37,263 bases of DNA from a virus. The stretch is taken from positions 1 through 37,263 of the IMG/VR virus record IMGVR_UViG_3300037882_001567; one strand, written 5' to 3'. The notes under the pieces were generated by a model. It saw only the letters and a program-made list of their open reading frames with translations. It was not told the origin of the DNA and did not search any database. Within the stretch, counting starts at the first letter, position 1, and every line of letters starts with the position of its first letter. Both the position numbers and the translations under genes were made by a program. Positions 1 through 37,263 of the stretch are shown one piece after another.

Positions 1-7
1 CTACTCA

Positions 8-832
8 TTACGCTGAACTTCCCGCAAGAGTTAATGTGAACGCAGCGCTCTCTGGACTTTCACCAGCAGGAAGAGACAACCTCACCCAAACCCCAATATG
101 GTCTGCCGTGCCGGTAGTTCTATCACCAAGAGTACCGCCAGGAACAGAGACAGAGGCATCACTCCAAGTGTCTCTAACTGTTTGGGCGCCACCAGGAGCG
201 GTGGTTCTATCTGTAATAGTGCCAGTATCATTCACGGCATCTTCCAAGTCGAAATCGACCAAATCACTTGCGGTGCCGTCTGCTGTCAAAGAAACTGCCG
301 CAGACAAAACAGCAAGGGTTGCATGTGTATTAGCAATGAAGCACTTTTCATATAGGGTCTTAGCGGCCCCACCGGAGGCGTTCGCCTCGGAAGCATAGAA
401 CATTCTACGAACTGATGTTACGGCAGTTCCACCTGGGGCGGTGCCGGTTCCTTCCATAGTAAATACTGTAACATTACCGGAAGCTTCTCTAACGGTGACA
501 GTACCGGCTGTGCCAGCACTTAGGACAGCCTTCAGAATACGGCTGAAACTCGTGCTAGACGCGCCGGTAACGACATTAGTTCCGTCTAAGGTAAATGTAT
601 CTGTCACTACAACACCAGCGCCATTACGACCTGTAACAGTCAGGGTTTGAGTGGTGTCAGCCGCATTACTAGACAAAACTTCTAGAGTGTCGGCTCCACC
701 AACGTCTGACATATCGGCGTATAGAATTTTGATTGCTTTATTGATAGCACCACCAACCGGAGTTGCCGCGTCGGTTTCAGGGTTGGCATTTGCGCAACCG
801 TAACTGATAATGTCGGAATTTGCTACTGGCAT
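8..832 (-). CDS. virion-associated structural protein, unknown role
   Basis: 274-aa protein, low in Cys and charged residues and rich in Thr, Ala, Gly, Val and Asp, as in phage beta-sandwich virion proteins. It reads as repeated short beta strands (TLTVTGRNGAGVVVTDTFTLDG, split as TLTVTGRNG and VVVTDTFTLDG, near residues 63-84) without catalytic motifs or a signal peptide. The ATG lies 18 bases after the stop of the EHLL-repeat gene, so it is the most downstream gene of the leftward virion operon visible here. I do not recognise a named family. A tail, baseplate or decoration role is inferred from position and composition only. Confidence 0.6.
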   Translation of the reverse strand: MPVANSDIISYGCANANPETDAATPVGGAINKAIKILYADMSDVGGADTLEVLSSNAADTTQTLTVTGRNGAGVVVTDTFTLDGTNVVTGASSTSFSRILKAVLSAGTAGTVTVREASGNVTVFTMEGTGTAPGGTAVTSVRRMFYASEANASGGAAKTLYEKCFIANTHATLAVLSAAVSLTADGTASDLVDFDLEDAVNDTGTITDRTTAPGGAQTVRDTWSDASVSVPGGTLGDRTTGTADHIGVWVRLSLPAGESPESAAFTLTLAGSSA

Positions 833-849
833 ATGTTTACCTGTTTACC

Positions 850-2190
850 TTAATCTTGTTCTAAAATGACCCAACCTGTTGGTCTGTCTGGGACCACCCA
901 AGACGAACCGCGCTCTCTCAGCACCCACATTGTTTCTCTTAAGTCCGTTGTCCATTCGGTATCTTGTCTCGCGGCCTCCGGCAAAATCCAGACAGTTCCT
1001 CTATTCTCCAAAATCCACTTTAGTAGTTTCGCCGCAGGAACCGTACCAAAAGTGTCTAAGGGTATAATTAAATCTGCGTCTAGCCGCAATAAGTGTTCAA
1101 GAAGTACATTCTTCTCACCTATAACTTCTACGGCTCGTAGATGTTCGATTACAATCGAAACCTCTACCCCAAGTAATCTGGTCCACTCAAGGTATAATAC
1201 ACCCCCCTTAGAAATAGCGGTTAGCCACTCTAATAGTAGCCTTTCCCCGCTGCTAAGTCCGGTCAGATGTTCTATATAAACTGGCTCAGGAGAGCTGATA
1301 CCAAGCAGATGTTCAAGAGGCGCGTTCTTTCCGGCGCTTAGATTTAGTAAATGCTCCAAATAGACATCGTGGGATGTGTCTACCTGTAGCAAATGCTCTA
1401 AAACCAATACCGAGTCGATAGATAAAGTAGACTCTACAAGATGTTCAAGAACTATATTTTGATTGATACCTATAGACAATAGGTGTTCTACCATTACATT
1501 CTTACTCACACCTAGACCTAGTAAGTGTTCAATAACTACGTTCTTACCAGTGGATAGCCCTAGTATATGTTCTAACAGCACGCCCCCTTGGGCTGAGACA
1601 CTTAATAAATGCTCCGTTAGAATGCTCTGGCTAATGCCGAGAGCCAGCAGATGCTCTATAGAAATAGGTGTGTCCACCACCCCGATGCTAAGCAAGTGTT
1701 CAATAAGGGTGTCTTTGGAAATACCTATAGACAATAAGTATTCCATAAGTATAGACTTGCTAATACCTAAGCTCAGCAAATGTTCAAGCACCTGATTAAC
1801 ATTTGTACCAACGCCTAATAGATGCTCTAAAACTACTTCTTGATTTATATTCCCAACCGACAGTATATGCTCCAAGTAGACACTGGAATCTGTGTCAAGA
1901 GCAATTAAATGTTCTAAAATTTCATTCTTGCTTAAGGCTAACCCAAGCACAAACTCTATCAACACATTAGAAGACTGTGATAAGCTAATCAGGTGTTCTA
2001 ACACAACGTCGTTATCAGAAGCCGCCAGAGCTATCAAATGTTCCAGCACTTCATTCTTATTGATAGAGACAGCTACTAGATGCTCTAGCATAATCGTTAA
2101 AGCCGCATCTATAGCATTCTCGGTGGTGTATCCCCACCACGCAGTAGATGTTCCAGTTAGTCCTAGATAAGTATAAGGATTCCAAGTCAT
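850..2190 (-). CDS. EHLL-repeat protein (24 tandem 14-residue repeats)
   Basis: 446-aa protein in three parts. Residues 1-34 are a Trp/Tyr-rich lead. Residues 35-376 hold 24 tandem repeats with consensus LEHLLSLGISKNVL, usually 14 residues long with 1-2 residue insertions. A 70-residue tail carries four short W-[VI]-[LV]-x-[ER/PD] motifs (TVWILPE, TMWVLRERG, SWVVPDRP, GWVILEQD), a pattern often seen at the ends of phage appendage proteins. The Glu-His pair is nearly invariant; in repeats 4, 9, 21 and 22 the His is replaced by an aromatic residue. The ATG overlaps the stop of the beta-helix gene upstream (ATGA), so translation is probably coupled. A solenoid or fibrous virion component is inferred. 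I do not recognise a named repeat family. Confidence 0.75.
   Translation of the reverse strand: MTWNPYTYLGLTGTSTAWWGYTTENAIDAALTIMLEHLVAVSINKNEVLEHLIALAASDNDVVLEHLISLSQSSNVLIEFVLGLALSKNEILEHLIALDTDSSVYLEHILSVGNINQEVVLEHLLGVGTNVNQVLEHLLSLGISKSILMEYLLSIGISKDTLIEHLLSIGVVDTPISIEHLLALGISQSILTEHLLSVSAQGGVLLEHILGLSTGKNVVIEHLLGLGVSKNVMVEHLLSIGINQNIVLEHLVESTLSIDSVLVLEHLLQVDTSHDVYLEHLLNLSAGKNAPLEHLLGISSPEPVYIEHLTGLSSGERLLLEWLTAISKGGVLYLEWTRLLGVEVSIVIEHLRAVEVIGEKNVLLEHLLRLDADLIIPLDTFGTVPAAKLLKWILENRGTVWILPEAARQDTEWTTDLRETMWVLRERGSSWVVPDRPTGWVILEQD
1063..2088 (-). repeat. 24 tandem 42-bp repeats coding for LEHLLSLGISKNVL-type units
   Basis: The repeat is far better conserved in protein than in DNA: codons for the Leu, Glu and His positions vary between copies, so the array is old and kept by selection rather than freshly amplified. 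The units are near-exact multiples of 14 residues, with short insertions at repeats 2, 6, 10, 16 and 23. Confidence 0.9.
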
Positions 2191-3578
2191 GTATAAATGC
2201 CTAATAATTTCACAACAGTAGAAGCATTGTAATGTTGACCTGCTCCTATGTCGGGGTACGACACTGTAGGACTAGGGTCTCCATATCCGCTCTGAGTTTG
2301 GAAGAAGCTGCCAGCGCCAGTGCCTTTTGCTGTAGACAAAACAATGCTGAAATCCCCGTCAGCGGGGTCTGCCCACGGAGTCACATCTGCCCCATACACC
2401 ACTTTACCAACTTCTACAGCGCCACCCGAAAAACCGCTAACATCACCACTGGAATTAGCTTGAGTGCCAGAACCAAACCCGCAATTGATGAAAATACCAT
2501 TTACAGTCAATGACCCCGACCTTACAGCACCGTATCCACCGTTCTTTATAAAATTACTGTTTATAGCACAGATGAAACCAGCAGCAGCGGAGTTTGTGCC
2601 GTTAAAACCGCTCAATGTATTGTTATACATATCACAGTTTATTAATGTACCATTGGCAGTTATCGTAATGCATCCATTACCAGCGTTAGAATCTGCTATA
2701 CATGCGAACAAGAATGCATTAACCAACAAAAAACCATGACAATTTGAACCAGTAGAATTATGATGACTGATACATCTATATCCATGTGTCAGTTGCATAC
2801 CACCAAGATTTGCAGTGTTTGAGGTGTTACAGGAATACGCCTCACATTCAACGGCCCTAGAGGCTTGTAGTCCAATCCCTCTTACGTCGTGGACCACACA
2901 TCTCGTTGCCAATGAGGATGTTCCAGATACAACTAAACCTGTGGCGCTAGCAGTTGCCCCGTTGTTTCGCACCTCAAAATCGCTGACCACTGCATTAGCA
3001 CTAGTGATATTCCAAATGATATAAGAAGTACCAGCGACCCCGCCATCAATAATAGCCTTCCCTAAATCACCAGGGGTTGTAGTATAGCCCTGTAGAATAA
3101 ACGGACCAGCAAGAGACTGTGGCCCTGTCGCTGTTACGCTATAAATCGCATCATTTTTAAAATTAATTCTTAGCATATCATCACTGGCGTTAGTGAGAGT
3201 CCCAGCTATTACCCCTATGGGCCAAAGTTGGTTATCATTAGGCCCCTTCCATGCCCCACCAACCTTTATAGTTCTATTGCCAGTGCCATTTCCTGGGGCC
3301 GTACCCATCTTAGCCGTTAGGCTAACGGTTATTGTATCTGCTCCATCGTCAACGGCTGTTATGCGCCCGACAAACACCGCAACCGAAGCTCCGTCTATAT
3401 AAACACTGGCAAACATACCAGCGCTAATTCCTGATAAGTTAGCCCCCGCCGCGGTAAAAACACCAGTAGTAGAGACCCAATCACCACCAGTGAATGTAAA
3501 TATAGCAGCGTTGTCTGTTGTGCTTCCAGCATTCAGATTGCTTCCGCCAGATTGACAATAAAATTCTGTATGTGCCAT
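2187..3578 (-). CDS. virion protein, probable right-handed beta-helix (tail spike/fibre type)
   Basis: 463-aa protein. The N-terminal ~110 residues are a small domain opening AHTEFYCQSGGSNLNAG. Residues ~140-400 are rich in short rungs with Asn, Gly, Thr and Val (for example CVVHDVRGIGLQ, CISHHNSTGSNCHGF, NCDMYNNTLSGFNGT), typical of parallel beta-helix, pectate-lyase-like phage appendages. A C-terminal segment ends in IGAGQHYN, as often seen before tail-spike ends. No catalytic residues can be assigned. It overlaps the next gene by four bases (ATGA) and its ATG overlaps the preceding stop (TAATG). It may bind or cleave a surface glycan, but only the fold class is supported. Confidence 0.7.
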   Translation of the reverse strand: MAHTEFYCQSGGSNLNAGSTTDNAAIFTFTGGDWVSTTGVFTAAGANLSGISAGMFASVYIDGASVAVFVGRITAVDDGADTITVSLTAKMGTAPGNGTGNRTIKVGGAWKGPNDNQLWPIGVIAGTLTNASDDMLRINFKNDAIYSVTATGPQSLAGPFILQGYTTTPGDLGKAIIDGGVAGTSYIIWNITSANAVVSDFEVRNNGATASATGLVVSGTSSLATRCVVHDVRGIGLQASRAVECEAYSCNTSNTANLGGMQLTHGYRCISHHNSTGSNCHGFLLVNAFLFACIADSNAGNGCITITANGTLINCDMYNNTLSGFNGTNSAAAGFICAINSNFIKNGGYGAVRSGSLTVNGIFINCGFGSGTQANSSGDVSGFSGGAVEVGKVVYGADVTPWADPADGDFSIVLSTAKGTGAGSFFQTQSGYGDPSPTVSYPDIGAGQHYNASTVVKLLGIYT

Positions 3579-4831
3579 TAGATTATTATGAAAGTTGCAT
3601 TGTTAGCAGGAGCTTCAGTCATAGCTGTGGTGGTAAAATGTCCTCTCCCGCTCACTAGAGAATAAGCAGTAATTTGAGCCGCCTGATATTGCATAGCACC
3701 ACTTGTCCACAAAATCACTCTATTCTTGAAGTGGTCAGCAGTAGCTTCCGTAATATCATCAGCTTCAAACTCGGTGGTTGTCATAGCGAAGCCAGTATCA
3801 TCTACTGTTCCAGGGAGGGCATTAGCAGCCATAAGAGCCAATCTTGCAGCGGCAACCGAGGATGTATCAACCTCCTCAATATTAGCGTCTACAATACCAG
3901 AAGCAGAAACACCAGCGGTTCTACCACTAACTGTAGGTCTTAGGAAATCCCCAGCAGGCCAAATCTCATACGTTTGGGTGGTAACCGCCTGGGTTGTCGC
4001 AGGAGAAAAGGTAATGGTATCAGTACCGGCGTTAAAACCGGTAATAATACGAGATTGCCCGGCTATATTCCCACTAGTAAAGAATAGGAGGGCCCCCTTC
4101 CAATAATCCGTATCGGCTTCTGTTCTTGCTGCGTCAACCAATGTAGTAGTAGAACCGCTATCCGCAGTTCCAGCTGCCGCCGGTACAGAACTTGTAATAA
4201 CGGGCGAACCATTAACATGTGTAATATCTACTTCTGGTACGCCAGCTACCGATGTTCCAGCCACGGCAGAACCCGCCCAGTGAGTGTTATTTACTTCTGG
4301 TCTACCAGAGGAAAAGGTTCCTGCCACGCCACCAAAATATGTGGTATTTACCGCTGGTCTACCACCGCTCATACTACCGGCAGTTCCTCCGTAGTGTGTT
4401 ACATCGACTTCTGGAACACCAGTTACAGAGACCGCCGCGATAGCGCCTCCAAGCCACTCCTTGCAATCGGCGTTTCCATTACCAGAGCTATCAACAGTTA
4501 GGGTTTCTCCCGCTGTAATCTTGGGGCGAAATAACTCAAATACCCGTGTGACAGGAGCCATGCCCGCATGTGTAATATGTACGCAGATTTCTTCTGTGTC
4601 ATTACCAGATGCAATAGTCATATCTTCGTCAAGTAGCAACTCATACACCCCCGGCATGTTTGCTGAACTTGTCTCGTTAATTGTGGGCGTGGTAAATGCA
4701 GCAGCCGCAGCCCCATCACGGGAACGGTAGACAGTAAACGATGATAGGCCCGTTTCGCGGGTTTTAAGGTCTGTAGCATCTACAGCGACAAAATAAATAT
4801 ATTGGTCTGTTACACCACTTGGTATTCTCAT
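3578..4831 (-). CDS. virion protein with G-x-P-x-V-x-x-T-H repeats
   Basis: 417-aa protein. Residues 1-110 resemble an Ig-like/beta-sandwich head (VYRSRDGAAAAAF, GVYELLLDEDM). Residues ~135-210 contain four to five repeats of the type GVPEVDVTHYGGTAG, GRPAVNTTYFGGVAG, GRPEVNNTHWAGSAV and GVPEVDITHVNGSPV. This repeat recurs in many phage tail-region proteins. The C-terminal part ends in repeated TDTITFSPA/GHFTTTAM strands. Four-base ATGA overlap with the downstream gene and one-base TAATG overlap on the other side place it in one translational unit with its neighbours. A tail or baseplate-attached role is inferred. Confidence 0.65.
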   Translation of the reverse strand: MRIPSGVTDQYIYFVAVDATDLKTRETGLSSFTVYRSRDGAAAAAFTTPTINETSSANMPGVYELLLDEDMTIASGNDTEEICVHITHAGMAPVTRVFELFRPKITAGETLTVDSSGNGNADCKEWLGGAIAAVSVTGVPEVDVTHYGGTAGSMSGGRPAVNTTYFGGVAGTFSSGRPEVNNTHWAGSAVAGTSVAGVPEVDITHVNGSPVITSSVPAAAGTADSGSTTTLVDAARTEADTDYWKGALLFFTSGNIAGQSRIITGFNAGTDTITFSPATTQAVTTQTYEIWPAGDFLRPTVSGRTAGVSASGIVDANIEEVDTSSVAAARLALMAANALPGTVDDTGFAMTTTEFEADDITEATADHFKNRVILWTSGAMQYQAAQITAYSLVSGRGHFTTTAMTEAPANNATFIII

Positions 4832-6045
4832 ATAGCACCTACCTCTATCGGATGTAGTCCTTGTCTTGGTGAGCCGCTAACCTCGTCGCCTAGCGCTAGG
4901 TAAGCAATCTTCACGCCGCTAGTCGTTGTGGTATAATTTAAGGTGAATCCATCAGAATCGAAGCTACTCAAATCAGCAGCAAGGTCAGACGCGCCTGCAA
5001 TTGTAAGCCCGCTGATAATCTCGTCGCCCTCATATTCTGTATAGCAAATAGAAGTTGCGGCGGCGTCGTCGTCAGTAAAGGAGAACGAAGCTCGTTTTGT
5101 TGTGCTTGACGCCCAGCCCATACTCCATACGCAATCTACTGAATGAGACCCCTCTGATGTTAGGCCGACATGTAATAGTATTAGTGCTTTAGGCGTAAAT
5201 CCGACGCCTGTTGTCGCACTTGTGCCTGTTCCTGCTGGTGCTGAAATAGTACCAGTTTTACATTGACAACGAGAGAACGCTACATAATAGAGGTTATGTG
5301 CAGTTGATGGTACTGTTGTCCAGTTGATTGTGAGTGCATTACCTGAAATGGAAGTGATACTTCCTTTAAGCCATTGCGCGTTGTCGAAATAGACATCTAC
5401 GATTGCTGTTGTAGAACCAATACGGCCACAATCGGCATCAGCTACGCCATTTTCAGACCATACAGACCGCGACGCAACATTCGTTCTATCGAAAAAGCCG
5501 ACATTCGCAATCATGTTTCCTTCGGTATATATCTCGTTTGTAAAATTGTGCGACGAGAAGAACATCATACCAGTCATGTCATCGGTCGGCAGATAGTACG
5601 TCACTGAGCCAGTAGTATTCGGCACTGTCAACACGCCAACATGTACGCCTATTTCGGCAAGTGCCATCATGCTGTGATAGTATGTCGATGTGTTATTGGT
5701 TGCCCAGGTTCGCGTTTCTCCGTCTGCTGTGCTGACAGCAGTAAATCTTTCATGCACTGCGTTATCAAACGCCTGATTCACGCAATAGGTAGAAGTGTAG
5801 CACCGTCCAGTGTCCATTGTCGTCACTGCATTCTGTACCCATGAAAAAAAACTTACTTGAACATCGTCGCCTTGTCGTGCGCCAACTCCAAATCCAATTC
5901 CAGCGTTCAATATCGAACCGTCGCCTCCTGAAAAGCCGTTCAGGTACAAGCACGCATCAGGAGAGAACACCAGCCCGCTAATAGTCTGCGTTGTTGGTGA
6001 TGAGGCAGTTGATGGAGACTGTGAGTTATTTACTTCGGCTAACAT
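4828..6045 (-). CDS. virion protein, tandem paralogue A
   Basis: 405-aa protein, clearly a duplicate of the gene upstream (6046-7269). Both open with xAEVNNSQSPST-SSPTTQTISG, share an SACxY/DACLY segment, GARQGDDV near residue 55, a shared APAGTGTSATTGxGFTPKALIL block (split here as APAGTGTSATTG and GFTPKALIL) near residue 270, and end LSSFDSDGFTLNYTTT...IAYxALGD...GLHPIxxGAI. Length differs by two residues. No enzyme motifs. Probably a surface-exposed virion protein; the middle segments are divergent while the ends are conserved, as expected for a receptor-binding or fibre module. Its ATG directly abuts the stop of paralogue B. Confidence 0.65.
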   Translation of the reverse strand: MLAEVNNSQSPSTASSPTTQTISGLVFSPDACLYLNGFSGGDGSILNAGIGFGVGARQGDDVQVSFFSWVQNAVTTMDTGRCYTSTYCVNQAFDNAVHERFTAVSTADGETRTWATNNTSTYYHSMMALAEIGVHVGVLTVPNTTGSVTYYLPTDDMTGMMFFSSHNFTNEIYTEGNMIANVGFFDRTNVASRSVWSENGVADADCGRIGSTTAIVDVYFDNAQWLKGSITSISGNALTINWTTVPSTAHNLYYVAFSRCQCKTGTISAPAGTGTSATTGVGFTPKALILLHVGLTSEGSHSVDCVWSMGWASSTTKRASFSFTDDDAAATSICYTEYEGDEIISGLTIAGASDLAADLSSFDSDGFTLNYTTTTSGVKIAYLALGDEVSGSPRQGLHPIEVGAI

Positions 6046-7269
6046 TTAGATAGCCCCCTGTCCGATAGGATGTAAGCCAACGTGCGCCCCCGGAGACGGT
6101 AGTACGTCCCCTAGTGCAATATATGCAATCTGCATTCCGCTGGTTGTCGTCGTGTAATTTAATGTAAACCCATCACTGTCAAAACTACTTAGGTCAGCTT
6201 CAAGCGTCTTTGTACCACCGCCGTTCATCATGGCTAAGACCTCATCGGTATCCGCTAGTCGCTTAACACTGCTAGTGGCTAAGTTATCAGACTGAGAAAA
6301 AGCCGATGTGCCGCGCGCTGACGTACCGCTGGCAAAACCAAGGCCAAATACGGTGTCGGTTGTGTGCGAATCATTAGCAGTTGTTCCGACAGAGCAAAGT
6401 ATCAGCGCCTTCGGCGTGAACCCTATGCCTGTTGTAGCACTTGTTCCCGTACCAGCCGGTGCCGACAACATCCCGACTTTTGCTTGGCACGCAGCGAATG
6501 TAATGTAGTGGATGTTTAGTTCTGCGCCTGGAATTGTCGTCCAGTTTACTGTAATCGAATTTGCAGTTGTTGCCGTTATATTACCGACCAGCCATGCCAC
6601 GTTGTCATAATACTGATTCACGAACTTCGTGGTGCTGCTCATCCTCCCATTGTCACTGTCGGACATATTGTATTCGTCCCATGTGGACATGGACGAAATG
6701 TTGGTCATGTCATAGAAGCCAATGTGTAGTAATGAGGATAAGTAAGTGTGAGCCTCCTCACTTCCGGGCAGCGTAAAATCGGAGAAAAACATGATTCCCT
6801 TTGGTCTCGTAGGGAAGTAGTAGGTCACCGAACCCGTAGACGCAGGTGAAACCAATGTGCCTACATGAACATCCATATCTCCTAGTGCCAACATGTTGAT
6901 GTACTGCGTATCAACATTGTTTAATGCCCAGCTACGTAACTCCCCATCGCTGCGGCTCTCTGCCGTAAACCGTTCATAATCTACAGACTGAAAGGCCGCG
7001 CGGAACGGATAGATTTTAGACTGCGTGCGACCCGAACTCATCACACCAGAACTTGTGACCATCCAACAAGATGAAGACCTAGCCACATCATCACCTTGGC
7101 GAGCGCCAATACAAGTCGGATTTCCAACCGTCTCAACCGTTCCATCTGCTGTATTACATGTAGACCAATAGATACACGCAGACGGCGAGAAGCCCATTCC
7201 GCTAATCGTTTGGGTGGTAGGAGACGACCCCGTTGACGGGGATTGAGAATTGTTTACTTCGGCTTGCAC
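6046..7269 (-). CDS. virion protein, tandem paralogue B
   Basis: 407-aa partner of the gene at 4828-6045, with the same N-terminal AEVNNSQSPST block, central GTGTSATTGIGFTPKALIL block and C-terminal LHPIGQGAI end. The reading frame opens with GTG at 7267-7269, overlapping by one base the TAG stop of the 108-aa gene; the paralogue uses ATG at the same alignment position, which supports this start. The pair arose by tandem duplication followed by divergence of the central part (for example residues 30-50 and 110-200). Function unknown; virion location is inferred from the operon. Confidence 0.65.
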   Translation of the reverse strand: MQAEVNNSQSPSTGSSPTTQTISGMGFSPSACIYWSTCNTADGTVETVGNPTCIGARQGDDVARSSSCWMVTSSGVMSSGRTQSKIYPFRAAFQSVDYERFTAESRSDGELRSWALNNVDTQYINMLALGDMDVHVGTLVSPASTGSVTYYFPTRPKGIMFFSDFTLPGSEEAHTYLSSLLHIGFYDMTNISSMSTWDEYNMSDSDNGRMSSTTKFVNQYYDNVAWLVGNITATTANSITVNWTTIPGAELNIHYITFAACQAKVGMLSAPAGTGTSATTGIGFTPKALILCSVGTTANDSHTTDTVFGLGFASGTSARGTSAFSQSDNLATSSVKRLADTDEVLAMMNGGGTKTLEADLSSFDSDGFTLNYTTTTSGMQIAYIALGDVLPSPGAHVGLHPIGQGAI

Positions 7270-7595
7270 TACACTATACCTAAAATTGACCTAAATTTAG
7301 CTTCAGTGATAAGATTCAACTGAGCGCATAGAGTTGCTGCTTTAATACGTTCAAGATATACCAATTTCAAAGTATTGTTAGACTGTGCAGCTAACTGGGT
7401 AGCAATATTATTCAAGTCTACAAGTTCAGTCGCGGATAAAGGAACCTTTAATTGAGAATTAACACCGCTAATGACTTGCGCAGGTGTGAATTCACCTAAC
7501 GCATTAAGAACAGATGCAGACTCTAACAGATGAACGCCAATTAAATCAGGATTAACTACGTTGTTAGTTCGCAGACGCTCCCAAATACCAGCCAT
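7269..7595 (-). CDS. small phage protein, unknown function
   Basis: 108-aa helical protein beginning MAGIWERL with repeated short helices (LLESASVLNALGEFTPAQVISGVN). No membrane segment or zinc site. An AAGG-type Shine-Dalgarno (TTTAAAGGAAACAACATG) precedes the ATG, and a GTGTATTAT box lies 42 bases upstream, so it probably heads its own transcript after the endonuclease gene. Proteins of this look are common beside phage tail-protein genes; I cannot assign a role. Confidence 0.6.
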   Translation of the reverse strand: MAGIWERLRTNNVVNPDLIGVHLLESASVLNALGEFTPAQVISGVNSQLKVPLSATELVDLNNIATQLAAQSNNTLKLVYLERIKAATLCAQLNLITEAKFRSILGIV

Positions 7596-7636
7596 GTTGT
7601 TTCCTTTAAATAAAAAAGTTAGCCACTGCCTACAGT

Positions 7637-7645
7637 ATAATACAC
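7637..7645 (-). promoter_or_regulatory. GTGTATTAT box, candidate late promoter core
   Basis: One of four GTGTATWAT boxes found 35-46 bases before leftward gene starts (also 11796-11804, 14009-14017, 20958-20966). No good TTGACA lies 17 bases upstream. It could be the -10 element of a promoter read by the phage-encoded sigma-like protein. Confidence 0.4.
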
Positions 7646-7654
7646 ACTATGAGC

Positions 7655-8725
7655 TTAAAATCGCTTCCTTGAAAGGCACATCGTGGCGTCGTGATACATC
7701 CAGTTCGATAGTTTTGCTATTTCTTCTTTTCTACCTATAAATAACTGGTGGGCGCTGTCTTCTTTAGCTTTTGACTTGTATCGTTGATAGATATTAGTGA
7801 CATAGCACGGTAAAACCTCTTTTAGTCCATAGGTAAAATCATATGAACCCACTATCATAACCCCATTTGAAATGGAGCCATCACCATCGAAATAACCCCT
7901 AACAAAGTGACTTAAAAGGTCTCTAGGGACTTGTTCTTCGGTTGGGAACTGCAAAATCTTAGATTTAGCCGGTACACAGCCGAGTTTTGTTAAATCATCT
8001 GCCAGGGCCTTTCTATTGATGCATAGCTCGATAATGTCTTGATGGTGTGGTTTAACACGAGGAACGAAGTGAAGAGGCCCATCATATTTCATTTGTCCCT
8101 TCATCCATTCTAAGATATGGCTATCTTTTTCTGCTAAACCAATTCTGATTCTGTCAATTCTTACGTTGCCATCAGAATAGAACCACCCTAAAATATAGGC
8201 TTTTTCTTGCGTATCTATAGCTTTGAAATATTCTTCATCTACATGATATTTCCAGTCAGACATATCAATACCGTTAGCATCAAGCAACCTCCAAATTGCA
8301 GATTCAGCGTGCCCCACCTGCTTAGCTATTTTCCCGCATGAAAAACCTTGATGAAATAATTCTATGACTAAATCTGTCTTATCTTTCAGTAAGTTGTCAG
8401 GGTTGCCAGTCCGATAGGTTGACGTATCAACGCCGAGCTTATGGAGTTTTTTGAGAATATTAGCTTTGCTTATATTAAGCGCTTTCCCTATCTCATAACA
8501 ACTTTTACCGCTACCATATAACTGCACTATATCATTTTCTTGGTTGTTGGCTGAACCATAATTTTTACGTTTCCTAGTAGGAACTTTCAACTTATTAAGA
8601 AAATACCAAATGGTTCCGGGGTTACACTTGAATTCTTTACCTAACGTATTAGTGCTTGCCCCTTCCTGATAAGACTTAATAATATAGTCTCTATTAGCCA
8701 TTAATCTATCTTGAATTGCCATCAT
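7655..8725 (-). CDS. free-standing LAGLIDADG homing endonuclease with N-terminal HTH repeats
   Basis: 356-aa protein. Two LAGLIDADG motifs are visible, YILGWFYSDG near residue 175 and FVRGYFDGDG near residue 275, with the paired acidic residues needed for double-strand cleavage. Residues 1-150 hold about three short DNA-binding repeats (SYQEGASTNTLGKEF, LYGSGKSCYEIGKALNIS, LFHQGFSCGKIAKQVG), as in resolvase/IENR-like targeting domains. The start is set at 8725 (ATGATG) because AGGG stands 5 bases upstream; a longer frame would run back through the terminator into the capsid gene. It sits between the capsid gene and the tail-side genes with no intron or intein around it, so it is a mobile gene inserted in an intergenic gap. 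Confidence 0.85.
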   Translation of the reverse strand: MMAIQDRLMANRDYIIKSYQEGASTNTLGKEFKCNPGTIWYFLNKLKVPTRKRKNYGSANNQENDIVQLYGSGKSCYEIGKALNISKANILKKLHKLGVDTSTYRTGNPDNLLKDKTDLVIELFHQGFSCGKIAKQVGHAESAIWRLLDANGIDMSDWKYHVDEEYFKAIDTQEKAYILGWFYSDGNVRIDRIRIGLAEKDSHILEWMKGQMKYDGPLHFVPRVKPHHQDIIELCINRKALADDLTKLGCVPAKSKILQFPTEEQVPRDLLSHFVRGYFDGDGSISNGVMIVGSYDFTYGLKEVLPCYVTNIYQRYKSKAKEDSAHQLFIGRKEEIAKLSNWMYHDATMCLSRKRF

Positions 8726-8748
8726 AAAATCCCTATAGATAATCATTA

Positions 8749-8777
8749 TAAAAAAGAGCAGGTATAAAACCTGCTCT
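8749..8777 (-). terminator. rho-independent terminator after the capsid gene
   Basis: On the minus strand: AGAGCAGG, loop TTTTATA, CCTGCTCT, then TTTTTT. The 8-bp stem is perfect and starts 19 bases past the capsid stop. It would limit read-through from abundant capsid mRNA into the endonuclease gene. Confidence 0.85.
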
Positions 8778-8795
8778 AATATATCTACTAAAACC

Positions 8796-9806
8796 CTACA
8801 AACTACCCAACAAAACGCGCCTTGTGTCAAGAACAGCAAATCCCTGACTTGCCCAACCGTAAACACCGGCTCTACGCTGTCTGTGCAAGGTTGGGTCATC
8901 GAAGGTTTGTGGGTCTTCTTTGACCGGCATCACAAACACAAAGCTATCTGTCAGGTCCAAGCCCACAGCAAGTTCAACGTCGGAACCTGGAAGAACACCG
9001 CTTAGCTGGTCTTCAAAGTACAACTGATACTCTTGGCCTTCGCCAAGTTCGTACAAGCTGTGCAGTCTGACACCAAAGATGTCAGAAAGGACGTTCTCTT
9101 CACGGGAATTGAAGATACGATTACGAGTTCCGTCATCCACTTGGTCTACGTTCCAGTTGCGGATGTCCGCGAACGATTCTGGAGAGGTAAACAAGTCAGT
9201 AAGTCTGCCATGACTCAAAGAGGCAGAGTTACCGCCACCGTTTCTGGTCATAACATTTTGCAGCAAAGAAACAAGTCTCTTTGTGAATTGACCAGCAGCA
9301 GCATCACTATCGCTCACGATAATGTTACGGTCTACACCGGCAGCCAAAATGGTGTGCCAAGCGTCGTCGTTGAGCTTCTTGGTAAATTGAGCGCGCATGA
9401 TTTCCATGCAGCGACCAACAATGTCCCAACGAGCGTCACGAGCATACTTGAGGGACCAGTCGATAGCAGCACCAATGTCGTAGATTGGTACGTTAACGAA
9501 GTCACCACTGACCGCTCTTTGAGGAATATATCCCTGGTGAGGAATTGTATAAGCGACCCAGTCCTTTTCAGTACCAGGAGCCAGCAAGTCCAATGGGAAT
9601 TCAGCAGTTGCGTTGCCGTCGAGCGGGATACGAGTAAAGATAGATGAATAAATGTCACCTACCAAATTACCCTTGCGAAGGACTAGCTCAGCAGCCTTTG
9701 CAACTTCTCTCATAGCGGGTGCTGCTATGTTAATATCTGGAGAACCAGATTTAACCAGCATGTCATGCAAAGCTACTTGCTCTTCGCGTGTAAAAAGTTC
9801 AGCCAT
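8796..9806 (-). CDS. major capsid protein, HK97-like fold
   Basis: 336-aa protein in the canonical place after the decoration and protease-scaffold genes. It has an N-terminal helical arm (TREEQVALHDMLVKSG), a basic/hydrophobic E-loop-like part, a central spine helix (DIVGRCMEIMRAQFTKKLNDDAW) and a P-domain ending with VYGWASQGFAVLDTRRVLLGSL. The late FEDQLSGVLPGSDVELAVGLDLTDSFVFVMP segment (quoted in parts: VLPGSDVELAVG, DSFVFVMP) is the beta-rich A-domain end typical of HK97-type capsid proteins. SD GGAGAAAT precedes the ATG. Its own terminator follows directly. Confidence 0.8.
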   Translation of the reverse strand: MAELFTREEQVALHDMLVKSGSPDINIAAPAMREVAKAAELVLRKGNLVGDIYSSIFTRIPLDGNATAEFPLDLLAPGTEKDWVAYTIPHQGYIPQRAVSGDFVNVPIYDIGAAIDWSLKYARDARWDIVGRCMEIMRAQFTKKLNDDAWHTILAAGVDRNIIVSDSDAAAGQFTKRLVSLLQNVMTRNGGGNSASLSHGRLTDLFTSPESFADIRNWNVDQVDDGTRNRIFNSREENVLSDIFGVRLHSLYELGEGQEYQLYFEDQLSGVLPGSDVELAVGLDLTDSFVFVMPVKEDPQTFDDPTLHRQRRAGVYGWASQGFAVLDTRRVLLGSL

Positions 9807-9826
9807 TATAGTATTTCTCCAAAAAA

Positions 9827-10282
9827 TTATTCGACAGTGATTGCAACTTTAGCATAACCATCAGCATCTTTAGCACTCTTCCAGACACCAATCTGGGCGC
9901 TACCAGCAGTAGAAGTAAGCTCGCCGTTCGCATCGAAGTAAGCAGGCTCACCAGCAGCAGGTGTTTCACCAGACTTAATCATGTTAGTAACAACCCAACC
10001 ACGAGTTACGACTGTTACCTTACCACCAATTTGCTCTTCGCCATTGTGAGCATTTTGATGAGTCTGAGTCAAATCTTTGCTAACCATTCTGCTTAGGAGC
10101 AAACCAGCAGCAAGACCGTCGCCGGTGCCAGTTGGGATTTGCACTAGAGCATTTGGGTCATCCATACCAGCACCAGAGGCGCTAGAAGAATGGGTTACGA
10201 TGATGCCGGGAGCGGCAACCTCGTTCATAAAATATTCAACGGAAGAACCGAAGTGAATGTTACGGTCTGGTTTCAAAGCCAT
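9827..10282 (-). CDS. probable head decoration/stabilisation protein
   Basis: 151-aa protein immediately upstream of the capsid gene. Sequence features are a beta-rich small domain with GGKVTVVTRGWVVTN and AGEPAYFDANGELTSTAG followed by IGVWKSAKDADGYAKVAITVE, matching the appearance of capsid decoration proteins of the DUF2190/lambda gpD-like sort. No catalytic motifs. Gene order protease-scaffold, decoration, capsid is the usual one. The family call is from order and look, not from a search. Confidence 0.6.
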   Translation of the reverse strand: MALKPDRNIHFGSSVEYFMNEVAAPGIIVTHSSSASGAGMDDPNALVQIPTGTGDGLAAGLLLSRMVSKDLTQTHQNAHNGEEQIGGKVTVVTRGWVVTNMIKSGETPAAGEPAYFDANGELTSTAGSAQIGVWKSAKDADGYAKVAITVE

Positions 10283-10297
10283 TTAGGTATTCTCCAA

Positions 10298-11761
10298 TTA
10301 TCTTGTTCTTTTTTCTTGCAGTGCCTTTGTAAGCAAAGCAATACGGGTTTCATTAACAGCTTCAGCAGAAACGTCAGGAACGATGTTCACAACCGGTTCT
10401 ACAACTACAGAATCGAGAGCGCCAGCAGCGGCGACCTCACCAGCATCATCAACTTCAGCAGCATCAACCGTGGTTTCTACCACAGGAGCTACAGCTACAA
10501 CCACAGCAGCCTTGGCAGCTTGAGCAGCTTTAACGATTTCAGTAGCGACAACAGTAAACTGTTCGTCATTTAGATTGCTGAAAACCTTAACTTTGCCCTC
10601 GGCATCTGTCTTCTCTATACCGCCATCAACCAAAAGAGTGACGCGGTTCGCAAAAAGCTTCTCAGCCTTTGCAGTATTAATTTCAGTGTTCAACCCCTCG
10701 ATAGTTGCCTTGTCGGCAGCAGCGCTGGTAATTAAGGAGGCTTTATCAGCTTCCAGGCCAGCAAGCGTAGCGCTCAAAGCAGCATGGGAAGCGGTCAACT
10801 CGTCAACCTTAGCTGACAGAGCCGCCTTTTCCGCAAGAGCCACGTCTAGCGCAGCTTGAATTTCTGTTGGATTCACTATCTCAATCTCCGTGTTACAAAT
10901 GTCAGATGTAGCTTGGCTACGTACTAATGATACACCGGCCTTTTTAATAAAGGGGTTTTCTTCTATTGGTTTGCCCAATAAACTAGCAGTGGCTTTTGGA
11001 AGGCCATGAGAAAATATTACCGATGCTGTATTAGCCGGTCTTCTCACGTAACCCTTAGCACTGAAAACATAGTCTTTCAAGTATCTACCGATTTTATGGT
11101 CTTGGTAAGTTCCAGTACCACCGTATCGCTTTAGATGCTTACTTAAAAATGCCGTTTGGCTACCACGAGCCAACTTGTAGAATATATTATCGGGAGAGAT
11201 GATAGCATAATCAAAACCCCTAAAGATACATTCCATAGAAACAAACATCTCATTGTTCTTGATAGCTTCAATGAGGGCGCGGGTTCTCTCGATAAGAGCT
11301 GGGTCCGTCCAGTTAGTATATATCACCGCGCTGTTACAAACGTGGAAAATCTCAGGGAGACTTTCTTCTAGGGTATCGTCCGCTATGGTTTTCCCTTCTG
11401 CGTCAATAACCCAGCTATCAATCATGTGGCCGACGACTTGGTGTTCGTCATGGTCAATGTTTGTAGGCTTATTTGCAGGGGTTTTGCGGGCTGCCCAAGT
11501 CTCAGAAGGGCCTAGAACATCATCGTTGATATTCCAGACTGTGCTTGCTAATACGGAAAAAGTCGGGTATAATCCGTTAATATCTGTCAGGAAAGAATCG
11601 TTACTTATAGCTTTTTGTAGATAGCCATTTAGGTCTGAAGAAGCTAATGCCTTTTCGTAGGATTCAATAGCGGTATAATATTGAATCTTGGAATCGGCTT
11701 TGATTTGCTCGGCTAGGCCAGCAATGGAAGCTTCGTCAGGATATATGATAATTTCTGTCAT
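10298..11761 (-). CDS. prohead protease fused to scaffold (capsid assembly protease)
   Basis: 487-aa two-domain protein. Residues ~95-250 look like a U9/herpesvirus-type prohead protease: NIDHDEHQVVGHMIDSW carries candidate catalytic His104/His107, and MFVSMECIFRG carries candidate nucleophile Ser175, followed by the GYVRRPANTASVIF strand that usually reads VxxPANP in these enzymes. Residues ~300-375 are an Ala/Glu/Lys/Leu-rich coiled coil (LAEKAALSAKVDELTASHAAL), and the C-terminal ~80 residues are Ala/Val-rich, as in scaffolds. Fusing the two functions lets the protease cleave its own scaffold during head maturation. The gene follows portal and precedes decoration and capsid. Confidence 0.75.
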   Translation of the reverse strand: MTEIIIYPDEASIAGLAEQIKADSKIQYYTAIESYEKALASSDLNGYLQKAISNDSFLTDINGLYPTFSVLASTVWNINDDVLGPSETWAARKTPANKPTNIDHDEHQVVGHMIDSWVIDAEGKTIADDTLEESLPEIFHVCNSAVIYTNWTDPALIERTRALIEAIKNNEMFVSMECIFRGFDYAIISPDNIFYKLARGSQTAFLSKHLKRYGGTGTYQDHKIGRYLKDYVFSAKGYVRRPANTASVIFSHGLPKATASLLGKPIEENPFIKKAGVSLVRSQATSDICNTEIEIVNPTEIQAALDVALAEKAALSAKVDELTASHAALSATLAGLEADKASLITSAAADKATIEGLNTEINTAKAEKLFANRVTLLVDGGIEKTDAEGKVKVFSNLNDEQFTVVATEIVKAAQAAKAAVVVAVAPVVETTVDAAEVDDAGEVAAAGALDSVVVEPVVNIVPDVSAEAVNETRIALLTKALQEKRTR

Positions 11762-11795
11762 GTATATATTCTCGAATGAAATGTCAGGTTACGAC

Positions 11796-11804
11796 ATTAT
11801 ACAC
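11796..11804 (-). promoter_or_regulatory. GTGTATAAT box upstream of protease-scaffold gene
   Basis: The box overlaps the last codons of the portal gene and lies 35 bases before the ATG at 11761. Same motif and spacing as before three other leftward genes; no TTGACA-like -35. Confidence 0.45.
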
Positions 11805-13971
11805 CCTCTCCGTGATACCTAGCGTATGTGGCCGCATACAGAGTCCGTATTTCATCCATAGTAAGCTTCCGCTTTAGGTCAGCACTGACGCTACTAGCCA
11901 AAGCCAATGTCGAATTCGTTATCTGTTCTCCGGCTGGACCCTTCCCTAACGCAGCTAAGATAGAGTCCTCAGTAACCTCAGCCAGTGGCTCCAAGTTCCA
12001 CAAAGCATCGAACTTAATGCGTTCGGCAATTGCCGACTCTTCATTAGTCAATTGTCTCATGTTCTTTCGATTGAACTGCTCCAAGATGAGCGGATTTACC
12101 ACCTGAGCAATAGCCCCTTGCGCAACACTCGCCCACAATTCTAGAACAGCTTTACTACGCGGGGTGAAACGCTTGGTCTTTCTCTTGGTGGAATCCTTCT
12201 TATTCTTAGGACGACCCTGTGAAGGAACCCCCTTCTTTTTAGCTGGTGGTCCGTTAGGTCCAACCGGAGGAGCTTTCATTTCCAGGGCGGGTTTTTCCCC
12301 ACCTTTCTTTTCTTCCAGTTCGAGACCTAGTTCACTTGGAGTAACGACACCACTCTGAGCGAAAATCTTCTTGAGGGCATTGTGGAACTCTGGCTCATGG
12401 AACGGTGAGGACTTCGGCACTAGTCTACCCGCCTCTCTATCTCTAGTTTCCCGATTGGTACGAATGCGTTCCATTTCAGGGTCATGCTTAAACTTCTGGC
12501 GGATTAGCTCATCACTAATCAAATTACGGTCAGACAGTTGGATAAGTAGGGCATACATAGCTTGAGTATCGCCAAGATTAGGCACATCGAATTCAAGCTT
12601 AGCGGCAAACCTAAAGCCCATCGCCTTGCGCACAATTTCAAATTGCTCTTCCCAAAAAGAGCGAAGAACGGCGCGCCCATACTCTAATCTCTGCACCAGT
12701 GTTTGCAGCGAGATATAGTTGTTGGTGGTGCCGGTTGCCCCGAATGTACCGGTCAAAGTAGGCGGAATGCCCATCCCGGCATAGATGTTGTTAAGAGTGG
12801 CTTGATATTTCTCATCACCTAGAAACTGGTGGACTGTGGTGGTGGTTTCCAGCAAATCAATGTCTGGACCCCACACCAAGTCTAAAGTACCAACGCCGGT
12901 ATGAGACTGTAGGATTTCAGATAGCTTTGCGGCGGCTGCCCTAGTAGGAGCAATCTTCTCTTTCAAATCACCGAGCTTCCACACTCTAATGCTAGACATA
13001 GCCCCATCTAGTGCTGCAACATCTGCGAGCTTTAGCTTCTCAAGCACAAAAATATCGTCCATGATAGCATAAGTAATAGGAAGGGCCCACTCTTGCCAGT
13101 CGTCCTTCTTATAGAAGAAGACGCGGGTTTTAACAGGGTCCAAGATTATTAGCTTAGAAGTTTTCGCAGCCTGAATAATATCAGGCGGTAAATTAGCAAC
13201 TACATCCCGCTCGTCTTGATTCTTAGGAGACTGTATGATTCTCTTTAGATGGTCAGGAAGCCTGATGCCATAGGTAGGGTTACCCATGTAAGAAGATAGG
13301 GGACCACCAGTGACTTCTAGGTGGGCAGGGTGATGGAACACATAATTCCACGGTATCTCTTTAGCTGCGGTACTTAGATACTCAATATCCACATCAGGCT
13401 TAGCTACAGCTTTACGGAGTTTCTCTTGGTCTGAACCCTTAAGTTTGGCTGTCTGCCAAGTGATAGGCACGCTCGCTAAACGATAAAGATAGTTAGCGAA
13501 TCTTTCAGATACAAAGTCCCCACCGACTCGTTTCCACCAGTTCTGATGGAATTTCTCAATGCTTTTATTAGGGTGGACTACTCTAATACCCTGGCAAGTA
13601 AAGTCGCCCATCAAGTCCATGATGTTGCGGATAAGACCTACACGCTGGTAGATTATATCGCACTGAGTGATAATCTCCTTAACCTTAACCGGAATTGCTT
13701 CCGAAGGGCGGAAAGCCTCATACCCCTCTCGCGTTAAACCAGGACGACCCGACACATTAGGGGCTAAATTAGAAAAGTCCTGATGCCAACCGGCAGATGT
13801 TCTTTGGACTCCCACAAATTCGTTTACGGCGTCACTCATCGCCTGGAAGGCTTTAGCCCGCTCGCCGGCATCGGGTACTATATTACCGTCCCACGATACG
13901 TACATTTGTTCCAGGGCGGCTGGTGGGTTGGCTGAAATATGGCTTTGAGGTAGCTTCTTTTTAGCTGGCAT
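11797..13971 (-). CDS. portal protein
   Basis: 724-aa protein directly after TerL, the usual place of the portal. It has the DUF935/phage-portal style: an N-terminal Asn/Pro-rich segment, the helical region VGLIRNIMDLMGDFTCQGI, a clip/wing part with IRVWKLGDLKEKIAPT...TLDLVWGPDIDL, then GMGIPPTLTGTFGATGTTNNYISLQTLVQRLEY (quoted in parts: GMGIPPTLTG, TNNYISLQTLVQRLEY), which matches the portal stem/crown helix region. A basic Lys-rich linker (residues ~600-625) and a helical tail follow. Start chosen at 13971 (MPAKKKL) because AGGATTACCA precedes it; the upstream hydrophobic stretch in frame belongs to the end of the TerL reading region. A 71-aa relative of one segment is encoded at 17644-17859. 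Confidence 0.85.
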   Translation of the reverse strand: MPAKKKLPQSHISANPPAALEQMYVSWDGNIVPDAGERAKAFQAMSDAVNEFVGVQRTSAGWHQDFSNLAPNVSGRPGLTREGYEAFRPSEAIPVKVKEIITQCDIIYQRVGLIRNIMDLMGDFTCQGIRVVHPNKSIEKFHQNWWKRVGGDFVSERFANYLYRLASVPITWQTAKLKGSDQEKLRKAVAKPDVDIEYLSTAAKEIPWNYVFHHPAHLEVTGGPLSSYMGNPTYGIRLPDHLKRIIQSPKNQDERDVVANLPPDIIQAAKTSKLIILDPVKTRVFFYKKDDWQEWALPITYAIMDDIFVLEKLKLADVAALDGAMSSIRVWKLGDLKEKIAPTRAAAAKLSEILQSHTGVGTLDLVWGPDIDLLETTTTVHQFLGDEKYQATLNNIYAGMGIPPTLTGTFGATGTTNNYISLQTLVQRLEYGRAVLRSFWEEQFEIVRKAMGFRFAAKLEFDVPNLGDTQAMYALLIQLSDRNLISDELIRQKFKHDPEMERIRTNRETRDREAGRLVPKSSPFHEPEFHNALKKIFAQSGVVTPSELGLELEEKKGGEKPALEMKAPPVGPNGPPAKKKGVPSQGRPKNKKDSTKRKTKRFTPRSKAVLELWASVAQGAIAQVVNPLILEQFNRKNMRQLTNEESAIAERIKFDALWNLEPLAEVTEDSILAALGKGPAGEQITNSTLALASSVSADLKRKLTMDEIRTLYAATYARYHGEGV

Positions 13972-14008
13972 TGGTAATCCTATTAAGCAGGTGAGTAATA
14001 GCATTAGG

Positions 14009-14017
14009 ATAATACAC
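14009..14017 (-). promoter_or_regulatory. GTGTATTAT box upstream of portal gene
   Basis: The box abuts the TerL stop codon and lies 38 bases before the portal ATG. It belongs to the set of four GTGTATWAT boxes in the leftward block. Confidence 0.4.
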
Positions 14018-17000
14018 CTAACGTCTAGCCACCCCGTAAACAACACCCTGCTGATTCATCTTATCGGTAAACCAAGCCGGTCCCTTATACATATCTCCGA
14101 AGGTTGGGGCCGCCACCATATCCTTCGCAAAGCCCCCTATAACGTCATACTCTACTGGAACAGGAGCCCTAGCAATACTACGCGCAATAGAATTAGCAAT
14201 TAACAAGGCAGAATAGCGGTCTTTTCTGATGCGCCCCTTCTTACCGCCTTCTAGCTTGACTTCTGGAACGTCCCATCTGTCTCTACCGCCCACACCAGTT
14301 CCCGTCACTGTATGAGTGATACATGTAAGTTCATTCTTTAGTTCTTCGATTTCTAAGACGCAATCCTCTAAGGTATCAAACAGGACCAACTCCTTGCCGT
14401 GTTTTTTCTTATATTCCTCCATGCGAATTCCATCATCCGTAAATGCCATCTCTAAGCTGATAGGGTCAAAGCGAGGGAACAATAGAACTTTATCTTCTAA
14501 GTCTTTTCTCATGCCGGTATTAGCTGCGTAGGTCCAGTCGGCACGGGCGAACTGCACCATTTCGAGAACGTGTAAACCCGCCTCTAAGTCATAGTCATTC
14601 TTCTTGTCAGGGTCTATAACCGGCCAGATAGGCTGTTCCTTGTCAGCATAGCGGATTTTGTCAGCATCGTGCAACGCTTCCATAATGCTGATACCACCAC
14701 CTTGAGCATCTAATCCGATAGCGGCCCCTAGGGGGTGTCCCTCAGCTAGTGGAAACACTTTCATCAAGTCCCGTATCTTACGCGCACAGTAAGCGTTGAA
14801 GTCTGTGATGTCAGTTAAGCCCGCATTCTTACGGGCAATAAAGTCAGACCGCTTAGTGGTCCAGCAGTAGACCACCCTCTGATGATTAGGATGGACCTCT
14901 AAGACAACTATAGAGAAGTTGTCTGCTTCAGAGGCAGGGTCTATACCATAGACATAGTGACATCCCGGTGTGCCTCTTCTGACTGCGTCAAAAACCCGTG
15001 GACACCACGGAGCCCAGTGTGGTCCTTCTATAGTGCTTTCATTAGCTACGCAGCTCTCAATCAAGCTGCGCTTAAAGTATCCGTCTGAATCTTCAACAAA
15101 GACGGCACCATATTCCATAGCATAAATGCTGGAATTAACAGTGGCTTTAGCTCGTAGTATAACATCCTCATCCATGAAGCCTTTAGGTACTAACTCATAC
15201 GGTAGACGAATAACGCTGTATTTCTTAGGGTTGACCTTAAAAGCTTCTTCGTCATTAAAGGCATCTCCTAGTGCTTTCTTCAGTTCGTTTATGTCTCCAT
15301 GACTTTTAATATAGGTGGAATGCTTCTTCCAGTAAGTAGCAAAATGCTTGAAACCATAGTCCGCAGTTCCAGAAACGATAGACTGGTTTCCTAACTTGTT
15401 AGAAAATTGTTCTTCCTGAGTGGGTGTCCATAGGTCATCAGCTATCAACGCATCTCTGCGATACGAGTCCTGCACGCCTTCCCAAGGGGAAGATTTAACA
15501 ACACCGAACCCGCCCACTACTGTATCGTAAATAGTAGGACTAATGCTTGCAAATTCATCTGCAATAACAATGGTAGCGCGCAAACCTCTAATCTTTGACC
15601 CGTCCCCTAAAGGAATGGCAATTGCAAAGTTACCATTAATATTCATAGTCCATCTGTCTGTGTCGTGAGAAGGACCGGTCTTCTTACCGGTACCAGCTAG
15701 CGACCTATAAATTGGGGAATTGTGCCAAAGAGTATCCATATAGTCAAAGATAATCTTAGACTGACGAAAAGCAGCACCCACTATAACTATCTTACAACCC
15801 GCAGAACCATCTTCATTGCAAGGTGTGAGCAGCAATCTAAGCATTGCATAAATGGCGAGCAGAAAGCTATTATGAGTAACAATATAATCCTTGGTAATGT
15901 AAGTATGGTCATAACTATCTACTTGAATACAATAACCATCAGATTTACCTATATATTCGATATTAGTAATAAAGCTTTTTGTAAACTTACTTACTCCCTG
16001 TTTGGATAATGGGTGAACAAGATAAGACAATTTTCTTTCTAATGTAAAAACAGGTTCTTTAGTATATAATCTAATTCGATGACAATCTTTATACCTTTTG
16101 CCGTTATACCAAGCTTCTTTAAGAGAGTGCCGGCATGATATTCCTAAAGACCTAACCAAGTCTAAAACATCCGCAGATAATCTAGGAGATACAGTATAAT
16201 ATTCTATACTATTTTTACTAGAATAACCATCAGTATCCATCAATCCCTTTAATAGCTCTAGTCTCTGGGTTGTGTCTCCATATTTGTATTGCTCTGGAAT
16301 AAATTTTTCATCAGATAAAATGTGACCAAAACCTAGAATACTACATAATTTCTTAAACGGTAATACTGTTTTGTCTGTTCTTTTAACTCCATATGTATAT
16401 TTATCTTTGTGCTTCACTAATTGATACCCGTTGGGCAACAAAGAATTAAATCTGTCTGCTACTTCTGGGTCATTTGACGTAATGGTAATTTGGCTACCTC
16501 TAAAACACCCGTCTCCTAAGAGAACACCCACAATATATGGATGTATTAGACAATCCTTTGGCTCTTCATCTATTAGTGGCGAATTAGTTGGTATAGCATA
16601 TCTATATTCAATACCAAAAGACTTACCAAATTTCCTATTGGTATAATAAGAATTAATCATATCTTTAGTGGACACTGTGCGATAATTTTGGCGGCTATGG
16701 TCCCACACTTTCCACTGATGGTCTTCACAAGAATCAATGGTTCTGCCGTCTCGTAATGTAATACGATAAAAATTTAAGTTTTTTTGTAAGAATGTGGTTC
16801 CTGTGACATTACACAATTTACCATCTCCTCCGTAAACCTTATCTCCTTTTTCTATTGCTTTGATAGTTTTCCATCCGTGCTGGACCCTGACTAGCTCATC
16901 TGGATGCAGGGCTTTTCCCCAACCACGAGCCGCGATAAACATAGGGAATTGCTTAGTCCACAACTCCTCTAAGATAACCGATTGCTCTGGTAACAGATTG

Positions 17001-17209
17001 ATATTTAATAGAAGCTTAGCGGCTAAGGCTAGATACGCGGGGTCTGTCATTACTCGAAGTTCTCTCAGTCCGAGCTGGCTCTTTTCTTCGGCTGTTCTAT
17101 CCATGAGAGGATTAAAAAAATCAGGCGATTTCACTATTGTCTTAGTGTCGCCTATTCTTAGCCAAGCATCTTCGTACTTGTCGTACTTAATCGGGCTTAT
17201 ATCTAGCAT
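14018..17209 (-). CDS. terminase large subunit (packaging ATPase/nuclease) containing an intein
   Basis: 1063-aa precursor; the host protein is 715 aa after removal of residues 100-447. The ATPase Walker A is ARGWGK followed, after the intein, by S448. Walker B is IVIADE near 547-552. The nuclease domain shows acidic residues in VYGIDPASEADN (Asp757), IGLDAQGGG (Asp834) and a late VLFDTLEDCVLEIEEL. It packages the genome by translocating DNA into the prohead through the portal encoded next. The ATG lies inside the end of the ERCC4-nuclease gene (23-base overlap). Packaging needs an unbroken P-loop, so activity depends on splicing. Confidence 0.93.
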   Translation of the reverse strand: MLDISPIKYDKYEDAWLRIGDTKTIVKSPDFFNPLMDRTAEEKSQLGLRELRVMTDPAYLALAAKLLLNINLLPEQSVILEELWTKQFPMFIAARGWGKALHPDELVRVQHGWKTIKAIEKGDKVYGGDGKLCNVTGTTFLQKNLNFYRITLRDGRTIDSCEDHQWKVWDHSRQNYRTVSTKDMINSYYTNRKFGKSFGIEYRYAIPTNSPLIDEEPKDCLIHPYIVGVLLGDGCFRGSQITITSNDPEVADRFNSLLPNGYQLVKHKDKYTYGVKRTDKTVLPFKKLCSILGFGHILSDEKFIPEQYKYGDTTQRLELLKGLMDTDGYSSKNSIEYYTVSPRLSADVLDLVRSLGISCRHSLKEAWYNGKRYKDCHRIRLYTKEPVFTLERKLSYLVHPLSKQGVSKFTKSFITNIEYIGKSDGYCIQVDSYDHTYITKDYIVTHNSFLLAIYAMLRLLLTPCNEDGSAGCKIVIVGAAFRQSKIIFDYMDTLWHNSPIYRSLAGTGKKTGPSHDTDRWTMNINGNFAIAIPLGDGSKIRGLRATIVIADEFASISPTIYDTVVGGFGVVKSSPWEGVQDSYRRDALIADDLWTPTQEEQFSNKLGNQSIVSGTADYGFKHFATYWKKHSTYIKSHGDINELKKALGDAFNDEEAFKVNPKKYSVIRLPYELVPKGFMDEDVILRAKATVNSSIYAMEYGAVFVEDSDGYFKRSLIESCVANESTIEGPHWAPWCPRVFDAVRRGTPGCHYVYGIDPASEADNFSIVVLEVHPNHQRVVYCWTTKRSDFIARKNAGLTDITDFNAYCARKIRDLMKVFPLAEGHPLGAAIGLDAQGGGISIMEALHDADKIRYADKEQPIWPVIDPDKKNDYDLEAGLHVLEMVQFARADWTYAANTGMRKDLEDKVLLFPRFDPISLEMAFTDDGIRMEEYKKKHGKELVLFDTLEDCVLEIEELKNELTCITHTVTGTGVGGRDRWDVPEVKLEGGKKGRIRKDRYSALLIANSIARSIARAPVPVEYDVIGGFAKDMVAAPTFGDMYKGPAWFTDKMNQQGVVYGVARR
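15869..16912 (-). other. intein in TerL Walker A, class 3 signature, with LAGLIDADG endonuclease
   Basis: 348 aa inserted between Lys99 and Ser448 of the P-loop (GK|S). Residue 1 is Ala, not Cys or Ser, so standard class 1 splicing is excluded. The non-contiguous class 3 triad is visible: Trp two residues after the block B His (CEDHQW), Cys in block F (GYCIQVDSYDHTYIT) where class 1 inteins have Asp, and Thr before the terminal His-Asn (IVTHN). The +1 residue is Ser. Endonuclease motifs are YIVGVLLGDG (block C) and LELLKGLMDTDG (block E), both with acidic residues. The class 3 assignment rests on the known signature described for phage inteins such as the mycobacteriophage DnaB one. Confidence 0.9.
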
Positions 17210-17651
17210 GTACTCTCTTCATTATATTAGTAGCCATCCACAACGCATTATCAGTATCACCGCAAAACACTACGTCCACCCCGTAGTCAATCTGAATCTC
17301 AGAAAGCTTCTTCATTATAAAGGGGCCCTTAACCTTAATGAATTTCTGTTTAGCTTTAGGTATGGTGGAACCCTCTGGATAAGACCTAATATCATCAATG
17401 CCAAATTCCAACAATAGAAAGCGATGCTCGTAGGAACCCATGCGTTCCATCTCGCGCCAGAAACGGTCCTCTGTGATGTTGATAGCTAGTTCCGCTACAT
17501 TCCGCTTACGCTCGATAACAAGCTTCTGCTCTAGACCCTCTACTGTATAATCACCAGTATCTAGTTTGCGATTAATAACTTCAGCAACTTCGGCACAACT
17601 AGCAATTGCAAGCGGGATTTGCTCTCTGGTATCGACAATGACATTAAACAT
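17187..17651 (-). CDS. ERCC4/XPF-type nuclease
   Basis: 154-aa single-domain nuclease. Conserved elements of the ERCC4 nuclease fold are present: VDTREQ (residues 6-11), LDTGDYTVEG (30-39) and VIERKR (45-50), giving the GDYx(n)ERK metal-binding core. There is no helix-hairpin-helix partner domain. Such phage proteins are thought to cut branched or flapped DNA, for example clearing replication intermediates before packaging, which fits its place next to TerL. It overlaps the 71-aa portal-like gene by 8 bases and runs 23 bases into TerL. Confidence 0.85.
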   Translation of the reverse strand: MFNVIVDTREQIPLAIASCAEVAEVINRKLDTGDYTVEGLEQKLVIERKRNVAELAINITEDRFWREMERMGSYEHRFLLLEFGIDDIRSYPEGSTIPKAKQKFIKVKGPFIMKKLSEIQIDYGVDVVFCGDTDNALWMATNIMKRVHARYKPD

Positions 17652-17859
17652 TTTCTTCCGGTCTTGTAATGGTTATAATATCAGTGTACTCTTCCCCCAC
17701 CACATCTTCAATCACAGTACACTTTAAATCAGGGCCCCAAATAATATCTAGGGTCTCTCCGGTAACATGATTCTCTAGTATCTTTGCTAACTTATTTGCC
17801 ATCTCTGCCGTAGGCACAATCTTGTGTTCTAAGCTGCCCATATTCCACAATCTAATCAT
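17644..17859 (-). CDS. 71-aa stand-alone copy of a portal segment
   Basis: The protein IRLWNMGSLEHKIVPT...LAKILENH...TLDIIWGPDLK aligns without gaps in its first ~45 residues to the portal segment IRVWKLGDLKEKIAPT...LSEILQSH...TLDLVWGPDID; the rest diverges. The frame is open, has its own ATG, and overlaps both neighbours by exactly 8 bases, like other genes in the operon, so it is expressed unless mutated. It could be a relic of a portal gene recombination, or a small protein that mimics or caps a portal surface. The homology is clear by eye; the function is not known. Confidence 0.7.
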   Translation of the reverse strand: MIRLWNMGSLEHKIVPTAEMANKLAKILENHVTGETLDIIWGPDLKCTVIEDVVGEEYTDIITITRPEENV

Positions 17860-18151
17860 CGTTCACCTTTGAGTTCACTATCATTTGAAAAAACGACCGG
17901 TAATGGTTTTCCTTCCCCTTTATAAAAGTATGATGGTTCCTACATAGTGTTATCCCGTTAGACACTACGAATCTAAGCTGATGTGAATCAGCCCATCTCA
18001 CAATATGGTGGACCTGTAATCCGCACTTAACGCTACACCCAGGCCACCTACACTGTCTTTTATCCCGGTTCCTAACTGCTGCTCGCCACTTTCTATAAAG
18101 AGGGTCTTTATAGTTTCTTAGCGTAACTCTCGCGCGCCTTCTGAATGTCAT
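17852..18151 (-). CDS. HNH endonuclease
   Basis: 99-aa HNH protein with a zinc-binding pair CRWPGC and the core LQVHHIVRW...NGITLCRNHH. This is the McrA-like HNH form often found beside terminase genes, where it can be required for packaging-related DNA cleavage. The start is a plain ATG located 44 bases inside the 3' end of the dehydratase gene; the stop overlaps the portal-like gene by 8 bases. It could alternatively be a homing endonuclease, but its short length and operon position favour a packaging helper. Confidence 0.85.
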   Translation of the reverse strand: MTFRRRARVTLRNYKDPLYRKWRAAVRNRDKRQCRWPGCSVKCGLQVHHIVRWADSHQLRFVVSNGITLCRNHHTFIKGKENHYRSFFQMIVNSKVNDD

Positions 18152-19253
18152 GGTTAATCATCTCTTTAACTAGGGCCTCAAAGGAAACCTTCGGTTTCCA
18201 CCCAAGGGAGGAATGAGCTTTACCTGCGTGTCCCCTTAAATATTCGACCTCAGACGGCCTATAAAAAGCTGGGTCTATTACAATGTATGGCTTCCAGTCA
18301 TCTATCCCGATGTGTTGAAAGGCTATTGTCAGAAAGTCCTCTACGCTGTGTGTCTCACCTGTTGCTATAACGAAGTCATCAGGTTTCTCTTGCTGCAACA
18401 TCAACCACATAGCTTCTACATAGTCTTTAGCGTGCCCCCAGTCTCGATAAGCTTTGATATTGCCTAGGCGAAGCTTAGGGAATAGCTCTGGTTGATACGC
18501 GGTAGGTTTCCCTAGGTGTATCATGCCCTCTGGTATAAACAATCGACCTAATGTATAAAACTCTTGGTTCTTCCAACAGTGAAACTCACCAATCCACTTG
18601 GTAATCTTCTTAGTGACAAAGTTCTCTCCTCTTCTCGGACTCTCGTGGTTAAACAAGATTCCCGCAGCAGCAAAGATACCATAGGAGTCTCTATAAAGTT
18701 TGATTAGGTTGTGAGCCGCAACCTTCGCAACCGCGTAGGGGGAATTAGGAGATAGCTGTGTTTTCTCGTCCTGAAATTTTACACTTATAGACGGGTCATT
18801 ATACGAACACAGCAACTCTTCATTATGCTTCAGTCTTCCATAAATAGTGTCATAGTTGCTGCCAAACATCTCACTCGTAGACGCCTGATAAAACCTAGTC
18901 TTAGGGCTATGCAATCTAATTGTCTCAAGTATATTCAAAACACCTATGGCGTCTACCTGAAAGGTTAGAGCCGGCTGCTTGAAACTAGTTCCGACATGAC
19001 TTTGAGCAGCAAGGTTATAGCATTCATCAGGCTGATACTGATTAAATATTCCTGTAATTGAGGAGGGGTCTGTTATCTCACCTTCTTCGATTCGGAAGTG
19101 GGGGTTTCCCAACACACTCTCTAATCGTTCGTGTGTGTTGACACTAGAGCGTCTACAAACTCCAACCACTTCGTATCCTTTACTTAGCAGAAGTTCTGCT
19201 AGGTAAGAACCGTCCTGGCCTGAGCAACCGAACACCACAGCAGTCTTACTCAT
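18108..19253 (-). CDS. GDP-mannose 4,6-dehydratase-like NAD(P)-sugar dehydratase
   Basis: 381-aa short-chain dehydrogenase of the extended type. The nucleotide-binding motif is FGCSGQDGSYLAE (residues 8-20), the catalytic TSE/Tyr-x3-Lys set is ASTSEMFG (124-131) and SPYAVAK (Tyr173, Lys177), and NHESPRRGENFVTKKI matches the substrate loop of Gmd. Compared with bacterial Gmd there is an ~25-residue insertion between MFG and SPYAVAK. It would turn GDP-D-mannose into the 4-keto-6-deoxy intermediate of fucose/rhamnose-type sugars. Inside a packaging operon it may serve virion or host surface glycan modification. SD GGAG lies upstream. Confidence 0.85.
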   Translation of the reverse strand: MSKTAVVFGCSGQDGSYLAELLLSKGYEVVGVCRRSSVNTHERLESVLGNPHFRIEEGEITDPSSITGIFNQYQPDECYNLAAQSHVGTSFKQPALTFQVDAIGVLNILETIRLHSPKTRFYQASTSEMFGSNYDTIYGRLKHNEELLCSYNDPSISVKFQDEKTQLSPNSPYAVAKVAAHNLIKLYRDSYGIFAAAGILFNHESPRRGENFVTKKITKWIGEFHCWKNQEFYTLGRLFIPEGMIHLGKPTAYQPELFPKLRLGNIKAYRDWGHAKDYVEAMWLMLQQEKPDDFVIATGETHSVEDFLTIAFQHIGIDDWKPYIVIDPAFYRPSEVEYLRGHAGKAHSSLGWKPKVSFEALVKEMINHDIQKARESYAKKL

Positions 19254-19383
19254 CTTCCTCTCCTTCTATAGGTTCCACATCGAGGCCATAGCCTCCACAA
19301 ACTTTACATAACCAAGTAGCAAAATATCCATAGATGTAACATTTATCGGGTAAAACACATTTACATTGTAGTTCGTCATCCAT
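19246..19383 (-). CDS. 45-aa cysteine-rich (zinc-ribbon-like) protein
   Basis: MDDELQCKCVLPDKCYIYGY...WLCKVCGGYG, then an acidic tail. Cys at positions 7, 9, 15, 26 and 29 could bind zinc. It is too short for routine gene finders but has a good SD (GGTGGAGAAG) and overlaps the upstream and downstream genes by exactly 8 bases each, the same overlap used elsewhere in the operon. Function unknown. Confidence 0.7.
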   Translation of the reverse strand: MDDELQCKCVLPDKCYIYGYFATWLCKVCGGYGLDVEPIEGEEDE

Positions 19384-20185
19384 TCTTCTCCACCGTATCC
19401 GTATTCAATAGGGGTCTGTCTATTTTACCGTCTACATAAGTATGATATTCTGACATCCTCTTACGAGCTTCCTCCTTAGCCAAACGCATTAGTTCAGCAT
19501 ATTCCCCCATCTTCTTGCGTTCCTTTTCATCTTCTAGGGCACGCAGCAATCCCACAAAAGAACTCTGACCGTCTTCACTTCTTTTCACGCGCTCTTCTCT
19601 GGTGGCTTTCAGTGATTTTTCCACGAACTTACGCTCACCTAAAAGCTTAGCGTGTTCAGTAGTATAAGACGTAATAGCACTACGCGCATAACTAACTTGT
19701 TGTTCTAAGTTAATCATGTGGGTGACATCGCGCTCTTCTTCGGGTTTTTCAAACTCAATGTCGAGCCGGCGCTGGATTCTGTCAGCGTCCTCTTGGAATC
19801 GCTTGCGCTCAATCATGGAGCGGTCCAAAAGAATATCTAAGATTAGCAGTTGTTTAATGGATAGCTCCTCTGAATACTGAACATCCTCTCTAAACTGCAA
19901 CACTAGGCTTATCCACCCGGATTCAAAAGCCCCTAGTTCATTAGCAGTAAGTTGTAATGCAACGTCCTTGTAATAAGGTCTGTGGCGTAGCTTTGAGATA
20001 AGCACCTTTTCAGCATCTTCAAATTCCTGCGTTCTACCACGGAGTTCATTCTCCCTGATAAACCGCTCTATTGTATCTTCGGTCCTATTGAGATGGCTAG
20101 CCATCTCTGCCACCGGCATTTCGAGAACATTGCGCTCAATAAAACTGCGCTCTTCTAAGCTAAATTTGCCACGCTTCCGAGACAT
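19376..20185 (-). CDS. HTH/coiled-coil protein, candidate small terminase subunit
   Basis: 269-aa protein. Residues 8-50 form a helix-turn-helix (SLEERSFIERNVLEMPVAEMASHLNRTEDTIERFI, quoted here as SLEERSFIERN and EMASHLNRTEDTIERFI). Residues ~110-240 are highly charged, coiled-coil-like helices. The N-terminal DNA-binding plus central helical oligomerisation layout and the place upstream of TerL fit a TerS, though several genes intervene. A DNA-binding regulator is the alternative. Confidence 0.5.
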   Translation of the reverse strand: MSRKRGKFSLEERSFIERNVLEMPVAEMASHLNRTEDTIERFIRENELRGRTQEFEDAEKVLISKLRHRPYYKDVALQLTANELGAFESGWISLVLQFREDVQYSEELSIKQLLILDILLDRSMIERKRFQEDADRIQRRLDIEFEKPEEERDVTHMINLEQQVSYARSAITSYTTEHAKLLGERKFVEKSLKATREERVKRSEDGQSSFVGLLRALEDEKERKKMGEYAELMRLAKEEARKRMSEYHTYVDGKIDRPLLNTDTVEKNG

Positions 20186-20792
20186 TTATATTGTTCTCCT
20201 TGAGGATTTCCGAGATTTCTTCTTTGACCTTGGCGCGTCTGTGCTTTGGTATCTTCATACCGTTCTTCATCTTAATCCAGTCCTTGCGGACTTCCGTGGA
20301 GATGTTGGTATCTAGTAGCTGTATCATTTCCTTAATAGCCAAGTCATCTAGCACTTCACACTCATAGTGCATTCCAGACTCATCAACATCATCAGTATTA
20401 TCCCAAGACACGGGATTCATCAGATTCTTTTTGGATACATTTCTTGATAGCCAACTCACATATAAAGTACAATCATTAATGTCTTTGTACTTGGTGCATA
20501 AATCCTTGTCTTTAATATATGCTTTGAATGGGCAAGAGAAACAAGGTTTACGCCTTTCATATAAATCTCTCTTAAGGTTGCAGAGGCGTCTTTTGACGTG
20601 AACCCGCAGGAAATTTTCCAATGGCCTCACGCCATCGTACTTTTCCAGCGCTTCGATAGCTAAGATGTATGCTTCTTGTTCAATATCTTCAGGCTTAAAG
20701 TAACCAAACTGAAACTTAAACGAGGCCGCTTTCGCCACCTTCTTCATCGTCTCTATTACTTCCTCTTCCGTCATGTTCGGCAGTTTTCTCAT
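20160..20792 (-). CDS. RNA polymerase sigma-factor-like protein
   Basis: About 210 aa. Residues ~20-75 match sigma70 region 2: KPEDIEQEAYILAIEALEKYDGVRPLENFLRVHVKRRLCNLKRD (quoted in parts: PEDIEQEAYILAIEAL, LENFLRVHVKRRLCNLKRD), the core-binding and -10-melting helices. A Cys cluster (CFSCP...LCTKYKDINDC) follows, and the C-terminal helix-rich end could be a short region 4. The start is uncertain: an in-frame TTG at 20801 has GGAG close by, the ATG at 20792 is the first canonical codon, and another ATG lies at 20774. As an early gene of the leftward block it could direct host polymerase to the GTGTATWAT boxes. Confidence 0.7.
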   Translation of the reverse strand: MRKLPNMTEEEVIETMKKVAKAASFKFQFGYFKPEDIEQEAYILAIEALEKYDGVRPLENFLRVHVKRRLCNLKRDLYERRKPCFSCPFKAYIKDKDLCTKYKDINDCTLYVSWLSRNVSKKNLMNPVSWDNTDDVDESGMHYECEVLDDLAIKEMIQLLDTNISTEVRKDWIKMKNGMKIPKHRRAKVKEEISEILKENNINVSEAWQI

Positions 20793-20913
20793 GTTGTGCA
20801 AACAACTCCATTGCGACTGTGGTTTCAGGGTCGGGGATGAGTAGTTCCTCTTTGACTTCTTCTTCTAGTTCGACGCTTGCTATAGCGACCAAACAAGTTT
20901 CTAAATAAACCAT
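20716..20913 (-). CDS. 65-aa acidic protein at the head of the leftward block
   Basis: MVYLETCLVAIASVELEEEVKEELL..., Glu-rich, with no recognised domain. The ATG is preceded by GGCGGG at 8 bases and by a GTGTATAAT box 45 bases upstream. Its end overlaps the sigma-like gene by about 77 bases in another frame, which weakens confidence, but the position as first gene after the divergent promoter region supports it. Confidence 0.45.
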   Translation of the reverse strand: MVYLETCLVAIASVELEEEVKEELLIPDPETTVAMELFAQHEKTAEHDGRGSNRDDEEGGESGLV

Positions 20914-20929
20914 ATTAATTACCCGCCTT

Positions 20930-20957
20930 TTGACAAAAGTGGTCGTACCCGTATAGT
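20930..20957 (+). promoter_or_regulatory. sigma70 promoter for rightward middle genes
   Basis: TTGACA (20930-20935), 16-base spacer, TATAGT (20952-20957). The start site would be about 17 bases before the ATG at 20981. Confidence 0.75.
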
Positions 20958-20966
20958 ATTATACAC
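20958..20966 (-). promoter_or_regulatory. GTGTATAAT box for leftward block, overlapping divergent promoter
   Basis: Minus-strand GTGTATAAT, 45 bases before the first leftward ATG, lies immediately next to the rightward -10 box. The inverted pair GTATA..TATAC spans both. Opposite polymerases could not sit here together, so the two programmes would exclude each other. Confidence 0.5.
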
Positions 20967-20980
20967 AATTGGAGCTTTTT

Positions 20981-21238
20981 ATGTGGACACCGGCTACGAA
21001 GCAGTTTATTATCAAGCACTCAGACCATATGAAGGATAGTGAGATAGCTGAGAAGCTATCCGCACTCTGCGGGGTCAAAGTGACTATTAACGCCGTCCGA
21101 AAAATGCGGCAGAAACTAGGGGTCAAGAAACTCCAAGGGAGGGGTAAGGTGGGCGTTGTCGGAAGCCACCTAAACCCTCAGCAAACTGACACAGTATTAA
21201 CTCCCGACGACATTATTACTATTACCGGAGGACAGTGA
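20981..21238 (+). CDS. small DNA-binding-like protein (HTH)
   Basis: 85 aa. MWTPATKQFIIKHSDHMKDSEIAEKLSAL...TINAVRKMRQKLG resembles a Myb/SANT- or resolvase-like helix-turn-helix used by small phage regulators. Start set at 20981 because GGAG lies 6 bases upstream; an in-frame TTG further up lacks a site. First gene of the rightward run, so an early regulatory role is plausible. Its stop overlaps the next start (TGATG). Confidence 0.6.
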   Translation: MWTPATKQFIIKHSDHMKDSEIAEKLSALCGVKVTINAVRKMRQKLGVKKLQGRGKVGVVGSHLNPQQTDTVLTPDDIITITGGQ

Positions 21239-21486
21239 TGGTTACAGGATTGTTAATTGTGGGTTTCGTAACCCTAGCGCTGTGTTGGTTCTTTGGGTTA
21301 TTTTTCCTGGTGGGAGGGGTGAAAGCCAGGGACGACGTTTTGCATTTGCTCCTAAAAAAGGGGGTTGTCAAATACACCCTACAAGATACAGCTTCGCCGG
21401 AGACAACGCTAGTATATGCAGATGGAACAGACGCAACAGAACTACTACTCTTAGGAAAAGGAAAGAAGGATGCCAAAGCTAAATAA
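21238..21486 (+). CDS. small membrane protein
   Basis: 82 aa. Residues 3-28 (GLLIVGFVTLALCWFFGLFFLVGG, shown as LLIVGFVTLALCW and FGLFFLVGG) form one transmembrane helix, followed by a soluble tail ending KKDAKAK. GGAGG sits 6 bases before the ATG, which overlaps the preceding stop. Function unknown. Confidence 0.65.
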   Translation: MVTGLLIVGFVTLALCWFFGLFFLVGGVKARDDVLHLLLKKGVVKYTLQDTASPETTLVYADGTDATELLLLGKGKKDAKAK

Positions 21487-21703
21487 TTGGGGACTAGTAC
21501 GTATTCCATCCGACAACTTGCCGAAAGAATTTTGGGAAGTCCGTGCCTTCGGAGAAACAGAAGGACATCCCACTATATCAGATGGAACAACCATTACTAC
21601 TTCACCTATTATTAAGGTGAATTTAGCACGTAAACAAATACAAACTGTAAACACTTTGTATGACCTTGGTACAAAAGACGAATTTTACGAGAAAAGTGTA
21701 TAA
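21470..21703 (+). CDS. hypothetical protein
   Basis: 77 aa, soluble, beginning MPKLNNWGLVRIPSDNLPKEFW, ending in a Tyr/Glu-rich tail. It starts inside the end of the membrane-protein gene (17-base overlap). No domain recognised. Confidence 0.55.
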   Translation: MPKLNNWGLVRIPSDNLPKEFWEVRAFGETEGHPTISDGTTITTSPIIKVNLARKQIQTVNTLYDLGTKDEFYEKSV

Positions 21704-21709
21704 TGTTAC

Positions 21710-22384
21710 ATGCAAAAACTCATCATATCTTTCGCTCTGGTAGTAAGCCTTTTTGCTAGTGTAATACACTCAGCACATGCTGAACCCATCGCCCTTATTA
21801 AAGCCACTGGCAAAGCCTACACCCACCAAAAGATGGAGGGGCAACAGTCTTATCAATGGGGGCGCAGTACCGTTTGGTACACATTTAGTGACGCAGCAAA
21901 GAATAAGGCATATCTAATAGGAGCGGGCCACGCTTTTCGCTCGCCTGCCACTAAGTCTATTTGGGTGCGGTTTTTCTACCCTACTAAGGGCGACACTATA
22001 GCGGCCAAACTAGAGGGGTTGCGGTTCACAGGTGCCGATAACAACGATATGGCTTTACTGTCTATACCGCTGGATAAATTGCCAGTTGGAATGGAACCTC
22101 TCAAGCTGGAACCTGTCGAGCCAAAGATTGACCTGGGCGCTATGACCTACGGCTGCCAAAATGGCGAGTGGCCTTCCATGATGTTTGGCTATGTCAAAGA
22201 GGTTAATCCTACGGGGTTTACCCTAAACTTCCACGTTCAGCCGGGGCGCAGCGGCAGCGTCGTAACTGACGAGAAGGGGAAAATTTTGGGCATGGTTCTT
22301 CGGAGACGTACAATAGATAAGGCGGGTGACTGCACTTCGGCGCGCCAAATTACGGAGTGGCTGAAGACTGTCAAACTAGAGTAG
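21710..22384 (+). CDS. exported trypsin-like serine protease
   Basis: 224 aa. A Sec signal peptide with basic n-region and hydrophobic core ends around SAHA-EP (residue 24/25). The chymotrypsin/DegP-type triad is visible: His74 in GAGHAF, Asp113 in NNDMALLSI, Ser181 in PGRSGSVV. Two Cys (149 and about 207) may form a disulfide. No PDZ domain follows, unlike DegP. TATAAT at 21699-21704 lies only 5 bases before the ATG, so a leaderless or very short-leader mRNA is possible. It would act in the periplasm or outside the cell, perhaps on envelope proteins during infection; this role is inference. Confidence 0.8.
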   Translation: MQKLIISFALVVSLFASVIHSAHAEPIALIKATGKAYTHQKMEGQQSYQWGRSTVWYTFSDAAKNKAYLIGAGHAFRSPATKSIWVRFFYPTKGDTIAAKLEGLRFTGADNNDMALLSIPLDKLPVGMEPLKLEPVEPKIDLGAMTYGCQNGEWPSMMFGYVKEVNPTGFTLNFHVQPGRSGSVVTDEKGKILGMVLRRRTIDKAGDCTSARQITEWLKTVKLE

Positions 22385-22393
22385 GACGGGATT

Positions 22394-22594
22394 ATGTGGG
22401 AAATAACATTTTTGAGTTGCGTTGTCGTAGGTTTCGCTTGTTTACTTATTGGTCTAACTATTGGCTTTCTAGGCGCTAATAAAGAACATAAAGACGTACT
22501 AGCATCTAAAGATTTGATTTATTTCGCCTACGACATAAAAACAAGTCGTGTCCAGGCTTACTGGAGATATGACAACAAACCCCTCGGCTTTTAA
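22394..22594 (+). CDS. small membrane-anchored protein
   Basis: 66 aa with one N-terminal transmembrane helix (residues 5-28, LSCVVVGFACLLIGLTIGFLG) and a short soluble tail. The stop codon is part of the terminator that follows. Function unknown. Confidence 0.6.
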   Translation: MWEITFLSCVVVGFACLLIGLTIGFLGANKEHKDVLASKDLIYFAYDIKTSRVQAYWRYDNKPLGF

Positions 22595-22612
22595 GGCGTG
22601 TAGCCTTATTTT
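22592..22612 (+). terminator. rho-independent terminator
   Basis: TAAGGC, loop GTGTA, GCCTTA, TTTT. The stem begins at the stop codon of the preceding gene and closes the transcript from the 20,930 promoter. Confidence 0.75.
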
Positions 22613-22654
22613 AAGGTCTACGGGCTATTGAGCTATATTAGATAGAACAGAACC

Positions 22655-23095
22655 ATGAACAAGCGTAACAGAATAATCGCTGTTGATTTCGATGGAGTTA
22701 TTGCTAAGTATTCGGGATGGCAGGGAGTAAACAAATATGAAGAACCGATACCAGGAGCAAGAGAATTCCTGAATGAGCTGAAGAACAACGGGTTCTACAT
22801 AATGATATTCACCCAGCGCATGTCACTAGCTGACAAGAAGAACTTTCGCAGCGAGAAAGATAGGGGTGTGGCAATCGAGAGCTTGCGCGCTTATCTTACT
22901 GCCTACAATCTTCCCTTTGATGAAATATGGACACAGAACGGGAAACCTCCCGCTGATGCCTTTGTGGATGACCGCGCCGTAGAATGCCGCCCTCAGTTTA
23001 GCCCCACAGCGTATAATGATGCTCTCAATAACATTCACAAGATTATGATTGTAGGAACTAAGAAACAATATGACGACGTACCAACAACAGTGTGA
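22655..23095 (+). CDS. HAD-superfamily phosphatase
   Basis: 146 aa. Motif I is IIAVDFDGVIAKY (nucleophile Asp in DFDG), motif II is MIFTQRM (Thr), motif III Lys lies in NGKPPADAF, motif IV is FVDDRAV. There is only a small cap insertion. The layout resembles phage polynucleotide/nucleotidase-type HAD proteins; the substrate is not evident. A weak TATATT box at 22634 may start it after the terminator. Confidence 0.8.
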   Translation: MNKRNRIIAVDFDGVIAKYSGWQGVNKYEEPIPGAREFLNELKNNGFYIMIFTQRMSLADKKNFRSEKDRGVAIESLRAYLTAYNLPFDEIWTQNGKPPADAFVDDRAVECRPQFSPTAYNDALNNIHKIMIVGTKKQYDDVPTTV

Positions 23096-23315
23096 AGAAC
23101 TAGCAGTGTGGATAAATACAGACCTACTTGAAGTACCGGACCCATTTACTGTAAGTGGCGAGGATATATTCACATTAGACCCAATGGGATTTTTATTCCA
23201 CATACACCTGTTAGATGCTTACAAAGCGAGGGGTTGTAACTTTGTCGATGTATTAGTGTCTGACGAATACGTAGCAAAACTCTTTTATAAGCAGTACGCC
23301 AATCAATCTCACTGA
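23070..23315 (+). CDS. hypothetical protein
   Basis: 81 aa, MTTYQQQCEELAVWINTDLLEVPDPFTVSGEDIF..., acidic, no recognised domain. It starts 26 bases inside the end of the phosphatase gene. Its stop codon coincides with the place where the start-less sigma-like frame begins to show homology, in the +1 frame. Confidence 0.55.
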   Translation: MTTYQQQCEELAVWINTDLLEVPDPFTVSGEDIFTLDPMGFLFHIHLLDAYKARGCNFVDVLVSDEYVAKLFYKQYANQSH

Positions 23316-23568
23316 AGAAACTGCCATAGAGAACATAGTCCAGCGTCTTTCTCACATTGAGATTACCGGCTTTGACCACACAGATATTGACCAGCAAATC
23401 CGCCTCTACTGTTACGTGTGTCTAAGGAGCTATTCAGATGAGGGCGGGAAATCGCTAGAGGAATTCCTGTACGTTCACGTTAAAAACCGCCTACTAGGAC
23501 TTAAGAGAGACAAATTTACCCATGATACACCCCGTAGATATAGTCAGGACAGATTACACCGAGCGTGA
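23275..23568 (+). pseudogene. start-less sigma-region-2-like reading frame
   Basis: This frame is open from 23275 but has no ATG, GTG or TTG before its conserved part. The product INLTEETAIENIVQRL...DIDQQIRLYCYVCLRSYSDE...SLEEFLYVHVKNRLLGLKRDKF is a relative of region 2 of the sigma-like protein at 20160-20792 (LENFLRVHVKRRLCNLKRD). It could be a decayed paralogue, could be reached by a +1 shift at the end of the 81-aa gene (CAC TGA A), or could use a non-standard start. The 3' end overlaps the glycosylase gene. Confidence 0.6.
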
Positions 23569-24076
23569 ACTCCAAGAGCTGCTAATTTTCTGTATCTGTG
23601 TAGCGGGTAAGACCGCCGTTACGATAGCCCCGCGAGTGGACCGGATTTTTGCGGGGGGTCGCAAGCTAATGCCCTTCACAGTGGCTCGGCGCTACACTGA
23701 GCCGCGTTTAATTAGAAGATTGCACTCAGAAGGCATCGGCTGTATGAAATTAAAAGCGCGGGCTATTCTTGAGGCCGCTCACTACCTCGGCCCCCTCCAT
23801 GAGACCGACGTTGAAGAACTAGAGTGTATCTATGGCATAGGCCCCAAAACCGCTCGGTTCTTCGTGATGTGCCATCGTCCCGGTGTGGCGCTGGCCGCGC
23901 TTGATACGCACGTTCTAAAGTACCTGAAATGGGCGGGAGTTTCCAATGTCCCGAAAGAAACCCCTGCGGCTGGACCCACGTATAGACGGCTGGAACAAGA
24001 ATTCCTAAAATTGGTGCCGCCCCACTTGACTCCGGCTGAGTTTGACACTATAATATGGAAGAGTTACGCCCTATGA
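23522..24076 (+). CDS. HhH-GPD DNA glycosylase (endonuclease III-like)
   Basis: 184 aa. The helix-hairpin-helix is LECIYGIGPKTARFFV with Lys109 in the position of the catalytic lysine of Nth, followed by LAALDTHVLKYL with catalytic Asp128. The C-terminal Fe-S cluster of Nth is missing. It would remove damaged or modified bases and, with the Lys, nick the strand. The stop overlaps the next ATG (ATGA). In a phage it may repair its own genome or attack host DNA. Confidence 0.8.
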   Translation: MIHPVDIVRTDYTERELQELLIFCICVAGKTAVTIAPRVDRIFAGGRKLMPFTVARRYTEPRLIRRLHSEGIGCMKLKARAILEAAHYLGPLHETDVEELECIYGIGPKTARFFVMCHRPGVALAALDTHVLKYLKWAGVSNVPKETPAAGPTYRRLEQEFLKLVPPHLTPAEFDTIIWKSYAL

Positions 24077-24378
24077 AAACCCTCAAGACCTTCTTCTACC
24101 TTACTCTTTTGGCTGCGATACTTTGTTGTAATATTAGTGTGAACAACGGGGGTTACCATGCTGAAAGCGGAGAACAATACTACATTACAGTGGTTGTGTT
24201 ACCACTTCAATACCAAATGGTGATTAAGCATTCCTATGAAGACGTTGTTACTAGCCCATCGGGACAAGCGACATTAAAAGAAAAGACGAAAGTGCGGGTT
24301 TATTTAGGTAGACTGGAAGAGATTCTCTATCCGGGGTTTATCAGGGAGTCTAAACTAGTATATGATTACACTTCGTGA
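24073..24378 (+). CDS. small exported protein, tandem paralogue 1
   Basis: 101 aa starting MKTLKTFFYLTLLAAILC, a signal peptide or anchor, then a beta-rich domain with VVVLPLQYQMVI. The start is the ATG in the ATGA overlap with the glycosylase gene. Related along its whole length to the next gene (FYLTLLAAILC/FWLTFLTAILC; VVLPLQYQMVI/VVLPLGYQLTI). A lipobox is not convincing. Function unknown. Confidence 0.6.
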   Translation: MKTLKTFFYLTLLAAILCCNISVNNGGYHAESGEQYYITVVVLPLQYQMVIKHSYEDVVTSPSGQATLKEKTKVRVYLGRLEEILYPGFIRESKLVYDYTS

Positions 24379-24661
24379 TTGGTTCTGGCTTACTTTTCTT
24401 ACTGCGATACTCTGTGCCAATACCGGCGTTTACGAGGCGGGAACTATCAGTGATGGTCAATTCAAGCACGAAGAGACTGCCGTGGTTTTACCGCTAGGCT
24501 ATCAACTAACCATTCAGCGTTATATGAAGCATCAGTGGACCTACGAAGATGAGTTTATAGGGACCGCTATCTACTTGTCCCCCCTTCAACCGGACTTTGC
24601 ACACACTGATTACAAACCGGAAAGACATCGGCTTTTATACCAAAGTGGGGTTACACCCTGA
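24362..24661 (+). CDS. small exported protein, tandem paralogue 2
   Basis: 99 aa, MITLRDWFWLTFLTAILCANTG, the same layout as the preceding gene: hydrophobic leader ending in a Cys-containing ILC, then AVVLPLGYQLTIQRY and a YEDEF segment. It overlaps the upstream gene by 17 bases. Tandem duplication of a small envelope-directed protein; function unknown. Confidence 0.6.
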   Translation: MITLRDWFWLTFLTAILCANTGVYEAGTISDGQFKHEETAVVLPLGYQLTIQRYMKHQWTYEDEFIGTAIYLSPLQPDFAHTDYKPERHRLLYQSGVTP

Positions 24662-24687
24662 AACCTGAAACCCGAAAGGACAATTCT

Positions 24688-24864
24688 ATGAAAGTTAGTG
24701 CTATTGCTTATTTTGTGGTGCTTGTTGGTATCATTATCGGAACTTGTTTCGTGTTTACAGAACCGCTTGAAAGATTAGGGGCGGTTTTGGTGGGGATTTT
24801 TACGTGGGGGGTTGTGGGACTTCTAACTACAGAAGCCTATAGAAAAGTGGTCAAGGGGTTTTAG
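24688..24864 (+). CDS. 58-aa two-helix membrane protein
   Basis: MKVSAIAYFVVLVGIIIGTCFVF...LGAVLVGIFTWGVVGLLTTEAYRKVVKGF has two hydrophobic helices separated by a short TEPLER loop. GAAAGGA stands 7 bases before the ATG. The small size and hairpin topology would suit a holin-like or anchoring role, but this is not shown. Confidence 0.6.
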   Translation: MKVSAIAYFVVLVGIIIGTCFVFTEPLERLGAVLVGIFTWGVVGLLTTEAYRKVVKGF

Positions 24865-25005
24865 AGGCTCCCACATTTTTTAGAGGGGCACAAGCCCCTA
24901 AAAGTGGTCGTTGGTTTTGAAAGGGCCTATCGTGTTTGCACCACCCCACCCGTTTGGGGGGTACGCCACCTGGGCCTTTTCTATTGAAAAAACCCCCCGG
25001 AGTGC
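24865..25005 (+). other. convergent intergenic gap with hairpins
   Basis: Lies between a rightward and a leftward gene. It holds the hairpin AGGGGC-ACAA-GCCCCT (24884-24899, extended by flanking T/A runs) and further GC-rich inverted segments to 24990. Neither strand shows a clean stem plus T-run, so the hairpins may stop both transcripts only weakly. Confidence 0.4.
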
Positions 25006-25206
25006 CTACATACCCCAGGCAATCACTTCCCATTCATCACAATCTAGGTCGAGCGGGTCAAGGGCGATAGCTACGATGCCACCAAGCCGCTTTGCCTCAC
25101 GCTGGGCATCCATGTAGCCCGTGACGATAGCACCGCGAGCGACGATACGCACGTCAACGTCGTGGGTGTGCTTCTCTTCGCGGTGGCCGTTGATGGTGGT
25201 AATCAT
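25006..25206 (-). CDS. 66-aa hypothetical protein
   Basis: MITTINGHREEKHTHDVDVRIVARGAIVTGYMDAQREAKRLGGIVAIALDP... is a compact alpha/beta protein ending in an acidic DEWEVIAWGM. The start at 25206 has AAGGAATTCAAA upstream. It is the only leftward gene among rightward ones here. No family recognised. Confidence 0.6.
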   Translation of the reverse strand: MITTINGHREEKHTHDVDVRIVARGAIVTGYMDAQREAKRLGGIVAIALDPLDLDCDEWEVIAWGM

Positions 25207-25293
25207 TTTGAATTCCTTTGTGTGAGTGATTGAACTACACATATATTATCGGATGCTATGCACTACAGCAATAGTGTACATGCATATTCATTG

Positions 25294-25363
25294 TGACCTA
25301 ACGTGTCACACGAAGAAAATACGTATGTTCACTATTGCGAAACAACGAAGTTGCCGATATACT
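25294..25363 (+). promoter_or_regulatory. upstream element A plus promoter
   Basis: TGACCTAACGTGTCA (25294-25308) with AAAATAC 22 bases after its start, then TTGCGA (25335-25340), 17-base spacer, TATACT (25358-25363). The element ends 27 bases before the -35 box. The same element and spacing occur at 26364 and 28842. It has a TGAC/GTCA dyad typical of a regulator site, probably an activator because of its position. Confidence 0.65.
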
Positions 25364-25400
25364 CTATAGAGTTAAACAATTCAGTATAAGGAAGTGAGTT

Positions 25401-25604
25401 ATACAAGTTATCAGCCAGAATCAAGCGGGCGTTCAGTTGGTCAAGGGAATCTTGGGCTACAGCATTAAGGGTTCACAGGGGCAAGTGTTACACGTTGGCA
25501 GCGAAAAGTACGTTCGCCAAGTTTGGAATGACCGCTACAATTGGAAAATGGAATTCAATCCGTCGTTCGGAATGCGGGTGACGTTTAATGGGGTTCGCCC
25601 GTAG
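25401..25604 (+). CDS. 67-aa protein, apparent ATA start
   Basis: The frame IQVISQNQAGVQLVKGILGYSIKGSQGQVLHVGSEK...FNPSFGMRVTFNGVRP has good coding character, but no ATG or GTG lies before its conserved part. ATA at 25401 sits 8 bases after AAGGA, the spacing at which the two genes with the same promoter type (26470, 28949) have ATG. So ATA is the likely initiation codon or a mutated ATG. A TTG at 25437 without a ribosome site is the alternative. Function unknown. Confidence 0.55.
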   Translation: MQVISQNQAGVQLVKGILGYSIKGSQGQVLHVGSEKYVRQVWNDRYNWKMEFNPSFGMRVTFNGVRP

Positions 25605-25612
25605 TTTAGCTC

Positions 25613-25641
25613 TTGACAGGACAGGGCGAAGCCCCTATAAT
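25613..25641 (+). promoter_or_regulatory. strong sigma70 promoter
   Basis: TTGACA, 17-base spacer containing GGGCGAAGCCC dyad, TATAAT (25636-25641). The expected start base is the A of the ATG at 25648. Confidence 0.85.
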
Positions 25642-25647
25642 ACAACC

Positions 25648-25872
25648 ATGAAATACAACCTACAATTTAAGCGTTGCATCCAAAGCGTTTACGGCTGGTT
25701 CGATGCTGGCAGCTTCGATACGCTGGATGAATGCGTTCACGAACTGTATTGCCACTATTGGCTGGATGCCAAGGTTATTGGCCCCAACGGCGAAGAATAC
25801 TCGATTGGTGAACAAGAGTACAGCGACGAGGATGGGGCTGAGTGCGTTTCTTTCTATTTCACCGGAGTCTAA
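25648..25872 (+). CDS. 74-aa acidic protein on a leaderless mRNA
   Basis: MKYNLQFKRCIQSVYGWFDAGSFDTLDECVHELYCHYWLDAKVIGPNGEEYS... is acidic in its C-terminal half with three Cys. The ATG is the seventh base after the -10 box, so the transcript should begin with AUG and lack an SD. No domain recognised. The next gene follows with its own SD 6 bases upstream. Confidence 0.65.
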   Translation: MKYNLQFKRCIQSVYGWFDAGSFDTLDECVHELYCHYWLDAKVIGPNGEEYSIGEQEYSDEDGAECVSFYFTGV

Positions 25873-25873
25873 C

Positions 25874-26050
25874 ATGAAAGTTTATGTCGCTCGTGATTAT
25901 GACGCTATTACTTATGCCGGCACGATGTTGGCCGCTGCTAAGTTAAAATGTCGCGGAGACAGTATCATCCAAGTTTGGCAAAATGGGCAGCTTATTGGGT
26001 GGTGGACCGTCCATAGTGTAGCCCCTACATGGAGATTCGTTGCCGTATGA
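25874..26050 (+). CDS. 58-aa hypothetical protein
   Basis: MKVYVARDYDAITYAGTMLAAAKLKCRGDSIIQVWQNGQLIGWW..., a small alpha/beta fold. GGAG stands 6 bases upstream of the ATG. The stop overlaps the next ATG (ATGA at 26047). Function unknown. Confidence 0.6.
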   Translation: MKVYVARDYDAITYAGTMLAAAKLKCRGDSIIQVWQNGQLIGWWTVHSVAPTWRFVAV

Positions 26051-26261
26051 AATATCTCGTTTCACTCGTTTTGCTTTACATTTTCCTTACAACTCTAATC
26101 GCGGTAGGTCTCTGGCGTATCTGATTATCGTTAAGGGCGTGATTTGCCACCGTGTTGACAGCTTCGCGGCAGAGTTGGAACTATACAATAGTTCAGGCGA
26201 GGCCGATTCCGAAGTTTTCAAAATAAACCCGGATAAAACCTTTAGCAAAGTATTGCCCTAA
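26047..26261 (+). pseudogene. small exported protein interrupted by a frameshift
   Basis: The ATG at 26047, coupled to the previous stop (ATGA), opens a hydrophobic leader MKYLVSLVLLYIFLTTLIAV that ends at a TGA at 26122. The -1 frame from about 26118 continues with YLIIVKGVICHRVDSFAAELELYN...KTFSKVLP to 26261 without its own start. Together they read as one small secreted or membrane protein with a single frame error near 26105-26124. No classical slippery heptamer is seen. It could also be a 25-aa membrane peptide followed by a non-coding remnant. Confidence 0.5.
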
Positions 26262-26337
26262 GTGCTTAGCCTGTAAGGCTTTAGGGCCGGCGGGGCCCGC
26301 GCGCGCGTCGTAAGTCCTTATGGCGTAAGGAGTTACG
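26259..26337 (+). repeat. three-hairpin intergenic repeat, copy 1
   Basis: Starts with the stop codon of the upstream frame. Arm 1 is AGCC-TGTAA-GGCT within AGTGCTTAGCC; the middle is a GC block with GGCGGGGCCCGC; arm 3 is TAAGTCCTTA / TAAGGAGTTA around TGGCG. Eight such copies lie between 26,259 and 34,812. Confidence 0.85.
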
Positions 26338-26363
26338 TCTAACATTGGCCGGTGCAGCCCGCG

Positions 26364-26433
26364 TGACCAAACGTGTCAAACCGCTAAAATACAGGCGTTC
26401 ACTATTGCGGAACTGCGAAACAACCGATATAGT
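26364..26433 (+). promoter_or_regulatory. upstream element B plus promoter
   Basis: TGACCAAACGTGTCA (26364-26378), AAAATAC, then GTTCACTATTGCGG shared with element A; -35 TTGCGG (26405-26410), 17-base spacer, -10 TATAGT (26428-26433). Drives the 115-aa gene at 26470. Confidence 0.65.
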
Positions 26434-26469
26434 ATATACATACGACACGCTTAACAAAGGGATTCAATC

Positions 26470-26817
26470 ATGGCTTTCGCAAACGTAACCGTCCTTAACA
26501 TTTCCGAGTTTGTTCGCACGAATTTTCACACGCCCAAGGCGGTTGACGAAGTCTTTGAATGCATCGAAATGCAAACGAGCGACGGCTATCGTCTGCGGAA
26601 TTTCACCCGCCAGGGCAGCGAGTTTTCGCGGGCGGTCAAGGTGGATGAATCGTTCCCGCTATCCTACACGGTCAAGGAAAAGCGAACCTGCCCGGAAACC
26701 GGCATGGCTTACACGGCGGTTACGTTTTGCTCCAAAGGTCAGACCAAAGCGGCTATCGCCGTTGAAAAGAAGGCCGCAAAGATTCTGGCACGAAATCGGA
26801 AACTGGGGCTTGCGTAG
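26470..26817 (+). CDS. 115-aa hypothetical protein
   Basis: MAFANVTVLNISEFVRTNFHTPKAVDEVFECIEMQTSDG... with a basic, Ala/Lys-rich C-terminal helix (AAIAVEKKAAKILARNRKLGLA, quoted as VEKKAAKILARNRKLG). AAGGGA stands 7 bases before the ATG. The shape is that of a small nucleic-acid-binding protein; no family recognised. Confidence 0.65.
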   Translation: MAFANVTVLNISEFVRTNFHTPKAVDEVFECIEMQTSDGYRLRNFTRQGSEFSRAVKVDESFPLSYTVKEKRTCPETGMAYTAVTFCSKGQTKAAIAVEKKAAKILARNRKLGLA

Positions 26818-26838
26818 ACCGCCAACTGGCGGTATACT
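26810..26838 (+). promoter_or_regulatory. sigma70-like promoter
   Basis: TTGCGT (26810-26815), 17-base spacer with a CCGCCAACTGGCGG dyad, TATACT (26833-26838). It starts inside the end of the 115-aa gene and reads into the zinc-ribbon gene. Confidence 0.6.
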
Positions 26839-26872
26839 AGTCTTATTCAACCGCTTACCAATGGAGTTGAAA

Positions 26873-27133
26873 ATGATGACCGAGCAACAGCTATACGACC
26901 TACACCGCCACTATAGCTACAATTGCTTGTCGTGGGAACATTTTCTATTGCTCATTTCAACCCGCGAACTAGGCCATGAATCGTATGCGGTTGAGTGCTA
27001 TGAATGCGGGGAATTCATTTTGCCCGAACTAGGCGCTTCACACCGTTGCAATTGTGGTAATCGTCGCTGCTATATGCAATATAGTGAACCAAACAAGCTA
27101 AATCCAGGGTTTTTCTACGCGGCAGTTGATTAA
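26873..27133 (+). CDS. 86-aa zinc-ribbon-like protein
   Basis: MMTEQQLYDLHRHYSYNCLSWEHFLLLISTRELGHESYAVECYECGEFIL...HRCNCGNRRC. The pairs CYEC and CNCGNRRC can bind one zinc ion. GGAG lies 6 bases before the ATG at 26873. The tRNA-like RNA at 27134 begins on the base after its stop codon, so the two are on one transcript. Confidence 0.6.
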   Translation: MMTEQQLYDLHRHYSYNCLSWEHFLLLISTRELGHESYAVECYECGEFILPELGASHRCNCGNRRCYMQYSEPNKLNPGFFYAAVD

Positions 27134-27212
27134 GGGCCTGTGAGGGTTCGACCCACTGTAAAGCCGTACACGGAAACAGTAGGGCATCCGGGTTCAATTC
27201 CCGGCAGGTCCA
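27134..27212 (+). ncRNA. tRNA-like/tmRNA-end-like structured RNA
   Basis: 7-bp acceptor-like stem GGGCCTG/CAGGTCC, discriminator A, canonical T-arm CCGGG-TTCAATT-CCCGG. No D-arm or anticodon arm; instead GGG-TTCGA-CCC near the 5' end (compare the GGNTTCGAC of tmRNA D-loops) and a single hairpin ACTGT...ACAGT enclosing CCG-TACA-CGG. It looks like the tRNA-like domain of a tmRNA with only a mini-hairpin in place of the long mRNA part. The pairing is read directly; any charging by a synthetase is inference. Confidence 0.6.
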
Positions 27213-27231
27213 CTGATACTGCGTATCTTAA

Positions 27232-27342
27232 GGTGAAACTATGCCACCGTGAACTGTGAGCGGCGGGAATGAAAGCTTGCAACCGAGAGCTAGGCGGAAT
27301 GCAAGCGAAGCCGAAAGCCTAGCTACTGACTAAAATCTCACC
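27232..27342 (+). ncRNA. pseudoknotted structured RNA
   Basis: Outer pair GGTGA/TCACC. Inside lies a perfect H-type pseudoknot: stem 1 GCTTGC (27275) with GCAAGC (27301), stem 2 AGCTAGGC (27288) with GCCTAGCT (27317), loops of 7, 5 and 10 bases. No ORF. It lies between the tRNA-like RNA and repeat copy 2. I cannot match it to a known ribozyme or riboswitch. Confidence 0.65.
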
Positions 27343-27422
27343 CTAAACCCTTACGCCGTATGGACTTACGGCGTTCGCGGGGGCCCCGCCGAGCGTAAGT
27401 CGTTGGTACATAAGGACTTAGA
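27343..27422 (+). repeat. three-hairpin intergenic repeat, copy 2
   Basis: Arm 1 CGCCGTA/TACGGCG, central GCGGGGGCCCCGC, arm 3 TAAGTCGTTG/ATAAGGACTTA. Followed by GACCAAAGGTGTCGCAGCAAG, a relative of the upstream regulatory elements. Confidence 0.85.
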
Positions 27423-27483
27423 GCTACGCTCCCGGACCAAAGGTGTCGCAGCAAGAAAATAGCACAATTATAAAGGGCGGGCC

Positions 27484-27511
27484 TTGACAGGGGCGGGGGC
27501 CAGTGTATAAT
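27484..27511 (+). promoter_or_regulatory. strong sigma70 promoter
   Basis: TTGACA (27484-27489), 16-base GC-rich spacer, TATAAT (27506-27511). The predicted first base, A27518, is the first base of the helix of the RNA below. Confidence 0.85.
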
Positions 27512-27517
27512 GCGTAC

Positions 27518-27646
27518 ATGGCAAAAGGGGATTGAAAAGGCGGGTTTGACGGCGAGATAGACGGTTCGACTCCGTAGTTTCACAACCGCAAGTGATTTAC
27601 TCCCGCTATACAATCTCTGGGCATATCAACACCCTGCCATATTTTT
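27518..27646 (+). ncRNA. structured leader/RNA with T-arm-like hairpin
   Basis: Starts at the predicted start base with ATGGCA, which pairs with TGCCAT (27635-27640) just before ATTTTTATC. The first ATG gives only a 5-codon frame. Inside lie GCGGG/CCCGC and a T-arm-like ACGG-TTCGACT-CCGT followed by GTTTCAC. It may end at the T-rich stretch or act as the 5' leader of the 49-aa gene. Confidence 0.5.
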
Positions 27647-27673
27647 ATCATTTCCCTTTTAAGGTTCTTACCC

Positions 27674-27823
27674 ATGAACACGATTCTCAAGATTGGTTCG
27701 ACCATTGTGTACTGCACCCACTCGTTTAAGGTGGTGGCATTCACCAAAGAGGGGGTTGTCATCAGCAACCACCAGCGTACCATTACCATTACCCGCGAGC
27801 AGGCCCTCGCCTGTTCCAACTAA
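27674..27823 (+). CDS. 49-aa protein
   Basis: MNTILKIGSTIVYCTHSFKVVAFTKEGVVISNHQRTITITREQALACSN. A short beta-barrel-like peptide (SH3-like look), no recognised family. AAGG lies 9 bases before the ATG and the gene directly follows the structured RNA. Confidence 0.55.
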   Translation: MNTILKIGSTIVYCTHSFKVVAFTKEGVVISNHQRTITITREQALACSN

Positions 27824-27852
27824 ACTAGGCCCATAAGCCGCCTGTAGCCAGA

Positions 27853-27866
27853 AGAACGCGAGTTTA
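27853..27866 (+). repeat. AGAACGCGAGTTTA, variant of the AGCACGCGAGTTTT motif
   Basis: One of four copies (also 31051, 34980, 36021). Here it lies 5-18 bases before the ATG of the 57-aa gene and could supply the GAG of its ribosome site. In the others it ends a structured, non-coding stretch. Confidence 0.5.
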
Positions 27867-27870
27867 TACC

Positions 27871-28044
27871 ATGTTGCAATATACCGTATCGGAAAAGGTG
27901 GAAATCACCAAGGGCGAACTAATCACAATCAAGAACCTCGTCGATGCGAAGTTGTGGGAAGAGCGTCAGGACATCAACAAGAACAGTTGGCCGGCTCAAG
28001 AGCTTGCGAAGCTTTTGGAAAAACTTGAGAAAATCCTGAAATAG
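27871..28044 (+). CDS. 57-aa charged helical protein
   Basis: MLQYTVSEKVEITKGELITIKNLVDAKLWEERQDINKNSWPAQELAKLLEKLEKILK, mostly helical with a Leu/Lys amphipathic end. Preceded by the AGAACGCGAG motif. Function unknown. Confidence 0.55.
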   Translation: MLQYTVSEKVEITKGELITIKNLVDAKLWEERQDINKNSWPAQELAKLLEKLEKILK

Positions 28045-28048
28045 GCCA

Positions 28049-28077
28049 TTGACATAGAGGGGCTTTTGCCCTATAAT
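28049..28077 (+). promoter_or_regulatory. strong sigma70 promoter
   Basis: TTGACA (28049-28054), 17-base spacer with GGGGC-TTTT-GCCC dyad, TATAAT (28072-28077). Expected first base A28084. The transcript runs through three structured RNAs to the 83-aa gene. Confidence 0.85.
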
Positions 28078-28083
28078 ACATCC

Positions 28084-28168
28084 ATCGAAACAACAATCTA
28101 AGGGTTGACGGTGACTGCGGGTAGACCCTGAAAAGTCTAGCGAGGTCAAGTGGAACCGTAAAATATAC
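28084..28168 (+). ncRNA. structured 5' RNA domain of the 28,084 transcript
   Basis: After an unpaired A-rich start, GGTTGAC (28103) pairs with GTCAA...AACC (28145-28157), enclosing GACT/AGTC and GGG-TAGA-CCC. A separate hairpin CCGTA-AAATA-TACGG follows and runs into the tRNA-like element. No ORF. Confidence 0.5.
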
Positions 28169-28327
28169 GGCCCCCTAGCTTAATTGGTTAAAGCAGCAGA
28201 GCTACTACTCTGTTCCAGAAGTGCGGTCACTATTACACGTCGGCTTAGTCACCGACCAATGTAGGTGGACGCATGGAGGCATCAACTAGACTGGTTGATG
28301 ATGCCAGTTCGATTCTGGCGGGGGTCT
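28169..28327 (+). ncRNA. tRNA-like RNA with canonical ends and an expanded core
   Basis: 159 nt. Acceptor GGCCCCC/GGGGGTC, then TA, a textbook D-arm GCTT-AATTGGTTA-AAGC, and a textbook T-arm GCCAG-TTCGATT-CTGGC. Between them, instead of one anticodon arm, are CAGAG-CTACTA-CTCTG (6-base loop), a long interrupted hairpin from TGCG (28222) to CGCA (28273) with inner GTCGG/CCGAC, and CATCAAC-TAGACTG-GTTGATG (loop lacks U33). No standard anticodon loop fits. It could be a tRNA with an insertion or a dedicated tRNA mimic. Confidence 0.65.
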
Positions 28328-28328
28328 G

Positions 28329-28407
28329 CTTACACTGTAGGTCGAAAGACCGAACAACGAGGCGTCAGTCCACGCCTACAACCCCCGAAAGGGGGAGAGT
28401 GTGTAAG
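28329..28407 (+). ncRNA. 79-nt cloverleaf RNA with GAAA tetraloops
   Basis: A perfect 7-bp closing stem CTTACAC/GTGTAAG encloses three perfect hairpins: GGTC-GAAA-GACC, GGCGT-CAGTCC-ACGCC and CCCCC-GAAA-GGGGG. Size, 7-bp stem and 4/5/5-bp arms copy a tRNA cloverleaf, but the loops are GNRA tetraloops and there is no T-loop or anticodon. Confidence 0.75.
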
Positions 28408-28443
28408 GGACAAGACAACCACCATTCCTTAAGGACGAAGTCC

Positions 28444-28695
28444 ATGTATTACTGTGCAAATTCCAAAGTTGGTCAAGCTATCCACCCGGCCATCTGGATG
28501 ATTGTTTACTATTTCGTGGAGCGGCAAATCCCTATGGGTAAGCTGCATATTATCAATCTGGCCCGCAAAACAGCGGAAGCGACCGGGGCAAACAGCGAGG
28601 AAACTTCGCTTATAATGGTTAAGCAATTTGTTGAACATGTGGCGAACGAACACGCTTACAAGTTTGACGCAAAGCCTGCCCAGGTAACGACTTAG
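28444..28695 (+). CDS. 83-aa hypothetical protein
   Basis: MYYCANSKVGQAIHPAIWMIVYYFVERQIPMGKLHIINLARKTAEATGANSEE..., helical, small, no recognised family. AAGGA lies 8 bases before the ATG at 28444; longer frames upstream run through the structured RNAs and are rejected. The long structured leader makes post-transcriptional control plausible. The stop codon lies inside repeat copy 3. Confidence 0.6.
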   Translation: MYYCANSKVGQAIHPAIWMIVYYFVERQIPMGKLHIINLARKTAEATGANSEETSLIMVKQFVEHVANEHAYKFDAKPAQVTT

Positions 28696-28748
28696 GGCGG
28701 GCGGGGCCGCCCCGCGAAGCCTAAACCCTTATGGCATAAGCACTTACG
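28692..28748 (+). repeat. three-hairpin intergenic repeat, copy 3 (arm 1 missing)
   Basis: Central GCGGGGCCGCCCCGC and arm 3 TAAACCCTTA/ATAAGCACTTA are present; the first hairpin is missing because the coding region ends at the boundary. Confidence 0.8.
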
Positions 28749-28754
28749 TCAATC

Positions 28755-28840
28755 TTCCCGAACGGGAATATGGGGCTTGTTTTCGGCTGCGTAACGTGGT
28801 ATAATGGCCGGATTGTGTCCGATTATTCCCGATAGGGAAT
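28755..28840 (+). promoter_or_regulatory. promoter flanked by two operator-like palindromes
   Basis: Palindrome 1 is TTCCCG-AA-CGGGAA (28755-28768), palindrome 2 ATTCCC-GATA-GGGAAT (28825-28840), both followed by TATG-like bases. Between them lie TTGTTT (28777), a 17-base spacer and TATAAT (28800-28805). This looks like a repressor-controlled promoter; the second site is downstream of the start. Confidence 0.55.
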
Positions 28841-28841
28841 A

Positions 28842-28909
28842 TGACCAGACGTGTCAAACCCCAAAATACATCTGTACAGTATAGACACGCCGCACGAATC
28901 TGCTAGAAT
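28842..28909 (+). promoter_or_regulatory. upstream element C plus promoter
   Basis: TGACCAGACGTGTCA (28842-28856), AAAATAC, then TAGACA (28882-28887), 16-base spacer, TAGAAT (28904-28909). Same element-to-promoter distance as in copies A and B. Confidence 0.6.
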
Positions 28910-28948
28910 CCTATTATTGAGTTAAGGCCACTTACTAAGGATTGCCAA

Positions 28949-29368
28949 ATGAACATTTCGCTCGAATCGCGTTTCTCCGATGTTGAACTTTTCCAGATGT
29001 TCGACCTTGATATTGGCTCTTGCATGATTGCCCAGGGGCACAAGGCGAATGACCCTGCCCTAGTGAACAAGGGTCAACGTGTTCAGTCGAGTTTGCTTGT
29101 TTATCGCAATCGCAATCGGGCAGGCGACAACGTGCAAGCTGACGCGAAAACCAACTATCGCAAGTTGATGGGACACCCCGGCACGTTCAGCATTGAAATT
29201 GACAAATCGGGCAAGGGTGAACATAAAGTCAATATGCAGAAAACAGGCATCGGTTGTGACAAGGCTTTTCGGGCGAGTCGCGTAGCATCGCTGGCGGCAG
29301 CCTACGCAGAGAACACCGTGAGCGAAGTATCCCCTTTTGATGTCGGCTTTGCCGACTTCGGAGAATAG
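28949..29368 (+). CDS. 139-aa hypothetical protein
   Basis: MNISLESRFSDVELFQMFDLDIGSCMIAQGHKANDPALVNKGQRVQSSLLVYRNRNRAG... with a central HPGTFSIEIDKSGKGEHKVNMQ beta segment. Soluble; no motif I can name. AAGGA lies 7 bases before the ATG. It is controlled by element C and possibly by the flanked operators. It overlaps nothing, and the next gene starts 1 base after its stop. Confidence 0.65.
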   Translation: MNISLESRFSDVELFQMFDLDIGSCMIAQGHKANDPALVNKGQRVQSSLLVYRNRNRAGDNVQADAKTNYRKLMGHPGTFSIEIDKSGKGEHKVNMQKTGIGCDKAFRASRVASLAAAYAENTVSEVSPFDVGFADFGE

Positions 29369-29369
29369 A

Positions 29370-29669
29370 ATGAGCGAAGCGAACTACGATTTTCGGGCGT
29401 ATTATGACCAGTGGTGCAGCGAGAAAACGGGGCTGCCAAAATACCCCGTTGCTACAATTTGGTATCTATTCCAAGATAGCATTCGACACACTGAATTGAT
29501 TGCCACTGTTTCGGCGGCGGTCAATCGGTTGTGCATGATGAATTTGGAGCCGACCGGCTACAATGTAAATACGTACACTGACCACCTGCGACCTGACAAT
29601 TGTTCAGTAGCTCGCTGGCGGAACATTCTGAAATTGGTCATGCGTGAGGGAATGCCAGAGGCTCTCTAA
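29370..29669 (+). CDS. 99-aa hypothetical protein
   Basis: MSEANYDFRAYYDQWCSEKTGLPKYPVATIWYLFQDS... is helical, with no recognised family. GGAG stands 6 bases before the ATG at 29370. Its stop codon is the first part of repeat copy 4. Confidence 0.6.
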   Translation: MSEANYDFRAYYDQWCSEKTGLPKYPVATIWYLFQDSIRHTELIATVSAAVNRLCMMNLEPTGYNVNTYTDHLRPDNCSVARWRNILKLVMREGMPEAL

Positions 29670-29744
29670 GTCCTTTGTGCGTAAGCACTTAGGACACGGG
29701 GGGCGGCCCCGCGAGACGTAAGTGTATATGGCATAAGGACTTAG
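29666..29744 (+). repeat. three-hairpin intergenic repeat, copy 4
   Basis: Arm 1 is GTCCT..GTGC-GTAA-GCAC..AGGAC with a GNRA loop; centre GGGGCGGCCCCGC; arm 3 TAAGTG.../...GGACTTA. Copy 6 changes GTGC/GCAC to GTGT/ACAC, a compensatory change. Confidence 0.85.
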
Positions 29745-29773
29745 GCGATTTCGATAAACTTTGATTTTGCGCC

Positions 29774-29802
29774 TTGACCGTGGGCAACGCTCACGGTATA
29801 CT
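29774..29802 (+). promoter_or_regulatory. sigma70 promoter
   Basis: TTGACC (29774-29779), 17-base spacer with CCGTG/CACGG dyad, TATACT (29797-29802); reads into the phosphoribosyltransferase gene. Confidence 0.75.
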
Positions 29803-29832
29803 TGGGGAGTCAACTTAACCCGGAGCCATCAT

Positions 29833-30288
29833 ATGTCGCGGCATTCAAGCTATCTTAGTCACATTTTCGGCAGCGTCAACGAGTTGGAAAACACCGTTGC
29901 CTATACCGTGAAACAAGCGTCAAAAAAGCGATTTGATGCTATCGCTGTACGGGGTGTTTCAGGCATTACTATCGGTAGCATCGTGGCGTATGCCATGAAG
30001 AAGCCGCTGGTGGTGGTTCGTAAACCAAAAGATGGGTCGCACGGCGAATGCAAAGCCGAAGGATTGCCGAACGGCCCCTGCACCTATTTGGTGATTGATG
30101 ATTTCATTTCGAGCGGTCATACTGTCGCCAGCATCGTGCAAGAGATTCACGACGAATCGGAAGGGGAGGCCGAGCTTGTAGGCTCCATCGAAACCCGCGA
30201 AGGCCATCGCGGATTCAAGTCGGCAAAGAGCTTGGCAAAATTTTACCGCTACGTTGATGAGGCTATTAAGGGACAATATCAGCCCTAA
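29833..30288 (+). CDS. phosphoribosyltransferase
   Basis: 151 aa, type I PRTase fold. The PRPP loop is YLVIDDFISSGHTVAS (residues ~93-108) with the paired Asp; GVSGITIGSIVAYAM is the usual pyrophosphate-loop region and LVVVRKPKDGSHG the next strand. The ATG at 29833 has GGAG 7 bases upstream. It transfers a base to or from PRPP (purine or orotate type); the base cannot be told from sequence. A nucleotide-salvage or base-modification role is likely. Confidence 0.85.
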   Translation: MSRHSSYLSHIFGSVNELENTVAYTVKQASKKRFDAIAVRGVSGITIGSIVAYAMKKPLVVVRKPKDGSHGECKAEGLPNGPCTYLVIDDFISSGHTVASIVQEIHDESEGEAELVGSIETREGHRGFKSAKSLAKFYRYVDEAIKGQYQP

Positions 30289-30385
30289 CACTTACATCCT
30301 GATATTCAATCTCGATTGTAAATTGCTTCGCACTTACGCAGCCGAAAAGAGGTAGAACCAACAGCAAGAGGGAAAATTTCAGCAT
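30266..30385 (-). CDS. 39-aa lipoprotein on the opposite strand
   Basis: MLKFSLLLLVLPLFGC then a 23-residue alternating beta-like tail ending VRADIVP. Lys in the n-region, a Leu-rich core and LFGC lipobox make a complete lipoprotein signal. It lies antisense to the last 23 bases of the phosphoribosyltransferase gene. The ribosome site is weak (GGTG). It may be an outer-membrane lysis or superinfection-exclusion factor. Moderate confidence because it is short. Confidence 0.5.
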   Translation of the reverse strand: MLKFSLLLLVLPLFGCVSAKQFTIEIEYQDVSVRADIVP

Positions 30386-30400
30386 TTTTCACCGTAGGGG

Positions 30401-30428
30401 TTGACAGTGTGAAACTCTATGGTATAGT
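30401..30428 (+). promoter_or_regulatory. sigma70 promoter
   Basis: TTGACA (30401-30406), 16-base spacer, TATAGT (30423-30428), before the acidic-protein gene. Confidence 0.75.
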
Positions 30429-30469
30429 ATCGGTACGAAAGCCACTCACCTTTAGTTCAGGAAAACAAA

Positions 30470-30679
30470 ATGATTGATTACACCCACGACTACAATCCCC
30501 ATGACGACGGCGAAGCGGACGAGTTGGACACGTTCGACGTGGAAGATGACAGCCAGGACAACTGGGAAGCGGACGAGGACGATTATGACGGACAGCCAGA
30601 CGAGTACACCGAGTGGCAGGACTTGCACGGCGGCGACGACTGGGACCACGGACAATATGACAACGGCGACGACTACTAA
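30470..30679 (+). CDS. extremely acidic 69-aa protein, candidate DNA mimic
   Basis: MIDYTHDYNPHDDGEADELD... About half the residues are Asp or Glu, mixed with Tyr, Trp, Gly and His, and almost no Lys or Arg. Such composition is seen in phage DNA-mimic inhibitors (Ocr-like) of restriction enzymes and nucleoid proteins. AGGA lies 7 bases before the ATG, and it has its own strong promoter. Overlaps the next gene by 23 bases in another frame. The inhibitor role is inference from composition. Confidence 0.65.
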   Translation: MIDYTHDYNPHDDGEADELDTFDVEDDSQDNWEADEDDYDGQPDEYTEWQDLHGGDDWDHGQYDNGDDY

Positions 30680-30824
30680 GACCGTCGCGGTCTGTTCGCT
30701 GTGCGGCCAGCCTATTACGCCCGTTGTTTATACGGGCAAGCCGCCGCGTGTTTACCACTGGGATTGTGCGTATAAGGATTGCGAGGACATCCGCAATCAA
30801 CTAGCAGCGAACGCTAAGTGCTGA
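30657..30824 (+). CDS. 55-aa zinc-finger-like protein
   Basis: MTTATTTKTVAVCSLCGQPITPVVYTGKPPRVYHWDCAYKDCEDIRNQLA... The CSLC and HWDC...C spacing fits a one-zinc knuckle. Starts inside the acidic gene; a GGA lies 4 bases upstream. Its TGA stop is inside repeat copy 5. Confidence 0.6.
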   Translation: MTTATTTKTVAVCSLCGQPITPVVYTGKPPRVYHWDCAYKDCEDIRNQLAANAKC

Positions 30825-30892
30825 GCCTGTAAGGGTTTACGCTCGGCGGGGCCGCCCCGGCCACCCTAACTCTTTACTGCGTAAGGACTTAG
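30814..30892 (+). repeat. three-hairpin intergenic repeat, copy 5
   Basis: AGTGCTGAGCC-TGTAA-GGGTTTACGCTC, then CGGCGGGGCCGCCCCGG, then TAACTCTTTA/GTAAGGACTTA. The next promoter starts 10 bases later. Confidence 0.85.
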
Positions 30893-30901
30893 AGCGAGCT
30901 A

Positions 30902-30929
30902 TTGACACTGGGGCTATCTGTGCTATAAT
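30902..30929 (+). promoter_or_regulatory. strong sigma70 promoter
   Basis: TTGACA (30902-30907), 16-base spacer, TATAAT (30924-30929); predicted first base A30936. Confidence 0.85.
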
Positions 30930-30935
30930 GGTGGT

Positions 30936-31065
30936 ATGAGCTGACGGCTAATGGTCAGACCTATCAGAGCATACATTCTGGAAAGAGTGTATGTCCTCAT
31001 GGGCCTAACCGTTTCTTTTAATATAGCCCCGTAGCCACCCACTGCCAGTAAGCACGCGAGTTTTT
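30936..31065 (+). ncRNA. three-way-junction RNA ending in AGCACGCGAGTTTTT
   Basis: The predicted first bases ATGAG pair with CTCAT (30996-31000), enclosing CTGAC-GGCTAATG-GTCAG and CATACATTCT-GGAA-AGAGTGTATG (10 bp, GNRA loop). The 8-base loop GGCTAATG could pair with TAGCC further down (31024 or 31032), forming a pseudoknot. The stretch ends with AGCACGCGAGTTTTT. No ORF longer than two codons starts at the first ATG. Confidence 0.7.
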
Positions 31066-31086
31066 CAAATTCTGTGCAGAATTCTG

Positions 31087-31115
31087 TTGCTTTAAGCCGC
31101 CAGCCGTGGTAAAAT
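31087..31115 (+). promoter_or_regulatory. promoter placing the start at ATG
   Basis: TTGCTT (31087-31092), 17-base spacer, TAAAAT (31110-31115); A of ATG is the seventh base after the box. The same -35 hexamer and spacing serve the paralogous gene at 33194. Confidence 0.7.
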
Positions 31116-31121
31116 ACGACC

Positions 31122-31706
31122 ATGAAAAGCAAACTATCGCGTAAGCCTGTCGCCCACAACAAAGCAATCCGCCGCTGGTTGAAATGTGTCAGCGGCTCCG
31201 GTGTTGACGCCATGTATAGTGACGTTAGCAAACACTGGGGATTTAAGTGGTATATGTGTCAGGGAAAATGCACCCAGACCTATACCGTGCAATACATGGC
31301 AGCAGAACAAGATTGTGGTCCAAAGGTCGGACCTCTTGTTAAGTTTTACATAAAGGAACGCCCGCGATACGGATACCTGACTCAAAGGGCTACTTCGCTT
31401 AGTAAAGTATTCAAAACGTGGAATGTTGATTGGTATTTTGATACTGACGGATACGAAGGGAAGTGCCAACAGCTTGCCGATATGGGTTGCCCCAATTTTT
31501 GGAAGTTTGCAGCGAGTTGCGGCTTTGAAGTTCGGGATATGCATATGGGTAACATCGGCTACCTCACCACCACCGGACGGGGGGTAGTGATTGATTTCGG
31601 GCACTGGTATGAAACCAATGCTTGTGACCGATACAAGGTACTCTATCGTAAGTTTGAGGAAAGTTATCAGGATGGTGGTGTTGTGAAACCACCGAAATGG
31701 TTCTAA
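31122..31706 (+). CDS. small kinase-like (PKL-fold) protein, paralogue 1
   Basis: 194 aa. The C-terminal half has a kinase/aminoglycoside-phosphotransferase catalytic loop DMHMGNIGYL (Asp139, His141, Asn144) and a metal-binding VIDFGHW (Asp158). An N-terminal SKHWGFKWY offers a candidate Lys. The whole is about 60 residues shorter than a minimal kinase, so the N-lobe is reduced. The paralogue is at 33194-33766. Probably leaderless. Targets may be host proteins or small molecules; unknown. Confidence 0.65.
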   Translation: MKSKLSRKPVAHNKAIRRWLKCVSGSGVDAMYSDVSKHWGFKWYMCQGKCTQTYTVQYMAAEQDCGPKVGPLVKFYIKERPRYGYLTQRATSLSKVFKTWNVDWYFDTDGYEGKCQQLADMGCPNFWKFAASCGFEVRDMHMGNIGYLTTTGRGVVIDFGHWYETNACDRYKVLYRKFEESYQDGGVVKPPKWF

Positions 31707-31709
31707 GCT

Positions 31710-31788
31710 CTAAGTCCTTTGTGTGTAAACACTTAGGACGAGCGGGGCGGCCCCGCGAGCCATAAGTCTATACGGCACAAGCACTTAC
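31710..31788 (+). repeat. three-hairpin intergenic repeat, copy 6
   Basis: Arm 1 GTCCT..GTGT-GTAA-ACAC..AGGAC, centre GCGGGGCGGCCCCGC, arm 3 TAAGTCTATA/CAAGCACTTA. Compensatory changes against copy 4 support RNA structure. Confidence 0.85.
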
Positions 31789-31817
31789 AGCAATTCTCAA
31801 TATTTTAGACGTGGCTC

Positions 31818-31845
31818 TTGACACTGGCGGGAACCGTGCTATAAT
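31818..31845 (+). promoter_or_regulatory. strong sigma70 promoter
   Basis: TTGACA (31818-31823), 16-base spacer, TATAAT (31840-31845); drives the Gp88-like gene with a short leader. Confidence 0.85.
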
Positions 31846-31871
31846 CGTGACATAACCCAAAGGAAACCACG

Positions 31872-32585
31872 ATGAACCAATTCGGATTCTGCAATCTGTT
31901 GACCCCTGGACTTGCGAACGCTAAAATCGCCAAGGGTGAGGGTGGTGAATATCTGACCACTATCATGCACTTGTCGCCGCATAAGGCGAGCGGCGTTGGC
32001 AATGTTTGCCCGATGGCATCGCCTGGATGTATTGCGGCCTGTCTCAATACGGCTGGCCGTGGTATCTATGACAATGTGCAACTTGCCCGCAAAAATCGCA
32101 CCGTATTGTTTTTCGAGAATCGCCCGAAATTTCTCGAATTGCTCCGCGATGAGATGCACGCTCACAAGCGTAAAGCTATCCGCGAAGGCAAATTGGCTTG
32201 TTACCGATTAAACGGCACAAGCGACATCGTTTGGGAAAAACTGGCTCCCGAACTGTTTACGGAATTTTCGGATTGTCAATTTTACGACTATACGAAATAT
32301 CCGAAGCGTTGCCTATCGTCATATAAGCTACCCGCCAACTATCATTTGACGTTTAGCAAATCGGAAGAAAATCTGGCCGATTGCAAGCGTGTCCTACGCT
32401 CTGGTAAGTGTAACGTCGCGGTCGTTTTCAAGGGGCAACCCCCCGCCAAGTATCTAGGTCGTGAAACCTATACGATGGACGAAAACGACTTGCGTTTCCT
32501 CGACCCCCCTGGTGGTTGTATCGGGGCACTCACAGCGAAGGGTAAAGCGAAGCATGACAAATCCGGGTTCGTCGTCCTACAATAG
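31872..32585 (+). CDS. Gp88-like phage protein
   Basis: 237 aa. The Cys-rich motif VCPMASPGCIAACLNTAGRG and the RLNGTSDIVWEKLAPELF block are hallmarks of the actinophage gene-88 family as I remember it, also found in other phages and mobile elements; its function is unknown. AGGA stands 7 bases before the ATG. Cys residues could bind a metal or Fe-S cluster. Confidence 0.75.
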   Translation: MNQFGFCNLLTPGLANAKIAKGEGGEYLTTIMHLSPHKASGVGNVCPMASPGCIAACLNTAGRGIYDNVQLARKNRTVLFFENRPKFLELLRDEMHAHKRKAIREGKLACYRLNGTSDIVWEKLAPELFTEFSDCQFYDYTKYPKRCLSSYKLPANYHLTFSKSEENLADCKRVLRSGKCNVAVVFKGQPPAKYLGRETYTMDENDLRFLDPPGGCIGALTAKGKAKHDKSGFVVLQ

Positions 32586-32775
32586 GGCGACATACGGCGA
32601 GCTACTCGATTATCTCTTGGAGCTTGCAGAAATCAATGACCCCCGTTTGGGGGATACCATCGTCGTTCAAACCATCGACGGCGATACTTTTCCGGCTGAA
32701 TTCCTAGAATTCGGCGGGGATGAAATTAGAGAAGATGGGCAAATTGTACTCTTGTGTAAGGAATGGAACGAATGA
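32551..32775 (+). CDS. 74-aa acidic hypothetical protein
   Basis: MTNPGSSSYNRATYGELLDYLLELAEINDPRLGDTIVVQTIDGDTFPAEFLEF... begins 35 bases inside the end of the Gp88-like gene. Acidic alpha/beta small protein, no family recognised. Its TGA overlaps the next ATG. Confidence 0.6.
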   Translation, partial: SMTNPGSSSYNRATYGELLDYLLELAEINDPRLGDTIVVQTIDGDTFPAEFLEFGGDEIREDGQIVLLCKEWNE

Positions 32776-33029
32776 ATCAAGTGGAAATTCTGCAAAAGGT
32801 GGCGGCTGGTGAATTGACTGCGGCAGAAGCTGCGGCTATGTTCGACGCGGCCCCTGCTCGTGGCCTGAGCTATAAGGTCAGCGAAAAGGGAGCGTTATCC
32901 GTCTATGGGGTGGGTCGCTTCCCCCTGACGGCCTATTTGCAAACGTGGGAGAAACTCGACAGCGACGAGGAACGCGGGCGGCGCGCTGCCTTTATTGAGG
33001 CGAATCGTGCCAAATTTTCGGTCAAGTAA
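32772..33029 (+). CDS. 85-aa hypothetical protein
   Basis: MNQVEILQKVAAGELTAAEAAAMFDA is a short helical hairpin, then LSYKVSEKGALSVYGVGRFPLTAYLQTWEKL, a pattern I have seen in proteins of phages and other mobile elements but cannot name. Start at 32772 (ATGA overlap, AAGGA upstream); an in-frame ATG at 32763 is the alternative. Confidence 0.65.
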   Translation: MNQVEILQKVAAGELTAAEAAAMFDAAPARGLSYKVSEKGALSVYGVGRFPLTAYLQTWEKLDSDEERGRRAAFIEANRAKFSVK

Positions 33030-33050
33030 AATTGTCGGTCGTGTGCAGTC

Positions 33051-33128
33051 CTAAGTGCTGACCCCGTAAGGGGTTACGCACGGCGGGGCCGCCCCGCGTG
33101 AGCTAAGTGCTTTAGTGCCAAGGACTTA
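33051..33128 (+). repeat. three-hairpin intergenic repeat, copy 7
   Basis: Arm 1 GTGC..CCCC-GTAA-GGGG..GCAC, centre GGCGGGGCCGCCCCGC, arm 3 TAAGTGCTTT/CAAGGACTTA. Confidence 0.85.
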
Positions 33129-33158
33129 CAACTTTCTGTCGTTTTTATGACTTTCCGC

Positions 33159-33187
33159 TTGCTTCTGCTGTCCTACTGTGGTAGAAT
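33159..33187 (+). promoter_or_regulatory. promoter placing the start at ATG
   Basis: TTGCTT (33159-33164), 17-base spacer, TAGAAT (33182-33187), ATG at the seventh base after. Confidence 0.7.
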
Positions 33188-33193
33188 GCCACT

Positions 33194-33766
33194 ATGAAAC
33201 TCAAGCAACGCATCGTTGAACGGATTTACAAGGGCGTGCTAGACGGCAAGAAAGATACCTCTAGCGGGTGCTGTGCTAGATTTATACGCCTCAGCAAACA
33301 TTGGGGATTCAAGTGGTATGCTAGTCTAAGGGATTGCTTACAGACCCATGAAATGCAGTCGCGGGCACACAAGCAAGGGTGGGCACCAGCACTAGGCAAC
33401 ATCGTTAGCTTTCGTGGGAGATATAAGGGGGATAATGAATACGGCTACGCCGTTCAATATGCCACCACCTGGAAAGCATACCACGGAATCGACCCCTCTG
33501 TTAGGTGGTGTGATGGCGATTTTATGATGGACGAAGATAGGAATAGCCTAGACTTTGACTATTATAGCTTGCCAGATTTTCACGAGCTATCCGACCAATG
33601 CGGATTCACAGGCCACGATTTTCATTATCAGAATGTCGCCTATCTGGCCGATGATACGGTCGTTGTCATCGACTTTTCGGAATGCCGCTTTAATGATGGT
33701 ACGACCATTGCAAGGCTGGAAGAAAAATTGCATCGCCACTTGACACAACGTGGTTCGGTGCTATAA
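33194..33766 (+). CDS. small kinase-like (PKL-fold) protein, paralogue 2
   Basis: 190 aa. Shares SKHWGFKWY, an xQTxxxQ...A segment and YGYAVQYATT with paralogue 1. The catalytic loop reads GHDFHYQNVAYL (Asp142, His144, Asn147) and the metal site VVVIDFSEC (Asp160). The usual Gly of DFG is Ser. Probably leaderless, with the same -35 hexamer as paralogue 1. The two copies bracket the Gp88-like cassette. Confidence 0.65.
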   Translation: MKLKQRIVERIYKGVLDGKKDTSSGCCARFIRLSKHWGFKWYASLRDCLQTHEMQSRAHKQGWAPALGNIVSFRGRYKGDNEYGYAVQYATTWKAYHGIDPSVRWCDGDFMMDEDRNSLDFDYYSLPDFHELSDQCGFTGHDFHYQNVAYLADDTVVVIDFSECRFNDGTTIARLEEKLHRHLTQRGSVL

Positions 33767-33767
33767 T
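33740..33767 (+). promoter_or_regulatory. strong sigma70 promoter
   Basis: TTGACA (33740-33745), 16-base spacer, TATAAT (33762-33767), overlapping the end of the kinase-like gene; drives the HTH gene. Confidence 0.8.
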
Positions 33768-33817
33768 ACAGAAGTTGAAGTTTTCAAGTTAACCCCTTTA
33801 TTTTGGAGAGTGAACGA

Positions 33818-34135
33818 ATGAGTGAAGTGAATGCGGTTGAGGGTGCGGCTGTTGTGGCATTCGAGGATATGCCGGAAGGCCAGAAGCTCGCATTGTTTGT
33901 GCGAACGAATGAGCAAGTAGCGGCTGACGGTGGCGGGCAGCAAGATATTGCTGACGCTCTCGGCATCGACGTGAAGCGTGTGAGCCAGTTGCGGCAACGC
34001 TTGACCAATAAGAAGGGTGCGTATGGCCGTCAAGGTTTCACGCTCACCCCGCTTGCCAAGGGTCGCAAGACTGACGTTGCCAGCTTGCAAGCCATCGTCG
34101 CGGAAATTCGCGGTGCTGCGAAGGTGGAAGCCTAA
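33818..34135 (+). CDS. putative HTH regulator
   Basis: 105 aa. The central QQDIADALGIDVKRVSQLRQRL is a helix-turn-helix, and the basic RKTDVASLQAIVAEIRGAAK follows. GGAG lies 9 bases before the ATG at 33818. It is a candidate for the regulator of the TGACCNNACGTGTCA elements, but nothing in the sequence links them directly. Confidence 0.6.
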   Translation: MSEVNAVEGAAVVAFEDMPEGQKLALFVRTNEQVAADGGGQQDIADALGIDVKRVSQLRQRLTNKKGAYGRQGFTLTPLAKGRKTDVASLQAIVAEIRGAAKVEA

Positions 34136-34136
34136 A

Positions 34137-34211
34137 TTGGGCTTCGGCACAGTCTTAACGGCTGTCGCGGTTCTGTTCGTGTTGTATTTAATCTGTCAGC
34201 CCCCTCGTTGA
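34137..34211 (+). CDS. possible 24-aa membrane peptide (TTG start)
   Basis: TTG, then GFGTVLTAVAVLFVLYLICQPPR, a single helix of the length needed to span the membrane. GGAAG lies upstream. The stop is inside the terminator. Short size makes it uncertain. Confidence 0.3.
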   Translation: MGFGTVLTAVAVLFVLYLICQPPR

Positions 34212-34220
34212 GGGGGTTTC
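34200..34220 (+). terminator. rho-independent terminator
   Basis: CCCCCTC-GTT-GAGGGGG followed by TTTC; 7-bp perfect GC-rich stem, about 65 bases after the HTH gene. Confidence 0.8.
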
Positions 34221-34221
34221 T

Positions 34222-34333
34222 GGGGCCTCATGGCGAGCTATTAGAGTTAAACTTAGCTAAGGGTTGAGACAAGGCTTTGCAAAGCTCTGTCGATACTAAA
34301 CAACAATAGAGCCGTTCAATTCGGCGGGTTCCA
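34222..34333 (+). ncRNA. tRNA-like RNA with unusual core
   Basis: GGGGCCT (34222) pairs with GGGTTCC (34326) over 7 positions, three of them G-U; discriminator A. T-arm-like GCCG-TTCAATT-CGGC precedes the 3' strand. The core has AGCTA/TAGCT and GACA/TGTC with GCTTTGCAAAGC, not D or anticodon arms. Same end pattern (TCCACTG) as the RNA at 27134. It sits directly before the SD of the 78-aa gene. Confidence 0.5.
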
Positions 34334-34345
34334 CTGGAGAAACTA

Positions 34346-34582
34346 ATGCGTAACATTAACGAGATTGCCGGCGAGATTCGGAAGGATTGGAAGAAACCTT
34401 ATTTCGGTGCTGTTCCCTATCTTGACGCGATGGATTGTCTGGATAGTATCAGCGACAATTACGGCTATGATAGTGGCCGCAGCATCGTCGTATATTTCCT
34501 GGCTAATGCTAACGGGTGGAAGGGTGAGACGGCACGCCGCGTTAAGGCCGAGTTGAAGACTCTAGCGGGCCTAAAGAAGTAG
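34346..34582 (+). CDS. 78-aa hypothetical protein
   Basis: MRNINEIAGEIRKDWKKPYFGAVPYLDAMDCLDSISDNYGYDSGRSIVVYFLANANGWKGETARRVKAELK... Small alpha-helical protein, GGAG 6 bases before the ATG. No domain I can name with confidence. Its mRNA continues into a multi-armed RNA. Confidence 0.65.
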   Translation: MRNINEIAGEIRKDWKKPYFGAVPYLDAMDCLDSISDNYGYDSGRSIVVYFLANANGWKGETARRVKAELKTLAGLKK

Positions 34583-34586
34583 CAAC

Positions 34587-34730
34587 AACACGGTGTTAGA
34601 CTGGTGACAATAGAGAACGGGAAAGTTGAGCGGTTAATCGCAACTCAGATTCCAGAGCGGAATACAACTCAACGCGGAGTCTTAAACTAGGTATCCTTCA
34701 CGGGAGACTCTCACTCTATTTCCGTGTTTT
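34587..34730 (+). ncRNA. multi-armed structured RNA
   Basis: The closing pair AACACGG/CCGTGTT (34587-34593 with 34722-34728) is followed by TTTTC. Inside: AGTTG/CAACT with GCG-GTTAAT-CG, ATTCC-AGAGC-GGAAT, and GAGTCT/AGACTC. No ORF. It could be a 3' untranslated RNA of the 78-aa gene with terminator function, or a processed RNA. Confidence 0.55.
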
Positions 34731-34731
34731 C

Positions 34732-34812
34732 TTAAACCCTTATGCCGTAACGCTTTGCGTGCGGCGGGGCCGGCCCCGCGTGCCGTAAACCCTTTCGTAC
34801 CAAGGACTTAGA
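34732..34812 (+). repeat. three-hairpin intergenic repeat, copy 8
   Basis: Arm 1 GCCGTAACGC/GCGTGCGGC, centre GCGGGGCCGGCCCCGC, arm 3 TAAACCCTTT/CAAGGACTTA. Half copies follow near 34,822, 34,873 and 34,998. Confidence 0.8.
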
Positions 34813-34840
34813 GCAACTCGCCGTAAACCCAGGTGGGGTA

Positions 34841-34869
34841 TAGACTTAGGGCGATGGTTGTGGTATAAT
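34841..34869 (+). promoter_or_regulatory. sigma70-like promoter
   Basis: TAGACT (34841-34846), 17-base spacer, TATAAT (34864-34869); the weak -35 lowers confidence. Confidence 0.55.
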
Positions 34870-34875
34870 GACGTA

Positions 34876-34995
34876 AGTGGTTGAGGGCAAAGGACTTACG
34901 ACGAGAGGGATGCTATGGACCGGCTACCCCTCTGTAGGGTGTTACAACTAAACTCCCCCGGTGGGTGGCTGTAGGGATTAGCACGCGAGTTTTTT
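34876..34995 (+). ncRNA. structured RNA ending in AGCACGCGAGTTTTTT
   Basis: Contains AGAGGG/CCCTCT and CCCCCGG/GTGGG pairing and the GGTGGGTGGCTGTAG segment, ending with AGCACGCGAGTTTTTT. The same end occurs at 31051 and 36021. No coding frame. Right after its end the next promoter begins. Confidence 0.5.
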
Positions 34996-35010
34996 CTAAG
35001 TGCTTAGGGC

Positions 35011-35038
35011 TTGACTTTACGGCATTTGGTGTTATAAT
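35011..35038 (+). promoter_or_regulatory. strong sigma70 promoter
   Basis: TTGACT (35011-35016), 16-base spacer, TATAAT (35033-35038); predicted first base A35045. Confidence 0.8.
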
Positions 35039-35044
35039 GGTCTT

Positions 35045-35126
35045 ACCAGTGGTGGTGCTGCCGGAACATGGGATTTACCCCCGGTGAATCGAGGATTAAC
35101 GCTACTCGCCCCACTGGTTTTCTTTT
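35045..35126 (+). ncRNA. ~80-nt independent ncRNA with own promoter and terminator
   Basis: First predicted bases ACCAGTGG pair perfectly with CCACTGGT (35111-35118), followed by TTTTCTTTT. Inside are CCGG..GGG-ATTTA-CCC..CCGG and CGAG-GATTAACGCTA-CTCG. Promoter, first base, helix and T-run fit a complete small RNA gene. Confidence 0.7.
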
Positions 35127-35186
35127 AACAGTAGTCAGGCCCAACGTAGGGTCTTTGAGTTTTTGTGACGCAGCAAGAAAAGTGCA

Positions 35187-35465
35187 ATGAAAACTGAGTC
35201 CTACATTGAAGGGTATGAGACTGCCCTGCGTGGTGAGGGTATGAGGGCCCAGGAAAAGCTGTGGTATGATGAGCGGGAATACCACCTGTATAAAGCCGGT
35301 CATAAAGACGGGCGGGGCGACTGGGTAGAGTGCTACTCTGATGGCCGCTATTCTGTCATTAATGGTGAAGCAATCCGCCGAGAGGGGGATTTCCCCGAAG
35401 GTGTCCTATTCTATGCCTATCTCAAAGGCAGACTGGATGAGTTGAATGAGACCGACACAAAGTGA
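35187..35465 (+). CDS. 92-aa hypothetical protein
   Basis: MKTESYIEGYETALRGEGMRAQEKLWYDEREYHLYKAGHKDGRGDWVECYSDG... The repeated AL/AGHKDG-type helices are like small phage proteins of unknown function. Preceded by GTGACGCAGCAAGAAAAG (35165-35182), a motif also found at 27443 and 37005; no clear SD. Confidence 0.65.
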   Translation: MKTESYIEGYETALRGEGMRAQEKLWYDEREYHLYKAGHKDGRGDWVECYSDGRYSVINGEAIRREGDFPEGVLFYAYLKGRLDELNETDTK

Positions 35466-35976
35466 GTTGTGGGCTTTAGTCATCATTCTTATGGGTGCTA
35501 TTCTTACTGCGTCATCCCTGCTCAGGGCCGATGAGCGCCACCCAACGCCGGCTGAACCCGTGGTTGTAATGGGGCCTAATGACTTCGCCTATCTCGATGA
35601 CATTCCCCCACTTGAAATGCCACTAGTGGACCCAGCGGCAATGGACAATAGTGCCGAAGATATTATCAGGCATTATGCCCATACAGCCACCGAGGAAAAC
35701 CCGGCGGCATTCTACATCTTAGTGGACTATGAAAACGACGAGTACGACCGGACAGCGGGCCGGCTCTTAGCCCCAAGTAGTTTCTTGTCGCTACTGGGAT
35801 ACATAGTACCACAGAAACATAAGTACGTAGCCAGAGCCAAGAACGGGCACAAGCTCTTCGGGAAGTACCAGCTCTATAGATGGAGAGAGGGCGGGGCGCA
35901 CGAGTATTACATGCTCTACGTATCTAAGCGTCTTATCGACGGTAAATGGACTATCTCCTGGCGACTGACCTATTAG
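35446..35976 (+). CDS. 176-aa membrane-anchored or exported protein
   Basis: A hydrophobic segment at residues 8-26 (LWALVIILMGAILTASSLL) is followed by a Pro-rich linker and an acidic/basic soluble domain (FYILVDYENDEYDRTAGRLL...KYQLYRWREGG). It overlaps the upstream gene by 20 bases. The topology suggests anchoring with the domain in the periplasm. No family recognised. Confidence 0.6.
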   Translation: MRPTQSELWALVIILMGAILTASSLLRADERHPTPAEPVVVMGPNDFAYLDDIPPLEMPLVDPAAMDNSAEDIIRHYAHTATEENPAAFYILVDYENDEYDRTAGRLLAPSSFLSLLGYIVPQKHKYVARAKNGHKLFGKYQLYRWREGGAHEYYMLYVSKRLIDGKWTISWRLTY

Positions 35977-36020
35977 GGGTCGTTCCATCTAATATTGCTA
36001 AATGGGCTGGTGTGGCACTT

Positions 36021-36034
36021 AGCACGCGAGTTTT
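36021..36034 (+). repeat. AGCACGCGAGTTTT motif copy
   Basis: Follows the membrane-protein gene after GGGCTGGTGTGGCACTT, similar to the run before the copy at 34980. Possibly a shared 3' end or processing signal. Confidence 0.55.
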
Positions 36035-36045
36035 CTGTAGGTATA

Positions 36046-36085
36046 TAAAGAAACCCTCCCAAGGTCTTTCGACAAGTCAGGAGGG
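36046..36085 (-). terminator. terminator of the minus-strand tRNA operon
   Basis: On the minus strand CCCTCC, a loop region with GTC-GAAA-GAC, GGGAGG, then GTTTCTTTATA. It lies at the left end of the tRNA transcript. Confidence 0.7.
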
Positions 36086-36090
36086 TAGTA

Positions 36091-36240
36091 AGTAGAAACA
36101 CCAGTAATAGTATGCTGCTACATCATGGTAGCTCGCATTACTGGTTTGCTTAATAATGCTGACTAGGTCTGTCAGAACCACCCGCGCTACATGGATTTCG
36201 GCTCCGTTGTGGGTAGCGCATTAGCTGCACTCACTTGCTT
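36091..36240 (-). ncRNA. structured RNA region downstream of the tRNAs
   Basis: Minus-strand hairpins: CCAGTAAT/ATTACTGG (36101-36144) enclosing GCTAC-CATGAT-GTAGC; CTGAC-AGACCTA-GTCAG (36159-36175); GCGCTAC/GTAGCGC (36184-36219), a 7-bp stem over a 22-base loop. No T-arm is present, so these are not tRNAs. They share the tRNA transcript. Confidence 0.5.
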
Positions 36241-36245
36241 CTAAG

Positions 36246-36317
36246 TATCAGGGGTCGGAATCGAACCGACGTAGACAAGGTTATGAGCCTTGTTGGAGGG
36301 CCAACACTCTCCCTGGT
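36246..36317 (-). tRNA. tRNA-Met (CAT)
   Basis: Anticodon arm CAAGG-CTCATAA-CCTTG, T-arm GTCGG-TTCGATT-CCGAC, D stem GAG/CTC, acceptor ACCAGGG/CCCTGAT with one C-A mismatch, discriminator A. CCA is not encoded. CAT could also be a lysidine-type Ile tRNA. Confidence 0.88.
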
Positions 36318-36319
36318 AG

Positions 36320-36389
36320 TAGTCCTGGCAGGAATCGAACCTGCTATAGCACCTTATAAGAGTGCGTGTTGAACCAGCAACACAGGACC
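36320..36389 (-). tRNA. tRNA-Ile (TAT)
   Basis: Anticodon arm GCACT-CTTATAA-GGTGC, T-arm GCAGG-TTCGATT-CCTGC, acceptor GGTCCTG/CAGGACT, short D stem TTG/CAA. Reads ATA codons, rare in many bacteria. Confidence 0.85.
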
Positions 36390-36397
36390 ATATACGT

Positions 36398-36475
36398 GAG
36401 TGCGGGCCAGTGGCACAGATATGAGTACCAACCACACTCAACGCGGGTGATTAAGCCTTGGCTAAGGCATCCCGC
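36398..36475 (-). other. hairpins between tRNAs
   Basis: Two helices: GAGTGTG/CGCACTC (36398-36439) and GCGGG/CCCGC with inner GCCTT-AGCC-AAGGC (36443-36475). Neither has a T-arm or a usable anticodon loop. They may punctuate processing of the tRNA transcript. Confidence 0.5.
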
Positions 36476-36482
36476 TCGTAAG

Positions 36483-36554
36483 TAGCCAACAGAGGAATCG
36501 AACCCCTATCTCGGTGGTAGAAACACCGCGTCCTATCCGTTGAACGAGTCAGCC
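36483..36554 (-). tRNA. tRNA-Arg (TCT)
   Basis: Anticodon arm CGGTG-TTTCTAC-CACCG, D-arm GTTC-AACGGATA-GGAC, T-arm AGGGG-TTCGATT-CCTCT, acceptor GGCTGAC/GTTGGCT closed with several G-U pairs, discriminator A. Reads AGA. Confidence 0.87.
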
Positions 36555-36597
36555 ATTAGTGGAACAAGCGCGCATGGCTTACCCATCCCACATAAGT

Positions 36598-36625
36598 ATT
36601 ATACACCCAGCCCCGCCAGAGTCAA
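36598..36625 (-). promoter_or_regulatory. promoter of the tRNA operon
   Basis: Minus strand TTGACT, 16-base spacer, TATAAT inside GGTGTATAAT. Predicted first base G36591 opens a GTGG/CCAC hairpin just before tRNA-Arg. Confidence 0.85.
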
Positions 36626-36825
36626 GGGCTTTCGCCAAAATTTCTGAGACCCGCTTCGTCGGCTGATAGGTCCGAGTAACTAGGGTTACAAACGGGACAG
36701 GAAACCTCTATTCCATAGCAGCCCGTATGGTATTCGCCTTCTTCGCATAGCTCGCAATCAGTGGTGTCGTAGCACCACCCTCGTCCACCACACCAATGAC
36801 ACGGGCATATTTCGGTTTCGTCCAT
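36622..36825 (-). CDS. 67-aa zinc-finger protein (DnaJ-type Cys repeats), leaderless
   Basis: MDETEICPCHWCGGRGWCYDTTDCELCEEGEYHTGCYGIEVSCPVC: repeated CxxC pairs with Gly spacing like the DnaJ zinc domain, acidic tail. The ATG at 36825 is the predicted first transcribed base; in-frame starts further up lie inside the promoter. Function unknown; could bind proteins or nucleic acid. Confidence 0.65.
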   Translation of the reverse strand: MDETEICPCHWCGGRGWCYDTTDCELCEEGEYHTGCYGIEVSCPVCNPSYSDLSADEAGLRNFGESP

Positions 36826-36832
36826 AGAAGCC

Positions 36833-36860
36833 ATTATAGCACCGAACCTGCCAGAGTCAA
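36833..36860 (-). promoter_or_regulatory. promoter placing the start at ATG
   Basis: Minus strand TTGACT, 16-base spacer CTGGCAGGTTCGGTGC, TATAAT (36833-36838); ATG begins 8 bases after the box. Confidence 0.8.
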
Positions 36861-37004
36861 CCACTACATCTTGTGGTCATGAAATTTCGTTACCACTATA
36901 TGTAGTATTTGTTGCTACTAAAACCCGCACTAATGTTGGAATTCCGATGAAGGTACGACAACTGACTCAACTCTTGGCTCGTTAGGAAGAGGGCTAGGAA
37001 GCCC
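36861..37004. other. non-coding stretch
   Basis: No ORF over 13 codons on either strand. Contains small hairpins such as GGGCT-AGGA-AGCCC (36990-37003). I see nothing else I can name. Confidence 0.4.
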
Positions 37005-37082
37005 GTTACGCAGCAAGGAATATGTGGTTATCGGAGGGAAATCTCATAGCAGTTAAACCCCACATCTTTCCTTCTGCGTCAC
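37005..37082 (+). ncRNA. long imperfect hairpin carrying the CGCAGCAAG motif in both arms
   Basis: GTTACGCAGCAAGGAATATG (37005) folds on CATCTTTCCTTCTGCGTCAC; 18 of 23 positions pair. The top loop contains GAG-GGAAAT-CTC. Each arm carries a version of the GTGACGCAGCAAGAAAAG motif found at 35165. Whether it acts as RNA or as a protein-binding DNA dyad is open. Confidence 0.45.
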
Positions 37083-37188
37083 TCTTCTTAACATCTTAAT
37101 CACTTCGGATTTTCACTACAACGAAAAGAATACTTCAATATACGACCAAAACGGCAAAAGTCAAGTAAAATTATTCCCCCGCGCCCTC

Positions 37189-37217
37189 TTGACTCTGGCC
37201 GGTCTCGGCGGTATACT
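37189..37217 (+). promoter_or_regulatory. strong sigma70 promoter at the right edge
   Basis: TTGACT (37189-37194), 17-base spacer CTGGCCGGTCTCGGCGG, TATACT (37212-37217). Confidence 0.75.
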
Positions 37218-37255
37218 TGTGGGAGTGACCGACATACCCATTGGAGAAGCTAAAG

Positions 37256-37263
37256 ATGCAATC
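37256..37263 (+). CDS. start of a gene cut by the window edge
   Basis: ATG CAA TC... with GGAG 9 bases upstream and the promoter at 37189. Only two codons are inside the window. Confidence 0.5.

Follow-up and report, generated by a model that had tools for sequence, protein, structure and literature searches.

The window analysed here, the whole 37,263-nt IMG/VR virus record IMGVR_UViG_3300037882_001567 (positions 1-37,263), contains what we read, with a probability of about 45%, as a structured RNA of about 325 nt, driven by a promoter and built around a tRNA frame with two extra arms and no decoding loop. That the RNA is real and tRNA-framed is very likely. Because the nearest relative found carries RNAs of similar design, the 159-nt central element probably represents a genuine non-coding RNA derived from a tRNA. 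The features are listed in Table 1.

Table 1. Positions and supporting evidence for the features described in the text. Rows marked G030 refer to the nearest relative; all others refer to the window.
Feature	Positions	Strand	Sequence or evidence
Terminase large subunit	14018-17209	minus	LAGLIDADG intein in P-loop (GWGK/SFLL)
Mini-tmRNA-like RNA	27134-27212	+	RF00023 35 bits, under gathering 47
Sigma-70-type promoter	28049-28077	+	TTGACA-17-TATAAT; 12/12 consensus bases
5' leader	28084-28168	+	possible hairpins 28113-28147 and 28156-28170 (pair probabilities)
Expanded tRNA-like element, 159 nt	28169-28327	+	RF00005 score, fold z, frame scan
Acceptor stem	28169-28175 with 28320-28326	+	GGCCCCC/GGGGGUC; 7/7 pairs, one G.U
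D-arm, 4 bp	28178-28194	+	GCUU-AAUUGGUUA-AAGC, G18G19; sequence, RF00005 alignment
Hairpin in anticodon-arm position	28196-28213	+	GCAGAG-CUACUA-CUCUGU; pair probability 0.87-0.99
Extra arm 1, interrupted 21-bp stem	28214-28277	+	terminal GUCGG/CCGAC, 8-nt loop
Extra arm 2, 9-bp stem	28280-28300	+	CAUCAACUA/UGGUUGAUG, loop GAC; folding, pair probabilities
T-arm, 5 bp	28303-28319	+	GCCAG-UUCGAUU-CUGGC; pair probability 0.98, RF00005 alignment
3' cloverleaf, 79 nt	28329-28407	+	closing stem CUUACAC/GUGUAAG, 7 bp; three hairpins
Shine-Dalgarno-like sequence	28430-28435	+	UAAGGA; covered by predicted hairpin GGAC-GAA-GUCC, 28433-28443
83-aa gene	28444-28695	+	codon score 0.15 (gene median 0.139)
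G030 enlarged tRNA-like, 178 nt	56-233	minus	
G030 enlarged tRNA-like, 143 nt	1450-1592	minus	RF00005 40 bits
G030 syntenic tRNA-like, 191 nt	6005-6195	minus	7/7 acceptor, T-arm, encoded G73-CCA

A tRNA frame with an enlarged core

The first-pass annotation described a 159-nt RNA with canonical acceptor stem, D-arm and T-arm. All three are present, and the element scores 36.0 bits against Rfam model RF00005 (E 1.2e-5; gathering 29) in a 1-kb cmscan search with lax filters, in which the insert is skipped in the alignment. All 16 of the 16 tRNA-frame pairs can form. G18G19 and UUCGA are in place, and the U8 and A9 residues are also present. The discriminator is U73 at 28327, and CCA is not encoded. 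When the window was scanned for frames of >92 nt with a 7/7 acceptor, a T-arm and a D-arm with GG, the element was recovered, and five shuffled windows gave none; the expectation is 0.013 per Markov-shuffled window (150 shuffles). The element also folds better than shuffled sequences (z -4.45).

ARAGORN at default settings did not call the element, and filters dropped it in larger Rfam searches, the default-filter search of the window included. Since the RF00005 match is lost to filters in larger searches, absence of the element from routine annotation means little.

The annotation's statement that it knew no described phage RNA with this layout holds: Rfam gives tRNA alone, no homologue was found in phage or plasmid records, and as a decoding tRNA the element does not qualify. 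In BLAST searches of those records the RNA region gave at most short D-arm matches (E ~4), and blastn against the phage records returned short chance-level matches alone, the best one over the D-arm. IMG/VR was also scanned for the pattern of a D-arm with a T-loop far 3' of it, and the nine matches were all ordinary tandem tRNAs. A 25-nt match between a domain-3 hairpin and an HU-like gene in another genome, G029, was taken as chance in a GC hairpin because the flanks do not match.

The claim that the core lacks an anticodon loop was too strong, as a 6-bp hairpin sits in this position; its loop, however, is 6 nt, or 8 nt with the top pair open. Anticodon loops that decode are seven bases long, and the element has no such 7-nt loop with U33. 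Extra arm 1 is built of stems of 4+4+4+4+5 bp with small internal loops between them. The insert as a whole (28213-28302) is itself structured (z -3.73, 1/200 shuffles). Within extra arm 1, GUAGGUGGAC (28261-28270) is complementary to GUCCACGCCUAC (28368-28379) of the 3' cloverleaf over 10 bp with a 2-nt bulge, a possible alternative pairing.

Enlarged tRNA-like RNAs in the nearest relative

The window terminase groups with uncultured phages, several contigs of this group being 150-230 kb long. The nearest relative found is G030 (IMGVR_UViG_3300025066_000101, alias L227; 31.5 kb), at 62% in the terminase comparison. The two phages have in common a 115-aa gene (26470 in the window, 9511-9164 in G030; 46% identical) and a 139/164-aa gene (28949 and 5188-4859; 28% identical). 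Between these genes, in both phages, a promoter precedes a long, structured RNA that includes an enlarged tRNA-like. In G030, positions 5880-6530 (minus strand) of this interval have a TTGACA/TATAAT-type promoter followed by a structured RNA of ~650 nt that contains the 191-nt tRNA-like. Protein searches with the 83-aa, 139-aa, 115-aa and 85-aa Cys-rich queries returned G030 alone or no match, and the portal candidate and small genes near the RNA had 0 matches in 50,697 phage records.

Frames of >92 nt with a 7/7 acceptor and a T-arm number two in G030 against 0.05 expected. ARAGORN accepted no tRNA in this genome. The 143-nt element has normal acceptor, D- and anticodon arms with anticodon loop CUAUAAA, and ~70 nt are inserted between its T-stem and T-loop.

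The best alignment of the window RNA with the syntenic G030 RNA lies within shuffles (11/100), and alignments with the other G030 RNAs were likewise discarded as shuffle-level, the mini-tmRNA pair described below excepted. Because the RNAs do not align beyond chance, what the two phages have in common here is agreement in position and design, with homology undemonstrated.

Transcript layout and the downstream gene

The strong promoter reported at 28049 has the full consensus, and by its position transcription would be expected to start near 28084. The whole 324 nt has a fold z of -3.80. A branched 5' domain (28084-28168) had been proposed, and its fold is not significant (z -1.09, 33/200 shuffles); as an independent structured RNA it was rejected. 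In the full leader, the predicted hairpin 28156-28170 would tie up the first two bases of the acceptor. Forming the 7-bp acceptor instead costs just 2 kcal/mol, which is within model error.

The 3' cloverleaf begins one base after discriminator U28327. It is present with its 7-bp closing stem as described (z -4.79, 0/200 shuffles), and the GAAA loops attributed to it occur in two of its three hairpins, the third loop being CAGUCC. Codon use in the 83-aa gene that follows is coding-like, as had been supposed. Its protein had no match in PHROGs, Pfam or PADLOC, and AlphaFold gives a helical model of low confidence (pLDDT 60). The earlier observation was largely right, apart from the 5' branched domain and the division into separate RNAs. 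Its interpretation stands for a tRNA-like within a structured transcript, to which the RF00005 match attests, and an array of three separate RNAs is unsupported. As it proposed, the RNA may be a multi-part tRNA mimic, a sponge or a leader that senses tRNA processing.

The main rival to the reading given above is a cis-acting 5' leader, in which all 360 nt of the structured region remain part of the 83-aa mRNA and govern how it is translated or how stable it is, the tRNA-like part being a ligand- or protein-binding domain. Ribosomal-protein and synthetase leaders act in this way. The RNA lies between promoter and gene with no terminator-like site from 28049-28077 to the 83-aa gene, which makes the element the 5' UTR of a gene, and, by sequence, short leaders are the rule for the other genes of the region. 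The Shine-Dalgarno is predicted to lie in a hairpin and beside a long-range helix, 28099-28107/28423-28431. This helix, however, is no better than shuffled flanks (264/1000) and was rejected as a closing helix around the leader. Furthermore, the small ORF that follows the syntenic RNA in G030 differs from the 83-aa gene, so the RNA is not tied to a single gene. We regard the cis-acting leader as somewhat unlikely.

Decay of an ordinary phage tRNA gene, with loss of the anticodon loop and gain of an insert to leave it functionless, is a less likely source of the element. The 5' half does resemble phage Met/Ile tRNAs, a BLAST match to tRNA-Ile included, the loop is non-standard, and no homologue was found in phage or plasmid records. 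Decay is hard to square with an elbow whose bases are intact and with acceptor, D-arm and T-arm pairs that are all intact too, with an insert more structured than shuffles behind the element's own consensus promoter, and with the recurrence of similar enlarged tRNA-likes in G030.

It is very unlikely that the extra segment is an intron whose removal yields a decoding tRNA. Precedents exist in relatives: a tRNA-Gln(UUG) in G036 has a group I intron, and excising 70 nt from the 143-nt G030 element gives a textbook tRNA. In the window element, no RF00028 (group I intron) match was found, though the same search finds the G036 intron (53.7 bits), and a group I intron would need a longer insert. A script that allowed a single excision to restore a 5-bp anticodon stem and 7-nt loop with U33 and a purine at 37, the variable region being 4-26 nt long, gave 0 solutions, so that single excision is largely refuted. 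The ARAGORN proposal of a tRNA-Ser(ACU) with a 63-nt intron was rejected, its anticodon stem being poor.

It is hardly credible that the 83-aa gene starts inside the element at 28273, with accidental structures: the frame is open from there (140 aa), but the codon score of 28273-28443 is -0.122, lower than in 95% of real gene windows (limit 0.035), against 0.15 for 28444-28692, and the tRNA frame and fold statistics also speak against it.

Comparison with known RNAs

Phage tRNA genes (RF00005) resemble the window element in their acceptor, D- and T-arms and elbow residues, in scoring over the cut-off and in being phage-encoded. The window element differs in its length of 159 nt, its two extra arms and an anticodon loop that is not 7 nt.

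tmRNA (RF00023) likewise puts a tRNA-like domain to a non-decoding purpose. By contrast, 28169-28327 has a canonical D-arm, no tag frame and no G3:U70, the third acceptor pair being C-G, and RF00023 gave no match there. Group I introns in tRNA genes offer a parallel for an insert within a tRNA frame, one of them in G036, whereas the window insert is unmatched and its removal leaves no decoding loop. In plant RNA virus tRNA-like structures and mascRNA, a tRNA-like half within a longer transcript is read by tRNA enzymes. Their genomes are unrelated to the window, and the likeness is one of predicted structure.

The T4 stable RNAs C and D map to the T4 tRNA region. They are small phage RNAs of unknown function (PMC9697503); they belong to another phage group and are likened to the window RNA by description. 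GOLLD and ROOL are large, structured RNAs that phages and prophages carry close to tRNA islands. The GOLLD linker sometimes includes tRNAs, and phage ornate RNAs may contain tRNAs (PMC12286853). The window RNA differs in size (~325 nt against >800 for many GOLLD) and in having the tRNA frame as its core, and it gave no GOLLD or ROOL match in Rfam at E up to 10. As judged from its sequence, 28169-28327 is tRNA-derived, has no decoding loop, and is not a tmRNA, GOLLD, ROOL or detected group I intron.

Proposed processing and role

The acceptor/T-arm half of a tRNA is what RNase P and RNase Z read. Because these enzymes read that half, we infer that host tRNA enzymes would recognise it in the transcript, RNase P cutting at 28168/28169 and RNase Z after 28327, and that CCA addition would then give a stable RNA of ~160 nt. 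We put maturation like a tRNA at even odds. The 83-aa mRNA released in this way would be capped at its 5' end by the 3' cloverleaf; stems at the 5' end of an mRNA usually protect against decay.

The extra arms would be the working part, shown on the tRNA body, and the RNA may mimic a tRNA towards, or serve as a decoy for, a host protein that binds or cleaves tRNAs. This role is the weakest step of the mechanism and is suggested tentatively. It was chosen because the element keeps the elbow and ends of a tRNA but not its decoding part. A further reason is the known action of phage tRNAs against defences that cleave tRNAs, by which they help phages survive (PMC11555353, PMC10264068); the RNAs involved there are ones that decode.

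Further tRNA-like RNAs in the window and its relatives

The mini-tmRNA-like RNA at 27134-27212 has a tmRNA-type D-loop, G3:U70 and A73. A closed hairpin replaces the mRNA part, and there is neither a tag ORF nor room for a tag. It is homologous to G030 304-381 on the minus strand (score 28, 0/100 shuffles). Three paired double changes separate the pair, a weak signal as there are just two sequences. Their features make both candidates for an alanine-accepting tRNA-like without a tag.

Just 3' of this RNA lies a perfect H-type pseudoknot (27275-27324, plus strand), in which GCUUGC/GCAAGC (6 bp) is interleaved with AGCUAGGC/GCCUAGCU (8 bp). At 27561-27575 on the plus strand a T-arm-like hairpin, ACGG-UUCGACU-CCGU, is found in the leader behind a consensus promoter at 27484; as a whole, this leader folds at shuffle level.

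More distant relatives have tRNA-likes of another kind. A tRNA-like of 77-91 nt is common to G002 (53159-53248, minus), G036 (39778-39854, plus) and G047 (21806-21893, minus). It consists of an acceptor, a T-arm and a U-rich linker, and a single short hairpin (loop GUGGGA) stands where the D- and anticodon arms would be. In the alignment 50/50 scored cells pair, and five pairs are changed on both sides. A tmRNA is present in G002 and G047. As these three genomes show, tRNA-like RNAs that do not decode are found repeatedly in the wider phage group, though they need not share a function.

A broader and equally tentative reading is that a lineage of large uncultured phages produces a dedicated set of RNAs that are tRNA-framed but do not decode, and which might act as effectors against, or subverters of, the host tRNA machinery. 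The set would comprise the enlarged tRNA-likes, the tagless mini-tmRNA and the anticodon-less tRNA-likes of the cousins, the window element being one member. RNAs of this kind, with ends and elbow kept, the decoding loop dropped and extra arms added, would point to use of the tRNA shape and not of codons. Since standard tRNA finders miss them, they could be common and unseen. The window and G030 set is more interesting than the window element alone, and the elements of both genomes are concrete sequences for expression and probing.

Other observations

The G036 group I intron lies at 37893-38158 (L235 17893-18158) in the anticodon loop of the tRNA-Gln(UUG). In a 2014 review, the phage group I introns then known were in protein genes alone (PMC3984707). 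G037 has a Pistol ribozyme over the cut-off (54.8 bits; 21839-21906, L230 1839-1906, minus) immediately 5' of tRNA-Arg within a cluster of phage tRNAs. The terminase of L011 has an intein at the same site as that of the window.

Sigma-70-like promoter matches in window positions 20000-37263 number 57, against 21.6 expected, and six of them are 12/12. Several precede structured leaders. A dispersed intergenic repeat (CCTAAACCCTTATGGCATAAGCACTTACG with GCGGGGCCGCCCCGC) occurs in the window near 26258, 27345, 28695, 30820, 31705, 33045 and 34730, and copies of it are also found in G030, G036, G037, G042, G044 and G047.

Follow-up and report, generated by a model that had tools for sequence, protein, structure and literature searches.

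On balance, we favour the reading that a phage of virulent type carries a gene for a discrete noncoding RNA of about 80 nt. The candidate small RNA (RNA B, about 75-82 nt) occupies positions 35045-35126 on the plus strand of a virus record of 37,263 bases, the whole of which was analyzed and is referred to here as the window. RNA B was assessed through its promoter, its predicted fold and shuffle tests. A promoter (35011-35038), the predicted first base (35045), a perfect 8-bp helix (35045-35052 with 35111-35118) and a T-run (35118-35126) lie in register, and none of 200 shuffles reproduced this arrangement, which bears out the exact alignment claimed in a preliminary description of the sequence.

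Results

The minus-strand half of the window carries packaging genes and other late-type genes (the latter assigned by position and relatives), and the small genes of the plus-strand half (about 21-36 kb) are of early type. Relatives of the terminase-like ORF at 14018-17209 (minus strand, 1063 aa) and of its neighbours share approximately 40-63% protein identity and are located on viral contigs that reach 157,712 and 150,336 bases; the window is therefore probably a piece of a larger phage genome. A search of the phage collection returned no DNA-level relative of the window, and we infer the virulent type of the phage from its gene content and relatives. The terminase-like ORF also contains a LAGLIDADG homing endonuclease segment at residues ~310-382, and, since this segment is missing in most relatives, an intein is likely. 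Three tRNA genes are present at 36245-36554 on the minus strand, 1.1 kb from RNA B and on the opposite strand to it. Divergent or interrupted tRNA-like genes can also be seen at 27134-27213 and 28169-28327, the second of which was read by ARAGORN with introns as a tRNA-Ser(act) with a 63-nt insert. The early proteins encoded at 31122-31706 and 33194-33766 are paralogues with 31% identity that have the motifs SKHWGFKWY and VVIDF in common; viral contigs contained no relative of the 33194 protein, and Pfam and PHROGs gave no match to it.

RNA B is preceded by a sigma-70-type promoter with a TG extension (TTGACT-16-TATAAT, 35011-35038, plus strand), which matches the consensus at 11 of 12 positions in addition to the TG before the -10 element. 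Its predicted first base, 35045, lies 7 nt past the -10 element, so that RNA B has its own promoter at the right distance. Related promoters (family D4) occur at 30902, 31818 and 33740. Strong promoters are frequent in the 33-37 kb region (11 observed versus 4.3 expected), and the promoter of RNA B is therefore not notable by itself.

The 5' arm of the closing helix (ACCAGTGG, 35045-35052, plus strand) pairs with the 3' arm (CCACTGGT, 35111-35118, plus strand), which is its exact reverse complement. Pair probabilities of 0.72-1.0 were obtained at every pair of this helix, with the transcript ending at 35118, 35127 or 35167. The T-run (TTTTCTTTT, 35118-35126, plus strand), whose first T sits in the last pair of the helix, stands alone on the plus strand of 21-37 kb in having 8 or more T among 9 bases. 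The region is intergenic and has a GC content of 58%, compared with 46.5% across the window. The predicted fold energy of RNA B, -28.9 kcal/mol (z -2.5), is only moderately better than that of shuffled sequences, and three-way-junction alternatives for the interior range from -24.4 to -27.6 kcal/mol. A three-way junction drawn by hand lay ~4.5 kcal/mol above the minimum free energy structure and was rejected, and related three-way folds lay ~1.3 kcal/mol above it. Given these competing folds, the interior structure of RNA B is tentative, its closing helix alone being firm. The helix encloses a 58-nt loop, which is unusual for an intrinsic terminator, and the T-run is broken by one C. Another terminator-like hairpin (AGGCCC-AACGTA-GGGTCT followed by TTGAGTTTTT, 35137-35166, plus strand) is found 20 nt beyond the T-run, followed by two plus-strand ORFs of 92 and 176 aa (35187-35976) that have no family match.

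We defined a strict combination of elements as a promoter with at least 11 of 12 consensus matches, a perfect 8-bp helix starting 4-13 nt past the -10 element, and at least 7 T in 9. The window holds a single instance of this combination, and 200 dinucleotide shuffles produced none. When the thresholds were relaxed to 10/7/6, it was present in 0.5% of shuffles, and at 9/7/6 in 9%. With the promoter held fixed, the helix and tail did not arise in any of 5000 shuffled versions of the 150 nt downstream.

A twin unit (30902-31020), located 4.1 kb upstream of RNA B, has the same layout and near-equal length. Its promoter (TTGACA-16-TATAAT, 30902-30929, plus strand) matches the consensus at 12 of 12 positions and carries a TG extension, and its candidate small RNA (RNA A, ~84 nt, 30936-31019, plus strand) is predicted to form a long imperfect hairpin (z -3.3) that runs into the 10-mer TTTCTTTTAA. 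The same 10-mer, which begins at 31012 in the tail of RNA A, directly follows the helix of RNA B (35119-35128, plus strand). These are its only two occurrences on the plus strand of the window, and at least two plus-strand copies were found in 0.5% of shuffles. The offset from the -35 element to the tail is 110 nt in the RNA A unit and 108 nt in the RNA B unit. Beyond the tail 10-mer the two RNAs have no common sequence, and the closing pairs of RNA A begin ~14 nt downstream of its predicted 5' end. We therefore regard the candidate RNAs as alike in layout, as judged from their sequences, with no homology implied. The twin favours the presence of two discrete small-RNA genes near the tRNA genes.

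Copies of an intergenic hairpin repeat precede both the RNA A and the RNA B unit; one of them, with the order hairpin, GC palindrome, hairpin, lies at 34730-34815 on the plus strand (families D2 and D3). The repeat is ~80 nt long and is present in eight copies within 26256-34819, each composed of two TAAGTNCTT..AAGNACTTA hairpins that flank a GGGGCSGCCCC palindrome. It is often found immediately upstream of sigma-70 promoters and also occurs in loci L027 and L032, and the 157-kb relative carries related copies despite its otherwise diverged sequence. A third promoter (TAGACT-17-TATAAT, 34841-34869, plus strand) could give rise to a short transcript C (about 34876-34994), the fold of which is no better than those of shuffles (z 0.5). 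This possible transcript has a repeat hairpin at its start and ACGCGAGTTTTTT at its end, and its GTGGGTGGCT is complementary to AGCCACCCAC immediately past RNA A. The 10-mer ACGCGAGTTT can be found four times in the window (27856, 31054, 34983 and 36024), on the plus strand only and at places where genes or short units end, against an expected count of 0.03 per shuffled strand; it is possibly a terminator or processing signal. Another recurrent motif, GTGTCNNANNNNNAAAATA, occurs at 25303, 26373, 27443 and 28850 and in a weaker form at 35165, sometimes with GACC.AA before it, and is a possible phage-specific promoter or operator.

Homologues of RNA B were sought by several routes. An initial 19-mer pattern matched 11 viral contigs, only within unrelated repetitive coding-like sequence that does not represent RNA B, and two more specific viral-contig patterns and one GTDB pattern retrieved nothing beyond the window itself. 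A blastn search of phages and plasmids returned no homologue; a marginal plasmid match (33 nt, E 0.9) lay inside a coding gene and was dismissed. A single-sequence covariance model run on 43 loci and nine related records identified the window only. RNA B had no match in Rfam 15, either at the gathering score or at E values up to 10, and the sole hit at that threshold was a snoRNA model (E 4.2) at 35183-35200, outside RNA B. Among the surrounding genes, no relatives were found for the 176-aa gene at 35446 or the 190-aa gene at 33194. GP88 (31872) and the 78-aa gene at 34346 have many relatives, which occur without wider synteny and without RNA B; phage DSL-LC05 has only the 78-aa gene in common with the window. 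The nearest phages found share ~55% protein identity, a divergence across which an RNA of this size would scarcely be recognizable, and the negative searches therefore say little about the conservation of RNA B. As no homologue was found, there is also no covariation or conservation that would show selection on RNA B.

Candidate pairing partners within the phage were also considered. The best duplex of RNA B with phage mRNA starts had an energy of -56.1 kcal/mol, compared with a mean best of -53.6 kcal/mol for shuffled RNAs, which is not above chance and lends no support to RNA B being a cis antisense RNA of a phage gene. Pairing with tRNA T-arms was likewise rejected, the longest match to phage tRNAs not exceeding chance (51% of shuffles). 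The T-loop complement GAATCGA/GATTCGA occurred in 0.7% of shuffles; it was chosen after the fact and is therefore not used as evidence.

Discussion

We propose that host sigma-70 RNA polymerase would start transcription at ~35045, probably early in infection given that the promoter is near consensus. The ends of RNA B would pair in the 8-bp helix, and this helix together with the U4CU4 tract would act as an intrinsic terminator, giving a stable RNA whose 5' end is buried and whose 3' tail is short and U-rich. RNA A (30936-31019) would be another gene built in this way. Such RNAs would most likely act in trans during infection, either base-pairing to host RNAs or tying up an RNA-binding protein of the host. 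Both the transcription unit and the fold of RNA B are predictions from sequence, from which we infer its transcription, release at the T-run, stability and action in trans. The sequence is best read as the self-contained ~80-nt unit put forward in the preliminary description, a reading to which the twin at 30902-31020 adds support; weighing on the other side are the lack of homologues and covariation, a 40-codon frame that crosses the T-run, and an explanation of RNA B as a leader or attenuator.

That last explanation is the chief rival to a small-RNA gene and a serious one, to which we attach perhaps half the credence that would make it a toss-up. The transcript from 35045 would be the 5' leader of the genes at 35187-35976 and would stop at the tandem sites at 35118-35126 and 35137-35166 unless antitermination or refolding permits run-on, the small RNA being the product of the stopped leader. 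Two terminator-like sites do stand in tandem between the promoter and ORF 35187, the gap from the T-run to this ORF is 60 nt only, and no sigma-70-like promoter with at least 9 of 12 matches lies between RNA B and the ORF. RNA A, however, has the same unit build before unrelated downstream sequence, no Rfam riboswitch or attenuator was matched, and no obvious anti-terminator pairing can be seen, the closing helix persisting in the longer transcript. ORF 35187 may also have a non-sigma-70 promoter of its own, given that the GTGACGCAGCAAGAAAA motif at 35165 has copies at other sites (D14). The same stretch could instead be a short mRNA for a 40-codon ORF translationally coupled to the 92-aa gene, with the helix and T-run incidental. 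No complete ORF of more than 12 codons is confined to 35045-35126, and to this extent the absence of an ORF asserted in the preliminary description holds; it does not extend to the ATG frame that opens inside RNA B at 35068, remains open for 40 codons through the T-run and ends at 35190 (plus strand), where its stop codon and the start codon of the 92-aa ORF at 35187 overlap (ATGA). This frame is unlikely to be a gene, and the short-mRNA explanation as a whole appears improbable: there is no clear Shine-Dalgarno sequence upstream of 35068 (GGTGCTGCCGGAAC), the codon score of 0.047 per codon falls between coding and non-coding sequence (below 93% of real coding segments and exceeded by 15% of non-coding frames), such a frame would by our own estimate be open by chance about once in seven, and the coincidence of helix and T-run is left unexplained.

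Two further explanations carry still less weight. The end-to-end pairing and tRNA-like size noted in the preliminary description are borne out by the helix pair probabilities and by the ~74 nt between the helix ends, an acceptor-like arrangement that could suggest a tRNA gene that has decayed or diverged strongly. True tRNA genes lie 1.1 kb off on the other strand, and the first five bases of RNA B (ACCAG) are those of the nearby tRNA-Met. A tRNA identity itself finds no support: ARAGORN with relaxed thresholds or intron options is silent at RNA B, yet detects the divergent tRNAs at 27134 and 28169, and the Rfam tRNA model (RF00005) gave no match at E values up to 10. RNA B also has no TTCRA T-loop, no T-arm beside the 3' arm and no CCA, and is equipped with a promoter and T-run of its own. 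The tRNA reading is thus mostly refuted, and we consider it highly improbable. Promoter, helix and T-run could also have come together by chance in intergenic DNA that yields no discrete RNA, which would be in keeping with the lack of RNA B homologues and with the many promoter-like sites in the region. This explanation sits poorly with the failure of both the 200 window shuffles and the 5000 downstream shuffles to yield the arrangement and with the repetition of the layout by the twin unit, and we judge it very improbable indeed.

A discrete small-RNA gene, the reading that we prefer, fits a known kind of phage small RNA; the sequence of RNA B is new and its kind is not. Pseudomonas phage PAK_P3 produces two abundant ~100-nt RNAs of unknown function from neighbouring intergenic regions, one of them between tRNA genes, and according to its authors the only such RNAs previously described in virulent phages were the band C and D RNAs of phage T4, for which no function has been known since the 1970s (PMC4933390). 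Like RNA A and RNA B, the PAK_P3 RNAs (sRNA1 and sRNA2) are two small intergenic RNAs of a virulent phage located near tRNA genes, but they were detected by RNA-seq and are late, whereas RNA B is predicted and has a host-type promoter. The T4 band C and D RNAs are, like the predicted RNA B, small stable virulent-phage RNAs associated with tRNA genes. They are transcribed and processed together with the tRNA cluster, whereas RNA B has a promoter of its own and is encoded at a distance from the tRNA genes on the opposite strand. Lambda PreS (~88 nt), listed among phage small RNAs in a review (PMC12197685), is a phage RNA of similar size that acts in the lytic cycle. Its reported target is host dnaN, and we liken RNA B to PreS by size and kind, not by sequence.

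A more far-reaching proposal, which we regard as a long shot, is that RNA A and RNA B are founders of a new family of short phage RNAs, each transcribed independently, with the shared tail TTTCTTTTAA, situated behind a phage-specific hairpin repeat and influencing the RNA metabolism of the host in trans, for example through pairing of GAAUCGA in RNA B with UCGAUUC of the nearby tRNA T-arms.

Small RNAs of virulent phages have rarely been described, and the presence of two RNAs of like design in one phage makes the question of their function testable. If RNA B is merely a terminated leader, it would show how the phage controls the genes behind it.
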